Below the pieces are notes generated by a model. It ran no database searches, was not told where the DNA came from, and saw only the letters and a program-made list of their open reading frames with translations. DNA of 64,000 bases, taken from assembly GCF_001941945.1 (NCBI RefSeq), contig NZ_CP015583.1, positions 1,878,501-1,942,500 on the forward strand, in the 5' to 3' direction. This stretch comes from Roseomonas gilardii. Lineage in GTDB: Bacteria > Pseudomonadota > Alphaproteobacteria > Acetobacterales > Acetobacteraceae. The position numbers and the translations under genes are program-made. How positions within the stretch are numbered: the stretch's first letter is position 1; each line of letters begins with the position of its first letter. Below are positions 1 through 64,000 of this stretch, in pieces.

Positions 1-24
1 GCTGTCGGTGATCGTTTCGCTCAC
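1..24 (-). CDS. start of the gene after metG (partial)
   Basis: A GTG start codon overlaps the metG stop as GTGA, and eight codons (MSETITDS) are readable before the window ends. The overlap suggests the operon continues. In related genomes a TatD-type nuclease often follows metG, but nothing here is long enough to show that. Confidence 0.4.
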
Positions 25-1544
25 GCCTCGACCTCGATCTTGCGGAACAGCGGCGTGGGCGGCGGCAGCACGGTGCCCTCCGGCAGGGCCTTCAGCGTGG
101 AGAGCGTCCGCTCCCCCTCGCCCACACCGAGCTGGTCCAGCAGCGCCCCCATCGTGCCCGGCATGAAGGGCAGCAGCACGGTGGCCAGCATCCGCAGCGT
201 GGTGTGCAGGTTGCGGAGGACCGCGCCCATGCGCTCCGGGTCGGTCTTCTTCAGCGACCAGGGCTTCTGCGCGTCGATCCAGGCATTACCGAGGCGCACC
301 ACGATCCAGACCCGCTCTAGCGCCTCATGAAAGGCCTGGCGGTCCAGGGCCTCGCCCACCGAGTCAGGCAGGCCGCCCATGGCTTCCAGGAGCTCGCGAT
401 CAGCCTCCGTCGGCGGGCTCAGCGGCGGCAGACGGCCATCGCAGTTCCGCTGGATCATCGACAGGGTGCGTTGCGCCAGATTGCCAAGATCGTTGGCCAA
501 CTCGTTGTTCAGGCGGGAGATCAAGGCTTTCCGGCTGAAGTCGCCATCATTGCCGAAAGGCACTTCGCGCAGCAGGAAATACCGCACCGGGTCGAGCGCG
601 AATTCCTCGACCAGCGCCACGGGGTCGATCACATTGCCCAGGGACTTGGAGATCTTGCGCCCCTCGTTCGTCCACCAGCCATGGGCGAAGACCCGCTTCG
701 GCGGCGGCAGGTCGGCGGCCATCAGGAAGGCCGGCCAGTAGATGGCGTGGAAGCGCAGGATGTCCTTGCCCACGAAATGCACGTCCGCCGGCCACCAGAG
801 CGTCTCGCCGGGATAGCCCGCGGCGGTCAGGTAGTTGGTGAGCGCGTCGAGCCAGACATACATCACATGCTTCTCGTCGCCCGGCACCGGCACGCCCCAG
901 GTGAAGGAGGTGCGGGAGATCGAGAGGTCCTGCAGCCCGGCCTTCACGAAGCTCAGCACCTCGTTGCGGCGGGAGTTCGGCGCGATGAAATCCGGGTTGG
1001 CCTCGTAGAATTCCAGCAGCTTCCCGCCCCATTCGCTCAGGCGGAAGAAGTAGGAAGGCTCCTGCGTCCACTCGACCGGAGCACCGGAAGCGATGGCATA
1101 GCGCTGCCCGTCGCGCTCCTCGATCTCGTCGGGGCCATAGAAGGCCTCGTCGCGGACGGCATACCAGCCCTCGTAATGGCCCAGATAGATCTGGCCCTTC
1201 TCGACCAGCCGCTGCCACAGCGCGGCGCAGGCCTTCTTGTGCCGCTCCTCGGTGGTGCGGATGAAGTCGTCGTTGGACAGTCCGTCCAGCTTCGCCAGGT
1301 CGCGGAAGGCCTGGGAAACGCGGTCGGTGAAGGCCTGCGGGGCCTCGCCCGCCGCCTGGGCCGCCTTCTCCACCTTCTGCCCGTGCTCGTCCGTGCCGGT
1401 CAGGAACAGGACGTCGAAGCCGGCCATGCGCTTCCAGCGCGCCAGCACATCGGCGGCGATGCCCGTATAGGCGTGGCCGATATGCGGCTTGTCGTTCACG
1501 TAATAGATCGGGGTGGTGAGAAAGAAGCGCTGCGCTTCGCCCAT
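21..1544 (-). CDS. metG: methionyl-tRNA synthetase
   Basis: Charges tRNA-Met with methionine in the cytoplasm. The 507-residue protein is a class I synthetase with HIGH at residues 21-24 and KISKS, the KMSKS loop, at 297-301. The connective insert lacks the Cys4 zinc knuckle of the E. coli type, and there is no C-terminal tRNA-binding appendage, so it is the short zinc-less form common in alphaproteobacteria. It is the last complete gene of the mltB-rlpA-DD-carboxypeptidase-tmk-holB-metG run. It lies about 60 bp after holB, and its stop overlaps the next gene. Confidence 0.97.
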   Translation of the reverse strand: MGEAQRFFLTTPIYYVNDKPHIGHAYTGIAADVLARWKRMAGFDVLFLTGTDEHGQKVEKAAQAAGEAPQAFTDRVSQAFRDLAKLDGLSNDDFIRTTEERHKKACAALWQRLVEKGQIYLGHYEGWYAVRDEAFYGPDEIEERDGQRYAIASGAPVEWTQEPSYFFRLSEWGGKLLEFYEANPDFIAPNSRRNEVLSFVKAGLQDLSISRTSFTWGVPVPGDEKHVMYVWLDALTNYLTAAGYPGETLWWPADVHFVGKDILRFHAIYWPAFLMAADLPPPKRVFAHGWWTNEGRKISKSLGNVIDPVALVEEFALDPVRYFLLREVPFGNDGDFSRKALISRLNNELANDLGNLAQRTLSMIQRNCDGRLPPLSPPTEADRELLEAMGGLPDSVGEALDRQAFHEALERVWIVVRLGNAWIDAQKPWSLKKTDPERMGAVLRNLHTTLRMLATVLLPFMPGTMGALLDQLGVGEGERTLSTLKALPEGTVLPPPTPLFRKIEVEA

Positions 1545-1603
1545 CGTCGCGTTCCCATCGCTCGCGCTGCATCAGGGGCGGAGGCGACGGTGGGTCGCGG
1601 TGG

Positions 1604-2650
1604 TCAGCGTCGCCCGGGACCGCCGGTTTGCGACGTCCCCTGAGGCTCCGCGAGCGCGCCGAGGCTGACCAGGACCGCCTGCTTGCGATCGAGGTTCAGC
1701 AGCTCCGTCTCTTCCGCCATTCGTCCCAGGGTGTCCCACAGCCCCGCCCAGTCCGCAAGCGGGCGCTGCCCCAGCCAGGGCGGCGGCGGGGCTCCGCGCC
1801 CCGTCTGGCGGACCGCGGTGGCGATCGCGTCCCGCAGCAGGTTGACGAAGGTGGTGAAGCTGCTGCCGTCCCGCTTGGCGGCGAGGCGGTCGGCCAGGAC
1901 ATGCAGGGCACGCGGCTCGGGCCTGGGCAGGCTGCGGAGGAAGGACTCCACCTCCTCCTGCAAGGCCAGGGCCTCGCCCTCGGCAAGGCGTAGCGCCCGG
2001 CCCGGCGAACCGGCGGCGAGGCTGGCCAGCGTGGCGCGCTCCCCTTCGCCCATCTCCGGCAGCCAGCGGCCCAGCAGGCTCTCCAGCAGCGGCGTTTCCA
2101 GTGTCGGCAGATCGAGCCGGCGACAGCGGGAGCGCACCGTGGGCAGCAGCCGGTCCGGCGCATCCGTGACCAGGATCAGCACCGCCCGGGCCGGCGGCTC
2201 CTCCAGCGTCTTGAGCAGCGCGTTCTGCGCTTCGTTCGCCAGGGCCGCGGCCTCGTCCACGATCACCGCGCGCCAGCCACCCTCGGCGGGAGTCATGGAC
2301 AGGAAGCGTGGCACCTCCCGCGCCTCCTCCACCGAGATCTGCCGCTTCACCTTGCCCTCGGCCACCTCGGGCGAAAGCGTCCGCAGATCGGCATGGGCCC
2401 CGTTTGCCACACGGGCGAAGACGGGATCGCGCGGATCGACCCGCAGCGGCTGCTCCACGGCATCGGGCTGCCCGGCCAGCAGCCAGCGGGCGTAGCGATA
2501 GGCCAGCGTCGCCTTGCCCACGCCCAGCGGCCCGGCCAGCAGCCAGGCATGGTGCGGCCGCCCACCTTGGGCAGCCTCCAGCAGCGCCAGGGCGGCGCCG
2601 TCCTGGCCGAAGAGATCGGGGTTGGCGCGCGGTTCCGGCGGCGCGCTCAT
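1604..2650 (-). CDS. holB: DNA polymerase III subunit delta prime
   Basis: Clamp-loader subunit that works with gamma/tau and delta to open the beta clamp. The 348-residue AAA+ protein has a Walker-A-like GPLGVGKA at residues 40-47, a DEAAALANEAQNALLKTLEEP segment and an SRCRRL arginine-finger motif. Its ATG overlaps the tmk stop by four bases (ATGA), which implies translational coupling. The tmk-holB-metG order is conserved in many alphaproteobacteria. Confidence 0.93.
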   Translation of the reverse strand: MSAPPEPRANPDLFGQDGAALALLEAAQGGRPHHAWLLAGPLGVGKATLAYRYARWLLAGQPDAVEQPLRVDPRDPVFARVANGAHADLRTLSPEVAEGKVKRQISVEEAREVPRFLSMTPAEGGWRAVIVDEAAALANEAQNALLKTLEEPPARAVLILVTDAPDRLLPTVRSRCRRLDLPTLETPLLESLLGRWLPEMGEGERATLASLAAGSPGRALRLAEGEALALQEEVESFLRSLPRPEPRALHVLADRLAAKRDGSSFTTFVNLLRDAIATAVRQTGRGAPPPPWLGQRPLADWAGLWDTLGRMAEETELLNLDRKQAVLVSLGALAEPQGTSQTGGPGRR

Positions 2651-3276
2651 GCCTCCAGATCCCGGCCCAGCCTTTCCCGGATCGTGGCCAGCGCGGCCAG
2701 CAGCACCGCATGCGGCGTGCCCGTGGCGTCCAGCACCGCGCAGCGCTCCGGCTCGGCCAGCGCGATATCGCGAAAGCCCTGGCGGACACGCTCGTGGAAC
2801 GCCTGCTCCCGCGCCTCGAAGCGGTTGGTGTCGCCCCTTCCCAGGGCGCGGCGCGTCCCGGTGCCCGGCGGCACGTCCAGCATCAGAGTCAGGTCAGGGC
2901 TCAGCCCCTCCAGCGCCAGTTCAGCCAGGGTCCGGCAGCGTTCCGGACCGACCGGACCGGCGAGCCCTTGATAGACCATGGTGCTGTCGGCAAAGCGGTC
3001 GGAGACCACCCAGATCCCGGCCTCCAGGGCCGGACGCACCGTATGGGCCACATGCTCGCGCCGGGCAGCCGCCATCAGCATGGCCTCGGCCACCGGGTCC
3101 CAGCCGCCATGCTCCAGCACGAGGCGGCGCACCGCCTCCGCCCCCGGCGCGCCACCGGGCTCGCGCGTGCGCAGCGCCGGCAGGCCCGCCAGGGCCAGGC
3201 GCTGGACCAGGGCGCGGGCGAGCGTGGTCTTCCCCGCCCCTTCCCCGCCCTCCAGCGTGATCAGCCGGCCAGCCAA
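2647..3276 (-). CDS. tmk: thymidylate kinase
   Basis: Phosphorylates dTMP to dTDP for DNA synthesis. The P-loop GGEGAGKT lies at residues 10-17, followed by the REPGG and SDRFADST motifs of the family. A TTG start at 3276 gives 209 residues, the normal length. Longer in-frame starts would run into the upstream carboxypeptidase gene, whose stop is at 3291, so TTG is preferred. The gene overlaps holB by four bases. Confidence 0.92.
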   Translation of the reverse strand: MAGRLITLEGGEGAGKTTLARALVQRLALAGLPALRTREPGGAPGAEAVRRLVLEHGGWDPVAEAMLMAAARREHVAHTVRPALEAGIWVVSDRFADSTMVYQGLAGPVGPERCRTLAELALEGLSPDLTLMLDVPPGTGTRRALGRGDTNRFEAREQAFHERVRQGFRDIALAEPERCAVLDATGTPHAVLLAALATIRERLGRDLEA

Positions 3277-3290
3277 GGGCGTGCTTCCGC

Positions 3291-4523
3291 TCAGGAGCCG
3301 GAGACCCAGCGCCCGATCACCGCCGGGATGCGGGCCACGAGACCCATCTTGCCGACATCGGCGCCCGCGATCAGCGGCAGGCTCATCTCGGGCACGCCCT
3401 GGCCGGAGACCTGGATCTTCCCGACCTCCTGCCCCTTGGCCACGGGAGCCTGCAGCGGCGCGCTGTAGCTGACCTTGACCTCCAGGTTCTTGCGCCAGCC
3501 ACGCGGCAGGGTGAGGACCAGATCGCGGCCGCCCACCAGCGGCACGGTCGGCCGGTCGCCCAGATAGACAGGCGCTTCCTCCACCGTCTCGGCGGCACGG
3601 AACAGGGTCACGTTGTCGAACTCGCGGAAGCCCCATTCGAGCAGGCGCTCGCCTTCCTCACCGCGCGCCCGCATGGTCCCCAGCCCGTTCACCACCAGCA
3701 GCAGGCGCCGGTCGCCACGCTTCACCGTGCCGACGAGGCCATAGCCGCCATCATCGGTATGCCCGGTCTTCAGCCCATCCGCCCCGGCCATGCGGGCCAG
3801 CAGCGGGTTGCGGTTCTCCTGGGTGATGTTGTTCCAGCGGAAGGAGCGCTCGTTGTAGTACTGCGCCTCCTGAGGGAAGTCCTGCAGCAGCTTGCGGGCG
3901 ACGATGGTGAGGTCGCGGGCCGTCATGTAGTGGTTCGCATCCGGCCAACCGGAGGAATTGCGGAAGTTGCTGCCCCTGAGCCCGAACTTCTTGCCGTAGT
4001 CGTTCATCAGCTCGGCGAACTGGTCCTCGCTGCCTGAGATGGCCTCGGCGAAGACGACGCAGGCATCGTTGCCCGACTGCACGATCACGCCCTGGATCAG
4101 GTCTTTCACCGGAACCTGGGAGCCGAGGGCGACGAACATCTTGGAGCCGCCCATGCGCCAGGCGCGCTCGCTGACCGGCAGCTCCTGATCCATGCGCAGG
4201 CGGCCCTGCCGGATCATGTCGAAGACGATGTACATCGTCATCAGCTTGGTCATGGAGGACGGCGTCATCCGCTCGTCGGCGTTCTTCTCCAGCAGCACCG
4301 CGCCCGTGTTGACGTCGATCAGGATGGCCTGCCGCGCCTGCGTGTCCACCGGCCCGAGCGGCGTCGAGGCGGGGTCCGAGGGCGGGGTCGGGGCCGCCGG
4401 CTTCTTCGCGGCGGCATGGGGGGCGGCCCGGCGCTGCGCCAGGGCCTCGCCCGTCCATCCCACGAGACCGGCCCCGGCCCCCATCGCGGCCACGGCCCCC
4501 AGCAATTCGCGGCGCTTCGCCAT
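3291..4523 (-). CDS. D-alanyl-D-alanine carboxypeptidase (PBP5/6 family)
   Basis: Periplasmic penicillin-binding protein that trims the terminal D-Ala from peptidoglycan pentapeptides. The 410-residue product has an N-terminal export signal containing KRREL that ends near ALAQ at residue 30. All three serine-peptidase motifs are present: SMTK at 90-93, SGN at 150-152 and KTG at 252-254. A PBP5 C-terminal beta domain and a terminal amphipathic helix follow. The ATG at 4523 is chosen because it precedes the signal peptide. It sits between rlpA and tmk in a common alphaproteobacterial order. Confidence 0.93.
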   Translation of the reverse strand: MAKRRELLGAVAAMGAGAGLVGWTGEALAQRRAAPHAAAKKPAAPTPPSDPASTPLGPVDTQARQAILIDVNTGAVLLEKNADERMTPSSMTKLMTMYIVFDMIRQGRLRMDQELPVSERAWRMGGSKMFVALGSQVPVKDLIQGVIVQSGNDACVVFAEAISGSEDQFAELMNDYGKKFGLRGSNFRNSSGWPDANHYMTARDLTIVARKLLQDFPQEAQYYNERSFRWNNITQENRNPLLARMAGADGLKTGHTDDGGYGLVGTVKRGDRRLLLVVNGLGTMRARGEEGERLLEWGFREFDNVTLFRAAETVEEAPVYLGDRPTVPLVGGRDLVLTLPRGWRKNLEVKVSYSAPLQAPVAKGQEVGKIQVSGQGVPEMSLPLIAGADVGKMGLVARIPAVIGRWVSGS

Positions 4524-4647
4524 GTCGAGAAATCCCCTTACCTGTCCGGCTTCCCCGGGTCTCCCCCGGGGGGTGTTCCCCAGGCGAGTTCCCCCCGGCT
4601 GGCCCCCCTGGCCAGCCCCCGGGAGCCGGAAGCCTATCCTGCCACAA

Positions 4648-5610
4648 TCAGTCGACCAGGATGCGCGCTTCCGATACGCCGGTGTGCAGCACCTGCTCAA
4701 GAGCCCGGTCGGCGGAAGCCGCATCCGGGAAGGGCCCCAGCCGCACCCGCCATTCCGGGCGCCGGCCTGGGCCGAAGGGCTCGGCCCGCGCACCGGGCAC
4801 ACGGACCGCGAGCCGCCGGGCCGCGTCCGCGCCGGTGAAGCTGCCAAGCTGGATCATCAGCCGCCCCGGCATGGCCGGCCCCTGACTCACGCGCTCCGGC
4901 AGCCGTTCCGGTGGCGGGGTGCGATCCGGCTCCGGCACGGCGACGGCTCCGGATGCGGCCATCCCGGCCTGGCCCGACCGACCCGCGCGGGCGCCGGGCG
5001 GCGGATCGAGGCTCTCCCGCTGCACCGTCCCGGCCGCGGCGGTGGCGATCTCCAGGGCGGGCATCTCGCCCGGCGCGCGGGCGAGCGAGGCGGCCAGGGC
5101 GCGGGAGGAGTCGGCCTCCACCGCGATCCGGACCTGGGCCGGACGGCCAGGCGCGATGCCAAGCAGTTCCGCGGCGCGCGGGGACAGGCCGATCACCCGC
5201 CCCGGGTCCTGCGGCCCGCGGTCATTGACCCGCACCGAGAGGCTGCGGCCGTTCTCCAGATTGGTCACGCGCAGGATGGCCGGGAGCTGCAGCGTGCGGT
5301 GCTGCGCGGTCAGCAGCGCCGGGTCGTAGGTTTCCCCGTCCGTGGTGCGCCGGCCACCCCGCTTATCCGGCACCACGGCCGCCAGCCCGGTCTCGGCCAG
5401 TCCGTAATCCTCGCGCGGATAGGACCAGAGGCCGCCCATGCTGTAGGGCTGGCCGATCGTATAGACGGCGGGCGTCGGCGCCACCGGAGGCTGGCGCGGG
5501 CCGCAGGAGGACAGGGCCAGCCCCGCCAGCAGCAGGCCGGTCAGGGCGCACCCGGTGCCGGGAGAGCCGATGCGGAAGGCCCGGCCCCTCCCGGCGGCGG
5601 GATGGATCAC
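4648..5610 (-). CDS. rlpA: septal ring lytic transglycosylase RlpA with SPOR domain
   Basis: Predicted outer-membrane lipoprotein acting on denuded glycan at the septum. The GTG start at 5610 overlaps the mltB stop (GTGA) and gives 320 residues. The lipobox LSSC has its cysteine at residue 36. A double-psi beta-barrel follows with the family signatures TTDGETYD and VRVNDRGP. The last 75 or so residues form a SPOR peptidoglycan-binding domain (MIQLGSF through WRVRLGPF). It is translationally coupled to mltB, so two wall hydrolases lead the operon. Confidence 0.9.
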   Translation of the reverse strand: MIHPAAGRGRAFRIGSPGTGCALTGLLLAGLALSSCGPRQPPVAPTPAVYTIGQPYSMGGLWSYPREDYGLAETGLAAVVPDKRGGRRTTDGETYDPALLTAQHRTLQLPAILRVTNLENGRSLSVRVNDRGPQDPGRVIGLSPRAAELLGIAPGRPAQVRIAVEADSSRALAASLARAPGEMPALEIATAAAGTVQRESLDPPPGARAGRSGQAGMAASGAVAVPEPDRTPPPERLPERVSQGPAMPGRLMIQLGSFTGADAARRLAVRVPGARAEPFGPGRRPEWRVRLGPFPDAASADRALEQVLHTGVSEARILVD

Positions 5611-6590
5611 GCCACGCGGTCCGACAGCATCCCCACCGCCAGCGCATAGAAGTCGGAGGGGTTGTAGCGGCGGATGGCGTTGAAGTTCCGGTACACCATG
5701 AAGACCTGCCCGTCGTCGCCGGGCACCACGATCGCGGCATCCTGGTCGAAGCTCGGCAGGGCCGAGCCATCGGCCTTGCGCACCCCCAGGCGTGCCCATT
5801 CGCCGAGCGGCTTGCGGTTCTCGCGGCCCAGGTCGCCCCGGTTCAGCCCGGCCGGCAGCGTCACTTCTCGCCCCCAGAGCACGCCACCTTCCCAGCCGCT
5901 CTTGGACAGATAGTTGGCAATGGAGCCGAGCGCGTCGGCACGGTCGTCCCAGATGTCCTTGCGGCCATCGCCGTCGAAATCCACCGCCAGCCGGTTGAAG
6001 CTGCTCGGCATGAACTGCGGCTGGCCCATGGCGCCGGCATAGGAGCCACGCATGCGGTCCACGCTGACATGACCGGCGTCCAGGATCTTCAGCGCGGCGA
6101 TCAGCTCGCCCCGGAAGAACTTCGCACGGCGCCCTTCCCAGGCCAGGGTGGCCAGCGCCTCCACCGTGTTGAAGTTGCCGGTATAGGCGCCGTAGTTGGT
6201 TTCCAGCCCCCAGATCGCCACCACCACGCGGGCGCTGACGTTGAAGCGGCTTTCGATCTGCTGCAGCAGCGCCATGTTCTCGGCGACCATCTGGCGGCCG
6301 CGGTCGATGCGCGTCTGGCTCAGCCGCCCATCGCGGTACTGGGCCCAGGTCATGGTGAATTCCGGCTGCTTGCGGTCCAGCTCGATGACCTTGTCATTGG
6401 GCCGCAGGCCGGACAGGGCGCGGTTCAGGGTCGCGTCCGAGACCCCGCCGCGGCGCGCCTCGGCGCGAAGCCCCTGCAGGAAGGAGGCGAAGCTTTCCTC
6501 CTGTGCCCGTGCCCCGAACGGCACCAGGGAGGAGGCGGAGGCCCCGGCGGCAGCCAGGGTGGAAAGGAGAGCGCGTCGTGTGGCCGGCAT
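5607..6590 (-). CDS. mltB: lytic murein transglycosylase, MltB family
   Basis: Cleaves the MurNAc-GlcNAc bond with formation of 1,6-anhydro-MurNAc. From the ATG at 6590 the protein has 327 residues. It starts with a twin-arginine-like export signal (ATRRALLST) ending around GARAQ. The catalytic glutamate is predicted at E130 in WGLETNYG, and the family segments NFNTVEALATLAW and MGQPQFMPSS follow. It is the first gene of the operon running toward metG. The upstream 136 bp separate it from the deacylase gene. Confidence 0.9.
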   Translation of the reverse strand: MPATRRALLSTLAAAGASASSLVPFGARAQEESFASFLQGLRAEARRGGVSDATLNRALSGLRPNDKVIELDRKQPEFTMTWAQYRDGRLSQTRIDRGRQMVAENMALLQQIESRFNVSARVVVAIWGLETNYGAYTGNFNTVEALATLAWEGRRAKFFRGELIAALKILDAGHVSVDRMRGSYAGAMGQPQFMPSSFNRLAVDFDGDGRKDIWDDRADALGSIANYLSKSGWEGGVLWGREVTLPAGLNRGDLGRENRKPLGEWARLGVRKADGSALPSFDQDAAIVVPGDDGQVFMVYRNFNAIRRYNPSDFYALAVGMLSDRVA

Positions 6591-6726
6591 GCGCGCAGAG
6601 GTGGCACGCGGCGCCGATTCCGGCAACGGATCGCGTGCCGCGCACGAGTAACCTTTCCGGGGTGTTGCACTGTTTCCCTGATGCGCCGTCGGAGCCGCGC
6701 CCAAGGGGTTCCTTAAAAGCGGTGCC

Positions 6727-7809
6727 TCAGAACCGGACGGAGAAGTTGAGCGAGCCGAAGGCCTGCGTCCCGCGCTGGCCGTAGAACTCCTCGGAGCGCA
6801 GGATCTGCGTATAGGCGATGCGCATGTCGCGCCACAGCACGGCGAAGCCCGCCTGGAGGTCGCCCACCAGCCAGCGCCGGTCCACGCTGCGGCTGTCGCG
6901 CCAGGTGTTGCCGTCCAGCGTGATGTCCCGCCCCACGACGCGTCCGTCCACGCCGCCGAAGACGTACCAGCCGAATTCCCGCGTCGGCTCGACCCAGCCC
7001 GAGCCGGCCAGGGCCGGGCGGATGCGCGCCGGCCCCCAGTCCGACTTCAGGCCCTTGCCCAGGCGGAAGGTGCCGCCCACCGCGCCATAGATGTTGCCAT
7101 TGCCCAGGGATAGCGTGGTGGCCGGGATGATCTCCGTTTCGATCCCCTGCCAGCTACCTGTGGAGATCCGCCAGCGCCGCTCCGTCAGGAGGTCGATCAC
7201 CGGCTCGTCCTTGATCTGGTAGTCCCATCCCTTGGCGGTCTTGACGCCGATCAGCCGGTGCCAGTTGTTCTGCACCTGCTCGCCCAGCGCGCCCGGCCCC
7301 ACCAGCCCGGCCTGGATCTCGAAGATCGTCTGCTGGGTTGGCGTGGCATGGCTGAGGCTGAGCGCGCCGTAGAGGTGGCCGGCATAGGGCCGGTCCGTCG
7401 GGTCCGGATTCCGGAGCTGCTTGTCCTCCGGCGTGAAGATGTTGTGCCCGAAGGACCAGCCCCAGCGCAGCGGCCCCGGCCCCAGCAGCCAGCCCATGCC
7501 ACGGTCGATCCAGGCCAGCGATTCGGGCATCACGGTGGCCGGGGAACGCCAGGTCAGCAACAGGCCATTGGTATAGTAGCGATCGGAATTGCCGCCGAAG
7601 AGGTCGTTCTCCACCGTCAGGCCCCAGGTGCCGGACCGGTTGGGCGTGGCCTCCGCCGGCGGCGTGACCGGGGAGACGGCTGTGGTGGGTTCCAGCGCCC
7701 GGGCGGGTGCCGGAGCTGTCAGGGACAGCGACCCCGCCAGCACGCCGGGGAGGATCGCGGCCAAGCCGGATTGGAGAATGGCGCGAGCGCGTGGCACGGA
7801 GTTCATCAC
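6727..7809 (-). CDS. LpxR-family outer-membrane lipid A deacylase (DUF2219)
   Basis: Likely a 3'-O-deacylase of lipid A in the outer membrane; the activity is inferred from family membership. The 360-residue product has a signal peptide cut near PARALE. The conserved N-terminal strand ENDLFGGNSDRYYTNG carries the Asn-Asp pair important in LpxR. RPYAGHLYG and a C-terminal barrel strand ending in phenylalanine follow. It is monocistronic, divergent from tRNA-Ser. Substrate and regulation are not visible in the sequence. Confidence 0.85.
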   Translation of the reverse strand: MMNSVPRARAILQSGLAAILPGVLAGSLSLTAPAPARALEPTTAVSPVTPPAEATPNRSGTWGLTVENDLFGGNSDRYYTNGLLLTWRSPATVMPESLAWIDRGMGWLLGPGPLRWGWSFGHNIFTPEDKQLRNPDPTDRPYAGHLYGALSLSHATPTQQTIFEIQAGLVGPGALGEQVQNNWHRLIGVKTAKGWDYQIKDEPVIDLLTERRWRISTGSWQGIETEIIPATTLSLGNGNIYGAVGGTFRLGKGLKSDWGPARIRPALAGSGWVEPTREFGWYVFGGVDGRVVGRDITLDGNTWRDSRSVDRRWLVGDLQAGFAVLWRDMRIAYTQILRSEEFYGQRGTQAFGSLNFSVRF

Positions 7810-7856
7810 CCCGGCTTGCCTTGCGGAGCGCTCCGGAGCAAGGAGGGGCCTCGCCA

Positions 7857-7946
7857 GGATGGGTGGCCGAGCGGTCTAAGGCAGCGGTCTTGAAAACCGC
7901 CGTGGGTGCAAGCCCACCGTGGGTTCGAATCCCACCCCATCCGCCA
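7857..7946 (+). tRNA. tRNA-Ser (anticodon UGA)
   Basis: A 90-nt gene with acceptor arms GGATGGG and CCCATCC, the D-arm GCCGAGCGG, anticodon loop CTTGAAA giving UGA, a long variable arm (GTGGGTGCAAGCCCAC) typical of class II tRNAs, and T-loop TTCGAAT. The terminal CCA is encoded. Confidence 0.97.
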
Positions 7947-8017
7947 TTCCCCCGCAGCTTCCCCGACCTTCTGCCGGGATACGCCAGCCCTTCCCGCCGC
8001 GAAAGGGCCACCCTCGC

Positions 8018-8983
8018 CTAGCCCGCTGCGATCCTGCGGATCGGGCTGCCGGCGAGGAACGCCTCGACCGCCTCCACCGCCCCCGCGAAATAGGCGCGGT
8101 AGTTCTGGTCCGTGACATAGCCGAGATGCGGTGTCAGCAGCGTGTTGGGACAGGACAGCAACGGATGGTCCGCCGGCAGCGGCTCGGTGTCATAGACATC
8201 CAACCCCGCGCCGGCGACCCGGCCGGAGCGCAGCGCCTCGACCAGCGCTGCCTGCTCCACCAGCGGACCGCGGCTGGTGTTCACCAGGAAGGCGCCGGGC
8301 TTCATCGCGCCGAGTTCGGCGGCGCCGATCAGGCCGCGCGTCCGCTCCGACAGCACCATGTGCACCGTCACCACATCCGCCTCCGCGAAGAGCCGGGGCT
8401 TCTCCACCAGCGTGGCGCCAGCCGCCTCGGCCCTTTCCCGGGTGAGGTTCGGGCTCCAGGCGATGACCGTCATGCCGAAGGCCCGCGCCACCCCGGCAAC
8501 CCGGCTGCCGAGATGGCCCAGGCCCAGAACCCCCAGGGTCAGCCCCTCCAGCCCCAGGCCGATGCCCGTCTGCCAGCGCCCTTCGCGCAGAGCCTGCTGC
8601 TGCCCCGGAATGTCGCGCAGGAGGCCGATGATCAGCCCCCAGGTCAGGTCCAGGGTCGGCGCCCCGACCGAGGTCGTGCCGCAGAAGATGATCCCGAGTT
8701 CCTCGCAGGCCATGGCATCGACGGAGCGGTTTCGCCCGCCCGCCGTGACCAGCAGCCGCAGCCTCGGCAGACGCCGCAACAGGGAGGCCGGAAAAGGGGT
8801 GCGCTCGCGGATCAGCATGATCGCGTCGAAATCCCGCAGCCGGGCGACGAGGGCGTCCTCCTCGGCCAGCCCGTCCCGGAAGATGGTAAGCGCCACCCTG
8901 TCCCCGAGGCGTTCCCAGGGACCCCGGCTCGCCGCCGCGCCCTGGTAGTCGTCCAGCACCGCCAGCCGCATCGCTTCCGCCAT
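8018..8983 (-). CDS. D-2-hydroxyacid dehydrogenase family protein
   Basis: NAD(P)-dependent oxidoreductase expected to reduce a 2-oxoacid to the D-hydroxyacid; the substrate is unknown. The ATG at 8983 gives 321 residues starting MAEAMRLAVLDDYQ; a longer start at 9061 would add a poor, non-conserved leader. The Rossmann motif GLGHLG lies mid-protein. Catalytic Arg is in NTSRGPLVEQ, Glu in DVYDTEPLP and His in PHLGYVTDQ, the Arg/Glu/His set of the family. It is convergent with tRNA-Ser and divergent from the DsbA-like gene. Confidence 0.9.
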   Translation of the reverse strand: MAEAMRLAVLDDYQGAAASRGPWERLGDRVALTIFRDGLAEEDALVARLRDFDAIMLIRERTPFPASLLRRLPRLRLLVTAGGRNRSVDAMACEELGIIFCGTTSVGAPTLDLTWGLIIGLLRDIPGQQQALREGRWQTGIGLGLEGLTLGVLGLGHLGSRVAGVARAFGMTVIAWSPNLTRERAEAAGATLVEKPRLFAEADVVTVHMVLSERTRGLIGAAELGAMKPGAFLVNTSRGPLVEQAALVEALRSGRVAGAGLDVYDTEPLPADHPLLSCPNTLLTPHLGYVTDQNYRAYFAGAVEAVEAFLAGSPIRRIAAG

Positions 8984-9189
8984 CCTTACCCCCCTGCCCC
9001 GGCCATCCGGGCGCGGCCGGGGGAGCTGGCCATGGTCATGCGGGCTGCCCGGCATGTCCATGCCGGCGCGCCGGGGCGCGGGGCGAGGCGCCGAAACCGC
9101 CGTGCCATGCCCGGGCGACGAGCCAGGCCATCCGGATGCATTGCCCAGAACGGTTTCCCCCGGGCGGCAGTGCTCCTATATTCGGCGCC

Positions 9190-9858
9190 GTGAACGTCCT
9201 TTCGCCACCACGCGCACGTCTCAGCATCGAAGTCGTCTTCGACCTCGTCTGTCCCTGGTGCTTTCTCGGCATACGCCGCCTGCGCCGGGCCCTGCGCTCG
9301 CGACCCGACGTGATGGCCGACATGGTCTGGCGCCCCTTCCTGCTCAACCCGGATGCGGGCGTGGGGGGGATGCAACGTTCGGACTACATCGCGCGGCGCT
9401 TCGGCGGGGAGGACCGCACGCGGCGGCTGCACGCCACGCTGACGGAACTCGGCCGGGTGGAGGGCATCGATTTCCGCTTTGACCTGCTGCATCGCTCGGC
9501 CTCCTCGCTGGACGCGCACCGGCTGGTGCGGATGGCGGCGCGGATCGGCAGGGCGGACGAGGCCGTGGACCGGCTTTTCACCGCCTACTTCACCCAGGGG
9601 CTCGATATCGGCCGGCAGGACGTGCTCCTGCCCCTCGGCGTGTCGCTGGGGCTGGAACAGGGGGCGCTGCACCGCTTCCTGTCGGGCAATGCCGAGGTCG
9701 AGGACGTGCATGCGGAAAACCTTCGCGCCCATCGCCTCGGCATCAACGGCGTGCCCTGCTTCGTGGTGAGCGGCCGCCACGCCATCGCGGGGGCGCAGGA
9801 GCCGGAGGTGCTGGAGCGCCTGCTGGACATCGCCATCACCGAGGGCGAATTCGCCTGA
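9190..9858 (+). CDS. DsbA family oxidoreductase, FrnE-like
   Basis: Thioredoxin-fold protein with an N-terminal CPWC redox motif in the context VFDLVCPWCFLG. The chosen GTG at 9190 gives 222 residues, the normal FrnE length; an ATG at 9136 would add 18 residues without family character. No signal peptide is evident, so it is probably cytoplasmic, like FrnE and 2-hydroxychromene isomerase relatives. The C-terminal NGVPCFVV segment carries the cis-proline loop. It stands alone and is convergent with the MFS transporter gene. Confidence 0.88.
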   Translation: MNVLSPPRARLSIEVVFDLVCPWCFLGIRRLRRALRSRPDVMADMVWRPFLLNPDAGVGGMQRSDYIARRFGGEDRTRRLHATLTELGRVEGIDFRFDLLHRSASSLDAHRLVRMAARIGRADEAVDRLFTAYFTQGLDIGRQDVLLPLGVSLGLEQGALHRFLSGNAEVEDVHAENLRAHRLGINGVPCFVVSGRHAIAGAQEPEVLERLLDIAITEGEFA

Positions 9859-9909
9859 ACGGCTCGTCCCGGACCTGACCTTCGGGACGCCACCTTCCGG
9901 GCCTGACGC

Positions 9910-11328
9910 TCAGCCCGTCCTGGCACTGCCCGGCTGGTGGCCGCTGACCAGGCGGGCCGCGTCCTGCGGGAGCCGCAGCGCATCGGCCAGGCTCAGCAAG
10001 GCCAGCGCGGCGACCACGAGGAAGGCCAGGCGGAAATCCGCCAGATCCGGAACCCCGGCCTCCCCGTGTAGCGACTGGCCCAGCCGCAGCACCACGGCGC
10101 CAAGGGCGATCCCGAGGCCCAGTGCCATCTGCTGCACGGTGCTGAACAGCGTGTTGGCGCCGCTCATCCCGCCCGGCGGTACATCGGCGAAGGCCAGAGT
10201 GTTCAGCGCGGTGAACTGCATCGACCGCGCCAGTCCACTGACGAAGAGCAGGGCCAGGATCACCGGCACCGGTGTCTGCGGCGTCAGGAAGGCGCAGGCC
10301 AGGATCGTCGCCGCCGAGAGCAGCCCGTTGCACAGCAGCGTACCGCGAAAGCCGAGGCGCCGCAGCACGGGGGTGGTCAGCGGCTTCATCATCAGGTTGC
10401 CGGCGAAGACCGCCAGCACCATCAGCCCGGAATGGAAGGCGTCCAGCCCGAAGGCGAGCTGGAACATCAGCGGCAGCAGGAAAGGCACGGCGCTGATCGC
10501 CATGCGGAACAGGGAACCGCCCGCCAGCGTCACGCGGTAGGTCTGCACGCGCAGGGCCGACAGGTCGAGCATCGGCGCCGCCCTTCCCCGCGCATGCCGG
10601 ACTGCCAGGGCGGCCAGCAGGAAGCTGCCCAGCAGCAGCCCGCCACCGGCCCAGGCCTGCCCTCCCGGCTGCGCGACGAGCTCCAGCCCGTACATGAAGC
10701 CGAAGCAGGCGCCGCCGGTCAGCAGGAAGCCGATGCCGTCGAAGCGGCGCCGCTCCACGGCATGGTCGTTGGGCACGATCCGCAGTGCCATCGCCAGGGC
10801 CACCACGCCCAGCGGCAGGTTCAGCAGGAAGATCCAGGGCCAGTCGGCATAGGTGGTGATGAAGCCGCCCAGCGGGGGCCCCAGCACCGGCGCCGCCAGG
10901 CCGGGCCAAGTGATGGTCGCGATGCGCTTCACGAGGTCCTTCTTCTCCGTGTTGCGCAGCACGGCGAGGCGCCCGACCGGCACCATCATCGCCCCGCCCA
11001 GCCCCTGGAGGACGCGGGCAGCGGTGAAGGTGAGCACGCTGTCGCTGACGGCGCAGAGCAGCGAGGCCAGGGTGAAGACGGCGATGGCCCAGGACAGCAC
11101 CGTCCGCGCCCCGAAGCGATCGGCGAGCCAGCCGCTGGCCGGGATGAAGACGGCAAGCGTCAGCAGATAGGCCGACATGCCGATATTGAGGTCCACCGCC
11201 TCCACCCCGAAGGATTCCGCGATCCGGGGCAGCGCCGTGGCGATGATCGTGCCGTCCAGGTTCTCCATGAAGAAGGTGCCCGCGACCAGCAGGGCCACCA
11301 GGACGGAACGGTTGCGATCACGACTCAT
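9910..11328 (-). CDS. MFS transporter, DHA2 (EmrB/QacA) type
   Basis: Inner-membrane proton-coupled exporter, probably of drugs or other small toxic compounds. The 472-residue protein has many hydrophobic segments. It carries the DHA2 N-terminal signature (LDGTIIATALPRI), motif A (GWLADRFGART) and a motif-C-like APVLGPPLGGF. Neither a fusion-protein partner (EmrA-type) nor an adjacent TetR/MarR regulator is present, so its expression signal and substrate are unknown. About 160 bp separate it from the mfd stop. Confidence 0.88.
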   Translation of the reverse strand: MSRDRNRSVLVALLVAGTFFMENLDGTIIATALPRIAESFGVEAVDLNIGMSAYLLTLAVFIPASGWLADRFGARTVLSWAIAVFTLASLLCAVSDSVLTFTAARVLQGLGGAMMVPVGRLAVLRNTEKKDLVKRIATITWPGLAAPVLGPPLGGFITTYADWPWIFLLNLPLGVVALAMALRIVPNDHAVERRRFDGIGFLLTGGACFGFMYGLELVAQPGGQAWAGGGLLLGSFLLAALAVRHARGRAAPMLDLSALRVQTYRVTLAGGSLFRMAISAVPFLLPLMFQLAFGLDAFHSGLMVLAVFAGNLMMKPLTTPVLRRLGFRGTLLCNGLLSAATILACAFLTPQTPVPVILALLFVSGLARSMQFTALNTLAFADVPPGGMSGANTLFSTVQQMALGLGIALGAVVLRLGQSLHGEAGVPDLADFRLAFLVVAALALLSLADALRLPQDAARLVSGHQPGSARTG

Positions 11329-11487
11329 GCACGGGGCCTTCGCGGCTCGGCGGCCTTCCCGGACGGCCGGCAGAAGAGGGCGACCGCATCAAACCATGCC
11401 GGGGCAGCCCTGGCACCCCCAGCCTTGGCACCCCCAGCGCCTCCGCCCCGGGGCGTCGCGCGGTCGGCGATCGCGGCATGGCTGGCC

Positions 11488-14400
11488 TCAGGCGGGCCGG
11501 ATCTCCTCCAGCACGCGGACCAGGGCGCCCAGGATGCTCCTGGCGGCCTTCACCCGGGCCGGCAGGTCCATCTCCCGCACCAGGGCCAGCTTGTGGTCGG
11601 GCCTCAGCTTCACGGTGCTCTTCTGCGAGGCGACCCAGTTCACCAACCCGGCCGGGTTGTCGAAGCGGTTCCGGCGGAAGGCCAGGACCACGCCCTTGGG
11701 CCCGGCATCCAGCTTCTCCACCCCTGCTTCCCGGCAGAGGCGCTTGATGGACACGACCTGGAGCAGGTTCTCCACCTCCGGCGGCAGGGCCCCGAAGCGG
11801 TCCACCAGCTCGGCCGCCATCGCCTCGATTTCCGCCTCGGAGGCCAGGGTGCCGATGCGGCGGTAGAGGCCGAGCCGGACCGGCAGGTCGCGCACATAGG
11901 CATCGGGGATCAGAACCGGCAGGCCGAGATTGATGTTCGGAGTCCAGTCGGTGTCCTCCTCCCCGTCCCGCCGCCGCTTGCCCTTGGCGCGGTTGCGGAC
12001 GTCCTGCACCGCATCCTCCAGCATCTGCTGGTAGAGCTCGATGCCGACCTCGCGGATCTGGCCCGACTGCTCCTGCCCCAGGAGGTTGCCCGCCCCCCGG
12101 ATGTCGAGGTCGTGACTCGCCAGGGTGAAGCCCGCGCCGAGATTGTCCAGCGTCTGCATCACCTCCAGCCGCTTCTGCGAGGCGGCGGAAAGGCGGTGCG
12201 CCGGCGGCCAGGTGAGATAGGCATAGCCCCGGTGCTTGCCGCGCCCGACCCGGCCGCGGAGCTGGTAGAGCTGCGCCAGCCCGAACATGTCGGCGCGGTG
12301 GATCACCAGCGTGTTCACCGCCGGCATGTCCAGCCCGCTCTCCACGATGTTGGTGGCCAGCAGGATGTCGTGCTTGCCGTCGCCGAACTCGGTCATCACC
12401 CGTTCCAGCTCGGTGGCGGAAAGGCGGCCATGCGCCTCCACCACCCGGGCCTCGGGCACGATCTCGCGCAGCCGCTCCGCCAGCTTGGGCAGGTCCTCCA
12501 GGCGTGGGGCCACGCAGAAGACCTGCCCGCCGCGGAAGCGCTCGCGCTGGATGGCCTCGCGGATCACCACGCTGTCGAAGGGGGCGATGAAGGTCCGTAC
12601 CGCCAGCCGGTCCACTGGCGGCGTGGCGATCACGCTCATCTCCCGCACGCCGGAAAGGGCGAGCTGCAACGTGCGCGGGATCGGGGTCGCGGTCAGCGTC
12701 AGCATGTGGACGTCGGTCTTGAGCGCCTTCAGCCGCTCCTTGTGGGCGACGCCGAAATGCTGCTCCTCGTCCACGATGACGAGGCCGAGATCGGCGAACT
12801 CGACCCCTTTGGCGAGCAGCGCATGGGTGCCGATCACGATGTTGACCGTGCCGTCCTTCAGCCCGGCCCGCGCCTGCGCCGCCTCCTTCGTCGTGGCCAG
12901 GCGCGAGAGCTGCGCCACCTTCACCGGCAGCCCCTCGAAGCGCCGGGCGAAGGTGCGGAAATGCTGCCGCGCCAGCAGGGTCGTCGGCACCACCACCGCG
13001 ACCTGAGCCCCGGTCATCGCCACCAGGAAGGCCGCGCGCAACGCCACCTCGGTCTTGCCGAAGCCCACATCGCCGCAGATCAGCCGGTCCATCGGCCGGC
13101 CAGAGGCAAGGTCCTCGACCACGTCGCCGATGGCGCGCTGCTGGTCCTCGGTCTCGGCGAAGGGGAAGCGGGCACAGAACTCGTCCCAGGCCCCCTCGGG
13201 CGGGACGGCGGCCCTGCCCTCCTGCACCTGCCGCTCGGCGGCGGTGCGGATCAGCTCGGCCGCCATGTCGCGGATGCGCTGCTTCGCCTTGGCCTTGCGG
13301 TTCTGCCAGGAGGCGCCGCCCAGCTTGTCCAGTGCCACGCCGGCGGTCTCGGAGCCGAAGCGGGTCAGGACCTCGATGTTCTCGACCGGCAGGAAAAGCC
13401 GGTCATTGCCGTCGTAGATCAGCCGCAGGCAGTCATGCGGGGCGCCGTTGACCTCGATGGTCACCAGACCGTCATAGCGGCCGATGCCATGGTCCGCATG
13501 CACCACGAGGTCGCCCTCGGCGATCTCGGTGGCATCGGCGATGAACTGGTCGGCGCGCTTGCGCCGGCGCGGCGGGCGGGCGATGCGCTCGCCCAGCAGG
13601 TCCTGCTCGCCGGTCAGCGCGATGCCGTCGGCGGTGAAGCCGCGCTCCACCCCCAGGATGGCCAGCGCCACCACTCCCTTGGGCAGGCGCTGCGCCGAGG
13701 GCCAGTTGCCGGTCGTCTCGGCCGCCACGCCATTCTCGCGCAGCAGGTTCGCCAGCCGCTCCCGCGAGCCTCGGGTCCAGGCGGCGAGCACGGCACGGCG
13801 CCCCTGCGCCGCCATGGCCTCGGCATGCTCCTTGTAGGCGGTGAAGACATTGCCGCCGGAGGTCCGCACATCGCTGAACAGCTTGCCCGGCCGCCCGCCG
13901 GCATCGGGGCCACTCTCGGCGGCGAAGGGCGAGAAATGCGCCAGCGTGCCGCGCGAAAGCATGCGGTTCCAGCCGGCGCGGTCCAGGTAGAGCTTGCGCG
14001 GCGGCGCCGGGCGATAGGGCTGCTCGCCCTCCCGCGGCGGCAGGCGGCGGGCCTCGTAATGGTCCTGGATCATCTCCAGCCGGGCATCGAGGACATCCTC
14101 GGCCTGGTGGTCGAGGCTCACCTGCGTGCCCGGCGGCAGGTAGTCCAGGAGCGTCGCCATGCTCTCGTGGAACAGCCCGGCCCAGTGCTCCATGCCCGGA
14201 TGGCGCCGACCGGCGGAGACGGAGACGTAGAGCGGGTCGTCGGTCGCGGCCATGCCGAAGAGGTCGAGATAGCCGGCCCGGAACTGCGCGATCGAATCCG
14301 GGTCGAGGAAGACCTCGCCCACCGGGCGGATCAAAAGCTCCGTCAGTGCCTCGGCGGAACGCTGGGTCTCGGGGTCGAAGCGGCGCAGCCCCTCGATCTC

Positions 14401-14949
14401 GTCGCCGAACAGGTCCAGCCGCACCGGGCCGGGCTCGCCCGCCGGGTAGAGGTCCACGATGCCGCCGCGCACCGCGTATTCGCCGGGCTCCATGACTGTG
14501 CCGGTGCGGCCGTAGCCATTGGCCTCCAGGAAGGCGGTCAGCCGCTCCGGCTCGACCCGCCCGCCCTTCTTCAGCTGCAGCGTGGCACCCTCGAAGACCT
14601 CGCGGGGCGGCACCTTCTGCACCAGGGCATTGACGGTGGTCAGCAGGACGCGGGGCTTCCCGCCCGGCTCCAGCAGCCGCGCCAGCGTGGCGACCCGCTC
14701 GGCCAGGATCTCCGGATTGGGCGAGACGCGGTCATAGGGAAGGCAGTCCCAGGCCGGGAAGCGCAGCACCTCGACATCCGGGGCGAAGAAGCCCAGTGCC
14801 TCGGCCATCCGCATCATCCGCGCATCGTCGCGGCAGGCATGGAGGATAGGCCGGTCGCTTTCCGCCCTCTGACGGGCGAGCAGGAGCGCGTCGAAACCTT
14901 CCGGCGCGCCATGGACGGTGGCGCCGACGACCTGCCGCTCCGCCGTCAC
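11488..14949 (-). CDS. mfd: transcription-repair coupling factor
   Basis: Removes RNA polymerase stalled at lesions and recruits UvrA. The GTG start at 14949 gives 1153 residues, the normal length. Domain order: UvrB-like N-terminus, CarD-like RNA-polymerase-interaction domain (VVHADHGIGRYDGL), RecG-like helicase core with Walker A GDVGFGKTE near residue 630 and box II DEEQHFG, then the TRCF C-terminal domain. It follows sdhE with only two bases between stop and start. The pair probably shares the promoter region containing the LexA box at 15387. Confidence 0.97.
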   Translation of the reverse strand: MTAERQVVGATVHGAPEGFDALLLARQRAESDRPILHACRDDARMMRMAEALGFFAPDVEVLRFPAWDCLPYDRVSPNPEILAERVATLARLLEPGGKPRVLLTTVNALVQKVPPREVFEGATLQLKKGGRVEPERLTAFLEANGYGRTGTVMEPGEYAVRGGIVDLYPAGEPGPVRLDLFGDEIEGLRRFDPETQRSAEALTELLIRPVGEVFLDPDSIAQFRAGYLDLFGMAATDDPLYVSVSAGRRHPGMEHWAGLFHESMATLLDYLPPGTQVSLDHQAEDVLDARLEMIQDHYEARRLPPREGEQPYRPAPPRKLYLDRAGWNRMLSRGTLAHFSPFAAESGPDAGGRPGKLFSDVRTSGGNVFTAYKEHAEAMAAQGRRAVLAAWTRGSRERLANLLRENGVAAETTGNWPSAQRLPKGVVALAILGVERGFTADGIALTGEQDLLGERIARPPRRRKRADQFIADATEIAEGDLVVHADHGIGRYDGLVTIEVNGAPHDCLRLIYDGNDRLFLPVENIEVLTRFGSETAGVALDKLGGASWQNRKAKAKQRIRDMAAELIRTAAERQVQEGRAAVPPEGAWDEFCARFPFAETEDQQRAIGDVVEDLASGRPMDRLICGDVGFGKTEVALRAAFLVAMTGAQVAVVVPTTLLARQHFRTFARRFEGLPVKVAQLSRLATTKEAAQARAGLKDGTVNIVIGTHALLAKGVEFADLGLVIVDEEQHFGVAHKERLKALKTDVHMLTLTATPIPRTLQLALSGVREMSVIATPPVDRLAVRTFIAPFDSVVIREAIQRERFRGGQVFCVAPRLEDLPKLAERLREIVPEARVVEAHGRLSATELERVMTEFGDGKHDILLATNIVESGLDMPAVNTLVIHRADMFGLAQLYQLRGRVGRGKHRGYAYLTWPPAHRLSAASQKRLEVMQTLDNLGAGFTLASHDLDIRGAGNLLGQEQSGQIREVGIELYQQMLEDAVQDVRNRAKGKRRRDGEEDTDWTPNINLGLPVLIPDAYVRDLPVRLGLYRRIGTLASEAEIEAMAAELVDRFGALPPEVENLLQVVSIKRLCREAGVEKLDAGPKGVVLAFRRNRFDNPAGLVNWVASQKSTVKLRPDHKLALVREMDLPARVKAARSILGALVRVLEEIRPA

Positions 14950-14951
14950 GC

Positions 14952-15311
14952 TCAAGAGCGGCCCCCCTCCCCTTGGCCTGCCTCTTGGCCGAGCCCGCCG
15001 CGCATCTCGGCGGTCATGCCGGCGCCGCTCACGGCACATTCCCGGGCCATGCGCTCCAGCATCGGGGTCCGGACCTCCTCCGGGATCGGCCGGCGGCCGC
15101 TCAGCCAGTCCTGCATGTCCACGTCCAGGTGCTCCAGCACCCCCTCCAGATCGTCCAGTTCGGCCTCGCTGAAGCTGGCGATGTTCCGCAGCACGAAGTG
15201 GCCGACCATCAGGTCGGTTTCCTTGGTGCCGCGATGCCACGCGCGGAAGACCAGGCGCTTGCGGCGCGGGTCGAGTTCGGCGGGTGGCGGGGTGTCGGGG
15301 GTCTCGGACAT
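14952..15311 (-). CDS. sdhE: succinate dehydrogenase assembly factor SdhE (DUF339)
   Basis: Small protein promoting covalent FAD attachment to the SdhA flavoprotein. From the ATG at 15311 it has 119 residues; an in-frame ATG at 15320 would add three. The hallmark RGxxE motif is seen in AWHRGTKETD, followed by acidic helices typical of the family. The C-terminus carries a 25- to 30-residue Gly/Glu-rich extension. The sdhE-mfd pairing is frequent in alphaproteobacteria and places a respiration assembly gene in the same transcript as a repair gene. Confidence 0.9.
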   Translation of the reverse strand: MSETPDTPPPAELDPRRKRLVFRAWHRGTKETDLMVGHFVLRNIASFSEAELDDLEGVLEHLDVDMQDWLSGRRPIPEEVRTPMLERMARECAVSGAGMTAEMRGGLGQEAGQGEGGRS

Positions 15312-15386
15312 CAGGAACATACCGGTCGGTTGGGCGCCGGAAACCGCCGGGAAAAGGCCCGGAGGGCACGGCATGGGCGACCAAGG

Positions 15387-15401
15387 GTTCGCCCTTCGTT
15401 C
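15387..15401. promoter_or_regulatory. LexA (SOS) box between sdhE-mfd and recG
   Basis: GTTC GCCCTTC GTTC is an exact match to the alphaproteobacterial LexA operator GTTC-N7-GTTC. It lies 31 bp before the recG ATG, just upstream of a -10-like TATAGA at 15413-15418, and 76 bp before the sdhE start on the other strand. It could repress either or both transcripts. Confidence 0.7.
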
Positions 15402-15432
15402 GATCACTGCCATATAGAGGCCGACTCCCGCC

Positions 15433-17520
15433 ATGTCAGCCCAGCCGCCCCACGAGCCCCCGCCCCCGCTGCTCGCTCCCCTCGACACGCTGCCCGCGGC
15501 CCAGCCCAAGGCGCCCCGCCTGGCGGAGGCGGTGGGCGGGTCGCGGCTGATCGACCTGCTCTTCCACCTGCCCGAGCGGTACGTGGACCGGCGGCGCGTG
15601 ACCTCGCTGGCCGAGGCGAATGACGGCGACGTGGCAACGCTCGCCATCCAGGTGACCGCCATCTCCGCCCCCGGCAGCCCATCCCGCCCCTGGGTGCTGC
15701 GGGCGCGCTGCGAGGATTCGGTGCTGGAGATCGCCTGGTTCATCCGGGCACGCTGGGTCGGCCCCTGGCTGCACCGGACCTTCCCGGAGGATTCCGTGCG
15801 CACCGTCTCCGGGCGGGTCCGCCGCTACGGCAACCGCTGGCAGATGGAGCCGCCGGATTTCGTCAACCCGCCCGACGAGATCCCCGCCCTGCAGCCGATC
15901 TGGCCGCTGGTGAAGGGCCTCGCCGCCAAGGATGTGGCGAAGGCCATGGAAGCCGCCCTGCCGCTGCTGGCCGAGGTGCGGGACTGGGCCGATCCGGTGA
16001 TCCTGAAGCGGCGCCGCTGGCCGGGTTTCTCCGAGGCCGTCCAGGCCCTCCAGGCGCCGGAGCGCATCCCCGGCCCGGAACCGCTGGACCGGCTGGCCTA
16101 TGACGAGCTCCTGGCCGGTCAGATCGCCATCGGGCTGGTGCGCCGGGCCGCCCAGACCCGGCCCGGCCGGGTGCTGACCGGCGATGGCGCGTTGCGGGAG
16201 AAGGCGCTCGCGGCCTTCGGCCACCCGCCCACCGGCGCCCAGCGCCAGGCCATTGCCGAGATCGACGCCGACCTCGCCGCGCCCCGCCGGATGCTGCGGC
16301 TGCTCCAGGGCGATGTCGGCTCCGGCAAGACCCTGGTGGCGCTGATGGCTATGCTGCGCGCCGTGGAGGCCGGCACCCAGGCCGCCATCATGGCGCCCAC
16401 CGAGATCCTGGCGCGGCAGCACCTCCGCACCTTCTCCCGCCTCGCCGGGGCGGCGGGGGTACAGGTGGCGCTGCTGGCCGGCAGCGTGAAGGGCAAGGAG
16501 CGGTCCCGCGTCCTGCTCGGCCTGGCCAGCGGCTCCATCCCCCTGGTGGTCGGCACCCATGCGCTGTTCCAGGAGAAGGTGGCCTTCCGCGACCTGGGCC
16601 TCGTCGTGGTGGACGAGCAGCACCGCTTCGGCGTGGCGCAGCGCCTCGCCCTGGCCGGCAAGGGAGAGGACACGGACATGCTGGTGATGACCGCCACCCC
16701 GATCCCGCGCACCCTGCTGCTGACCCAGTGGGGGGAGATGGCGGTCTCCCGCCTCGCCGAACGCCCGGCCGGGCGCAAGCCGATCATGACGCGCATCATC
16801 TCCCGCGAGCGGCGGGAGGAGGTGGTGGCGGCGCTGCGCCGCGCCTTCGCGAAGGGGGACCGGGCGTACTGGGTGGTCCGCGCCGTGGAGGAAGGCGAGC
16901 ATCACGACAACGTCGCCGCCGAGACCACCTATGCCACGCTGCGCGAGATCTTCGGCGAGGAGGTCCGCCTCGCCCACGGCGCCCAGGCGCTGGACGTGCG
17001 GGAGGCGGCGCTGCGCGACTTCGCCTCCGGGCAGGCGAAGCTGCTGGTGGCCACCACCGTGGTCGAGGTGGGCGTGGACGTGCCCGAGGCCACGATCATG
17101 ATCATCGAGCAGGCGGAGCGCTTCGGCCTTGCCGCCCTGCACCAGCTCCGGGGCCGGGTCGGGCGCGGCGAGGCGCAGTCCTACTGCCTCCTGCTGCCCT
17201 CCTCAGACCTCGTGGACGGGGAGAAGCGCCGCCTCACCGTGCTGCGCGACACGGAGGATGGCTTCGTCATCGCGGACGAAGACCTGAACCACCGTGGCGG
17301 CGGCGACGCCCTGGGCACGCGGCAGGCGGGGCAGATGGGGCGCCGCATGGTCGATCCGCAGCGCCACGGCAGCCTCGTCCGCATGGCGCACCAGGATGCC
17401 ACGCTGCTGCTGGAGCGCGACCCCAGCCTGGATCGCACCGAGCGCGGGCGGGCCGTGGCGCGGTGGCTGATGCCCTTCTTCGGCCACGACGTGACGCTGG
17501 AGCGCCTTGCTGCCGGATAG
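15433..17520 (+). CDS. recG: ATP-dependent DNA helicase RecG
   Basis: Branch-migration helicase that remodels stalled forks and Holliday junctions. The 695-residue protein has an N-terminal wedge/OB domain and Walker A GDVGSGKT near residue 293. Box II is DEQHRFG near 393, and the C-terminal helicase segment contains LHQLRGRVGRG. It diverges from sdhE-mfd across 121 bp with the LexA box close to its own start, so its transcription may rise on DNA damage. Confidence 0.97.
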   Translation: MSAQPPHEPPPPLLAPLDTLPAAQPKAPRLAEAVGGSRLIDLLFHLPERYVDRRRVTSLAEANDGDVATLAIQVTAISAPGSPSRPWVLRARCEDSVLEIAWFIRARWVGPWLHRTFPEDSVRTVSGRVRRYGNRWQMEPPDFVNPPDEIPALQPIWPLVKGLAAKDVAKAMEAALPLLAEVRDWADPVILKRRRWPGFSEAVQALQAPERIPGPEPLDRLAYDELLAGQIAIGLVRRAAQTRPGRVLTGDGALREKALAAFGHPPTGAQRQAIAEIDADLAAPRRMLRLLQGDVGSGKTLVALMAMLRAVEAGTQAAIMAPTEILARQHLRTFSRLAGAAGVQVALLAGSVKGKERSRVLLGLASGSIPLVVGTHALFQEKVAFRDLGLVVVDEQHRFGVAQRLALAGKGEDTDMLVMTATPIPRTLLLTQWGEMAVSRLAERPAGRKPIMTRIISRERREEVVAALRRAFAKGDRAYWVVRAVEEGEHHDNVAAETTYATLREIFGEEVRLAHGAQALDVREAALRDFASGQAKLLVATTVVEVGVDVPEATIMIIEQAERFGLAALHQLRGRVGRGEAQSYCLLLPSSDLVDGEKRRLTVLRDTEDGFVIADEDLNHRGGGDALGTRQAGQMGRRMVDPQRHGSLVRMAHQDATLLLERDPSLDRTERGRAVARWLMPFFGHDVTLERLAAG

Positions 17521-17536
17521 CAGCACCGGACAGAGG

Positions 17537-19171
17537 TCAGAGCAGGTCGTGGTCCCAGCCCGCCTGATGGGCCAGGAAGGCCCAGGAGTCCTGCCCATGT
17601 CCATGTCCGGAGCCGGGATCGGCACAGGCCGGCGTCACGTCCTCCGCCGAAAGGAGATAGGCGCCCACCTCGTCGCCGGGCCCATGCACGGCGATGTCGT
17701 AGCTGCCGGACCAGCGCGCGGTGAAGGCGATTTGCACCCCATCGCCGCAGGCATCCGTGTCGGCGCGCAGGACGTCACCATGGGCGCCGAGCAGTTCCAT
17801 CGCGCCACCGGGCAGGCCGCTCTCTCCCTCGCCGCTCGTCAGCGTGAAGACATAGCGGTGGCCGCGCTCCAGCCCGACCGCGAAGACATCCACATCCCCG
17901 GCCGTCCCGACATGGCCGCTCGCGGTGCCGCCGACCGCCAACTGGCCCAGCGGCAGGCCCATGTCGCAGGGCGTGTCGCGGTAGTCGTCGGGCGGGATCA
18001 GCAGGGCAGCGATGCCGAAGAGCAGGTCAGCGCCGAGGAATCGCACCTGTTCCGCGTTCAGGATGTGGTCGGTGACACCCAGACTCGTCACGGTGAAATC
18101 CGCCGCGCTGCCGGCGAAGAGATAGTCGCCAGGCAACCCGTCCAGCAGCAGCGTGTCCGTGCCCAGCCCGCCATCCAGCGTGTTCGACGCCTGGTTGCCG
18201 TGCATCGAATCGTCGCCCGAACCGCAGACGGCGTTCTCGATCAGAGCCCGCATGTCGCCATCCGGCAGCAGGGCATTGGCGATGTTGCCGACCGCCTGAT
18301 GCCCGAGGCCGAGCTGGGCAAGCTGGTCCGCCGCGGTCACCGTCCACTCGCCCGGGCGCAGGTCCACGGACACGCCCTGCGTATAGGCGGAAAGGTCGTA
18401 GGTGTCGTGGCCGCCGCCGTCCCAGACGGTCATGAAGACCCGGTTCGCGACGGGCGCCGTCTGGGCGATGCCGTCGATGGAAAGCTGCCCACTCGCCGGG
18501 TCCCAGTGATAGACCGTGTCGCCGGCGCGGGTCGTGAAATTGGCGCCGTATATGTGCTGCAGGGCCGCGATGTCGTAGAGCATCGGCGTCTGCGCATAGC
18601 CGGAATACTCGTTGTAGTAGTAGCTGCCATCGGCGCCCGGATAGCTCCGGTAGGTCATCACCGAGTATTCCATCGAATCATGCGCCGGCGTCATCGCGCC
18701 GAAGACCGTGGTTTCCTGCCCGTGCTTCAGGCCGAGCGCGTGGCCGATCTCATGGATGAACGCATGATAGGCGTAGGTTCCCGGCACGGGATAGCTGAAC
18801 GTGCCGTCGTTCCGGTACCAGGTGTCGCCGCCGGTATCCACCGTGCTGGGATAGTAGCCCCAGGCCGTGGGCGTCGCCGAGGTCATGGCGAAGCGCAGAT
18901 CCGCATGCTGCGTGGCCGTCTCGGCCAGTTCCGTGAAGCCCAGATTGGCGATGCCGGCATAAAGGCCGAGGATCTCCCGCGCCATCGCCTGCTGCTGCAC
19001 GTTCAGGGGCAGGAAGCCCAGGCTGGGCTCGCCGCTGCCATAGGACGTGCCGTAGAAGGCCGGGTCGGTGGGAAAGCTGTAGCTCAGCTGGCCCGTGGCC
19101 CATTGCCGGCCGATGAACAGGGCATCCGTGTCCTGGACACCTGTGGCCGTGGTCGTGACGATTCCAGGCAT
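17537..19171 (-). CDS. M10 (serralysin-like) secreted zinc metalloprotease with PPC-like domain
   Basis: Predicted extracellular protease. The 544-residue product has no N-terminal signal peptide, as expected for type I secretion. Zinc ligands and catalytic Glu are in HEIGHALGLKHG from about residue 139; the Met-turn is SVMTYRSY. RTX-type calcium repeats are reduced to a short degenerate stretch (GSGDDSMHGN, LDGGLGTDTL). A region resembling a bacterial pre-peptidase C-terminal (PPC) domain follows (SGHVGTAGDVDVFAVGL). No ABC exporter, membrane-fusion protein or inhibitor gene lies beside it. It is convergent with recG. Confidence 0.85.
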   Translation of the reverse strand: MPGIVTTTATGVQDTDALFIGRQWATGQLSYSFPTDPAFYGTSYGSGEPSLGFLPLNVQQQAMAREILGLYAGIANLGFTELAETATQHADLRFAMTSATPTAWGYYPSTVDTGGDTWYRNDGTFSYPVPGTYAYHAFIHEIGHALGLKHGQETTVFGAMTPAHDSMEYSVMTYRSYPGADGSYYYNEYSGYAQTPMLYDIAALQHIYGANFTTRAGDTVYHWDPASGQLSIDGIAQTAPVANRVFMTVWDGGGHDTYDLSAYTQGVSVDLRPGEWTVTAADQLAQLGLGHQAVGNIANALLPDGDMRALIENAVCGSGDDSMHGNQASNTLDGGLGTDTLLLDGLPGDYLFAGSAADFTVTSLGVTDHILNAEQVRFLGADLLFGIAALLIPPDDYRDTPCDMGLPLGQLAVGGTASGHVGTAGDVDVFAVGLERGHRYVFTLTSGEGESGLPGGAMELLGAHGDVLRADTDACGDGVQIAFTARWSGSYDIAVHGPGDEVGAYLLSAEDVTPACADPGSGHGHGQDSWAFLAHQAGWDHDLL

Positions 19172-19295
19172 CGAGCGATCAACCTCCCCCTTGCCGTCCC
19201 GTATCCCGCGACCCTGCCTGTGCCTTGGGGCACCGGCCGGGAATCAGGGATCTGGGACCGCCAGGGGGATCATGCGGTGCGGCGGCGGGATAGAC

Positions 19296-19311
19296 GATTC
19301 GAGATCGAATC
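19296..19311. promoter_or_regulatory. 7-bp-arm inverted repeat, candidate operator
   Basis: GATTCGA-GA-TCGAATC is a perfect dyad in the 272-bp gap between the divergent metalloprotease and the small 19444 gene. It is 125 bp before the protease start and 133 bp before the small gene. It resembles a repressor or two-component regulator site; the protein binding it is unknown. Confidence 0.4.
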
Positions 19312-19443
19312 AAGATTCCGTGGCGGCTCCCAGAGGCGCCGGGCCGGGGCGCCGAGCCGGGGCGCCGGCCCGGACCCTGGCGGCCCCGTTCCTTTCCGCC
19401 TATCCACCTCCCGCAGCAGAGAGATCAGGACAGGGGTTCCCGC

Positions 19444-19677
19444 GTGAAGCAGGCCTATGCCACCACCGTCGCCTTCAACGTGACGGACCCGGACTCGCCC
19501 ACCGGCGAGGAGGTCCAGCGCTTCTCCCTTTCCATCGTCATCGAGACCAATCCGAAGCGGGCCGAGCAGCGGGCGGCACAGAACGTGATGCGACAGGAAC
19601 AGGGGGCGCGCATCCGCAACGTCCTGGTCCTGCCGCTGGACATCGCCCGCATCCAGGCGGAACTGGCCCGGCCCTGA
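19444..19677 (+). CDS. small hypothetical protein
   Basis: A 77-residue protein with a GTG start, not assigned to a family. The N-terminal half (QAYATTVAFNVTDPDS, FSLSIVIETN) looks like beta strands and the C-terminal half is helical and basic. There is no signal peptide or membrane segment. The coding pattern matches the chromosome. It lies upstream of the ABC export operon but is separated by 120 bp, so it is probably transcribed separately. Confidence 0.6.
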   Translation: MKQAYATTVAFNVTDPDSPTGEEVQRFSLSIVIETNPKRAEQRAAQNVMRQEQGARIRNVLVLPLDIARIQAELARP

Positions 19678-19797
19678 GCGCCCAGGCCCCCTGGTAACAT
19701 CGTCACAATCCGAGACCGAGGGAGGGCGCCCCCGGCTCTTGCGCTCGCGACGCCGCGCACTAAACCCGGCGGCCACGAGTGGATTGAGGACGGGCCC

Positions 19798-20559
19798 TTG
19801 TCGAGCGATACCACCGCGCTGATCGAGATCGACCGGCTGACCAAGAGTTTCGGTGGCTTCACCGCCGTGAACGACGTCTCTTTCGATGTCGGACGGGGTG
19901 AGGTGGTGGGCTTCCTCGGCCCCAACGGCGCCGGCAAGTCCACCACCATGAAGATGCTGGCCGGCTTCGTGACGCCCAGCGCCGGCACCGCCCGCATCCT
20001 GGGCGAGGACGTGGTGGACCGCCCGGTGCAGGCCAAGCGCCACCTGGGCTTCCTGCCCGAGGGCGCCCCTACCTATCCCGAGATGACCGTCACCGGCTTC
20101 CTGCGCTTCATCGCCCGGGTGCGCGGCTATTCCGGTGCCGAGGCGCGGGAGCGCGTGGCGCGGGCGATGAGCCTGACGACGCTGGAGGGCGTGCGCCTGC
20201 AGCCGATCGAGACGCTTTCCAAGGGCTTCAAGCGCCGCGTCGGACTGGCCCAGGCGCTGCTGCACGATCCGCCGGTCCTGGTGCTGGACGAGCCGACCGA
20301 CGGGCTCGACCCGAACCAGAAGCGCGAGGTGCGGGACCTGCTCACCCGCATGGCGCCGGACAAGGCCATCGTCATCTCCACCCATCTGCTGGAGGAGGTC
20401 TCGGCCATCTGCACCCGCGCCGTGGTGATCGCGCGCGGCCGCGTGGTGGCGGACGAGACGCCCGCCCAGCTCGCCGCGCGGGGGCCGGACCTCGACACCG
20501 TCTTCCGCGACCTGACCATGGAACGCCCCTTGACGCAGCCCGAAGCCGAGGCCGCCTGA
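19798..20559 (+). CDS. ABC transporter ATP-binding protein, Gld/Nos type
   Basis: ATPase subunit of an ABC-2 exporter. From a TTG start it has 253 residues. Walker A is GPNGAGKST, the signature is the variant LSKGFKRR, and Walker B is VLVLDEPTDGLDP, with the switch His in STHLLEE. The signature and length resemble GldA and CcmA/NatA-like ATPases. Its stop overlaps the permease start (TGATG), beginning a co-translated set of ATPase, permease, GldG-like protein and DUF4340 protein. Confidence 0.92.
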   Translation: MSSDTTALIEIDRLTKSFGGFTAVNDVSFDVGRGEVVGFLGPNGAGKSTTMKMLAGFVTPSAGTARILGEDVVDRPVQAKRHLGFLPEGAPTYPEMTVTGFLRFIARVRGYSGAEARERVARAMSLTTLEGVRLQPIETLSKGFKRRVGLAQALLHDPPVLVLDEPTDGLDPNQKREVRDLLTRMAPDKAIVISTHLLEEVSAICTRAVVIARGRVVADETPAQLAARGPDLDTVFRDLTMERPLTQPEAEAA

Positions 20560-21290
20560 TGCGCAACACACTCGCCGTCGCCCGGCGCGAGCTGACGGGC
20601 TATTTCGCCACGCCGGTCGCCTATGTCTTCATCGTCATCTTCCTCGTGCTCTCCGGCGCGCTGACCTTCACCCTCGGCGGCTTCTTCGACCGCGGCGTGG
20701 CCGATCTCTCGCCCTTCTTCCAGTTCGTCCCCTGGCTCTTCCTCTTCCTCGTCCCGGCGCTGACCATGCGCCTCTGGGCGGAGGAACGGCGGCTGGGCAC
20801 GATCGAGCTGCTGCTCACCCTGCCGATCGCGCAGTGGCAGGCGGTGCTGGGCAAGTTCCTCGCCGCCTGGGCCTTCTGCGCCATCGCCCTGGCCCTGACC
20901 TTCCCGCTGGTCATCACCGTCAACATCCTGGGCTCCCCCGACAACGGCGTGATCGCCACGGGCTATCTCGGCTGCCTGCTGGTGGCCGGGGCCTATCTGG
21001 CGGTGGGCGCGGCGGTCTCGGCGCTGACCAAGAACCAGGTGATCGCCTTCGTGCTCGCCGTCGCGGTCTGCTTCCTCTTCGCCGTGGCGGGCTCGCCCGT
21101 GCTGGGTGCCTTCCTCGACCGCAACATCCCCGTGCTCTCCGACATCGCGCGCGGCCTCTCGGTCACGGAACGGCTCCAGGCCTTCTCGCGCGGCGTCGTC
21201 TCCGCGCGCGACCTCGTCTTCTTCGCGACCTTCACCGGCTTCTGGCTCTTCGCGAATGCCGTGGCCGTGGACAACCGCAAGGCCGATTGA
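20559..21290 (+). CDS. ABC-2 type permease, GldF-like
   Basis: Membrane subunit of the exporter, 243 residues with about six hydrophobic segments. The N-terminus (VARRELTGYFATPVAYVF) and LWAEERRLGTIELLLTLP match the GldF/NosY-like ABC-2 family. It overlaps the ATPase gene by one base and is followed five bases later by the GldG-like gene. The transported substrate is unknown; these cassettes also occur in bacteria without gliding. Confidence 0.9.
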   Translation: MRNTLAVARRELTGYFATPVAYVFIVIFLVLSGALTFTLGGFFDRGVADLSPFFQFVPWLFLFLVPALTMRLWAEERRLGTIELLLTLPIAQWQAVLGKFLAAWAFCAIALALTFPLVITVNILGSPDNGVIATGYLGCLLVAGAYLAVGAAVSALTKNQVIAFVLAVAVCFLFAVAGSPVLGAFLDRNIPVLSDIARGLSVTERLQAFSRGVVSARDLVFFATFTGFWLFANAVAVDNRKAD

Positions 21291-21295
21291 CCCCC

Positions 21296-23269
21296 GTGAG
21301 CGACACGACCACCTCCCCTCGCGGCCCCCGCCCCGCCCGCAACCGCCTCTGGGTCGCGCTCCTGGCGCTGCTCGCGGCGCTGGGCCTCGCCATCGGGCTC
21401 AACCTGCTTTCCGACCGGCTGCTGCCGCGCGCCCGGCTCGATCTGACGCAGCAGCATCTCTACACGCTCAGCACCGGCACCCGCGGCGTGCTGGCCGGGC
21501 TCAGGGACCCGATCACGCTGCGCCTCTTCTATTCCCGCCGCCTCGGCGCCACGGTGCCGCTCTATGGCGCCTATCACGACCGGGTCTGGGAGATGCTGCA
21601 GGAATACGTGGCGCTCTCCCACGGCAAGCTGCGGCTGGAGACCTTCGACCCGGAGCCCTTCAGCGAGACCGAGGACCGCGCCGTCGCCTATGGCCTCCAG
21701 GGCGTGCCCGTGGACCAGTCCGGGGAGCAGGTCTATTTCGGCCTCTCCGGCTCCAACCTGCTCGACGACGAGCGCAACATCCCCTTCTTCCAGCCGGATC
21801 GCGAGCGCTTCCTCGAATACGACCTGACGCGGCTGGTCTATGAGCTGTCCAACCCGGAGCGGCCGGTGGTGGGCGTCATGTCCTCCCTGCCGCTGAACGG
21901 CGACCCGCGCGCGATGATGATGCGCGCGGCCGGCGGCGGGCAGCCCTATGCGATCATGAACCAGCTCCGCCAGTTCTTCACCGTGCGCGACGTGCCCACG
22001 GACGCGCAGGTGATCGACCCGGCGGTGAAGGTCCTGGTCGTGGCGCAGGCGCAGAACCTCAGCGACGCCACGCTCTATGCCATCGACCAGTTCGTCATGC
22101 GCGGCGGGCGGCTGCTGGCCATGACCGACCCGCACAGCGAGAGCCAGCTCAGCCATCCCGGGCCGACCGGGCAGCCGCCGGCCAGCACCGCTTCCAACCT
22201 CGACCGGCTCTACAGGGCCTGGGGCATCGAGGCACCGGAGGACAAGGTGGTGCTCGACCTGCGCGGCGCCTGGCGGGTGCGGAACAGCAACCCGAACGAC
22301 CGGGTGCAGGCGGTGGACTACCTCGCCTGGTTCAACCTCCAGGGCGACAGCCTGGACCGTGGCGATGCCGCGACGGCGGACCTGAACCAGGTGACGGTGG
22401 CCTCCGCCGGCGAGGTCCGGAAGGCCCCGGGCGCCAGTATCGACTTCACGCCGCTGCTGACCAGTTCCGGCCAGTCCATGCTGGTGGATGCCGCGAAGGT
22501 GCGGCAGGCGCCGGACCCCGCCGCCCTGCTGGCGGGCTTCCAGGCGGATGGGCAGCGGCACGTGATCATGGCCCGGGTCCATGGCCTGCTGCACAGCGCC
22601 TTCCCCGACGGGCCGCCCGCACCGTCCCAGGGGGAGCAGCGCCCGGCGGATTTCCCGGCGCATCTGGCCGCGACCCAGGGGCCGGCCAATCTGGTGGTGG
22701 CCAATGATTCCGATATCCTGGAGGACCGCTTCTGGGTCCAGACCCAGGATTTCTTCGGCCAGCAGATGGCCACGCCCTTCAGCGACAACGGCGCGCTGAT
22801 CGGCAACCTGGCGGAAACGCTGGCGGGCGGCGACGCCCTGATCTCGCTGCGCTCCCGCGGCGAATCCCTGCGCCCCTTCACGGTGGTGGAGGACATGCAG
22901 GCCCGGGCCGAGGCACGCTACCGCCAGACCGAGCAGGAATTGCAGAACCGGCTCCAGGCCACGGAGCGGCGGCTGCGCGAGCTGCGCCAGGGGACGCAGG
23001 GCGGCCCGCAGGCGCCGGGGACGGAGCGCAACGCCGCCCAGGCGGTGATCACCCCCGCCCAGCGCGCCGAGATCGACAAGGCGCGCGAGGAGATCCTGGC
23101 GACGCGGCAGCAGCTCCGCGCCGTGCAACTGGAACTGCGGCGGGACATCGAGCGGCTGCAGACCTGGGTGAAGGTCCTGAACATCGCCGCCGTGCCGGTG
23201 CTGCTCACTGTCTTCGCCATCGTGCTGGCGGTGCTGCGGTCCCGCCGCCGTGCCTCGGCCCGGGCCTGA
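21296..23269 (+). CDS. GldG-family ABC transport auxiliary protein
   Basis: From a GTG start at 21296 the protein has 657 residues. It has a membrane anchor near residues 15-36, a large extracytoplasmic domain of the ABC_transp_aux (GldG) type, a coiled-coil-rich segment before the end (repeated Glu/Arg/Gln helices around residues 530-615) and a C-terminal transmembrane helix followed by a basic tail. The domain resembles sugar-binding or GATase-like folds attached to ABC-2 permeases. It probably gates or couples substrate to the permease encoded just before it. Confidence 0.85.
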   Translation: MSDTTTSPRGPRPARNRLWVALLALLAALGLAIGLNLLSDRLLPRARLDLTQQHLYTLSTGTRGVLAGLRDPITLRLFYSRRLGATVPLYGAYHDRVWEMLQEYVALSHGKLRLETFDPEPFSETEDRAVAYGLQGVPVDQSGEQVYFGLSGSNLLDDERNIPFFQPDRERFLEYDLTRLVYELSNPERPVVGVMSSLPLNGDPRAMMMRAAGGGQPYAIMNQLRQFFTVRDVPTDAQVIDPAVKVLVVAQAQNLSDATLYAIDQFVMRGGRLLAMTDPHSESQLSHPGPTGQPPASTASNLDRLYRAWGIEAPEDKVVLDLRGAWRVRNSNPNDRVQAVDYLAWFNLQGDSLDRGDAATADLNQVTVASAGEVRKAPGASIDFTPLLTSSGQSMLVDAAKVRQAPDPAALLAGFQADGQRHVIMARVHGLLHSAFPDGPPAPSQGEQRPADFPAHLAATQGPANLVVANDSDILEDRFWVQTQDFFGQQMATPFSDNGALIGNLAETLAGGDALISLRSRGESLRPFTVVEDMQARAEARYRQTEQELQNRLQATERRLRELRQGTQGGPQAPGTERNAAQAVITPAQRAEIDKAREEILATRQQLRAVQLELRRDIERLQTWVKVLNIAAVPVLLTVFAIVLAVLRSRRRASARA

Positions 23270-23280
23270 GGAGGGACAGG

Positions 23281-24348
23281 ATGAGACGTCGAACCCTGAT
23301 CGGCCTGGGCGCGGCGGCAGCCGCCTCGATCGGTGCCGCCGTGTTGCTGACCCCGCGGGAGGCCGCGACGCCCGACCCGGACGATGCGCGACTGGCCTTC
23401 CCTGGCCTGGCGGAACGCCTCGCCGGGGCCACGAGGATCGAGCTGCGCCACGCCGGCGCCACCATGACCCTGGCCCGGCGCGACCCGGAAACCTGGACCC
23501 TGCCGGAGAAGGACGACTACCCCGTGCGCTCCGAGCGCATCCGGGAGCTCCTGGTCGGGCTGACCGAGCTGCGCCTCGTGGAGCGCCGCACCGCCAGCCC
23601 GGAACTCTTCGCCCGGCTGGGCGTGGACGATCCGGAGGACAAGGATTCCACCGCCATCCTGGTGCGGGTGCTGGACGCCGCCGGCGTGCCCATCGCCCAG
23701 GTGATCGCCGGGCACCGCCGCGTTCGCACCCAGGGCGGGGTGCCCGAGAGCATCTACCTGCGCTTCCCCGGCCAGAACCAGACCTGGCTGGCCGAAGGGC
23801 GCCTGCCGGTGGACACCGACCCGCAGCTCTGGATCGACCGGGACATCGCCAACCTGCCGCGCGATCGCGTGCTGCGGGTGCTCGTTTCGCGCGGGGAGGC
23901 GCCGCTGGAGTTGCGGCGGGGCGACGCGCCGGACTCGCCGCTTCGCGTCGTGGTGCCCGCCGAGGCGACCGGACTGGACGAGAACGCGGTGAACGACGTG
24001 GCGGGCGCCTTCGAGTTCCTGACCTTCAGCGACGTGCTGCCGGAGGCGAAGCTCCAGGCCGATCCGGTGGGCGAGTCGCGCTTTACCCTGACCGACAACC
24101 TGGGCATCGCGGTGCGGGTCGGGCTGAACCAGGGGAATGTCTGGATCCGCCTGACCGCCACGGGCGACAGCGAGGCGGTGCGGCTGAACAGCCGCTGGCG
24201 CGGCTGGGCCTATCAGGTCGGTGCCTGGAAGGAGAAGGCCCTGGTGCCCCGGATCGAGGATCTGCGCCGCGAGGCGCCCACCCCGCCCCCACCGGGCCAG
24301 ACGGAGCAGCCCGGGGTACTGCCCCCTGCCCCGCCGGCCAGCCCATGA
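23281..24348 (+). CDS. DUF4340 domain-containing protein
   Basis: A 355-residue protein with an N-terminal signal or anchor (MRRRTLIGLGAAAAASIGAA) preceded by a good GGAGG ribosome site. The body carries the DUF4340 pattern, including ELLVGLTELRLVERRTA and LWIDRDIANLPRDRVLRV. The function of DUF4340 is not known. It is the usual fourth member of GldAFG-type operons, which implies a periplasmic or envelope role next to the exporter. The last residues are Pro-rich, and the stop overlaps the Nudix start (ATGA). Confidence 0.85.
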   Translation: MRRRTLIGLGAAAAASIGAAVLLTPREAATPDPDDARLAFPGLAERLAGATRIELRHAGATMTLARRDPETWTLPEKDDYPVRSERIRELLVGLTELRLVERRTASPELFARLGVDDPEDKDSTAILVRVLDAAGVPIAQVIAGHRRVRTQGGVPESIYLRFPGQNQTWLAEGRLPVDTDPQLWIDRDIANLPRDRVLRVLVSRGEAPLELRRGDAPDSPLRVVVPAEATGLDENAVNDVAGAFEFLTFSDVLPEAKLQADPVGESRFTLTDNLGIAVRVGLNQGNVWIRLTATGDSEAVRLNSRWRGWAYQVGAWKEKALVPRIEDLRREAPTPPPPGQTEQPGVLPPAPPASP

Positions 24349-24794
24349 GCATCCGGGAATACCCGGACCGGCCCTGGGTCGGCATCGGCTGCGTGGTCCT
24401 GCGAGGCGAGGATGTGCTGCTCGTCCGGCGCGCCCGCCCGCCGCTCCAGGGAAGCTGGACCATCCCCGGTGGCGCCCAGTCGGTGGGCGAGACGATGGAG
24501 GACACCGCGCGGCGCGAGCTGCGCGAGGAGGCCGGGATCGAGGTTGGCCCGCTGTCGATCGCCGTGGCGGTGGACGTGATCGACCGCGACGCGGAGGGCC
24601 GCGCCCGCTTCCACTACAGCATCCTCGATTTCTGCGCCCCCTGGCTGTCCGGCGAGCCCGTCCCCGGCGACGATGCCGCCGAGGCGCGCTTCTTCCGGCC
24701 GGAGGAGCTGCCGGGCCTCGGGCTCTGGGCCGAGACCCTGCGCGCCATCGAGACCGCCCGCGCGGTGCTGCGGCGGGCGGCGGAGACGGGCTGA
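24345..24794 (+). CDS. Nudix hydrolase
   Basis: A 149-residue pyrophosphohydrolase of NDP-linked substrates. A complete Nudix box runs from G in GAQSVGE through RELREEAGIE. The N-terminal WVGIGCVVLRGEDVLLVRRA resembles ADP-ribose or MutT-like housecleaning members; the substrate cannot be read from the sequence. It is translationally coupled to the DUF4340 gene by a four-base overlap, although its biochemical link to the exporter is unclear. Confidence 0.9.
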   Translation: MSIREYPDRPWVGIGCVVLRGEDVLLVRRARPPLQGSWTIPGGAQSVGETMEDTARRELREEAGIEVGPLSIAVAVDVIDRDAEGRARFHYSILDFCAPWLSGEPVPGDDAAEARFFRPEELPGLGLWAETLRAIETARAVLRRAAETG

Positions 24795-24858
24795 CCCCCC
24801 GTTCCGCCGCGCGGCCCGGGCGTTAGAATACCGGCAAACCGATGGGGAAACCGGGCCC

Positions 24859-25686
24859 ATGAACCGCCGTCAGTTCCTGCCTCTCGCCGGCCTCCTCCTG
24901 CCCGGCTCCGCCGCCCTCGCCGCGCCCCGCCGGGAGGCGGCTCCCGCGCCCAAGCCCCTGCCGGTGCTGCCCTCGCTGGATGCCGACGGCAAGTCCAGCC
25001 TGACCCCGGAGAAGCGTGCCCTGGTGGAGAAGGTGCGCGCCTCCTGGCGCGCCGCCGATGGCCGCAGCGCGGAGGAGGTCGTGGCATCGCTCGGCGGGAT
25101 GGTGCGCGGCTTCCGCGCCCTGGGCTTCCGGGCGGAAACCGGGTGGCCCGACCATACCGGGACGGTCGGCTTCCTGGGCGCGCCGGTGCTGGTCACGCTG
25201 GTCCTGTCGCATGACAAGGAGGTCGGCTGGCACCTGCAGCCGGACGGGCGCTTCCAGATCGGGCCGGATGTCTTCCAGCTCGGTGCCCTGGCCTATGCGT
25301 TGAACTGGCTGCAGGAGGATGAGGATCGGGGCGGCCCCGCCGGAAGGGCGCGGCTGCGCGACCCGAGGAGCCTGGATTTCCTGGAACCCGCCTCCGGAAC
25401 CTCGCAGGGACGGCGCCTCGGCACGCTGCTCGCCGAAGGTGGCTATGGCATCCGCGACCTTTCGGTGCGCGCGGTGAGCCTGCCCCGTCCGGGCTTCACG
25501 GCCGGCTTCACGCTGCGGCCCCCGGCGGGTTCCGCGGCGCAGGGGGCACTGCGGCCCGTCTTCACCCGCCGCGCCGCCGATCTGGAGACCCAGCCCCAGG
25601 CTCTGGCCTGGGAGCCCGGCAACGACGATGCGCGGCAACTGGCGCAGCGGCCGCCCGGCGAGTGGCGCTTCACCACGCCGGGGTGA
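24859..25686 (+). CDS. exported hypothetical protein
   Basis: A 275-residue protein not assigned to a family. It starts MNRRQFLPLAGLLLPGSAALAA, in which RRQFL is a good twin-arginine export motif and cleavage is likely near ALA-AP. After a Pro/Ala-rich linker the mature part is globular, with no cysteines or obvious catalytic motif. The gene follows the Nudix gene by 64 bp on the same strand and converges with msrP. Export through Tat and a periplasmic location are inference. Confidence 0.65.
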   Translation: MNRRQFLPLAGLLLPGSAALAAPRREAAPAPKPLPVLPSLDADGKSSLTPEKRALVEKVRASWRAADGRSAEEVVASLGGMVRGFRALGFRAETGWPDHTGTVGFLGAPVLVTLVLSHDKEVGWHLQPDGRFQIGPDVFQLGALAYALNWLQEDEDRGGPAGRARLRDPRSLDFLEPASGTSQGRRLGTLLAEGGYGIRDLSVRAVSLPRPGFTAGFTLRPPAGSAAQGALRPVFTRRAADLETQPQALAWEPGNDDARQLAQRPPGEWRFTTPG

Positions 25687-25698
25687 GTGGCGGGGGGC

Positions 25699-26643
25699 TC
25701 AGGTATAGAGCCGCTCGCCCTCCAGCCCCTTGTAGAGATCGGCCACGAACTCGCCATAGCCGTTGAAGATCCGCGTTGGCACGCGCTCGTTGTTGCCCAG
25801 CAGGCGTTCCGTGGCCTGGGACCAGCGCGGATGCGGCACCGCCGGGTTCACATTGGCCCAGAAGCCGTACTCGCTGCTCTGGAGCTGTTCCCAGAAGGAG
25901 ACGGGGCGCTTGTCGGTGAAGGTGACCTTGACCACCGACTTGCCGGACTTGAAGCCGTACTTCCAGGGGAAGAGCACCCGGATCGGCCCGCCATTCTGCG
26001 GCGGCAGTGGCTTGCCGTACATGCCGGTGGCGACGAAGCCCAACTCGTTCTGCGCCTCGGCCAGGGTGCAGCCTTCGATATAGGGCCAGGAATACCAGAT
26101 CTGTCGCAGGCCCGGCATGACGTCCGGCTGCTGCGCCGTTTCCAGGACGAGATACTTCGCCCCGGAGCTTGGCTGGGCGAGGCGGACGAATTCGGACAGG
26201 GGAAAGCCCGTCCAGGGCACCGTCATGGCCCAGGTCTCGACGCAGCGGTGCCGCAGCACGCGCTCCTCCATCCGCACCTGCTTCAGCAGGTCCTCCAGCC
26301 CGATCTCGCGCGGCTGGGCGACCATGCCCTCGAAGCGGATGCTCCAGGGACTCATCTTCAGCTTCCGGGCCGCCGAGACGACGTCCTTGGAATCCCCGAA
26401 CTCGTAGTAGTTGTTGTAGGTCGTCGCGTTGCGTTCCGGCGTCGTGGCCCGGCCCGGATCGAAGCGCGGATCACCCGGCGCGGCGGCGCCCTGCGCGGAG
26501 GCCGGGGCGTTTCGCAGCAGGCCCAGCCCGGCGGTCAGGCCGCCGCCGATGAGCCCGAGCCCCTTGCGGCGCCCGACCACCAGGGCCTCGGGCGTCGCGG
26601 CGCTTTCGGGAAGTTCCCAGCCACGGCGGGTGCGGACGAGCAT
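25699..26643 (-). CDS. msrP: protein-methionine-sulfoxide reductase catalytic subunit MsrP (YedY)
   Basis: Periplasmic molybdopterin enzyme that repairs oxidised methionine in envelope proteins. The ATG at 26643 gives 314 residues, normal for YedY. A twin-arginine-type leader includes RRKGLGLIGG. The Mo-ligand cysteine is in RHRCVETWAM, and NELGFVATGMYGKPLPPQNGGP is the conserved cofactor region. The heme membrane partner MsrQ, usually adjacent, is absent here. The neighbouring genes are glycosyltransferases, so the partner must lie elsewhere or be replaced. Confidence 0.93.
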   Translation of the reverse strand: MLVRTRRGWELPESAATPEALVVGRRKGLGLIGGGLTAGLGLLRNAPASAQGAAAPGDPRFDPGRATTPERNATTYNNYYEFGDSKDVVSAARKLKMSPWSIRFEGMVAQPREIGLEDLLKQVRMEERVLRHRCVETWAMTVPWTGFPLSEFVRLAQPSSGAKYLVLETAQQPDVMPGLRQIWYSWPYIEGCTLAEAQNELGFVATGMYGKPLPPQNGGPIRVLFPWKYGFKSGKSVVKVTFTDKRPVSFWEQLQSSEYGFWANVNPAVPHPRWSQATERLLGNNERVPTRIFNGYGEFVADLYKGLEGERLYT

Positions 26644-26741
26644 CGGAAAGCCTCCTGCGACCCGTCTCATCTCCGCATGCAGGGGCGGAACGTCAAGGGC
26701 CGTGGCCGAATGATGACCGGGCCGCCTCACGGCGCCCGCCG

Positions 26742-28205
26742 TCAGCGGGCGCGTGGCAGCAGGGCCGTGGATGCCTCCGGTGCGGGCGTAACGGCGTAGA
26801 GGCGATACAGATCCGCCTCCACCCCGCTCCGCGCGCGGGCGATCAGTCCAGGCAGTTCCCTTGCCCCGGGCCAGAGCGGCGGCCCGTCGCCGCGGCGCGT
26901 GCTGCGGATCAGCAGCCCCTTGCCCGTCACCGGCCCTCCCGGCAGGGAGAAGAGGTCCCAGCGATCCCCGATCGCCACCACCGGCACGCCGGGCGGCAGA
27001 CGCAGCGCGAGCTGGCTCGCCAGCCCGTATTCCTCCGAGGCGACGAAATCCGCCCCCTCGGCGACCCGGGCCTGTTCCACCGCGGCGGCGAAGCGGTCCC
27101 AGCCACCGAGCCGGGCCAGGGTGGGGTCGGTGCGGCGTGGCAGATGGAACGGCGCATAGGCGGCCTGGATCAGCACCAGCCCGGAAAGCAGGACGCCGAT
27201 CGCCAGGGCCGGGCGGACCAGCCGCTGCCAGAACCCGGCGAGGCAGGCCGCGGCCAGGCAGGCGGAGGGGTAGAGGATGGCCGGCCAGTTGCCCTGGACC
27301 CGGCTGCCCGTGGCCTGCCAGAAGAAGACCAGCGCGGCCGGCACGGTGAGCGCCACGAGCAGCCCGGCACCGCTGTCCCGCCGCCGGACCCAGGCGCCGG
27401 CCACCATGGCGGTGCCAGCCACGCAGAGCAGGAAGATCAGCGGCGTGGCAAGCCCTGCCTGACCGCCGATCAGCTCGCCCAGGTAGCGGACGGTGAAGCC
27501 CCCTTCGCGCAGCCCGGCTCGCCCGCCCTGCTTGGCGAAGGAGGCCCAGCCGTGCTGGGCGTTCCAGAACAGCACCGGGGAGAAGACCAGGATGGCCAGG
27601 ACCCCGCCCGCCCAGAGCCGCCAGTCGCGCAGCCAGGCCCGCGCCTTCGCGTCCAGCAGCAGCCAGACCAGCAGGCCGACACCCAGGAAGGCGGCGGTGT
27701 ATTTCGACAGCAGCGCCGCCCCGGCGAAGAGGCCCACCGCCAGCCACCAGCGCCCGTCCCCGCGCACATGGGCCTCGGCGACCGCCCAGAGGGCCAGGCA
27801 CCAGAAGACGATCTGCGGCGTGTCCGGCGTCATCAGCACGGCGCCCGCATTCACCAGCAGCGTGGCGTTGAACAGGGAGGCCGCCATCACCCCGGGGCGC
27901 CGGTCGGGAAACAGGAGGTTGCCTGCCCGCGCCAGGGCCAGCGAGGCCAGCAGCAGCCCGACGGGCCCCAGCAGCCGGATGCCGAGCGGCGTGTCACCCA
28001 GCAGCAGCGTTCCCGCCCGGATCCAGAAGGCGACCATCGGCGGATGGTCGTAGTAGCCGGGTGCGAGCGCCCGGGACCAGACCCAGTAATAGGCCTCGTC
28101 CGGCGAGACCGGCACGGCGGCCGCCGCGATCAGCCGGGCCAGGGTGATGGCCGCCAGGGCCAGCAGCGGCGTCAGCAGGGATTGCGTGCGGAGGGACTGC
28201 ATCAT
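26742..28205 (-). CDS. GT39-type lipid-linked sugar transferase (ArnT/PMT-like)
   Basis: Integral membrane glycosyltransferase of about 487 residues with roughly a dozen hydrophobic segments. The first loop has VSPDEAYYWVW and YYDHPPMVAFW, the acidic and aromatic motifs of the ArnT/PMT family that uses polyprenyl-phosphate sugars. The ATG pair at 28205/28202 follows the GT2 stop by about ten bases, so the two form an operon. The GT2 enzyme probably makes the polyprenyl-P-sugar that this enzyme transfers to lipid A or another surface acceptor; the acceptor is unknown. Confidence 0.85.
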   Translation of the reverse strand: MMQSLRTQSLLTPLLALAAITLARLIAAAAVPVSPDEAYYWVWSRALAPGYYDHPPMVAFWIRAGTLLLGDTPLGIRLLGPVGLLLASLALARAGNLLFPDRRPGVMAASLFNATLLVNAGAVLMTPDTPQIVFWCLALWAVAEAHVRGDGRWWLAVGLFAGAALLSKYTAAFLGVGLLVWLLLDAKARAWLRDWRLWAGGVLAILVFSPVLFWNAQHGWASFAKQGGRAGLREGGFTVRYLGELIGGQAGLATPLIFLLCVAGTAMVAGAWVRRRDSGAGLLVALTVPAALVFFWQATGSRVQGNWPAILYPSACLAAACLAGFWQRLVRPALAIGVLLSGLVLIQAAYAPFHLPRRTDPTLARLGGWDRFAAAVEQARVAEGADFVASEEYGLASQLALRLPPGVPVVAIGDRWDLFSLPGGPVTGKGLLIRSTRRGDGPPLWPGARELPGLIARARSGVEADLYRLYAVTPAPEASTALLPRAR

Positions 28206-28215
28206 CGGCCTTTCC

Positions 28216-29307
28216 TCAGCGCGCGCGCCAGACCAGGGTCGAGGAGACGGCATAGTTCCAGACGGCGGTGATCAGCGCCCCGGCGGCGCCGGCGAGGCCC
28301 CAGCCCAGCGTCTCCTCCCGCACCAGCAGCCGGGCGATGCCGACATTGGCCGCCGCCCCGATGCCGCAGACCAAGTAGAAGAGCACCAACCCCCGCCAGA
28401 GGGCCGGCCCCTTCAGCCGCACGTCGCGATAGGTCACGCGGTTGTTCAACAGGAAATTGGCCGTCATGGCGGCGAAGGTGGCGATCCATTGCGAGGTGGC
28501 GAAGCCGAGATGGCCCATCCCCACCGCGCCCCAGAGCACCAGTAGGTGGACGGCGATGCCGATCAGTCCGACGGCGGCGAAGCTGAAGAAGCGCCAGGGC
28601 AGCGCCCCGCCCAGCGCTTTGTCCAGCAGCAGGCCGAGGAATTCCATCAGCACCGTGGCGTCGAGCTTGGATTCCCCTGCCTCCCGCGGGCGGAAGCGAT
28701 AGGGCACCTCCTTCACCCGGAGGGGGCGACCGGCGGAAAGCAGCAGATCGAGCAGGATCTTGAAGCCCCGCGCCGAGAGCCGTGGCGCGATCTCCTCGAA
28801 CAGAGACCGTGGCAGCAGGAAGAAGCCGCTCATCGGGTCGCTCACCGAGGTGGGCAGGACCGAGCCGGCCATGCGTGCCCCGGCCTCGCTGATCCGGGCG
28901 CGCAGCGGGGAAAAGCCGCTATCCTTCTCGCCCCCCTCCACGTTGCGGGAACCGATCGCCACCTCCGCCTCGCCGCCCTTCACGGCGGCCAGCATCAGCG
29001 GCAGCCGCGTCTCGTCATGTTGCAGGTCGCCGTCGATGACCGCCACATAGGGGGCGGAGGAGGACAGGATGCCTTCCACGCAGGCCGAGGCCAGGCCGCG
29101 CCGGCCGATGCGGCGGATGCAGCGCACCCGGGCGTCCTCCGCCGCAATGGACTTCACCAGCGGTGCCGTGCCGTCCGGGCTGTTGTCGTCCACATAGACC
29201 GCCTCCCAGGCGATCCCGTCCAGCGCGGCCTCCAGGCGGCGCAGCATCGGCCGTACATTGGCGGCCTCGTTGTAGCAGGGGATGATGACGGAGAGTTCGG
29301 CGGGCAC
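28216..29307 (-). CDS. GT2 polyprenyl-phosphate glycosyltransferase fused to GtrA domain
   Basis: A 363-residue two-domain protein. Residues 1 to about 235 are a DPM1-like GT2 enzyme with VIIPCYNEAANV, VDDNSPDGT and VIDGDLQHDE (the metal-binding acidic motif). The remaining 130 residues are a GtrA-type four-helix membrane domain. Such fusions make and handle a lipid-linked sugar at the inner membrane. It is the first gene of a two-gene operon with the GT39 transferase and diverges from ugpBAEC. Confidence 0.9.
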   Translation of the reverse strand: MPAELSVIIPCYNEAANVRPMLRRLEAALDGIAWEAVYVDDNSPDGTAPLVKSIAAEDARVRCIRRIGRRGLASACVEGILSSSAPYVAVIDGDLQHDETRLPLMLAAVKGGEAEVAIGSRNVEGGEKDSGFSPLRARISEAGARMAGSVLPTSVSDPMSGFFLLPRSLFEEIAPRLSARGFKILLDLLLSAGRPLRVKEVPYRFRPREAGESKLDATVLMEFLGLLLDKALGGALPWRFFSFAAVGLIGIAVHLLVLWGAVGMGHLGFATSQWIATFAAMTANFLLNNRVTYRDVRLKGPALWRGLVLFYLVCGIGAAANVGIARLLVREETLGWGLAGAAGALITAVWNYAVSSTLVWRAR

Positions 29308-29417
29308 GCCGGCGGCTTAGCCCCGCTGTGTCTCCGGCGGAAGTGCGCTCTGCGTCCGGCAGGGCCGCGATGCCCCCGGGACCGCCGACACAGGCTTCGG
29401 TGCGGCAGCGGATCGAG

Positions 29418-29457
29418 CCGTCATGCGCCCTTCATGGAACTGTCATTTATCTGTAGC
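29418..29457 (+). promoter_or_regulatory. Pho-box array upstream of ugpB
   Basis: Four 7-bp elements occur in exact 11-bp steps: CCGTCAT, CCTTCAT, CTGTCAT and CTGTAGC, at 29418, 29429, 29440 and 29451, each separated by four bases. This is the PhoB binding pattern (CTGTCAT repeats with 4-bp spacers). It ends 58 bp before the ugpB ATG, where it could activate transcription under phosphate limitation. Confidence 0.7.
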
Positions 29458-29515
29458 ATGCCCGCAACAAGCACCGGCGAAAGACCGGCCGCTCACACAA
29501 AGGGAGAACGTGATC

Positions 29516-30886
29516 ATGCGGCGTCGTTCCGTTGCCGCCGGCGCCTTGGCGCTGGCTTCCGCTCCGCTGGCCTTGGGCCTGCTCGGCCGTCCCGCCCTGG
29601 CACAGGGCACCGGCAACCGCACCGAACTCCAGTTCTGGCACGGGCTGACCCAGCCGCTGGGCGGGATGCTGGAGCAGATCGCCGCCGACTTCTCCGAGTC
29701 GCAGGACAAGTTCCGGATCAATGCCAGCTTCCGGGGCAGCTATCCGGACACCATGGTGGCGGCCATCGCCGCCTTCCGCGCCGGCACCGCGCCGCATATC
29801 GTGCAGATGTTCGAGGTCGGCACCGGCACGATGATCAATGCCGGCCGCGCGATCGTGCCGCTGCACGAGCTCGCCTCGCAGACCAAGGTCGATCTCGGGA
29901 CCGCGGACTACCTCGCCGCCATCAAGGGCTATTACAGCCTGCCGGACGGGCGGCTGATGTCCCTGCCCTTCAACAGTTCGACCTCGATCGTCTTCTACAA
30001 CAAGGACGCCTTCCGCAAGGCGGGGCTGGACCCGTCGAAGTTCCCGGCAACATGGCCGGAGGTCGCCGAGGCGATGCGCAAGCTGAAGGCGGCGGGCTTC
30101 TCCTCGCCCATGACCACCTCCTGGCCCACCTGGCTGAACATCGAGCAGGTGAGCGCCATCCACAACATCCCGCTGGCCACCAGGGCGAACGGCTTCGAGG
30201 GACTGGATGCCGAGCTTCGCATCCACAACCCGCTGCTGGTGAAGCACCTGGGCAACCTCGTGGAGTGGCAGAAGGAAGGCCTCTACCGCTACGGCGGCCG
30301 TGACTCGGCGGCGGATGCGCTCTTCCCGTCGGGCGAGTGTCCGATCGTCATGGCCTCCTCCGGCCTGCGGGCCCGCACCGTGAAGGAAGCGAAGTTCGAA
30401 TGGGGCGCGGCGATGCTGCCCTACTACCCCGAAGTGAAGGGCGCGCCGATCAACAGCATCATCGGCGGCGCCAGCCTCTGGGTGATGCAGGGCGGACCCC
30501 GGGCGCAGCGCTCGGCGGCGGAGCTCCAGGGCATCGCCGAGTTCTTCCGCTATCTTGGCCGGCAGGACATCGCCGCGAAGTGGCACCAGGATACGGGCTA
30601 CCTCCCCGTCTCCATGGGCGCCTACAAGGCGACGAAGGAATCCGGATTCTACGAGAAGAACCCCGGCGCCGACGTGCCGGTGGAGCAGCTCCTGCGCGGC
30701 GGCGGCAACACCACGGAGAACAGCCGCGGCATCCGCCTCGGCGGCTTCCCGGAGATCCGCAACATCATCCAGGAGGAGATGGAGCGGGCGCTGCAGGGCA
30801 ACCAGAGCGCCGACCAGGCCCTGGCCAATGCGCAGACGCGTGGCAACCAGGTCCTTCGCAACTTCGAGCGCACCAACAAAGGCTGA
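29516..30886 (+). CDS. ugpB: sn-glycerol-3-phosphate ABC transporter, substrate-binding protein
   Basis: Periplasmic binding protein for glycerol-3-phosphate and related glycerophosphodiesters. The ATG at 29516 is chosen over a GTG at 29510 because AGGGAG at 29501-29506 has proper spacing; this gives 456 residues. A signal peptide beginning MRRRSVAAG is cleaved near ALAQG. The mature part is a family 1 solute-binding fold (TELQFWHGL, LPFNSSTSIVFYNKDAFRKA). It heads the ugpB-A-E-C operon behind the Pho-box array. Confidence 0.93.
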   Translation: MRRRSVAAGALALASAPLALGLLGRPALAQGTGNRTELQFWHGLTQPLGGMLEQIAADFSESQDKFRINASFRGSYPDTMVAAIAAFRAGTAPHIVQMFEVGTGTMINAGRAIVPLHELASQTKVDLGTADYLAAIKGYYSLPDGRLMSLPFNSSTSIVFYNKDAFRKAGLDPSKFPATWPEVAEAMRKLKAAGFSSPMTTSWPTWLNIEQVSAIHNIPLATRANGFEGLDAELRIHNPLLVKHLGNLVEWQKEGLYRYGGRDSAADALFPSGECPIVMASSGLRARTVKEAKFEWGAAMLPYYPEVKGAPINSIIGGASLWVMQGGPRAQRSAAELQGIAEFFRYLGRQDIAAKWHQDTGYLPVSMGAYKATKESGFYEKNPGADVPVEQLLRGGGNTTENSRGIRLGGFPEIRNIIQEEMERALQGNQSADQALANAQTRGNQVLRNFERTNKG

Positions 30887-30889
30887 CCG

Positions 30890-31771
30890 ATGAGCGAGAA
30901 GGTCGCCTTTCGCGGCACGGCGCTGCCGCTGCTGCTGCTTCTGCCACAGCTCGCGATCACGGCGATCTTCTTCTACTGGCCCGCGCTCCAGGCGGTGATC
31001 CAGTCCACGCTGCGGGAGGACGCCTTCGGCCTCTCCAGCGAATTCGTCGGGCTGGAGAATTTCCGCGACGTCCTGTCCGACCCGAACTGGCTCCACGCCG
31101 CCTGGAACACGGCGATCTTCTCCTCCTCGGTGGCCATCCTGGCCCTTTCGGTGGCGCTGTTCCTCGCGGTGCAGGCGGACAAGAAGCTCCGCGCCGCCAG
31201 CATCTACCGCACCCTGCTGATCTGGCCCTATGCCGTGGCCCCGGCCGTGGCGGCGGTGCTCTGGCTCTTCCTGTTCCACCCGCAGATCGGGCTGATCGGC
31301 CGCGCGCTCAACAATGCCGGCCTCGCCTGGGACTACCGGCTCAACGGCACCCAGGCGATGGTGCTGGTGGTGATCGCCTCGGCCTGGAAGCAGGTCGCCT
31401 ACAACTTCATCTTCTTCCTGGCCGGGCTGCAATCCATCCCGCAGAGCGTGCTGGAGGCGGCCGCCATCGACGGCGCCCGTCCGGTGCGGCGCTTCTGGAC
31501 AGTGGTCTTCCCCCTGCTCTCCCCCACCATCTTCTTCCTGGTGGTGGTGAACCTCACCTATGCCTTCTTCGAGACCTTCGGCGTCATCCATGCGCTGACC
31601 CAGGGCGGCCCCGCCCGGGCGACGGAGACGCTGATCTACAAGGCCTGGATGGACGGCGTGCAGAACCTGAACCTCGGCACCTCCTCGGCCCAGAGCGTGA
31701 TCCTGATGGTGATGGTGGTGGGGCTGACCGCCTTCCAGTTCCGCTTCATCGACCGCAAGGTGCATTACTGA
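30890..31771 (+). CDS. ugpA: sn-glycerol-3-phosphate ABC transporter permease UgpA
   Basis: Inner-membrane permease of 293 residues with six predicted transmembrane segments. The EAA loop, which contacts the ATPase, is visible as [20 protein letters not shown]. It begins three bases after the ugpB stop and overlaps the ugpE start by one base (TGATG), so the operon is translationally linked. It works as a heterodimer with UgpE. Confidence 0.93.
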
Positions 31772-32640
31772 TGGCCGATGCCGCCACCGCGACACGCCAC
31801 CGGCAGGCGCGTTCGAAGCTGCTGGCCCATGCGCTGCTGATCCTGGGCGTCCTCATCTTCGCCTTTCCGATCTGGATCGCGCTGATGGGCTCCACCCACG
31901 ATGCTTCCACCCTGGGGCGCGGCGAGGTGCCGCTGCTGCCGGGGCCGGACGCGGTCGAGAACTACGTCACCGCCTGGACGCAGGGCGGCGGCCGCATGCG
32001 CACCACGCCCGCCTGGGTGATGCTATGGAACAGCGCGCTGATGGCGCTGATCATCGCGGTCGGCAAGATCACGATCTCCATGCTCAGCGCCTTCGCCGTG
32101 GTGTTCTTCCGCTTCCCCTTCCGGATGACCTGCTTCTGGCTGATCTTCATCACGCTGATGCTCCCGGTCGAGGTGCGGCTGATCCCGACCTTCCAGGTCA
32201 TGGTGGACCTGCGCCTGACCGACACGATGACCGGGCTCACCCTGCCGCTGATCGCCTCCGCCACGGCGACGCTGCTGTTCCGCCAGTTCTTCCTGACCAT
32301 TCCGGACGAGCTGGCCGAGGCGGCGCGGCTCGACGGCGCCGGGCCGCTGCGCTTCCTGCGCGACGTGGTGCTGCCGCTCTCGCGCAACTCGATCGCGGCG
32401 CTCTTCGTGATCCTCTTCATCTATGGCTGGAACCAGTATCTCTGGCCGCTGCTGATCGTGACCGACCGGTCGCTGGAGACCATCGTGGTCGGCCTTTCCA
32501 AGACCATCGGCAACGGCGATTCCCAGAACGAGTGGAACACCATCATGGCCATGGCGGTGCTGGCGCTGCTGCCCCCCGTCGCGGTGGTGGTGGCGATGCA
32601 GCGCTGGTTCGTGCGCGGCCTGACCGAGACGGAGAAGTAA
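31771..32640 (+). CDS. ugpE: sn-glycerol-3-phosphate ABC transporter permease UgpE
   Basis: Second permease subunit, 289 residues with about six membrane segments. The EAA loop reads [20 protein letters not shown], and [13 protein letters not shown] is typical of UgpE. The ATG overlaps the ugpA stop. A Gly/Arg-rich insert (TQGGGRMRT) lies in the first periplasmic loop. The gene ends six bases before ugpC. Confidence 0.93.
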
Positions 32641-32645
32641 GCCCT

Positions 32646-33716
32646 TTGGCGACCCTGAAGCTGGACGAGGTCCGCAAGTCCTTCGGCAAGACGCAAGTGC
32701 TGCACGGCATCGAGCTCGATGTCGCGGATGGCGAGATGGTGGTGCTGGTCGGCGCCTCGGGCTGCGGCAAATCCACGCTGCTGCGGATCACCGCGGGGCT
32801 GGAGACGCCGACATCCGGCAAGGTGCTGATCGCCGGGCGCGACGTGACACCGCTGGAGCCGGCCGATCGCGACATTGCCATGGTGTTCCAGAACTACGCG
32901 CTCTACCCGCATATGACGGTGGCGCAGAACATGGCCTATGGGCTGAAGATCCGCCGCCTGCCGCGCCCGGAGATCGACCGGCGGGTGCGCGAGGCCGCCG
33001 AGATCCTGGGCCTGGGCGCTCTGCTGGACCGGCGCCCGCGCCAGCTTTCCGGCGGCCAGCGCCAGCGCGTCGCCATGGGCCGCGCCATCGTGCGGGAGCC
33101 GGCGCTGTTCCTGTTCGACGAGCCGCTCTCCAACCTCGACGCCAAGCTGCGCGTGCAGATGCGGGCCGAGATCAGGCGGTTGCAGCGGCGCCTGGGCGTG
33201 ACCTCGATCTTCGTGACTCACGACCAGGTGGAGGCCATGACCCTGGGCGACCGGCTGGTGGTGATGCACCAGGGCCGCGCGGCGCAGGTCGCCTCCCCCA
33301 TGGAAGTCTGGGCGAAGCCGGCCGACACCTATGTCGCGAGCTTCATCGGCAGCCCCTCGATGAACTTCCTTCCGGCCACGCTGCTGGAAGGCGGTGTTGG
33401 CGCGAAACTGGCTTCGGGGCAGGAGATCCGTTTCGCGGACGGGCCACGCCCCGGTGCGGCGGGAATGCCCCTGACGCTGGGGCTGCGGCCCGAGCATGTG
33501 CTGGTCGGAGAGGCGCCGGATGCCCTGCCCCTCACCGTCGATCTCGTGGAACCGCTGGGCTCCGAGACGGTGGTGCATGGCAGGCTGCCGGATGGCGTGC
33601 CGCTCACCGTCCGAGTGAACGGTCCCTTCGCGGGAAGCAGCCTGACGGCGCTCCTCGACCCAAGGGAGCTACATGTCTTCGATGGCGGGACCGGGCAGCG
33701 GCTGGAGGCCGCCTGA
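32646..33716 (+). CDS. ugpC: sn-glycerol-3-phosphate ABC transporter ATP-binding protein UgpC
   Basis: ATPase of the importer. A TTG start at 32646, five bases after ugpE, gives 356 residues beginning [14 protein letters not shown]. Walker A is GASGCGKST, the signature is LSGGQRQR, Walker B is [12 protein letters not shown], and the H-loop is FVTHDQ. A C-terminal TOBE regulatory domain ([10 protein letters not shown]) follows. No ugpQ phosphodiesterase gene is present downstream; 28 bp after the stop the integrated element begins. Confidence 0.93.
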
Positions 33717-33744
33717 AGGCAGGGCCAGGCCGGGAAAAATTGGA

Positions 33745-33787
33745 GTGCGCCCGCTGGGGCTCGAACCCAGGACCCCAAGATTAAAAG
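33745..33787. repeat. attL: displaced 3' half of tRNA-Lys
   Basis: A 43-bp exact copy of the tRNA-Lys segment from the anticodon loop to position 73 plus one base. The 5' half of a tRNA is missing, so this is not a functional gene. It marks the left junction, adjacent to ugpC. Unlike the right copy, it is not followed by an encoded CCA. Confidence 0.93.
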
Positions 33788-33916
33788 ACACCGAAGCGGG
33801 CTTTTCGCTAGACCCCGCAGACCCCCGCTAAGATACACTAAGTCTCTGAATTAGTCCGTATATCTGATCTTTCGGCCTCCGCAGCGGTCCGCTTGCATTC
33901 GCTACATTCCGCGCTA

Positions 33917-33938
33917 AATGTCCGGGCAGTGTCCGGGC
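33917..33938 (+). repeat. left arm-type site, tandem TGTCCGGGCAG
   Basis: Two direct copies of TGTCCGGGCAG, overlapping the first possible ATG of the integrase frame. The same 22 bp occur at 42246-42267 near the right end in the same orientation. Position and pairing suggest integrase arm-binding sites. Confidence 0.6.
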
Positions 33939-33956
33939 AGATGGGGTTTGCTGGCG

Positions 33957-35318
33957 ATGCGGAAGCTCTCGGAAGGGCCGGTGAAGATCACCAAGGCGAC
34001 GGTCTCGGCGGCGTGGAAGCGGCGCGAGCCAGGGGTGCGGCTGACGATCCGGGATGAGGCATGCCGGGGGCTGGCCCTGGTGGTGAACCCGAACGGTATG
34101 GCCTGGATGTTCGGCTACCGCCCGCGCGGCATGGACCCGCTGACGGGCAAGCGCCCGGCCATGCGGGAAATCAGCCTCGGCACCCCCGAGGGCCTGTCAC
34201 CGGAAGACGCCAGGACCGCCGCCGGGCGGCACAAGAGCGGGGTGAAGTCGGGAGAGGACCCGGCAGCCCAGCGCCGGGCCGCCAGGGACAAGGCTGCCAG
34301 GGAGCGGGCGACCACGATTGAACGCCTGATGGATGCCTACGCGGCCACGCTGCCGAAGCGGGGCAAGATGCGCGGCAGTGGAACCCTCTCCCCGGCCGTG
34401 GCGAAGGCGGAGGAACAGCAAGTCCGCGCCGCCGTTGCAACCATGAAGGCCGAGCGGATGCCGGTGGCCGAACTCGGCGCCAGCGAAATCCGGCTTCTCC
34501 TGGGCGCGGAGGCCAAGCGCCCGGCAACCGCCCGCCACCGTTTCGGCGCCCTCTCCCGCTTTCTCGATTGGTGCCAGGAAGAAGGGCATATCGCGCTCAA
34601 TCCGTGTCTCGCGATTGCCAAGAACCGGAAGCCACGCCCGCTGAGAGCCAGGACGCATCATCTGGCGCCGAAGCAGTTGGCGCAGCTATGGCGCGCGGCG
34701 CAGGACGCCTGCGACAATCCGGGAGCGGAGGCCGAGCTTCGCCTTGAGCCGGTCCAACGCGACCTGATCCGCCTCATGATCGCTGTCCCGTGCCGTCGCG
34801 GCGAGGCGGCTTACCTCGAATGGTCGCATATCAACCTGAAAGACGGGCTTTGGACCATGCCCGGTCGCCTGACGAAGAACGGCGACCCGCATTGCGTTCC
34901 GCTGCCAGCGCTGGCGCTCGACATGCTGACCGAGCGGCATGCGGCAGCCGGGGAGCCAAGTGACGGGCTGGTGTTCCCTAGCCCGAAGTCCGGCAAGCCG
35001 ATTGCGACATGGAGCGACATGAAGAAGGCCATGGATGCCGCGTCGGGCCTCACGGGCTGGCGCTGGCATGACTTTCGACGCTCATTCGTGACAGCGCTGG
35101 CGGAGAACGGCGTTGCCGAAGCAGTCGCGGATGCCCTGTTGAACCACCGTCAGAGCGCGACGCGCGGTGGCGTGCTTGGCGTCTATCAGCAAGCGCGGCG
35201 GATGCCGGAACGGATCGTGGCCATGCGTCGGTGGAGCGAAATTCTAAGCGCGAGCATCAACGGCGACGATGCGAAGCCAGGCAAGGTTGTGGGCATGGAT
35301 AGGAGGGCTGTGGCGTGA
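33957..35318 (+). CDS. int: tyrosine recombinase (integrase)
   Basis: Catalyses integration and excision at tRNA-Lys. The ATG at 33957 is preferred over one at 33918 because the latter lies within the repeated arm motif; this gives 453 residues. A DUF4102-like N-terminal part (DEACRGLALVVNPNG) is followed by a SAM-like core-binding domain. The catalytic set is complete: R280 in CRRGEAAYLEW, K307, H371 and R374 in HDFRR, His in NHRQ, and nucleophile Y410 in GVYQQAR. Its stop overlaps the next gene (GTGA). Confidence 0.93.
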   Translation: MRKLSEGPVKITKATVSAAWKRREPGVRLTIRDEACRGLALVVNPNGMAWMFGYRPRGMDPLTGKRPAMREISLGTPEGLSPEDARTAAGRHKSGVKSGEDPAAQRRAARDKAARERATTIERLMDAYAATLPKRGKMRGSGTLSPAVAKAEEQQVRAAVATMKAERMPVAELGASEIRLLLGAEAKRPATARHRFGALSRFLDWCQEEGHIALNPCLAIAKNRKPRPLRARTHHLAPKQLAQLWRAAQDACDNPGAEAELRLEPVQRDLIRLMIAVPCRRGEAAYLEWSHINLKDGLWTMPGRLTKNGDPHCVPLPALALDMLTERHAAAGEPSDGLVFPSPKSGKPIATWSDMKKAMDAASGLTGWRWHDFRRSFVTALAENGVAEAVADALLNHRQSATRGGVLGVYQQARRMPERIVAMRRWSEILSASINGDDAKPGKVVGMDRRAVA

Positions 35319-35980
35319 GCGCCGGGAGCGACGGGAGCGGCGACAGCGGGGGGAGTATCTTCCTCCCTGACGGGATTGATCCCGAGGCACTTGCTGACAC
35401 CGTACGAGAGCACGCGGAGGCGCGCGCTCGCGCCCAACATGCTGCCGTCCTCCTGGGCGCAGCCGATGAAATGCGGCGCAAGCTTGAGATGGTCGCGGGC
35501 GCGACTGAGGGAGGGCTGTTGGCGATCAACGCACTTAGCGCGGCCAGGGACATGGCCAGGGCTGCGCTGCTTGCGGCGGGGTGTGATCTGGCGCGCGCGG
35601 AGGAATTGATGGCGCCGATTGAACGTATTGTCTGGAACATGTGGGACGCGCAGGCGCGGGGGGCGGGGGAGACTGGACGCCCCCCTTTGTCATGGGCCGT
35701 GGCCACAAGGCGGGCTGCGCTCGCCGCTGCCATGGAATTGCTCGTGCAAAACAGCAGGCCGGAAGATGACGCCGCCAAGCAGGTTGCCGAATGGGCGGAT
35801 GGCGATGCGGTGTTTGATGGCAGGGGAAGGGACAAGGCGGCCGCGCTCGTGGACCGGTGGCGCAGGGACGCGAGGGGAGAGGGCAAGAATTCGCACGCAC
35901 GGCTTAGCGAACCGTTCTGGAAGTTTGTGGCGTTCGGCAAGAAGCACGGCGCCGAATTTATAGTCAGGCACTACCTCTAA
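35315..35980 (+). CDS. hypothetical protein of the integrated element
   Basis: A 221-residue protein from a GTG start overlapping the integrase stop, so probably co-translated. It is almost wholly alpha-helical, rich in Ala, Glu and Arg, with long helices around residues 25-110. The N-terminus is Gly/Ser-rich and the C-terminus basic and aromatic (FWKFVAFGKKHGAEF). No domain or signal peptide is recognised. A structural or regulatory role in the element is possible but unsupported. Confidence 0.7.
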   Translation: MSAGSDGSGDSGGSIFLPDGIDPEALADTVREHAEARARAQHAAVLLGAADEMRRKLEMVAGATEGGLLAINALSAARDMARAALLAAGCDLARAEELMAPIERIVWNMWDAQARGAGETGRPPLSWAVATRRAALAAAMELLVQNSRPEDDAAKQVAEWADGDAVFDGRGRDKAAALVDRWRRDARGEGKNSHARLSEPFWKFVAFGKKHGAEFIVRHYL

Positions 35981-35997
35981 CCACTCCTTGGGGAAAA

Positions 35998-36024
35998 GTC
36001 GGAATACCCTCGATATTTTCCGAC
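35998..36024. promoter_or_regulatory. inverted repeat GTCGGAA...TTCCGAC
   Basis: GTCGGAA at 35998-36004 faces TTCCGAC at 36018-36024, with AT-rich sequence between. It lies 59 bp before the 36083 gene and uses the same core motif as the box cluster at 40605-40821. It may be an operator for an element-encoded DNA-binding protein. Confidence 0.5.
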
Positions 36025-36082
36025 CAACAACCTCGCCAATCTCTAGCCCAGCGGGGCACAGCGCCCCTAAGCGGAGGCAGAG

Positions 36083-36352
36083 ATGGGAGCATATCCCAAG
36101 GCGTTTGAACCGGACCTTTCCACCCTTCCGGCGGTGGTGGACCGCAGGGGCGGCGCGGATATCGTCACCCGGTATTTCTTCCCGGTATCGCCCCGGACGT
36201 TGGAGCGCTGGCCGCTCGCCGGGCGTCGGGTGAATGGAAAGCTGGTCTTCGCGACGGCTGACCTGATCGCGCATGCACGCGCCGTTCTGGCCGCCGCGCC
36301 AGCCATCCGAGGCGGGCATTCACACGCCAACCAGAGCCAGCAAGCCGCCTAA
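36083..36352 (+). CDS. small helix-turn-helix DNA-binding protein
   Basis: An 89-residue protein preceded by a good GGAGG-like ribosome site. The segment IVTRYFFPVSPRTLERWPL followed by GRRVNGKLVFATADLIAHA has the helix-turn-helix plus wing layout of AlpA/excisionase-like proteins. In the element it could act as excisionase or transcription regulator. It follows the GTCGGAA inverted repeat, which may be its own target. The call rests on pattern rather than on strong conserved residues. Confidence 0.6.
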   Translation: MGAYPKAFEPDLSTLPAVVDRRGGADIVTRYFFPVSPRTLERWPLAGRRVNGKLVFATADLIAHARAVLAAAPAIRGGHSHANQSQQAA

Positions 36353-36357
36353 AGAGA

Positions 36358-36388
36358 AACGGCCACGCTCTGGCAAAGCGCGGCCGTT
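36358..36388. terminator. hairpin after the 36083 gene
   Basis: Arms AACGGCC-A-CGCT and AGCG-C-GGCCGTT pair around a short loop five bases after the stop codon. There is no T-tract, so termination is possible but unproven. Part of it (GGCCGTTCCGGA) recurs 51 bp downstream. Confidence 0.45.
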
Positions 36389-36486
36389 CCGGATCGGTGT
36401 TCGATAGGTATTCTCTGGCTCGAAAGAGATAGGGCCGTTCCGGACGGAGTGCAATGCTCAGGCGTGGCGCAAGAGGGAGCGCCAGC

Positions 36487-36714
36487 ATGTCTTATGGCAA
36501 GGGCCATAACAGGCCACCAAAGCAGCCGCAGATGAAGCCGCCGATTGTGGCGTGCAATCTCTACCCCAAGAGGCGTGAACGCGACGGCGCGGGGTACCTC
36601 GCCGGGCGGCTAGGCGGCATGCGCGTGATGATCATGCCCAAGCTCGACGGCGACGAAGGCGAGCATTCGCATGTGTTGATGTTGGCGGAAATCGCGGAAC
36701 GCGGCGATGGATGA
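36487..36714 (+). CDS. small hypothetical protein of the element
   Basis: A 75-residue protein starting MSYGKGHNRPPKQP with GAGGGAG upstream as a ribosome site. The rest (VACNLYPKRRERDGAGYLAGR, MRVMIMPKLDGD) suggests a compact beta-rich domain. It overlaps the primase gene by eight bases, pointing to co-translation with the replication module. No family is recognised. A longer start at 36454 lacks a ribosome site. Confidence 0.6.
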   Translation: MSYGKGHNRPPKQPQMKPPIVACNLYPKRRERDGAGYLAGRLGGMRVMIMPKLDGDEGEHSHVLMLAEIAERGDG

Positions 36715-37699
36715 GGCCGCAGACAATCCGCTTGGGCTGACCGTCATCACCACACGCGGCCCGCGCCTCGCGAAAACCTATGATGCCGCAACCGGCGAAT
36801 GGACGGCCTATGACAAGGCCCGCACGGTTAACCTGCGCGAAGTTGTCATGGATGGGCTGCCCAAGTTAGCCGCCCTGCTGCAACGACTGAGCGGGCAGCC
36901 ACGCCGGGCGATTGTCCGGGGCGCGATTGCCGATCCTGCCCGCGTGGAAGGCGTGCGGCGCCTGCTGCACCCCGACACACGAACAGGCGAGGCGGCAACC
37001 CTGCGCGACGCTTGCCGGGCATGGGTGGCGCTGGACCTAGACGGGCTGCCAGCGCCCGCCGGTCTGGACCCAAGCGACCTTGAAGCCTGCGGGGTGGCTG
37101 CCAGGGCCGCCCTGCCACGGGCCTTTCACGGGGCCGCTTGCGTGGTCAACGCCACCGCAGGGCATGGCGTGAAGCCAGGGCTCAGGCTGCGCCTGTGGTT
37201 CCTGCTGGACCGCCCCCTGACCGGCGCGGAGGCCAAGCGCTGGCTGGCGGGGCGAGGCGGGCTCGACGTGTCCACCCTGAACCCGGCCCAGGTGATCTAC
37301 ACAGCCGCCCCCGTCTTCCAGGGCATGCGCGACCCCCTGCCCTGCCGCGTGGCGCTCTTGGGCGGGCACGAGAGGGTCCAGCCCCCGCCGCCGGAAGCTC
37401 TTCTGGCGCCGAGGCCCCGTCCCGAGCCGAGACTGCTCCCCAAGGGACGTGTAGGGGATGCCCTGGCCGAGATGCAGCGGCGCGAGGCGGCCCGGCGGAT
37501 CATCACGGCCCCCGAAGGCCGTCGGCACGCTGCGGCGGTGGGCGCTGCCGCCGGGCTGGCGGGGCTCGTGAGGCACGGGCGGCTCACGGAAGCCGAGGCC
37601 ACACGGGACATTGAAGAGGCCCTGAGCCGCGCCACGGGGCGCCAGGGTGAGGGCGCGCGGATCATGTCCTGGGCGCTGCGCAGCGGAGCGGGGGCATGA
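36707..37699 (+). CDS. archaeo-eukaryotic-type primase (probable)
   Basis: A 330-residue protein, probably the primase or primase-polymerase of the element. The acidic DxD pair is D110 and D112 in WVALDLDG. A conserved stretch GHGVKPGLRLRLWFLLDRP at 152-170 supplies the His and the third acidic residue of the AEP fold. The C-terminal 90 residues are helical and may be an accessory DNA-binding part. It lies in a replication module with the DUF927 protein. Processivity and polymerase activity cannot be judged. Confidence 0.72.
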   Translation: MDEAADNPLGLTVITTRGPRLAKTYDAATGEWTAYDKARTVNLREVVMDGLPKLAALLQRLSGQPRRAIVRGAIADPARVEGVRRLLHPDTRTGEAATLRDACRAWVALDLDGLPAPAGLDPSDLEACGVAARAALPRAFHGAACVVNATAGHGVKPGLRLRLWFLLDRPLTGAEAKRWLAGRGGLDVSTLNPAQVIYTAAPVFQGMRDPLPCRVALLGGHERVQPPPPEALLAPRPRPEPRLLPKGRVGDALAEMQRREAARRIITAPEGRRHAAAVGAAAGLAGLVRHGRLTEAEATRDIEEALSRATGRQGEGARIMSWALRSGAGA

Positions 37700-37965
37700 T
37701 CTGCTGCGAAAGCCCCGCCTATCTGCGGCAAATCGGGGTATCCCGGACCATATACCGGAATGGCCGCCGCCGGGCCATCCCACGGGCGTTCGCCAGTCCT
37801 GCCGCATGGACAATCCCGCCGCCGGGGACAACGGGCGCTCGCGTGTTCCCGAGCCGCATCGGGGAAAAGGGGCCGCCGACCTTACCGGGCGCCGCCGCAC
37901 CCTGCCGCATGGGTGGCTGTTGCCGCGCTGGCTCAACGCGCGCTCCCCACAAACGCGAGTTTTTC

Positions 37966-38205
37966 ATGATGGAACTCACTGACACCCCCCTTGTGCCCAT
38001 GCTGCTGCGCGAGGCGCAGGTGGCCGAATTGCTCGGCCTTTCGAGGGATGGACTGCGCCGCCTACGAATTCGCGGCAGCGGGCCGCCGTATATCCGGCTC
38101 GGCGACCTGAAAGTGGCTTATCGCCGCGAAGATATAGAGGCTTGGCTCAATAGCCGGACCTTTCGCGACTACGCCAGCGAACTTGCCGAAAGCGCGGAGT
38201 CATAA
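37966..38205 (+). CDS. helix-turn-helix (excisionase/MerR-like) protein
   Basis: A 79-residue protein. LLREAQVAELLGLSRDGLRR is a classic helix-turn-helix, and GSGPPYIRLGDLKVAYRRED is the wing seen in excisionase (AlpA/Xis-like) proteins. The ATG pair at 37966/37969 gives the normal family length. A 266-bp region separates it from the primase; an in-frame extension back to 37696 is low-complexity and rejected. It probably regulates the element or assists excision. Confidence 0.85.
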   Translation: MMELTDTPLVPMLLREAQVAELLGLSRDGLRRLRIRGSGPPYIRLGDLKVAYRREDIEAWLNSRTFRDYASELAESAES

Positions 38206-38210
38206 GGGCC

Positions 38211-40214
38211 ATGGATAGGTTTGACTCTGGCATGAACGCCCCCCGCGACGATGACGAATTCAGCGGCGAGGGGAGCAGGGAGCTCAAGGCGACGCGCGAG
38301 GATATCGTGGCTGCGGCTGGCGAAATCGCCAAAATGCCCATGCACGAGCGCGATAGCGACATCCGCGAAATGGCGGGAAGAATCGGCGTCCCCCAGAAGG
38401 CTATCCGCGAGGAAGTTGAGCGCATCGTTAAAGGAAATACTCAGCGGAGGCGAAAGGAAGTCCACGACAAACAGAAGGACAACCTCGTTAAGTTTCCGCT
38501 CGGCTATGAGATGCGGGATGATGGGCTGTACGAGATTTCAGACAGCGAAGGCTCCGATATCAAGCTTTGCGGGCCGTTCAAAGTCCGTGGAAGTGCGCGG
38601 GATGGTGATGGCGGGGGCTGGTCAACTCTAATCGAATTCATCGACCCGGACGAAAAGGAAAAATCCTTCCTTGTGACGCCTGAGCTAACTTTGAGCGGTT
38701 CAGGGAAGCTTGAGCCGCGCTTGGCGGCCGAAGGACTAGAACTCGCTGGGCAATGGACGCACGCCAAGTTGAGGGATGTACTGTCGCGGGTTGAGTGTGA
38801 AGCCCGGTTACGCTTGGTCCCTGGCCCCGGCTGGCACGGCAATGCCTTCATGATGCCGGGCGGCACCACAGTCGGTGGCGGCGACGAGAAACTGTACCTT
38901 GATCAGCGCCTCAGAAGCGCAGACGGCTTTACCGCGTCCGGATCACTGGAAGACTGGAAGAACGGCGTTGCCAAACTGATACCGGGGAATTCGCTCGGCA
39001 TATTCTTCATGTCGGCCGCGTTCGCTGGACCGCTGCTTCGCCCTTTAGAAATGCACGGCGGCGGATTCCACATCTATGGGCAGTCTCAATCAGGCAAGAC
39101 AACGGCTCTACAGCTAGCAGCGAGCGTGTGGGGGAAGCCTGAGAACGGGCTTGGGCTGCATTCGTGGAACGCAACGCAGAATGGGCTTGAGCATCGGTTC
39201 CAAACGGCTAATGACACGCTGCTCTGTCTTGACGAATTGCAGGAGACGGGGCGCACCAATATCGCTGACGCCGTGTACATGGCCGCAAACGGCAGTGGGA
39301 AAGGACGGCTCAATAGCGACGCCAGCGCAAGGGAGACACGTAAATGGCGTGCGCTATTCCTGTCCACCGGGGAGATGAGCCTTGAAGACAAAGCGCGCGC
39401 GCAAGGCGGTGGAGGGCTTCATGCCGGTGCGGATACACGCTGTCCATCAATTCCAATTCCGGATGGGGGTTGCTTCCAGGGGGTCGGAGCCGACGAGGCT
39501 CGAAGCACCCTGGCTGGGGTGGTGAGTTGCTCCAACGCAAACCACGGCGTCGCTGGGTTGGCGTGGATCAAATATCTAGCTGAAAACGTCGAGAACCCTG
39601 ACTTCATTGAAGGGCTGCGCAGGGGAGTTTCCCGAATTCGCGGTGAACTTGCTCCTAAAGGCGCTGACAATCAGGTTGTGACTGTAGCCGAGCGTTTTGC
39701 CATTGTTGCCGTGGCTGGTGAAGAAGCGATCAAGGCAGAGATACTTCCGTGGCCGCCGGGGACCGCCGAGGCTGCGGTGATGGCTGCATTCGGCTGCTGG
39801 CTTGCTGATCGTGGCGGGGCTGGCAGCAAGGAAGAGTTGCAACACGCTGATTACGTCAAAGGGGAATTGCTGCGCCTGCACTGCTTGGGGTTCCGTGAAA
39901 TCACCAGCGACGGAACGCCGGGGGGCGAGAGGATAGGTGAAATGTTTGGTTTCAGGCGGGTGGTGGACGGGATGACCGAATACCTAGTTGCCGCTGCGCG
40001 GTGGCCGGTTTTCTGCGGTGGGGTCAATGGATCGCCAATGGCCGTTGCAAAATCTTGCCTCAAAGCCGGTATTCTTATGAAGGGCGACGGGAAGAACCTT
40101 ACCAAAAAGCATCGCGTCGCTGGGTTTGGCAATGCCCGATACCACACCATCCGCCTCGGAAACCACATCGAGCCGGACGAGCAATTCGAACCCAGCGAAA
40201 CCATTACGCCTTGA
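38211..40214 (+). CDS. DUF927 domain-containing ATPase/helicase
   Basis: A 667-residue protein of the DUF927 family, thought to be a replicative helicase of mobile elements. The N-terminal 110 residues are charged and helical. The DUF927 core follows, with Walker A GQSQSGKT near residue 290 and Walker B LLCLDELQE near 340. Motifs WNATQNGLE and FLSTGEMSLEDK match the family. Third-position GC is lower than in the chromosome. With the primase upstream and the box cluster downstream it forms a likely self-replication module. Confidence 0.88.
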   Translation: MDRFDSGMNAPRDDDEFSGEGSRELKATREDIVAAAGEIAKMPMHERDSDIREMAGRIGVPQKAIREEVERIVKGNTQRRRKEVHDKQKDNLVKFPLGYEMRDDGLYEISDSEGSDIKLCGPFKVRGSARDGDGGGWSTLIEFIDPDEKEKSFLVTPELTLSGSGKLEPRLAAEGLELAGQWTHAKLRDVLSRVECEARLRLVPGPGWHGNAFMMPGGTTVGGGDEKLYLDQRLRSADGFTASGSLEDWKNGVAKLIPGNSLGIFFMSAAFAGPLLRPLEMHGGGFHIYGQSQSGKTTALQLAASVWGKPENGLGLHSWNATQNGLEHRFQTANDTLLCLDELQETGRTNIADAVYMAANGSGKGRLNSDASARETRKWRALFLSTGEMSLEDKARAQGGGGLHAGADTRCPSIPIPDGGCFQGVGADEARSTLAGVVSCSNANHGVAGLAWIKYLAENVENPDFIEGLRRGVSRIRGELAPKGADNQVVTVAERFAIVAVAGEEAIKAEILPWPPGTAEAAVMAAFGCWLADRGGAGSKEELQHADYVKGELLRLHCLGFREITSDGTPGGERIGEMFGFRRVVDGMTEYLVAAARWPVFCGGVNGSPMAVAKSCLKAGILMKGDGKNLTKKHRVAGFGNARYHTIRLGNHIEPDEQFEPSETITP

Positions 40215-40504
40215 ACCCGGCTGAAATCACGGCCTGGGCGGAGAGGACTTCAATCACCCTCTCCATTCAAGTCAAAGCTGTTGTGGTCAAGCCCGCGAAT
40301 GGTCCAATTCCATGCGGGGCAGCCAACGACACCACCGATCACGACGAAGCCGAGGCCAGGGCGATGGCGGAACACTACGCCGCCCCGCCTGAAAGCGCGT
40401 GGGACAATACCCCCACTCCGGAGGAACATCGGCGGCGAATCGAGGCGCTTCTGCGCTCGGCTGGCGGGGCTTGGGAGCCGCCGGAAGGATACCAGCGAGC
40501 TTGA
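40211..40504 (+). CDS. small hypothetical protein
   Basis: A 97-residue frame from a TTG that overlaps the DUF927 stop (TTGA). It is acidic and has no recognised domain; the end (EEHRRRIEALLRSAGGAWEPP) looks like a helix plus tail. The overlap suggests translational coupling, but the start codon is weak and the protein is not supported by family evidence. It is the last gene before the box cluster. Confidence 0.5.
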   Translation: MNPAEITAWAERTSITLSIQVKAVVVKPANGPIPCGAANDTTDHDEAEARAMAEHYAAPPESAWDNTPTPEEHRRRIEALLRSAGGAWEPPEGYQRA

Positions 40505-40604
40505 CCCGACTTCGCGGTCGGAACCCCCGCAGCCGCCCGCCTAGTCACGCCCGATCACGCTGGCCCACGCAAGAGGGGTCTTTGTAAGATATTGACTTTG
40601 CTTT

Positions 40605-40821
40605 GTTCCGACGTTCCGACCATTTTCGTGCGAAGGACACCTATATTCTAAATACACACACGGATCGGGCGCGACGACAGTGTGTGTGGCGCTATATATA
40701 TCTCTCTATCTCTTAAAAGGTCGGAACAGTCGGAACACTCTCAAAAAACAATGTAAGTCCTAGGGTTTTTGCGTTCCGACTTGCTAAAAAGGTAAGTCGG
40801 ATTAAGTCGGAACGTCGGAAC
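40605..40821. other. GTCGGAAC box cluster, candidate replication origin
   Basis: Within 217 bp of a 495-bp gene-free stretch (40505-40999) there are seven exact copies of GTCGGAAC on either strand and one near copy. Inverse copies are at 40605, 40613 and 40773; forward copies at 40720, 40729, 40806 and 40814; the near copy is at 40796. The first pair and the 40720/40729 pair face each other across an AT-rich tract (TATATATAT, TCTCTCTATC). An 8-bp inverted repeat ACACACAC/GTGTGTGT lies at 40654-40661 and 40680-40687. Iterons of an origin are the best reading, with operator sites as alternative. The rest of the stretch shows nothing else. Confidence 0.6.
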
Positions 40822-40999
40822 ACAGCGCACTTGCCGCTCCGCCCCGCTAGGACGCTTGCCAGGGCCTTTCCTCCCGTCCGGGCATATTCTCCCCCCGGAC
40901 GCCTCCGGAGGCCGCTTCTGGCCCATCCTGGCGCCTCGGGAAAAGCCGCGCATATAAACAGGGCTGACCATGCACCCCGCTCTATAAACGGACGCGAAA

Positions 41000-41476
41000 A
41001 TGATGATCGAGAATGACTCTCAGAACGCCGCTGAGAATTCAGCCCCGCCGAAGCAAAACCCCCCGCACATGTTCCAGCCCGGCCAAAGCGGCAATCCGGG
41101 CGGTAAGCCGAAGGGCGCCGACAGGATCGCGCGCCGTGCAATCAATAAAATCCTGCAAGAAGGATCAGTTGATGTGGCCAAGCGGGTTGTTGCCGCCGCT
41201 CAGTCCGGCGATATGCGCGCCGCTGAAATCGTGATGAAGCGCATCATGCCTGAACGGAGGGGCGCTGTTGTGGAATTCGAGATGCCGAAGCTCGAAACCG
41301 TTGACGATGCGGTTGAGGCGATGGCGCGGATTTCGGCGGGGGTCACGAACGGAGAGCTTACCACTGCCGAGGCGGCCGATTTGGCGGGGGTCGTTGAGAC
41401 GTGGCGGAAGACGCTTGAGACGGCTGATATCGCAAGGCGGCTCGAAGCCCTGGAAGCGTCCCGAACGGTGAATTGA
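41000..41476 (+). CDS. DUF5681 domain-containing protein
   Basis: A 158-residue protein whose FQPGQSGNPGGKPKGA motif at residues 26-41 defines DUF5681. A basic helical part (RIARRAINKILQEG) suggests nucleic-acid binding; the rest is acidic and helical. DUF5681 genes are often found beside phage terminase genes, so a packaging-related role is conceivable, but no terminase large subunit is present here. The ATG pair at 41000/41003 follows the box cluster by about 180 bp. Confidence 0.85.
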   Translation: MMIENDSQNAAENSAPPKQNPPHMFQPGQSGNPGGKPKGADRIARRAINKILQEGSVDVAKRVVAAAQSGDMRAAEIVMKRIMPERRGAVVEFEMPKLETVDDAVEAMARISAGVTNGELTTAEAADLAGVVETWRKTLETADIARRLEALEASRTVN

Positions 41477-41558
41477 GGCAGCGGCAGGCCTCTTATAAAG
41501 GCTTAGCTGCAATTAGCATTTGCATTACCGCCGGGTGTCAAGATCACTTAGGTCAGCC

Positions 41559-42056
41559 CTAGAAGGGTGTCCAGTTGGGGTTAAGACACATATCTGAATT
41601 CTGCTTTAGCCCCTTATAGCGTTGATCATCCAGCTTTTGCTTCATGCAGGTCAAATCATCCTCGCATGGCGCAGTCAGTTGAGAAAATAGTTTTTTCAGC
41701 AACGCTGCATCGGATTGTCCTGCACGAACTGCTGGAAGTGCTTGATTGGCAAAACCAGGAACGGAGGACTGACGCGTCATAAGGTAGCGCTGTAATCTCT
41801 GACGCGATGCGGACCATCCCTCATATAGCTGTCTTTGTCCGTCATTTATGGCTTTGCACCATTCGGGGGCATCATCTGAGCAATCAAATAGCTTCGTCGG
41901 TGTATCATTTAGCACTGCAATAGCGAAGCCCGCGCAGTAGGAGGCTCGCAAATCTGTATCGCTAAGCTGGGATTGTGCATGGCTTGATAAAGTACACAAC
42001 AGGAGCGCCACGCTTACAGCGACAGCCTTCCACATGAATGATGCTCTCTCGGCCAT
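41559..42056 (-). CDS. exported cysteine-containing hypothetical protein
   Basis: A 165-residue protein from the ATG at 42056; a start at 42035 would also keep the signal peptide. A hydrophobic export signal (KAVAVSVALLLCTLSSHAQS) precedes a mature part with several cysteines spaced like disulphides (SYCAG, FDCSDDAPEWCK, APCEDDLTC, DMCLN). No family is recognised. It runs opposite to the other element genes and is clearly AT-richer, so it is likely cargo of separate origin, perhaps expressed from its own promoter. Confidence 0.7.
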   Translation of the reverse strand: MAERASFMWKAVAVSVALLLCTLSSHAQSQLSDTDLRASYCAGFAIAVLNDTPTKLFDCSDDAPEWCKAINDGQRQLYEGWSASRQRLQRYLMTRQSSVPGFANQALPAVRAGQSDAALLKKLFSQLTAPCEDDLTCMKQKLDDQRYKGLKQNSDMCLNPNWTPF

Positions 42057-42245
42057 ATGGCTGCCGGACCATAAGTACTGATCTTCGCTGCTGATAGCCT
42101 CAACATACGTGGCCAGCATGAAACCAAAGGAGAGGTACCACGCGTCGGCGGGCCGCGAAGCCTATGCGGAGGGGCTACCCTGCCGGAAAGGACACGGGCG
42201 CGACGGGAGGATGCAAGACAGGCAGTGCACCGCCCTGGGGGCCGG

Positions 42246-42267
42246 AATGTCCGGGCAGTGTCCGGGC
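42246..42267 (+). repeat. right arm-type site, tandem TGTCCGGGCAG
   Basis: The same 22 bp found at 33917-33938, again as two direct TGTCCGGGC(AG) units. It lies 71 bp inside the right junction. A pair of identical sites near both ends of the element supports integrase arm binding. Confidence 0.6.
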
Positions 42268-42336
42268 GTTTCTCAGAAAACGGAAGGTTCGGTCCCCGCT
42301 ATCTCATCATAAATATTTGATTTTGATGAGTATTTT

Positions 42337-42412
42337 TGGTGCGCCCGCTGGGGCTCGAACCCAGGACCCCAAGATTAAAAGTCTCGTGCTCTACCGACTG
42401 AGCTACAGGCGC
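42337..42412 (-). tRNA. tRNA-Lys (anticodon UUU), integration target
   Basis: A 76-nt gene with acceptor arms GCGCCTG and CGGGCGC (one G-U pair), the D-arm sequence GCTCAG, anticodon loop CTTTTAA and T-loop TTCGAGC. CCA is encoded. The 5' half lies outside the element; the 3' half from the anticodon loop onward belongs to the right attachment repeat, so the mature 3' end, including CCA, is supplied by the element. Confidence 0.95.
42339..42381. repeat. attR: tRNA-Lys copy at the right junction
   Basis: The 43-bp direct repeat identical to 33745-33787. It covers the anticodon loop through the discriminator base of tRNA-Lys plus the first C of CCA. Tyrosine integrases commonly use the anticodon loop as the strand-exchange region, which fits this repeat. 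Confidence 0.93.
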
Positions 42413-42438
42413 CCAAGAAGGGTCGGCCGGACGGATAG

Positions 42439-42476
42439 CACAGGCTCCGCGTCTCGCGAAGAGCGCGGAGCCTGTG
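42439..42476. terminator. strong hairpin after the ppi gene
   Basis: Thirteen perfectly paired bases (CACAGGCTCCGCG / CGCGGAGCCTGTG) around a 12-base loop, between the peptidyl-prolyl isomerase stop and the tRNA-Lys 5' end. There is no T-run, but position and strength fit termination of the minus-strand ssb-gyrA-coaD-ppi run. Confidence 0.6.
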
Positions 42477-42531
42477 TCCGGCGCGGAAAGAAGGGCGAGG
42501 CCGTGGTGGCCCCGCCCGTCAGCAGGCCGGC

Positions 42532-43110
<579 letters not shown>

Positions 43111-43116
43111 CTGGAA

Positions 43117-43636
<520 letters not shown>

Positions 43637-43644
<8 letters not shown>

Positions 43645-46411
43645 CCTCCCCCTCCCCGTCATCCACCACGGGGAAGCAGGATGTCACGCGTTCGTTATCG
43701 TCCAGGCGCAACATGGTGACGCCCATGGATGTCCTCCCTGTGACACGCACCTGATCCACCGGCAGGCGGATCAGCCGGCCATTGTCGGTGACGAGCATGA
43801 CATCATCGCCCGGCTTGGCGGGGAAGGTCGCCACGACCTCGCGCCCCGTGCGCTTGCTCAGGCTGATATTGGCGATCCCCTGCCCGGCCCGGCCGGAGAC
43901 GCGGTACTCATAGGCGGAGGAACGCTTGCCGAAGCCCTGGTCGGTCACGACCAGCAGCAGCTCCTCGGCCGCCTCCAGCTCGGCGAAGCGCTCGGCGGAG
44001 AGCGCGACCTCCTCGCCATCCTCCATCGGCTCATCTGCCTCCACGGGCGCCTCCAGGGAGGCGGCCTCCTCGGCCCCCTCCTCCGTCTCGGCACCGTTGC
44101 GGCGCCGGGCAGCGGCGGCCTTCAGATAGGCGGCGCGCTCGGCACTGTCCGCCTCGACATGGCGCAGCACGGAGAGCGCGATCACCCCGTCGCCATCCGC
44201 CAGCCTGATGCCACGCACGCCGGTGCTGTCGCGCCCGGCGAAGACGCGCAGCGTGTCCGTCTCGGCCACGAAGCGGATGCAGCGGCCGTTGCGGGTCGCC
44301 AGCATCACGTCGTCGCCCTCGCGGCAGGTCTGCACGCCGATCAGGCTGTCACCTTCGTCCAGCTTCATGGCGATCAGGCCGGAGGAGCGGACATTGCGGA
44401 AATCCGACAGCCGGTTGCGGCGGACATTCCCGCTGGCCGTGGCGAAGACGAGGTGCAGGTTCTCCCACAGCCCCTCATCCTGCGGCAGCGGCAGCACCGC
44501 CGTCACCTGCTCGTCCTGCTGCAACTGCAGGAGCTGGCGCAGCGAGCGGCCGCGCGCCGTCGGGCTGGCGAGCGGCAGCTTCCAGACCTTCTCGCGGAAG
44601 GCCATGCCCCGGCTGGTGAAGAACAGCACCCACTGGTGCGTGTGCGCGTTGAAGGAACGCACCACCACGTCGTCCTCGCGCGTCCCGGCGGCGGAACGCC
44701 CGCGCCCGCCGCGGTTCTGCGCGCGGAAGCTCTCCAGCGTGGTGCGCTTGACATAGCCGTCGCGGGTCATGGTCACGACCATGAGACCCGGCTCGATCAG
44801 GCTCTCGTCGTCCTGGTCCAGCACGCCATCGACGATCTCGGTGACGCGCGGCGTGGCGATCTGGGCGCGGACCTCGGCGAGTTCCTGCGACATCAGCTCC
44901 AGCCGGCGCACATGGCTGGCCAGGATGTCCAGCAGCTCTCGGATCCGGCCGCCGACCTCGTCCAGCTCGGCGATGATCTTCTCGCGCTCCAGGCCGGTCA
45001 GGCGCTGGAGGCGCAGCTCCAGGATGCCCCGTGCCTGCGTTTCCGTCAGGTGGACCGTGTCGTCGATCACGACATTGCCGCTGTCATCCACCAGCGCCAG
45101 CAGCGCGCCGACATCGCCCGCCGGCCAGGCGCGCGCCATCAGCGCCTCGCGCGCCGTGTTGGCGTCGGGGCTCTGGCGGATCAGGCGGATCACTTCGTCG
45201 ATATTGGCGACGGCGATCGCCAGGCCGATCAGCAGGTGGCCGCGCTCGCGCGCCTTGTTCAGGCGGTGGCGCGAGCGGCGGAGGATCACCTCCTCGCGGA
45301 AGTCGATGAAGGCCCGCAGCGCGTCCTTCAGCCCCATCTGCCGCGGTCGGCCCTTGTCCAGCGCCAGGATGTTCGCAGCGAAGGAGATCTGCAGCTGCGT
45401 GAAGCGGTAGAGCTGGTTCAGCACCACCTCCGGCGTCGCCTCGCGCCGCAGCTCGATCACGATGCGCATGCCAGAGCGGTCGCTCTCGTCGCGCAGGTCG
45501 GAAATGCCTTCCACCTGCTTGGAGCGGACCAGCTCCGCGATGCGCTCCAACAGCGTGGTCTTGTTGACCTGGTAGGGGATCTCCGTGACCACGATGGCAT
45601 TGCGGTTGCCGCGCAGTTCCTCGATCGCGGTGCGGGCGCGCAGCGGGATGCCGCCCTTGCCGGTCTCATAGGCGGAGCGGATGCCGGCGCGGCCCAGGAT
45701 CAGCCCGCCGGTCGGGAAGTCCGGCCCGGGGACGATCCGGATCAGCTCCTCCAGCGAGATATCCGGCTCGCGGATCATCGCCAGCGTGGCGTCGATGATC
45801 TCGCCCGCATTGTGCGTCGGGATGTTCGTCGCCATGCCGACGGCGATGCCGTTGGCGCCGTTGACCAGCAGGTTCGGGAAGGCCGCCGGGAGCACACGCG
45901 GCTCCTGGGCACTCTCGTCGTAGTTCGGCTGGAAATCGACCGTGTCCTCGTCGATCCCGGCCAGCAGCGCGGCGGCGGACTTCGCCAGCCGCGCTTCGGT
46001 GTAACGCATCGCCGCCGGCGGATCGCCGTCGATGGAGCCGAAATTGCCCTGGCCGTCGATCAGCGGCAGCCGCATCGAGAAGGGCTGCGCCATGCGGACC
46101 ATGGCGTCATAGATCGCCGCGTCGCCATGCGGGTGATAGACACCCATCACGTCACCGACCACGCGGGCCGACTTACGGTGCGGCTTGTCGGGCGTGTAGC
46201 CCGCCTCGTGCATGGCGAAGAGGATGCGCCGGTGCACGGGCTTCAGCCCGTCCCGCGCATCCGGCAGGGCGCGCGAGACGATCACGCTCATCGCATAGTC
46301 GAGGTAGGAGCGGCGCATCTCCTCCTCGAGCGCGACGGGCGTCCCGCTCAGCGGAATGCCCGCGCCATTCTCATCCCCGCCGTTGCCGGCGCCGTCCTCG
46401 GTCTCGCTCAC
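43637..46411 (-). CDS. gyrA: DNA gyrase subunit A
   Basis: Introduces negative supercoils with GyrB. The 924-residue protein has its catalytic tyrosine in MRYTEARL and a GyrA-box QNRGGRG beginning the C-terminal beta-pinwheel. The quinolone-determining region reads [17 protein letters not shown], with alanine where E. coli has Ser83 and Asp retained at 87. An acidic, low-complexity insertion of about 60 residues (rich in Glu/Ala, including [11 protein letters not shown]) interrupts the C-terminal domain. It follows ssb by 44 bp. Confidence 0.97.
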
Positions 46412-46455
46412 GCTGTCATCCTAGAAAAGTCTCGGGCCGGAAATCGGGTCGGGCC

Positions 46456-47034
46456 TCAGAACGGGATATCGTCGTCCAGGTCGCCCTTGGGCGCATCCCA
46501 GCCGCCACCACCGCCGCCGCCGCGCGACGGTGAGCGGCTGCCGGAACCGCCGCCCGGGGAACTGCCCCCCTGGGAGCCACTGCCGAAGCCGCCACGGTCG
46601 CCGCCGCCGGAGCGGCCACCACCCCCGAAGCCACCGCCACCGCCACCGGAATAGCCGCCGCCCTCACCACCCTCGCCGCCGCCGGCGCGGCCGCCGATCA
46701 TGGTCAGCTCGCCGCCGAAGTTCCGCAGCACGATCTCGGTGGTGTAACGGTCCTGGCCGTCCTTGTCCTGCCACTTCCGGGTCTCGAGCTTGCCCTCGAT
46801 ATAGACCGTGGAGCCCTTGCGCAGGTACTTCTCGGCCACCTCGCCCAGGCGCTCGTTGAAGATCGCCACGGAGTGCCACTCGGTCCGCTCCTGGCGGTTC
46901 CCCTCGCGGTCCTTGAAGGTCTCGCTGGTGGCGATGCGCAGGTTCACCACCTTGCCACCGTTCTGGAAGTTGCGGACCTCGGGGTCGCGCCCCAGATTGC
47001 CCACCAGGATCACCTTGTTGACGCTGCCGGCCAT
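46456..47034 (-). CDS. ssb: single-stranded DNA-binding protein
   Basis: Coats single-stranded DNA in replication and repair. The 192-residue protein has an OB fold ([27 protein letters not shown]) over the first 110 residues. A long Gly/Ser/Arg-rich linker of about 70 residues follows, then the acidic C-terminal tip DDDIPF that recruits partner proteins. It diverges from uvrA over a 411-bp gap containing a LexA box, the same gene pair and logic as in E. coli, and leads into gyrA. Confidence 0.97.
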
Positions 47035-47266
47035 TCATCCACCTCTTGCCTGGCATCGGGCCTCTCCATCGCCCCGGCCAGGGGACGGGTGGGACAGGAC
47101 ACCGGGCCGACTCGTATCGCCCCGTGCGGCACGGCCGACAGGGTCGGGCGAACTTACCCAAGGGAAGCCGCGCTCGCCACCCCCAGGGGAATTTCGCCCG
47201 GAAAGCGGGCGGAGGCGCCCTGCGGCGACCCCCACCCACGGCGTGGATATGGTATCACGGTTGCAA

Positions 47267-47281
47267 GAACACAATGTGAAC
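47267..47281. promoter_or_regulatory. LexA (SOS) box in the ssb-uvrA intergenic region
   Basis: GAAC ACAATGT GAAC is the complement of the alphaproteobacterial GTTC-N7-GTTC operator, exact in both half sites. It lies in the 411-bp gap 47035-47445, 165 bp before uvrA and 233 bp before ssb. The rest of the gap shows no further gene, only presumed promoters and untranslated leaders. Confidence 0.75.
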
Positions 47282-47445
47282 TGACCGGCAAACCCTGCCA
47301 TAATCCGCCGCTCACAGCATGTTCCGCGGGAACCTTCAGGGACCCATCCGCTTTGCCCGACAGTCTTCCTCCCCGGTCCCCCTCCCGGACCCGCCGTCCC
47401 GGCCGCCGCACCGCCTCCGGCCAGGACACAGCCCAGGACACCAGC

Positions 47446-50442
<2,997 letters not shown>

Positions 50443-50526
50443 CCCCCCGACTCCGCGCCACCTGTTCCCAGGCGGCGCGCGGCGGCCCCACACTCCTTTC
50501 CGTTCAACAGAGGGAGGGAGAGCGGG

Positions 50527-51291
50527 ATGGCAGGCAGGCTGGCTGGCCAGGTGGCCTGGGTGACGGGGGCCGGCAGCGGCATCGGTAAGGCGGCGGCCCT
50601 CGCCCTGGCGGAAGAAGGGGCCGAGATCCTCCTCACCGGCAGGCGGCCGGCGCCGCTGGAGGATGTCGCCAGCCGTATCCGCGCCTCGGGCGGCAAGGCG
50701 GAGGTCCAGGCTGCGGACCTGACCGACCCCGTGGCCGTGGAACGGGTGGGACAGGCCATCCAGGCCCGTGGCGGGGCGCTCGACATCCTGGTGAACAATG
50801 CCGGGCTCAACATCACCGAACGCGACTGGGGCCGGCTGACCCCTGCCGGGGCACAATCGGTGATCGCGGCCAATCTCGGCAGCGCCTTCTACTGCGTGAC
50901 CGTGGCCCTGCCCTTTCTGCGGGCACGGGGCGGCGGGGTACTGATCCACACCGCCTCCTTCGCCGGGCGCTTCGTCAGCCCGCTCAGCGGCCCGGCCTAT
51001 ACCGCCGCCAAGCACGGGGTCGTGGCGATGAGCCACAGCCTGAACATGGAGGAATGCATCCACGGCATCCGCTCCACGGTGATCTGCCCCGGCGAGGTCG
51101 CCACCCCCATCCTCGACAAGCGGCCCCGGCCCGTCAGCGCCGAGGAGCGTGCCCGCATGGTGCAGCCGGAGGATTGCGGCGACCTGATCCGCTACGTCGC
51201 CTGCCTGCCGCCGCATGTGGTGCTGAACGAGGTGTTGATCAGCCCCTGCTGGAACCGCTCCTACGTGGCCCAGCTCCAGCGCGGCGTCTGA
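50527..51291 (+). CDS. SDR family NAD(P)-dependent oxidoreductase
   Basis: A 254-residue classical short-chain dehydrogenase. The cofactor motif is TGAGSGIGKA, with NNAGLN downstream. The catalytic Ser is in HTASFAGRF and the Tyr/Lys pair in AYTAAKHG. The arginine after the second strand (LLTGRRP) suggests NADP(H) use. The substrate is unknown. A GGAGGGAG ribosome site precedes the ATG. It converges with the squalene/phytoene-synthase-like gene and has no other operon partner. Confidence 0.9.
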   Translation: MAGRLAGQVAWVTGAGSGIGKAAALALAEEGAEILLTGRRPAPLEDVASRIRASGGKAEVQAADLTDPVAVERVGQAIQARGGALDILVNNAGLNITERDWGRLTPAGAQSVIAANLGSAFYCVTVALPFLRARGGGVLIHTASFAGRFVSPLSGPAYTAAKHGVVAMSHSLNMEECIHGIRSTVICPGEVATPILDKRPRPVSAEERARMVQPEDCGDLIRYVACLPPHVVLNEVLISPCWNRSYVAQLQRGV

Positions 51292-51303
51292 ACCGGCCCC
51301 GTC

Positions 51304-52125
51304 CTAGACCCGCCCGCGCAGCCCGGCCCAGGCCACCGCGAGCCGGTCCAAGCCGCCGCGCGGCCCGGGCGCCTGGGCAAGGTCCGCCCCGCCGGCGATC
51401 CGCCCCAGGTCCCGCCGCGCCAGGACCAGCGGCAGGGCGGCGGCGATAGCCGTCTTCGGCAGGCCTCGCAGGGCTGCCCGCGCCTGCTCCAGAACCGGGA
51501 GGGCCTCCGCCGCCAGCCGCCGTGCTACCGCGATCACGGCGGGGGCATCGGGTGCGATGCCCTCGGCCTCGCCACCCGCCTCGGCCAGCATCTCCACCGG
51601 CAGCAGGTTGCGCCCCTGCCGCGCCTGGAGAGGCAGGGTCCGCAGCACCCCGGCCAGCCCATAGCCGGCGCCCGCCGATTGCAGCGCCGGCAGCAGGGCC
51701 GGCGGCGCCCCCAGCAGCCGCCCCGCCGCCACGGAGAACCCCCCGGCCGAGCCGCGCAGATAGCTCTCGAAGGCGCCCCGGCTCTCGATCTCCTCGGCCT
51801 CGGCCTCCCGCGCATCCACCATCGCCTGGAGATCCGCCGCATCCAGCACCCCGGCGGTGACGAGCGCGTGCAGCGGCCCCGCCACCTCGTGCCGCCGCGC
51901 CGGCCGGCCCGCCGCCATCTCGTCCAGCGAATCGCGCCACCATTGCAGGCGGATCAGCGCCATCATCGGCTGGCTCGCCACCTCGCGGGCGCGGGCGAGC
52001 TCGTTGTTGAAGGCGATCAGCGTGAACAGCGCCTCGCGCTTCTCCGGCGGCGCGAAGAGCGCGCAAAGGAAGCGATCCGGGTCGCTGCGGCGCGCGATCG
52101 CGCCGATCTCCGACAATTCAGCCAT
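51304..52125 (-). CDS. squalene/phytoene synthase family protein, NDUFAF6-like
   Basis: A 273-residue helical protein of the SQS/PSY fold. From MAELSEIGAIARRSDPDRFLC it matches the bacterial relatives of NDUFAF6 rather than true phytoene synthases. The first Asp-rich motif is replaced by NNELARARE, and LIRLQWWRDSLDE follows. Its real role, perhaps in complex I assembly or lipid handling, is inference. In many alphaproteobacteria this gene sits beyond yajC-secD-secF; here secDF are missing and sodB lies between it and yajC. Confidence 0.8.
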   Translation of the reverse strand: MAELSEIGAIARRSDPDRFLCALFAPPEKREALFTLIAFNNELARAREVASQPMMALIRLQWWRDSLDEMAAGRPARRHEVAGPLHALVTAGVLDAADLQAMVDAREAEAEEIESRGAFESYLRGSAGGFSVAAGRLLGAPPALLPALQSAGAGYGLAGVLRTLPLQARQGRNLLPVEMLAEAGGEAEGIAPDAPAVIAVARRLAAEALPVLEQARAALRGLPKTAIAAALPLVLARRDLGRIAGGADLAQAPGPRGGLDRLAVAWAGLRGRV

Positions 52126-52223
52126 CGGCCGCCTTCTGGCGCCGCAAAGCCCGCCCCGCAAGGTTGACGCCTCACGGGGAGCCGCCCACCTTCCCGCCGG
52201 TTTCAACATTGGGGAGACCTCTC

Positions 52224-52859
52224 ATGGCCTTCAGCCTTCCGCCTCTGCCCTATGATCCCGGCGCGCTCGCCGCCCGCGGCATGTGCCAGGAGACGCTGGA
52301 GCTGCATCACGGCAAGCACCACCAGGCCTATGTCACCGCCCTGAACGGCCTCATCGAGAGCAAGGGCCTCGCCGGCAAGAGCCTGGAAGAGATCGTCGCC
52401 CAGGCCGGCAAGGGCGGCGCCGACAGCCAGCCCGTGCTGAACCAGGCCGGCCAGCACTGGAACCACATCCTGTTCTGGCAGGTGATGTCGCCCGATGGCG
52501 GCGGCGACAAGCTGCCGGGCGCGCTGCAGACGAAGATCGACAGCGACCTCGGCGGCCTGCAGAAGTTCAAGGACGACTTCAAGGCGGCCGGCGTCGGCCA
52601 GTTCGGCTCCGGCTGGGCCTGGCTGATCCAGGATGCCTCGGGCAAGCTGAAGATCACCAAGACCCCGAACGGCGCCAACCCGATCTCCACCGGCGAGGGT
52701 ACGCCCCTGCTCGGCGTGGATGTCTGGGAGCACTCCTACTACCTGGACTTCCGCAACCGCCGCCCGGACTACCTGTCCAACTTCCTCGACAAGCTGGTGA
52801 ACTGGGAATTCGTCGCCAGCCTGCTCGACAAGGGCCTGAAGTCCGGCCAGTCGGCCTGA
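52224..52859 (+). CDS. sodB: superoxide dismutase (Fe/Mn)
   Basis: Converts superoxide to hydrogen peroxide and oxygen. The 211-residue protein starts MAFSLPPLPYDPGALA. Metal ligand regions are visible: LELHHGKHHQAYV, QHWNHILFW, and DVWEHSYYLDF with Asp and His ligands. Pattern and length fit the iron form, but metal use cannot be settled from sequence. The GGGGAG site precedes the start. It is divergent from the SQS-like gene and ends at a strong terminator. Confidence 0.93.
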   Translation: MAFSLPPLPYDPGALAARGMCQETLELHHGKHHQAYVTALNGLIESKGLAGKSLEEIVAQAGKGGADSQPVLNQAGQHWNHILFWQVMSPDGGGDKLPGALQTKIDSDLGGLQKFKDDFKAAGVGQFGSGWAWLIQDASGKLKITKTPNGANPISTGEGTPLLGVDVWEHSYYLDFRNRRPDYLSNFLDKLVNWEFVASLLDKGLKSGQSA

Positions 52860-52903
52860 CCCGCGTCCGGGCGGCCCTGATGGCGCTGCCCGGAAACAGG
52901 AAA

Positions 52904-52937
52904 AGGGGGAACGCCATCGCTGGCGCTCCCCCTTTTT
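52904..52937. terminator. bidirectional intrinsic terminator between sodB and yajC
   Basis: GGGGGA-A-CGCCA pairs with TGGCG-C-TCCCCC around a TCGC loop. It is flanked by AAAA on the left and TTTTT on the right, so it can serve both the plus-strand sodB and the minus-strand yajC transcripts. Confidence 0.85.
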
Positions 52938-52978
52938 CACGTCCGCTCCGGAGGCCTGGCCCCCGGGTGGCTCCCGCC

Positions 52979-53329
52979 TCAGCCCTTGGCCACGGCGGTG
53001 TCGTTGGCTGCGGTGGGCCGCACCACGCTGCCGATCGTGCCGCGCAGCACGTTGACGCGGACATTGGGGGCGATCTCGACCTCCACCTCGTCCGTGCCTT
53101 CCTTGACCTTGGTGATCACGCCCACGATGCCGCCCGCGGTCACGACGCGGTCATTCCGCTTCAGCGACTGGAGCATGTTGCGGTGGTCCTTGGCCTTGCG
53201 CTGCTGGGGGCGGATCAGCAGGAAGTAGAAGACCACGAAGATCAGCAGCATCGGGGCGAGCTGCATCACGATTCCGGCGGCGCCGGAACTCCCGGCGATG
53301 TCTTGCGCGTAGGCGGTGGAGACGAGCAT
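52979..53329 (-). CDS. yajC: Sec translocon accessory protein YajC
   Basis: Small inner-membrane partner of SecDF-YidC. The 116-residue protein has one transmembrane helix (LAPMLLIFVVFYFLLI) followed by the family signature RPQQRKAKDHRNM and a cytoplasmic KOW-like part (DRVVTAGGIVGVITKV). It is normally followed by secD and secF; here it is alone and followed within 45 bp by the shared terminator. It diverges from the DUF815 ATPase, a common neighbour. Confidence 0.93.
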   Translation of the reverse strand: MLVSTAYAQDIAGSSGAAGIVMQLAPMLLIFVVFYFLLIRPQQRKAKDHRNMLQSLKRNDRVVTAGGIVGVITKVKEGTDEVEVEIAPNVRVNVLRGTIGSVVRPTAANDTAVAKG

Positions 53330-53457
53330 GAGGGTTGGAGTTTCCCGGCTTGCGATGGATGGGGGCGGAACCTAGCCTTCACCCCCCGCCCGTCAACCCA
53401 TCCTTGCGGGCCGACCCCATCATCACTGTCCTTCGCAGCAAAACGAGTCCCGTCCAA

Positions 53458-54315
53458 GTGTCCGAACTTCTGCCGGCCCTGCTCCGGATCGCCGAGGCGC
53501 TGGAGCGCCTGGCCCCCGCCTCCCCCGCCCCGCCCGCGCTGGAAGGCGCCGATGCCTTCGTCTGGCACCCCTCCCCCGAGCCGCGCCTCGCCCCCGTGCC
53601 CAGCGTGGCCGCGGTCGATGCCTCCCTCCTCCAGGGCGTCGAGGCGCAGAAGGCGCTGCTGCTGGAGAACACCGGCCGCTTCGCCCGGGGGTTGCCCGCC
53701 AACAACGCCATGCTCTGGGGCGCCCGGGGCATGGGCAAGTCCTCGCTGGTCAAGGCCGCCCATGCCGCCGCGAACCGGGAAAGGCCGGGCAGCCTGGTGC
53801 TGATCGAGATCCAGCGGGAGGACATCCGCACCCTGCCGGATCTGCTGAACATCCTGCGCGCCCAGCCGCGCCGCTGCCTGGTCTTCTGCGACGACCTCTC
53901 CTTCGAGCGAGAGGACGCGGACTACAAGGCGCTGAAATCCGTGCTCGACGGCGGCATCGAGGGGCGCCCGGCCAATGTGCTCTTCTACGCCACCTCCAAC
54001 CGCCGGCACCTGATGCCGCGCGACATGATCGAGAACGAGCGCTCCACCGCGATCAACCCGGCCGAGGCGGTGGAGGAGAAGGTCAGCCTGTCCGACCGCT
54101 TCGGCCTCTGGATCGGCTTCCACAACTGCGACCAGCCGACCTTCCTGGCCATGGTGGACGGCTATGCCGAGGCGCTGGGTCTCGACCTGCCGCGCGAGGA
54201 GCTGCACGCCCAGGCCAAGGAGTGGCAGGTCACGCGCGGCAGCCGCTCGGGCCGCGTCGCCTGGCAGTTTGTCACCGACCTTGCCGGCCGCCTGGGGCAC
54301 GCCCTGCCGGCATGA
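53458..54315 (+). CDS. DUF815 ATP-binding protein
   Basis: AAA-type ATPase of unknown role. A GTG at 53458 gives 285 residues starting MSELLPALLRIAEALE, the usual family start; an upstream ATG at 53335 would add 41 residues without family match. Walker A is LWGARGMGKSSL and a Walker-B-like CLVFCDDLSFE follows, then ATSNRRHLMPRDM, the DUF815 signature. It diverges from yajC, and its stop overlaps the next gene (ATGA). Confidence 0.85.
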   Translation: MSELLPALLRIAEALERLAPASPAPPALEGADAFVWHPSPEPRLAPVPSVAAVDASLLQGVEAQKALLLENTGRFARGLPANNAMLWGARGMGKSSLVKAAHAAANRERPGSLVLIEIQREDIRTLPDLLNILRAQPRRCLVFCDDLSFEREDADYKALKSVLDGGIEGRPANVLFYATSNRRHLMPRDMIENERSTAINPAEAVEEKVSLSDRFGLWIGFHNCDQPTFLAMVDGYAEALGLDLPREELHAQAKEWQVTRGSRSGRVAWQFVTDLAGRLGHALPA

Positions 54316-55322
54316 CCGCGCCAGGGGATGTCCCGGAAGACCCGCGTGGTGACGGTCCGCCCCCGGGATTGCCCCGAGGGGCGCAGCGGGTGAAGGGGCG
54401 CTTCCTCAACCCCGATGGCACGCGCGCCGGGCAGTCGCGGGGCGCGCTCTGGCGCCTGTCGCGCGAGCCCGCCGGACCGCCCTGGCCGGAACGGGTCGAG
54501 GACCCGCCGCAGCCGCCCCCGGCCGAGCCGCCGTCCGGCCATGTGGCGGTCACCTTCATCGGCCACAGCAGCTTCCTGCTGCGTTTCGCCGGCGGCCCGA
54601 CCCTGCTGACCGATCCCGTCTGGAGCGAGCGTTGCAGCCCCTTCGCCTTCGCCGGGCCGAAGCGGGTCCGTCCCCCGGCGATCCCGCTGGAGAAGCTACC
54701 ACCGGTCGATGCGGTGCTGCTCAGCCACAACCACTACGACCACATGGACCTGCCGACCCTGCGCCGGCTGAGCCCCGTGCCGATCGTCACGGGGCTGGGC
54801 AACGGCGCCTATCTGGCCCGCAAGGGCGTGCCAGGGGCGGTGGAACTCGACTGGTGGCAGGAAACACCGCTGCCCGGCGGGGCCACGGCCACCTACCTGC
54901 CGATGAAACATTTCTCCGCCCGTACACCGTTCGACGGCGGGCGGATGCTCTGGGGCGGCTTCGCGGTGCGGACGAGGGAAGGCCGGCGGCTGATCTTCTG
55001 CGGCGACACCGCCTATGGCCCGCATCTGGCCGAGATCGGCGCCCGGCTGGGACCCTTCGCCGTCGGGCTGGTCCCGATCGGTGCCTTCGTGCCTCGCTGG
55101 TTCATGCACGTGGTGCATGTGGACCCGACGGAGGCCGTCCAGGCCCGCTCTGACCTGCGGATCGGAACGGCCATCGCCATGCATTTCGGCACATTCCGCC
55201 TGACGCGGGAGACTTTCGATGCGCCCGTGAAGGGCATGGAGGCTGCCCGCGCAGCCTCCGGCCTGCCGGAATCGGCCTTCCGCGTTCCCGCTTTCGGCGA
55301 AACCCTGATCCTGCCCCTCTGA
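54312..55322 (+). CDS. metallo-beta-lactamase-fold hydrolase, NAPE-PLD/UlaG-like
   Basis: A 336-residue protein with a Pro/Gly-rich leader of about 75 residues and a metallo-beta-lactamase fold. The metal-binding SHNHYDH is at 138-144, with GHSSFLLRF before it and LPMKHFSART, FCGDTAYG and AMHFGTFRL after it. This pattern fits the NAPE-PLD-like group that acts on phospholipids or phosphodiesters, but the substrate is unproven. It is coupled to the DUF815 gene by a four-base overlap. Confidence 0.85.
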   Translation: MTAPGDVPEDPRGDGPPPGLPRGAQRVKGRFLNPDGTRAGQSRGALWRLSREPAGPPWPERVEDPPQPPPAEPPSGHVAVTFIGHSSFLLRFAGGPTLLTDPVWSERCSPFAFAGPKRVRPPAIPLEKLPPVDAVLLSHNHYDHMDLPTLRRLSPVPIVTGLGNGAYLARKGVPGAVELDWWQETPLPGGATATYLPMKHFSARTPFDGGRMLWGGFAVRTREGRRLIFCGDTAYGPHLAEIGARLGPFAVGLVPIGAFVPRWFMHVVHVDPTEAVQARSDLRIGTAIAMHFGTFRLTRETFDAPVKGMEAARAASGLPESAFRVPAFGETLILPL

Positions 55323-55364
55323 CCTCGCGCGCCCCGATTCAGTGCTTCGGTTCAGCGCACCGGT

Positions 55365-55694
55365 TCAGCGCACTGGGCCGGTGCCCGGGCCGCCTCGGGC
55401 GGAGGAACCGCTACCCGATTCGTCTCGCGGCGTCGCACCGGGCTGGGATGGCGTCACCGCCGGACTTTGGGCACTGCCATGCCCGATCCGGCTGCTGCCG
55501 CTGCCGGAATTGTCGCGCGGGGTGGAGCCGCCGCGGGGCGGCGTCACCGCCGGGCTGCTGGCGGTGCCCTTCCCCACGCTGCTGCTGCCGCTGTTCGAGG
55601 TGTCGCGCGGGGTGGACTGAGCCCAGGTGGGCGCTGCCAGCAGCGGCGCGGCCATCAGGCCCAGGATCGCGAAGGTGGCGAGGTTTCGGCGCAA
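55365..55694 (-). CDS. small exported protein with tandem 28-residue repeats
   Basis: A 109-residue protein. The start chosen is TTG at 55694 because AAGGAG lies eight bases before it; an ATG at 55736 lacks such a site. A signal peptide (LATFAILGLMAAPLLAAP) ends near WAQS. The rest is two and a half copies of a Ser/Gly/Thr-rich unit of about 28 residues beginning STPRDTSNSGSSS, STPRDNSGSGSS and ATPRDESGSGSS. No family is recognised. It is probably disordered and secreted. Confidence 0.55.
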   Translation of the reverse strand: MRRNLATFAILGLMAAPLLAAPTWAQSTPRDTSNSGSSSVGKGTASSPAVTPPRGGSTPRDNSGSGSSRIGHGSAQSPAVTPSQPGATPRDESGSGSSARGGPGTGPVR

Positions 55695-55830
55695 GCGGGC
55701 TTCTCCTTGCAGGGGGCCGCCACATCCACCCCGCATGGGGCCCCGGTGCGGCGGCTCTCGTTCCGGCGGACCATGACGGCCGGCCTGTGCGGGGCCAACG
55801 GCGCCGGGGCGGAAAGGTTTGCGTCCCCCC

Positions 55831-55848
55831 GCTCCCGCTCCCGCTCCC
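55831..55848. repeat. (GCTCCC)3 hexanucleotide repeat
   Basis: Three tandem GCTCCC units followed by degenerate copies, in the 126-bp gap between the repeat protein and the DUF192 gene. It could vary in copy number by slippage. No function is apparent. Confidence 0.6.
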
Positions 55849-55862
55849 GGTCCCGGCCCGTC

Positions 55863-56366
55863 TCAGCCGTTGCCGAAGATGCGCTGCTCCACCTTGTCGC
55901 CCACGCGGATACCCAGGCGCTCGGCGGTCCCGGCCGCCAGTTCCAGCGTCGCCCGGACCGGGCCATTGCTCTGGATGACCGCTTCGCTGCGCGGCACCGT
56001 GCGCTCGGCGATGCGGTCGACGGTGCCGTCCTGCTTGATGAAGATCATGTCGAGCGAGGTGATGGTGTTGCGCATCCACATGCCGCTCTGCATCGGCCGT
56101 CCCCAGTCGAACAGCATCCCGCCATCCGGCGCCACGCGCTGGCGGAACATCAGCCCGATGCGCTGCTGCTCGGTATCGGTGGCCATCTCCACGTTGAAGA
56201 CATGGCGCTTGCCGTCACGGGTGATGATCGTCAGCGGCTCGGCCGGCAGCGGCCGCTGCGGCCCCTGCTGTGCCCCGGCCGGCCGCGCGGCCAGGGCCGG
56301 CAGCACGGCCAGCGAGCCGAGCAGGAGGGAGGTCACCTGGCGGCGGCGCATCGCTTTCGGGTCCAT
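55863..56366 (-). CDS. DUF192 domain-containing exported protein
   Basis: A 167-residue protein from the ATG at 56366; an ATG at 56351 would also include the leader. A twin-arginine-containing signal (MRRRQVTSLLLGSLAV) is cut near AGAQQ. The DUF192 body has VEMATDTEQQRIGLMFR, GMLFDWGRPM and MWMRNTITSLDMIFI, followed by PVRATLELAAGTAERLGI. The family role is unknown. It is monocistronic and converges with no partner. Confidence 0.88.
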   Translation of the reverse strand: MDPKAMRRRQVTSLLLGSLAVLPALAARPAGAQQGPQRPLPAEPLTIITRDGKRHVFNVEMATDTEQQRIGLMFRQRVAPDGGMLFDWGRPMQSGMWMRNTITSLDMIFIKQDGTVDRIAERTVPRSEAVIQSNGPVRATLELAAGTAERLGIRVGDKVEQRIFGNG

Positions 56367-56576
56367 GGGGTCTGCATTCCATCCAGTAGAAAGATATGTG
56401 GGAAATATTCCCACACAACAGATTGCCGGCTTTGCCGCTCTACACCAAGACCAGGGCCGCCGAAATCCGGACGGATTCCGTCCCGCCCCCCGTCTTCCCC
56501 CTCCGGGACCCGCCCCCTAGGCTGTGCCGCGATCAAGCTTCCGACCTGCAGTGATTCCCGCGATGGAGACGCCCAA

Positions 56577-57215
56577 ATGGAAATGACCGGTGAACGGCGG
56601 ATCGAGGCGCCGCGCCAACGGGTCTGGGATGCCCTGAACGACCCGGAGGCGCTGAAGGCCGCGATCCCCGGCTGCGAGTCGCTGGAGCGGACGCCGGAGG
56701 GCGGCTACACCGCCCGCGTCGCGGTGCGCATCGGCCCGATGGCGGCGAAGTTCAGCGGCAAGGTCAGCCTGACCAACATCAACGCCCCGGAATCCTACAC
56801 CATCAGCGGCGAGGGCAATGGCGGCGCCATGGGCTTCGCCAAGGGCGGCGCCGATGTGAAGCTGGAGGAGGTGACCGACGCCGTCACCCTGCTGCGCTAT
56901 GCCGTGAAGGCGCAGGTCGGCGGCAAGATGGCCCAACTCGGCGCCCGGCTGGTGGACAGCACCGCCAAGCAGATGGCCGACCAGTTCTTCGACCGCTTCG
57001 CCGCCAATATCGGCGTGCCGGAGCCCGAGGAGGTGGCCGCCAGCGCCGCCGCCACTCCCGTCGAATCCCCCATTCCCAAGGCCGCCGACAGCGCCGTGAG
57101 CGGCCTGGCCCTTGTACGCGCCATGATGCCGCGCGAATTCCTGGGGCAGAGCATGGTCTTCTGGGGCGGGCTGGTCGTCTGGCTCCTGATGATGGCGCTG
57201 ATCTTCCTCGGCTGA
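56577..57215 (+). CDS. coxG: CoxG-like SRPBCC protein (CO dehydrogenase subunit G family)
   Basis: A 212-residue protein of the CoxG family. Residues 1-150 form an SRPBCC hydrophobic-pocket domain (PRQRVWDALNDPEALKAAIPGC). A linker follows, then a C-terminal membrane anchor (MVFWGGLVVWLLMMALIF). In Oligotropha, CoxG helps bring the mature CO dehydrogenase to the membrane; here the client enzyme is not in the window. It is the first of six genes in one direction devoted to maturation of molybdenum hydroxylases. Confidence 0.88.
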   Translation: MEMTGERRIEAPRQRVWDALNDPEALKAAIPGCESLERTPEGGYTARVAVRIGPMAAKFSGKVSLTNINAPESYTISGEGNGGAMGFAKGGADVKLEEVTDAVTLLRYAVKAQVGGKMAQLGARLVDSTAKQMADQFFDRFAANIGVPEPEEVAASAAATPVESPIPKAADSAVSGLALVRAMMPREFLGQSMVFWGGLVVWLLMMALIFLG

Positions 57216-57243
57216 GGTTTCCCCATACCGTGATATCCGCGAC

Positions 57244-58167
57244 GTGAGCGGCGAGAACCAATCCCCCCATCTTCCGGGCAGCGTGGCCGAGACCCGCCGG
57301 CTTCTGGCCGAGGGCGGCTATGTCGCCGATGCCGCCCTGGCGACCTCGGTGCATCTCGCCCTGCGGATGGGCCGGCCGCTGTTCCTGGAAGGCGAGCCCG
57401 GCACAGGCAAGACGGAGATCGCCAAGGTCCTGGCCGCGCGCCTGCCGCGCCGGCTGGTGCGGCTGCAATGCTATGACGGGCTCGACCTGAATGCCGCGGC
57501 CTATGAGTGGGATCACGCCAAGCAGCTGATGGCGATCCGGCTCGCCGAGGCCGCCGGCGGCGCGGGCGATGCGGCGGCGCTGGAACGCGGCCTCTACGAC
57601 CGCCGCTTCCTGCAGGAACGGCCCCTGCTCTCCGCCCTGGAAGGCAGCCCGGCCGTGCTGCTGATCGACGAGCTGGACCGCGCCGACGAGCCCTTCGAGG
57701 CCTTCCTGCTGGAGATCCTGGCCGACAACCAGATCACCGTGCCGGAGCTGGGTACGATCCGCGCCCAGGTGCCGCCGGTGGTGATCATGACCTCCAACCG
57801 GACGCGGGAGGTGCATGACGCCATCCGGCGCCGCTGCCTTTACCACTGGGTGGACTATCCCGACGCGGCGCGGGAGCTTGAGATCCTGGAGGCCCGCGCC
57901 CCCGGCCTCTCGGAGCGCCTGTCGCGCGAGGTCGTGGGCTTCGTGCAGGCGCTGCGGCGCGGCCCGGACTGGTTCAAGCTGCCCGGCGTGGCGGAAACCA
58001 TCGACTGGGCCCGCGCCCTCGCCGCCCTCGGCGCGCGGGAGCTGGAACCCGCTTTGGTCGAGGAGACGCTCGGCGTCCTGCTCAAGTACCAGGACGACAT
58101 CGCCCGGCTGCGCGGCGAGGAGGCGGCGCAATTGCTGGCGGAGGCCAGGTCAGGTGCGGGGGCCTGA
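57244..58167 (+). CDS. coxD: MoxR-family AAA+ ATPase (CoxD-like)
   Basis: Chaperone-type ATPase thought to insert the metal/sulfur centre into molybdenum hydroxylases with its VWA partner. A GTG start gives 307 residues. Walker A is GEPGTGKTEIA at 50-60, Walker B is LLIDELDRAD near 139, and the sensor region is MTSNRTRE. It overlaps the VWA gene by 14 bases, so the two are translated together. The MoxR plus VWA pair is the CoxD/CoxE arrangement. Confidence 0.9.
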   Translation: MSGENQSPHLPGSVAETRRLLAEGGYVADAALATSVHLALRMGRPLFLEGEPGTGKTEIAKVLAARLPRRLVRLQCYDGLDLNAAAYEWDHAKQLMAIRLAEAAGGAGDAAALERGLYDRRFLQERPLLSALEGSPAVLLIDELDRADEPFEAFLLEILADNQITVPELGTIRAQVPPVVIMTSNRTREVHDAIRRRCLYHWVDYPDAARELEILEARAPGLSERLSREVVGFVQALRRGPDWFKLPGVAETIDWARALAALGARELEPALVEETLGVLLKYQDDIARLRGEEAAQLLAEARSGAGA

Positions 58168-59356
58168 GCCCGAAGGGGGGGCGCCCTCGGGCGCGCGGTT
58201 CGCCGGCAACCTGATCGGCTTCGCCCGGCTGCTGCGGCGCGCCGGGCTGCCGGTTGGCCCGGCGGAAAGCCTGGCCGCCGCCGAAGCCCTGGCGATCACC
58301 GGGATCGCCGAGCGCGACACGGTGCGCGCCGCACTGCGCGCCACGCTGCTGCACGCCCATGACCATCACGAGGTCTTTGACGGCGCCTTCGACCTCTGGT
58401 GGCGCGCCCCCGGCCTGCCTTTGAGCGGCGGGGACAGCGGCGCCGAGGCCACGGAGCGCCTGCCCGCCGCCCGGCGCCTCGCCGAGGCGCTGGCGGCGAA
58501 CCGCGATCCTTCGGGCGGGGAGCGGGAGGAGAAGCCGGAGGAGGCCAGCCTCTCGGTCAGTGCCTCGGAGCGGCTCGGCCAGCTCGATTTCGAGGCGATG
58601 AGCGCCGAGGAGATCGCCGCCGCGAAGCGGGAGATCCGCCGCCTCGCCCTGCCGCTCGCCGCCCGGCCGACGCGGCGCTTCCGGCCCGATCCGCACGGGC
58701 CGCGCAGCGACCTGCGCGCCACGGTGCGGGCCAGCCTGCGCCGGGGCGGCGAGATCCTGGCCATCGAGCGCCGCCGGAGGGTGGAGCGGCCGCCACCGCT
58801 GGTGGCGATCTGCGACATCTCCGGCTCCATGGCGCGCTATGCCCAGGTGCTGGTGCATTTCCTCCATGCCGTGACCAATGACCGCGACCGGGTCCATACC
58901 TTCCTCTTCGGCACGCGGCTGACCAATGTGACGCGGCAGCTCCGCCACCGCGATCCGGAGGTCGCCTTCCAGATGGTCGGCCGCGCCGCGCCGGACTGGT
59001 CCGGCGGCACGCGGATCGGCGAGGCGCTGGAGCATTTCAACCGCGACTGGGCGCGGCGCGTGCTGGGCCAGGGCGCGGTGGTGCTACTGATCACCGACGG
59101 GCTGGACCGCGCCGGAGGCGAGGGGCTGGGCGAGGCGGCGGAGCGCCTGGCGCATTCCTGCCGCCGGCTGATCTGGCTGAATCCGCTGTTGCGCTACGCG
59201 GGCTTCCAACCCAGGTCTCAGGGCATCCGGGCGCTGCTGCCGCATGTCCACGAGCATCGCCCGGTGCACAATCTCGACAGCCTGCGCGCGCTGGTGGAGG
59301 CGCTTTCCGCCCCCGGCGGCTTGCCCCGCAAGGCTGCGTCAAGGAGGCCCGCATGA
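58154..59356 (+). CDS. coxE: VWA domain-containing protein (CoxE-like)
   Basis: Partner of the MoxR ATPase in enzyme maturation. The GTG at 58154 gives 400 residues. The N-terminal half is helical with an acidic, low-complexity segment near residue 125 (GGEREEKPEEASLS). The C-terminal von Willebrand factor A domain has the metal site in CDISGSMARY near residue 220 and LLITDGLDRAG. It overlaps both the ATPase gene and the XdhC gene that follows (ATGA). Confidence 0.9.
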   Translation: MRGPEPEGGAPSGARFAGNLIGFARLLRRAGLPVGPAESLAAAEALAITGIAERDTVRAALRATLLHAHDHHEVFDGAFDLWWRAPGLPLSGGDSGAEATERLPAARRLAEALAANRDPSGGEREEKPEEASLSVSASERLGQLDFEAMSAEEIAAAKREIRRLALPLAARPTRRFRPDPHGPRSDLRATVRASLRRGGEILAIERRRRVERPPPLVAICDISGSMARYAQVLVHFLHAVTNDRDRVHTFLFGTRLTNVTRQLRHRDPEVAFQMVGRAAPDWSGGTRIGEALEHFNRDWARRVLGQGAVVLLITDGLDRAGGEGLGEAAERLAHSCRRLIWLNPLLRYAGFQPRSQGIRALLPHVHEHRPVHNLDSLRALVEALSAPGGLPRKAASRRPA

Positions 59357-59697
59357 GCGATACCCCCACGGAGAACCCCGTGACGGGCGAGGACATCCTG
59401 GCCGCCGCCGATGCCTGGCGCCGGGAAGGCGAGGAGGTGGCCCTGGCCACGGTGGTGGAGACCTGGGGCTCCTCGCCCCGCCCGCCCGGCTCGCGCCTCG
59501 CCGTCAGCGGCTCCGGCCGCCTCGCCGGCTCCGTGTCCGGCGGCTGCATTGAGGGCGCGGTGGCCGAGGTGGCGCAGGCGGTGATGCGCGACGGCCAGCC
59601 GCAACTGCTGGATTTCGGCATCTCCGACGAGCGCGCCTGGGAGGTCGGCCTCGCCTGCGGCGGCAAGCTCAAGGTCTTCGTGGAGAAGCTGGCTTGA
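59353..59697 (+). CDS. XdhC/CoxI N-terminal domain protein
   Basis: A 114-residue protein corresponding to the N-terminal domain of XdhC. It contains ATVVETWGSSPRPPGSRLAV and GSVSGGCIEGAV, with the cysteine that binds the molybdenum cofactor region in related proteins, and ends at GLACGGKLKVFVE. XdhC handles sulfurated cofactor for xanthine-oxidase-family enzymes. Its C-terminal Rossmann domain is encoded by the next gene, so one usual protein is here split into two overlapping genes (TTGA). Confidence 0.88.
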   Translation: MSDTPTENPVTGEDILAAADAWRREGEEVALATVVETWGSSPRPPGSRLAVSGSGRLAGSVSGGCIEGAVAEVAQAVMRDGQPQLLDFGISDERAWEVGLACGGKLKVFVEKLA

Positions 59698-60401
59698 GAA
59701 CCGAGGTCTTCGCGCGGCTGCGCGCCGCCCAGGCGGAAAAGCGCCCCGTCACCCTGCTGACGCGCCTGCCGGACGGGGCGCAGCGCCTCTGGGGCGCCGG
59801 CGAGGATGCGGAGGACACCCCGCCCGAACTGGCCGAGGCCGCCCGCGCGGCGCTGGCCGGGGATGCGGCGCGGAGCGTCGAGCTGGGGGGCGAGACCTGG
59901 TTCGTCCATCCGCACAACCCGCCGCTGCGGCTGATCCTGGTGGGCGCGGTGCATATCGCCCAGGCGCTCGTGCCGATGGCGGTGGCGGCGGGCTTCGCCG
60001 TGGCGGTGGTGGACCCGCGCCGCGCCTTCGCCACGGAGGAGCGCTTCGCCAGGGGGGCCACGCTGATCCATGAATGGCCTGACGACGCCATGGCCCTGCT
60101 CGGCCCGGACCCCCGCAGCGCCGTGGTGACGCTGACCCATGACCCGAAATTCGACGATGCCGCGTTGGACGCCGCGCTGCGCAGCGAGGCCTTCTACATC
60201 GGCGCCCTGGGCAGCCGCCGCACCCATGGGAAGCGCCTCGCCCGGCTGGCCGAGCTGGGCCATGGCGAGGCCGCCCTGGCCCGCATCCACGCGCCGGTCG
60301 GGCTGAACATCGGCGCCGTCACCGCGCCGGAGATCGCGGTCTCCATCCTGGCGGAGATCGTGGCGGTGCGCCGTGGCGCCGCGCTCGGGCGGAGGACGTG
60401 A
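59694..60401 (+). CDS. XdhC Rossmann-domain protein
   Basis: A 235-residue protein from a TTG start. After a short N-terminal domain, the nucleotide-binding part begins LILVGAVHIAQALVPMA and continues through VAVVDPRRAFATEERF, TLTHDPKFDDAALDAAL and YIGALGSRRTHGKRL, matching the C-terminal domain of XdhC. It likely works with the preceding 114-residue protein in cofactor delivery. It overlaps the MoCF/MocA gene by four bases (GTGA). Confidence 0.88.
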   Translation: MRTEVFARLRAAQAEKRPVTLLTRLPDGAQRLWGAGEDAEDTPPELAEAARAALAGDAARSVELGGETWFVHPHNPPLRLILVGAVHIAQALVPMAVAAGFAVAVVDPRRAFATEERFARGATLIHEWPDDAMALLGPDPRSAVVTLTHDPKFDDAALDAALRSEAFYIGALGSRRTHGKRLARLAELGHGEAALARIHAPVGLNIGAVTAPEIAVSILAEIVAVRRGAALGRRT

Positions 60402-62029
60402 TCTTCGGCCCCACCCCGCTGGCGGAAGCGCTGGGCGCCGTCCTGGCCCATACCCACCGGCTGCCGGGGCGCGTGCTGAAGAAGGGCACGGTGCTGGACG
60501 CGGCCGCCCTGGCCGCCCTGTCGGAAGCCGGGGAGCGCGAGGTCATCGCCGCCCGGCTGGAGCCCGGCGACGTGGCCGAGGACGAGGCCGCCGGCCGGCT
60601 GGCCGAGGCGCTGCTGCGGCCCGGCCTCACCCGCTCCCGCGCGGCGACCGGGCGGGTGAACCTCTTCGCCGGGGTGCCGGGGGTGCTGGCGCTGGACGTG
60701 GCGCTGATCGACCGGCTGAACGCGCTGGACGAGAGCCTGACCCTGGCCACGCAGCCGGCCTTCGCGCCCCTGTCGGCGCGGGAGATGGCGGCCACCATCA
60801 AGGTCATTCCCTTCGCCGTGCCCGGCGCCGTGCTGGAGGAGGCCGAGGCCCTCGCCCGGGCGGGGCATGCCCTGTCCTTCCATCCCTATCGCCCCTTCCG
60901 GGCCGGGCTGGTGATGAGCAGCCTGCCGGGCATGAAGGAGAGCATCCTCGCCGGCACGCTGGAGGCGACGCGCGCCCGGGTGGAGGCGGTGGGCGGCGAG
61001 CTGCTGCCCGCCGAGCAGGTGCCCCATGAGGAGGCCGCCATCGCCGGGGCCCTGCACCGGCTGCGGGCGGCGGGCGCCGAGCTGCTGATGGTGATCGGCG
61101 CCTCCGCCGTGGTGGACCGGCGCGATGTCGGCCCCGCCGCCATCACCCGCGCGGGGGGTGGGATCGAGCATTTCGGCATGCCGGTGGACCCGGGCAACCT
61201 GCTCTGCCTGGGGCGCCTGGAGGGGCTTCCGGCCCTGGTCCTGCCCGGCTGCGCCCGCAGCCCGGCGCTGAACGGCTTCGACTGGGTGCTCCAGCGCCTG
61301 GCCGCCGGCATTCCCGTCACCGGGCGCGACATCCAGCGGCTGGGCGCGGGCGGGCTGCTGATGGAGATCGAGACCCGCCCCCTGCCCCGCGCCGCCGCCG
61401 GGCGGGCCGAGCCTTCCCCCCGCCCCGGCCATCGCCCGGTGGCCGCGCTGGTGCTGGCCGCCGGGCTGTCGCGCCGCATGGGGCCGGTGAACAAGCTGCT
61501 GGCCGAGGATGCCGCCGGGCGGCCCATGATCGCCCGCACGGTGGACCATGTCCTGGCCAGCCGGGCCGAGCCGGTGATCGTGGTGACCGGCCATGAGCGC
61601 GAGCGCGTCGAGGCCGCGCTGGCCGGGCGCCCCGTGCGCTTCGTGCATGCGGCGGACCATGCCGAGGGGCTTTCCGCCTCGCTCCGCGCCGGGCTGGGGG
61701 CGGTGCCGGAGGAATGCGAGGGTGCGCTGGTCTGCCTCGGCGACATGCCGCTGGTCGGGCCCGGCACGCTGGACCGCATCCTGGACGGCTTCGACCCGGC
61801 GGCGGGGCGAAGCGTGGTGCAGCCGGTCCATGAGGGGCAGCCGGGCAATCCGGTCCTCTGGGGGCGGGAGTTCTTCGCCGAGATCGGTGCCCTGACCGGC
61901 GACCGCGGGGCGCGCGGGCTGCTGGCCCGCCATGCCGCCCATCTCGCCGCCGTCCCCGTGACCGAGGATTCCGTGCTGCGCGACTTCGACACGCCGGAGG
62001 CTCTGGCACGGCTGGCCGCCCCGGCCTGA
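60398..62029 (+). CDS. MoCF-domain / molybdenum cofactor cytidylyltransferase fusion
   Basis: A 543-residue bifunctional protein. The first 330 or so residues form a molybdopterin-binding MoCF (MoeA/MogA-like) domain, including LLMVIGASAVVDRRDVGPAA and a FGMPVDPGN segment. After a Pro/Arg-rich linker near 330-350, the rest is a MobA/MocA nucleotidyltransferase with LVLAAGLSRRMG and LVCLGDMPLVG. It probably makes the cytosine-dinucleotide form of the cofactor used by xanthine-oxidase-family enzymes. It ends the six-gene operon. Confidence 0.88.
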   Translation: MIFGPTPLAEALGAVLAHTHRLPGRVLKKGTVLDAAALAALSEAGEREVIAARLEPGDVAEDEAAGRLAEALLRPGLTRSRAATGRVNLFAGVPGVLALDVALIDRLNALDESLTLATQPAFAPLSAREMAATIKVIPFAVPGAVLEEAEALARAGHALSFHPYRPFRAGLVMSSLPGMKESILAGTLEATRARVEAVGGELLPAEQVPHEEAAIAGALHRLRAAGAELLMVIGASAVVDRRDVGPAAITRAGGGIEHFGMPVDPGNLLCLGRLEGLPALVLPGCARSPALNGFDWVLQRLAAGIPVTGRDIQRLGAGGLLMEIETRPLPRAAAGRAEPSPRPGHRPVAALVLAAGLSRRMGPVNKLLAEDAAGRPMIARTVDHVLASRAEPVIVVTGHERERVEAALAGRPVRFVHAADHAEGLSASLRAGLGAVPEECEGALVCLGDMPLVGPGTLDRILDGFDPAAGRSVVQPVHEGQPGNPVLWGREFFAEIGALTGDRGARGLLARHAAHLAAVPVTEDSVLRDFDTPEALARLAAPA

Positions 62030-62390
62030 CGCGGGCGGCGGAATGCCGCGATCCCTGGGGGCGGGAGGGTCCGGGTCGGTTGCCGGGGCCTGACCGGGTG
62101 GCCGGGTGCGGAGCAGGCCGCTGGATGGGCTCCTTTAGGGCTTTAGCATTTTAGGATTTTAGGACTTTATCCGCCCCGCTGGGTGCCGCTCGCACCCTCT
62201 CCCTGCCGGGGAAGGCAACGGCGCCCATGACATGGCGGTGGTGACATGGCGGTGAAGCCTTGCCCGGGCGCGGCGGATCGGTGATTATATTCCTATGCCA
62301 CGGGCCTGGCCGGATGGCAAGCATGGCTTCGGAAACCCAGCCTCCGCCCGATGCCTCCCGGAAGGGGATGACCCCTTCCGGGAAGGCCGT
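62030..62390. other. 361-bp gene-free region with TTTAGG-like repeats
   Basis: No supported gene lies here. The region contains an unusual AT-rich run at 62133-62170 with repeated TTTAGG/TTTAGC-like units, a 13-bp direct repeat TGACATGGCGGTG at 62228 and 62242, and the M81 hairpin near its right end. It separates two convergent operons. Confidence 0.6.
62356..62383. terminator. perfect hairpin after the M81 gene
   Basis: TCCCGGAAGGGG and CCCCTTCCGGGA pair without mismatch around ATGA, seven bases past the minus-strand M81 stop. There is no T-tract; termination is likely by position. Confidence 0.7.
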
Positions 62391-63890
62391 TCAGCCCGTC
62401 ACCGCATTCGCGCCCGGCTTCAGCCGCACACCGGGGCGGATGTGGCGGAACGGCAGGGTGGAGGGGTCGGCCACCACCGGCCCTGGCGCCACCGCCACCA
62501 GGACGCGCCCGGCGATGGGCTGGAAATCCGCGCGGAAATGCACGCTGGATTTCAGCGCCAGGATGCGTTCCCGCGCCGGGTCGATGCCGAAATGCCGGAT
62601 CAGCATCTGGTCCAGCGCCTGCATCTTGCGGCTGGTGACGATCACCTTCACGCCGCCAACGGCGAGCAGGGCCGAGGGGCCGAGATCGACCCGGTTCCCC
62701 TTGGCCATCGGCCCGGTGCAGGTGAAGCGCCCGTCCGAGAGGCGGGTCACCACCCCGGTCACCTCTGCCGGGGCGCCATCGGTCTTGCCGCCGAGGGCGA
62801 GGGTGACGGTGGCCCCCTCGCCCGCCGCATGCAGCGCCGCGGCGCTCCCGGCATCGTTGATCAGCGCGACGGTGGCGTCCCGCGCGTCCTGGCGCACCAG
62901 TTCCCGCAGCAGCCCGGTCGTGTCGCCATGGCCGCCGCCGCCGGGATTGTCCTGCGTGTCGGCGATCACCACGGGGCCCTTGACCTCCCGCGACAGGCGG
63001 ATGGCGGTGGCGACGGCCTCGGCGGCATCGAGCAGGTCGGGCACGAAATCCGCCTCCCGCCGCGCCAGATCGGCGAGGAAGCCCTCGGCGGCATCGTCCG
63101 CCGCCTCCTGGCTTTCGGCATAGGCGGCGACGGCCATGCCGCAATCGGCGAAATCGGCATAGGGGAAGCCGAAGCAGAAGCCGAGCTCCACCACGCCCTG
63201 CGTCATGGCCTCCAGCCGCGCCCGCTCCGCCATCACATCGGCCATGGGCGAGACCAGCGTGCATTGCCCGGTGATCGGGGTCCAGTAATCCGCCTGCCGG
63301 AAGCTCTTCGCGAAGGGCGCGCCGCGTTCGATGCGGCGGAGCAGCAGCTCCACCGTCCGGGCGCCGCATTCCGCGCCGTCCACATGCGGATAGGTACGGT
63401 AGGGCACGAGGATATCGCTGTGCGCCACCATGGCGGCGGTCAGGTTGGCATGCGGGTCCAGGCTGGCGCCGATCGGGATGTCGCCGGCCACGGCGCGGAA
63501 GCGGCGCAGCAGCTCGCCCTCCGCATCGCCGAAACCCTCCGCCACCATGGCGCCGTGCAGCTCCAGGTAGATCGCGTCGAGCGGCCCCTGCGCCATGGCC
63601 TCCTGCAGATCGTGCAGCAGCAGCGCCGCCATGCGCTCGAAGGCCTCGGCCGTGACGGGGCCGGAGGGGCCGGTGGTGGCCCAGCTCAGCGGCGCCACGG
63701 CGATGCCCTTCGCCTCGGCCGCGCGGATGGCGCCGGCGGCGGGGAAGCTGGTCGGGCGGATCACGTCCAGCATCGCGGCGGGCCGCAGCAGCGGCGGCGC
63801 CCCGCCCGGTGCCAGGAAGTCGGCCCAGGTGGCGGGGCGCGGGGCGAAGGAATGGCTTTCGTGCTGGAAGCCGCCGATGGCGATGCGCAT
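62391..63890 (-). CDS. M81 family metallopeptidase (MlrC-like)
   Basis: A 499-residue protein of the MlrC/M81 family, related to the enzyme that degrades linearised microcystin; the natural substrate is probably another small peptide. It begins MRIAIGGFQHESHSFAP with the conserved metal-region histidines. SLDPHANLTAAM and DTQDNPGGGGHGDTT follow, and the C-terminal MlrC domain ends at the stop. No signal peptide is present. It follows the M20-like gene by five bases, so the two are an operon of small-peptide hydrolases. Confidence 0.9.
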   Translation of the reverse strand: MRIAIGGFQHESHSFAPRPATWADFLAPGGAPPLLRPAAMLDVIRPTSFPAAGAIRAAEAKGIAVAPLSWATTGPSGPVTAEAFERMAALLLHDLQEAMAQGPLDAIYLELHGAMVAEGFGDAEGELLRRFRAVAGDIPIGASLDPHANLTAAMVAHSDILVPYRTYPHVDGAECGARTVELLLRRIERGAPFAKSFRQADYWTPITGQCTLVSPMADVMAERARLEAMTQGVVELGFCFGFPYADFADCGMAVAAYAESQEAADDAAEGFLADLARREADFVPDLLDAAEAVATAIRLSREVKGPVVIADTQDNPGGGGHGDTTGLLRELVRQDARDATVALINDAGSAAALHAAGEGATVTLALGGKTDGAPAEVTGVVTRLSDGRFTCTGPMAKGNRVDLGPSALLAVGGVKVIVTSRKMQALDQMLIRHFGIDPARERILALKSSVHFRADFQPIAGRVLVAVAPGPVVADPSTLPFRHIRPGVRLKPGANAVTG

Positions 63891-63895
63891 GGCCC

Positions 63896-64000
63896 TCAGC
63901 CCCTCGCCACGCCGGCCGTGGCGAGCACCGCGTCGGCCAGGACGCTGGCCCCGGCCTCGGCCCATTCCGACGTGATGCTCTCTTCCTCGTTGTGGCTGAT
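63896..64000 (-). CDS. M20-type hydrolase, C-terminal end (partial)
   Basis: Thirty-four residues and a stop are visible, beginning ISHNEEESITSEWAEAGASV. SHNEEES followed by a helix resembles the end of M20 amidohydrolases such as N-carbamoyl-amino-acid hydrolases. The gene runs out of the window and leads directly into M81. The assignment is tentative because so little is visible. Confidence 0.5.
   Translation of the reverse strand: MSHNEEESITSEWAEAGASVLADAVLATAGVARG

Follow-up and report, generated by a model that had tools for sequence, protein, structure and literature searches.

Most phage satellites examined by experiment are those of staphylococci, enterics, Pasteurellaceae and vibrios; P4-like satellites carry P4 capsid-size and P2-helper genes. 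PICIs such as SaPIbov1 and EcCICFT073, as described in excerpts of PMC6092414, combine an integrase acting at a specific attachment site, an AlpA-type regulator, a primase and a Rep protein with an origin made of iterons that immediately follows rep; their main genes run in one direction, some encode a small terminase subunit (TerS), and structural genes are missing. PICI attachment sites are not known to be used by temperate prophages; a helper phage induces the islands, whose DNA is packaged into infectious particles, and they interfere with that helper. The cf-PICIs carry head and terminase genes (PMC10690885, in part), and the PICMIs of Vibrionaceae, which lie beside fis, are presented in part of PMC10803314 as a minimal set of integrase, a gene that shares 4 nt with int, AlpA and a primase of DUF3987 or DUF5906 type, with no capsid remodelling gene recognised. 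The 8.6-kb island described here, which lies in a tRNA gene of Roseomonas gilardii, is best explained as a PICI-like phage satellite that uses helper capsids and has a DUF5681 protein as its small terminase subunit, a reading to which a probability of about 0.75 is attached.

The island spans 33745-42381 of the window (the whole 64,000-nt stretch of DNA analysed) and is bounded by two perfect 43-bp direct repeats, 8,594 bp apart from start to start. The left copy, on the integrase side, lies at 33745-33787, and the right copy (42339-42381) lies within the intact target gene, a tRNA-Lys(TTT) on the minus strand (42337-42412; ARAGORN and Rfam). Two close relatives, G003 and G011, have an empty site with a single copy of the repeat and flanks 93–96% identical, indicating that the island has integrated, and that it is a precise insertion into the 3′ end of tRNA-Lys rather than a remnant. 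GC content is 62.6% within the island and about 70% in the flanks. An initial annotation had listed the direct repeats, a complete tyrosine integrase, two small helix-turn-helix (HTH) genes, a primase-like gene, a DUF927 ATPase, a box cluster resembling an origin and a DUF5681 gene, all in 8.6 kb with no structural, lysis or transfer genes, and had taken the whole for a candidate phage satellite or minimal integrative element. All of these components were borne out apart from one of the HTH genes, and the satellite reading itself is supported, by a replicon that fits the PICI plan and by the empty sites.

The integrase gene (33957-35318, plus strand, 453 aa; frame open from 33918) matched PF00589 (4e-15), PF13356 (Arm-DNA-bind_3, 1.9e-10) and phrog_1 (1.7e-45), and its product contains R, K, HxxR, H and Y motif words, presumably in the roles that such words have in integrases. 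Identity to the integrases of relatives L050 and L205 was 63% and 54%, respectively. Paired 9-bp boxes TGTCCGGGC occur on the plus strand at the left end (33917-33938, boxes at 33919 and 33930) and at the right end (42246-42267, boxes at 42248 and 42259), forming a shared 22-bp repeat; these four copies are the only ones in the window, and L050 has paired boxes in the corresponding place. We infer that they are probably integrase arm sites. As in PICMIs, int is overlapped by 4 nt by another gene, here one of 221 aa with no Pfam or PHROG match (35315-35980, plus strand); in relative L040 the equivalent overlap is occupied by a 214-aa gene.

The two proposed HTH genes fared differently. The gene at 37966-38205 (plus strand, 79 aa) encodes an AlpA/HTH_17 regulator or excisionase (HTH_17 6.6e-10; Phage_AlpA 7e-05, 23.1 bits against a cut-off of 21; phrog_66 4.4e-10), and is a putative activator of the AlpA type found in Gram-negative PICIs, whereas the gene at 36083-36352 (plus strand) had no Pfam match, though this small gene is conserved, with homologues in L037, L046, L050 and L205. 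Another small conserved gene, orf4 (36487-36714, plus strand, 75 aa), likewise had no Pfam match and has homologues in L036, L046, L201 and L202. Eight of the nine genes lie on the plus strand, in keeping with the single direction of main genes in PICIs; the ninth, at the right end (41559-42119, minus strand, 186 aa), is an open frame for which Pfam, PHROGs and PADLOC gave no match, and is possibly accessory cargo.

The replication genes run in the order pri-alpA-rep. The product of the primase-like gene (36707-37699, plus strand, 330 aa) is probably of AEP type; it had no Pfam match, and residues 12-218 matched phrog_16950, ‘DNA primase’ (3.6e-17). The gene at 38211-40214 (plus strand, 667 aa) encodes a DUF927 replication helicase, or Rep (PF06048, 1.3e-58), and the DUF927 profile found PDB entries 8tch (4.8e-22) and 5dgk (1.4e-20), a solved ‘pathogenicity island protein’ being among them. 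Beyond rep lies a putative replication origin (40605-40821) with iterons GTCGGAAC at 40605, 40613 and 40773 on the minus strand and at 40720, 40729, 40806 and 40814 on the plus strand. GTCGGAA occurs seven times in 241 bp here, whereas 2,000 dinucleotide shuffles gave 0.058 copies on average and never more than 1. The boxes lie 391–607 nt past the rep stop, a greater distance than in relatives, where comparable arrays are found just 3′ of rep, and stretches of 57% and 68% AT separate the groups of boxes.

Judged by gene families and motifs, this predicted replicon matches the published PICI plan, in which sets of iterons flank an AT-rich stretch 3′ of rep (PMC6092414, from section 6), and which in SaPIbov1, according to part of PMC7581432, comprises a DUF927 helicase (the family of SaPIbov1-type Rep), an AEP primase and iterons downstream of rep. 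It departs from PICIs in that the boxes fall into more than two groups rather than two sets, alpA lies between pri and rep, the primase family had no match in the phage collection searched, the proposed TerS is a DUF5681 protein and the host belongs to the Acetobacteraceae. Unlike PICMIs, the island sits in tRNA-Lys and not beside fis, and it has DUF927, with no match to DUF3987 or DUF5906 by Pfam; DUF3987 was found in one relative, L050.

Scans of ten reading frames of the window with Pfam and PHROGs recognised no structural, lysis or transfer family, which agrees with the lack of capsid, tail and lysis genes in PICIs. In contrast to cf-PICIs, no portal, protease, major head protein or other capsid gene, or terminase gene was recognised in these frames, and P4 capsid-size and P2-helper names were absent from their Pfam and PHROG matches. 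Since no virus shell genes were recognised in the island, its most likely means of spread is to commandeer particles made by another virus. It is improbable that it is instead an integrative mobilizable element, excising and replicating by itself and moved without a phage helper, either by a conjugative element at an unrecognised oriT or by transformation. Such an element would accord with the completeness of integrase, replication genes and origin, with the presence of DUF927 helicases on SCC elements, a class distinct from phage satellites (PMC7581432, in part), and with the fact that the helper link is itself inferred; however, the ten frames gave no Pfam match to a relaxase or transfer family, relatives with the same primase family bear head, portal and terminase genes, and the island holds a gene of a family that precedes the large terminase subunit gene (TerL) in phages.

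Full-length relatives of the primase were found in 17 of 195 related genomes (8 of 15 within the genus), where they belong to small elements at several tRNAs. The set of integrase, small regulators, primase and helicase, on whose conservation the initial annotation had staked its reading, is kept across these relatives; capsid and tail genes, which would have pointed to a deleted phage had homologues always carried them, are not constant. Among the 34 loci that were compared, 7 were bounded at both ends by direct tRNA repeats 42 bp or more in length; two, L041 and L059, had a capsid-plus-terminase module, and L072 had a capsid homologue. As in cf-PICIs, L041 and L059 have a portal, a protease, a major head protein and both terminase subunits, here beside the same primase and DUF927; the scan for tail genes covered ten of twenty called genes in L041 and part of L059. 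TerS was detected in L037, L044 and, weakly, L075. Phage homologues do exist for the integrase, primase and DUF5681 protein, as they would in a prophage remnant whose structural genes had been deleted, but in the island the main frames are open, the attachment repeats perfect and the empty sites extant. Small forms bounded by direct repeats of their own are found repeatedly, at tRNA-Lys, -Arg and -Thr, and in 25 genomes searched for TerL, L041 was the only case of a TerL inside one of the elements. An origin as a remnant is very hard to credit.

The relatives raise, with about even odds, the prospect of an unreported satellite family in Acetobacteraceae and neighbouring alphaproteobacteria, in which one integrase/primase chassis exchanges modules among several replication helicases and packaging strategies. 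Packaging would then rely on DUF5681, as a TerS family new to satellites, on a different TerS family or on a full head-and-terminase module of the element's own. No paper on an Acetobacteraceae satellite lineage was found in the literature searched, a search that key surveys lay outside. If such a family exists, a single lineage would include both PICI-like and cf-PICI-like variants, and related elements differing mainly in their packaging module would offer a natural experiment on switching between capsid theft and capsid making. A lineage common in environmental and skin-associated alphaproteobacteria would also extend satellite biology to a new range of hosts.

The DUF5681 gene (41000-41476, plus strand, 158 aa; PF18932, 5e-12) is proposed to encode the satellite TerS on the basis of gene neighbourhood; its PHROG matches were solely to families of unknown function. 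In 8 of the 9 phage contigs examined with PHROGs (41 loci found, 32 tried, 15 with a called gene), DUF5681 was the gene immediately before TerL, a result that lends support to a packaging role and that would give this domain of unknown function a testable role. Four more small elements integrated at tRNAs, with replication genes of other kinds, also carried DUF5681 and yielded no TerL; nor was a TerL found near the island in its own genome. A less likely course for a phage satellite is that the helper terminase acts on a helper-like cos or pac site, with DUF5681 serving as a DNA-binding regulator or maintenance factor. In that direction point the packaging of some PICIs by cos without TerS (excerpts of PMC6092414), the occurrence of DUF5681 genes on ParA-bearing plasmids, a structure model too weak for comparison with the TerS fold, and the lack of a recognised TerS in L040, L043, L050 and L082, other minimal elements with both attachment repeats. 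Against it stand the position before TerL in phages and the comparison of the island with its host's own prophages, which shared no sequence longer than 18 nt, not above the 16–19 nt of host controls, and revealed no helper-like site.

With DUF5681 as TerS, replication of a helper phage would lead AlpA, the other small regulator or both to switch on excision, to which the 221-aa gene overlapping int might contribute. Primase and Rep would then amplify the element from the iterons, and DUF5681 would recognise element DNA and recruit the large terminase and portal of the helper, thereby directing satellite DNA into helper capsids. As no capsid-remodelling gene was recognised in the island, a feature shared with PICMIs, normal heads might be filled with concatemers, or smaller heads formed by unspecified means. 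Two prophages that the bacterium itself carries are candidate helpers.

A similar arrangement is found in the Pseudomonas ‘phage’ vB_Pae_U10 (PP003922, 10.2 kb), in which an integrase, two excisionase/regulator genes and a primase are followed by a DUF927-like protein, although it differs in having an exonuclease and a gene annotated as major capsid protein GpN. Its DUF927-like protein was 30% identical to that of the island over 66% of the latter.

On the sequence available, the best explanation of the element is a phage satellite of PICI-like type whose DUF5681 protein is probably its small terminase subunit (TerS), and its anatomy supports putative membership of the phage-inducible islands (PICIs). 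The observation from which the initial annotation set out was borne out: the 43-bp direct repeats are perfect (33745–33787 and 42339–42381, separation 8,594 bp), the right copy lies within an intact, minus-strand tRNA-Lys(TTT) gene, and an origin-like box cluster is present. The window spans positions 1878501–1942500 of contig C1 of the source genome (5.41 Mb, five contigs), and GC content is 62.6% in the element against ~70% in its flanks. In two congeneric genomes, G003 and G011, sequence matching both flanks is present and the element is missing. At one empty site (L251), window positions 28000–33787 (94%) join 42339–44066 (96%), the overlap being exactly the 43-bp core; at another (L252) the flanks match at 93% and 94%, likewise with one core copy. 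The element is a clean insertion, empty sites surviving in relatives; a fixed host region is thereby excluded, and a decayed remnant is unlikely.

Just inner to each repeat, TGTCCGGGC boxes are paired at 11-bp spacing (33919/33930 and 42248/42259), and these four copies are the only ones in the 64-kb window. TGTCCGGGC boxes likewise occur at both ends of the related element L050, and box pairs of other sequence at both ends of L043 and L082, as would be expected if they are integrase arm sites.

Relatives of the primase-like gene scoring >160 bits occurred at 19 places in 17/195 genomes, window included (8/15 genomes within the genus), with 40–54% identity to the window primase, itself apart; weaker matches (E 0.001) extended to 24/195 genomes. 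A further contig scan gave 73 candidate stretches, resolved to 24 loci, 17 of them titled Acetobacteraceae or genera that we take to belong to it, the other seven not so titled. Of the 34 loci compared (window counted), 7 were flanked on both sides by direct tRNA-derived repeats of ≥42 bp: the window (tRNA-Lys, 8.6 kb), L036 (tRNA-Lys, 14.7 kb), L040 (tRNA-Arg, 7.6 kb), L041 (tRNA-Arg, 17.4 kb), L043 (tRNA-Thr, 10.1 kb), L050 (tRNA-Lys, 7.7 kb) and L082 (tRNA-Thr, 7.6 kb). L046 is an eighth case, its left repeat copy lying just beyond the stretch first examined; the remaining loci, some of which reach contig ends, showed no such pair in the stretch examined. Inter-repeat lengths of L050, L040 and L082 are nearly equal (7,656, 7,642 and 7,627 bp), which may be chance; the three differ in integrase and tRNA target.

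The helicase downstream of the primase, where recognised, is of DUF927, DUF3987 or DUF3631 type, and replication modules are therefore swapped among relatives. The closest integrases seen (L050, 63%; L205, 54%) are both from elements whose replication genes differ from those of the window. Cargo is also carried: the satellite-like element L036 (genome G013) encodes, at oriented positions 2995–5961, a 988-aa type IIG restriction-modification protein (PADLOC 2.2e-285) that constitutes defence cargo, with homologues of 60–65% identity in L039 and L071. L052 (G010:C166) has a primase-helicase fusion of 1,218 aa and, downstream of it, a DUF5681 gene with 45% identity to that of the window.

The origin-like cluster comprises seven GTCGGAA boxes in 241 bp, 391–607 nt past the stop codon of the DUF927 replication helicase gene (rep), compared with a mean of 0.058 and a maximum of 1 in shuffles (n = 2,000). 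Two more boxes, in opposite orientation, lie away from this cluster, at 35998–36025, between a 221-aa gene and the next. Most DUF927 relatives have a box array at ~9-bp spacing, usually within ~110 bp of the rep stop and laid out as a box group, mostly an inverted box, a spacer and a second group, with box words that differ between relatives (e.g. GTTCCGAC, GTCCCGAC, GTCCGAC, GGTTCCTA). The array is visible by eye in L036, L037, L039, L041, L048, L059, L073, L034 and L071; in exact word counts the first seven of these and the window (8/12 DUF927 loci) exceeded all 20 block shuffles, L034 and L071, which look degenerate, did not, and L038 and L077 had neither a visible array nor counts above block shuffles. 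Among other-helicase loci, 2/13 exceeded shuffles, each by one box (L045, L079). The PICI plan places an AT-rich region between two iteron sets immediately 3′ of rep (PMC6092414).

The modular family includes capsid-forming members. L041 lies between perfect 48-bp repeats. Its genes include those for the large (TerL; 7.6e-134) and small (TerS; 1.6e-24) terminase subunits, together with a portal (2.1e-103), a protease of the head (3.7e-47) and the major head protein (1.7e-74), and none of the ten genes scanned, out of twenty called, matched a tail family. An IMG/VR contig (L059) has a module of this type at 76–89% identity. Elsewhere, a homologue of the major capsid protein (35%) is found in L072; L037 encodes a TerS (1e-29) to which genes in L044 and, weakly, L075 are homologous; L033 has a head protease of S49 type, and L038 a Mu-gpP-like baseplate hub gene (oriented 12458–13702), after rep at the place of its relatives' iteron origin. 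The initial annotation held that capsid and tail genes in every homologue would mark a deletion remnant; structural genes proved not to be universal, TerL of the families searched (phrog_2 and phrog_9; others would escape) being found within primase-family elements in only one of 25 genomes (G029, that of L041).

DUF5681 matched 41 IMG/VR loci, of which 32 were tried, 15 had a called gene over the match and nine were neighbour-tested with PHROGs. The next large gene was TerL in 8/9 (a methyltransferase in L121), and in three loci outside that test (L112, L122, L124) the next genes were 82–95% identical to the TerL of L110. In Salmonella phage STGO-35-1, for which headful packaging has been deduced, the 47,483-bp map is set to start at TerL, and the DUF5681 gene (46,936–47,355) appears in the virion proteome table (PMC8954984); on a circular map it would just precede TerL. 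Against the TerS reading, DUF5681 adjoins apparent tail genes on one fecal contig and occurs on ParA-bearing plasmids. Among related genomes, source included, 21/195 had DUF5681 matches; 15 stretches were taken and 12 examined for repeats, of which four proved to be small elements flanked on both sides by tRNA repeats (L205, tRNA-Thr, 7.3 kb, its repeat copies 91% identical across 47 bp; L206, tRNA-Arg, 9.5 kb; L208, tRNA-Lys, 7.0 kb; L214, tRNA-Lys, 8.3 kb, from another bacterial family) and eight showed no tRNA repeat pair. In these four, DUF5681 has the large genes of replication type on one side and the repeat at the tRNA on the other, no phrog_2 or phrog_9 TerL was found, and the replication genes, where recognised, are unlike the window's (Toprim/DUF7146 and AAA_25 in L205; no Pfam family matched the 807-aa gene in L206).

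Two prophages of the source genome are candidate helpers. One (C2, ~1–37000; L057, L058) is siphovirus-like; it encodes head proteins and TerL, and a gene of 1,410 aa that lacks a PHROG match is presumed to specify the tape measure. The other (C1, ~2715000–2742000; L246, L247), which we take to be P22-like, carries an integrase gene alongside genes for a phrog_156 portal, a major head protein, a phrog_1482 TerS and TerL. The element shared no long common sequence with either, and the C2 TerS, the only one compared, showed no similarity to DUF5681. No title or opening of an abstract in the literature searched on satellites or PICIs in alphaproteobacteria, Roseomonas or Acetobacteraceae described the lineage, and one paper there mentions DUF5681 by name; since the main satellite survey and the paper on capsid-forming PICIs fell outside that search, novelty is claimed only relative to the literature searched.

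A Roseomonas mucosa plasmid homologue of DUF5681 (54% over about half of the query) is annotated as terminase small subunit, with no TerL among 32 features of an incomplete gene table. No TerL is annotated in the examined stretches of four plasmid records of 13–35 kb (L257, L258, L259, L260), which carry an integrase and a DUF5681 or 'terminase small subunit' relative, several with ParA and primase/helicase genes as well; these are possibly plasmid-form satellites.
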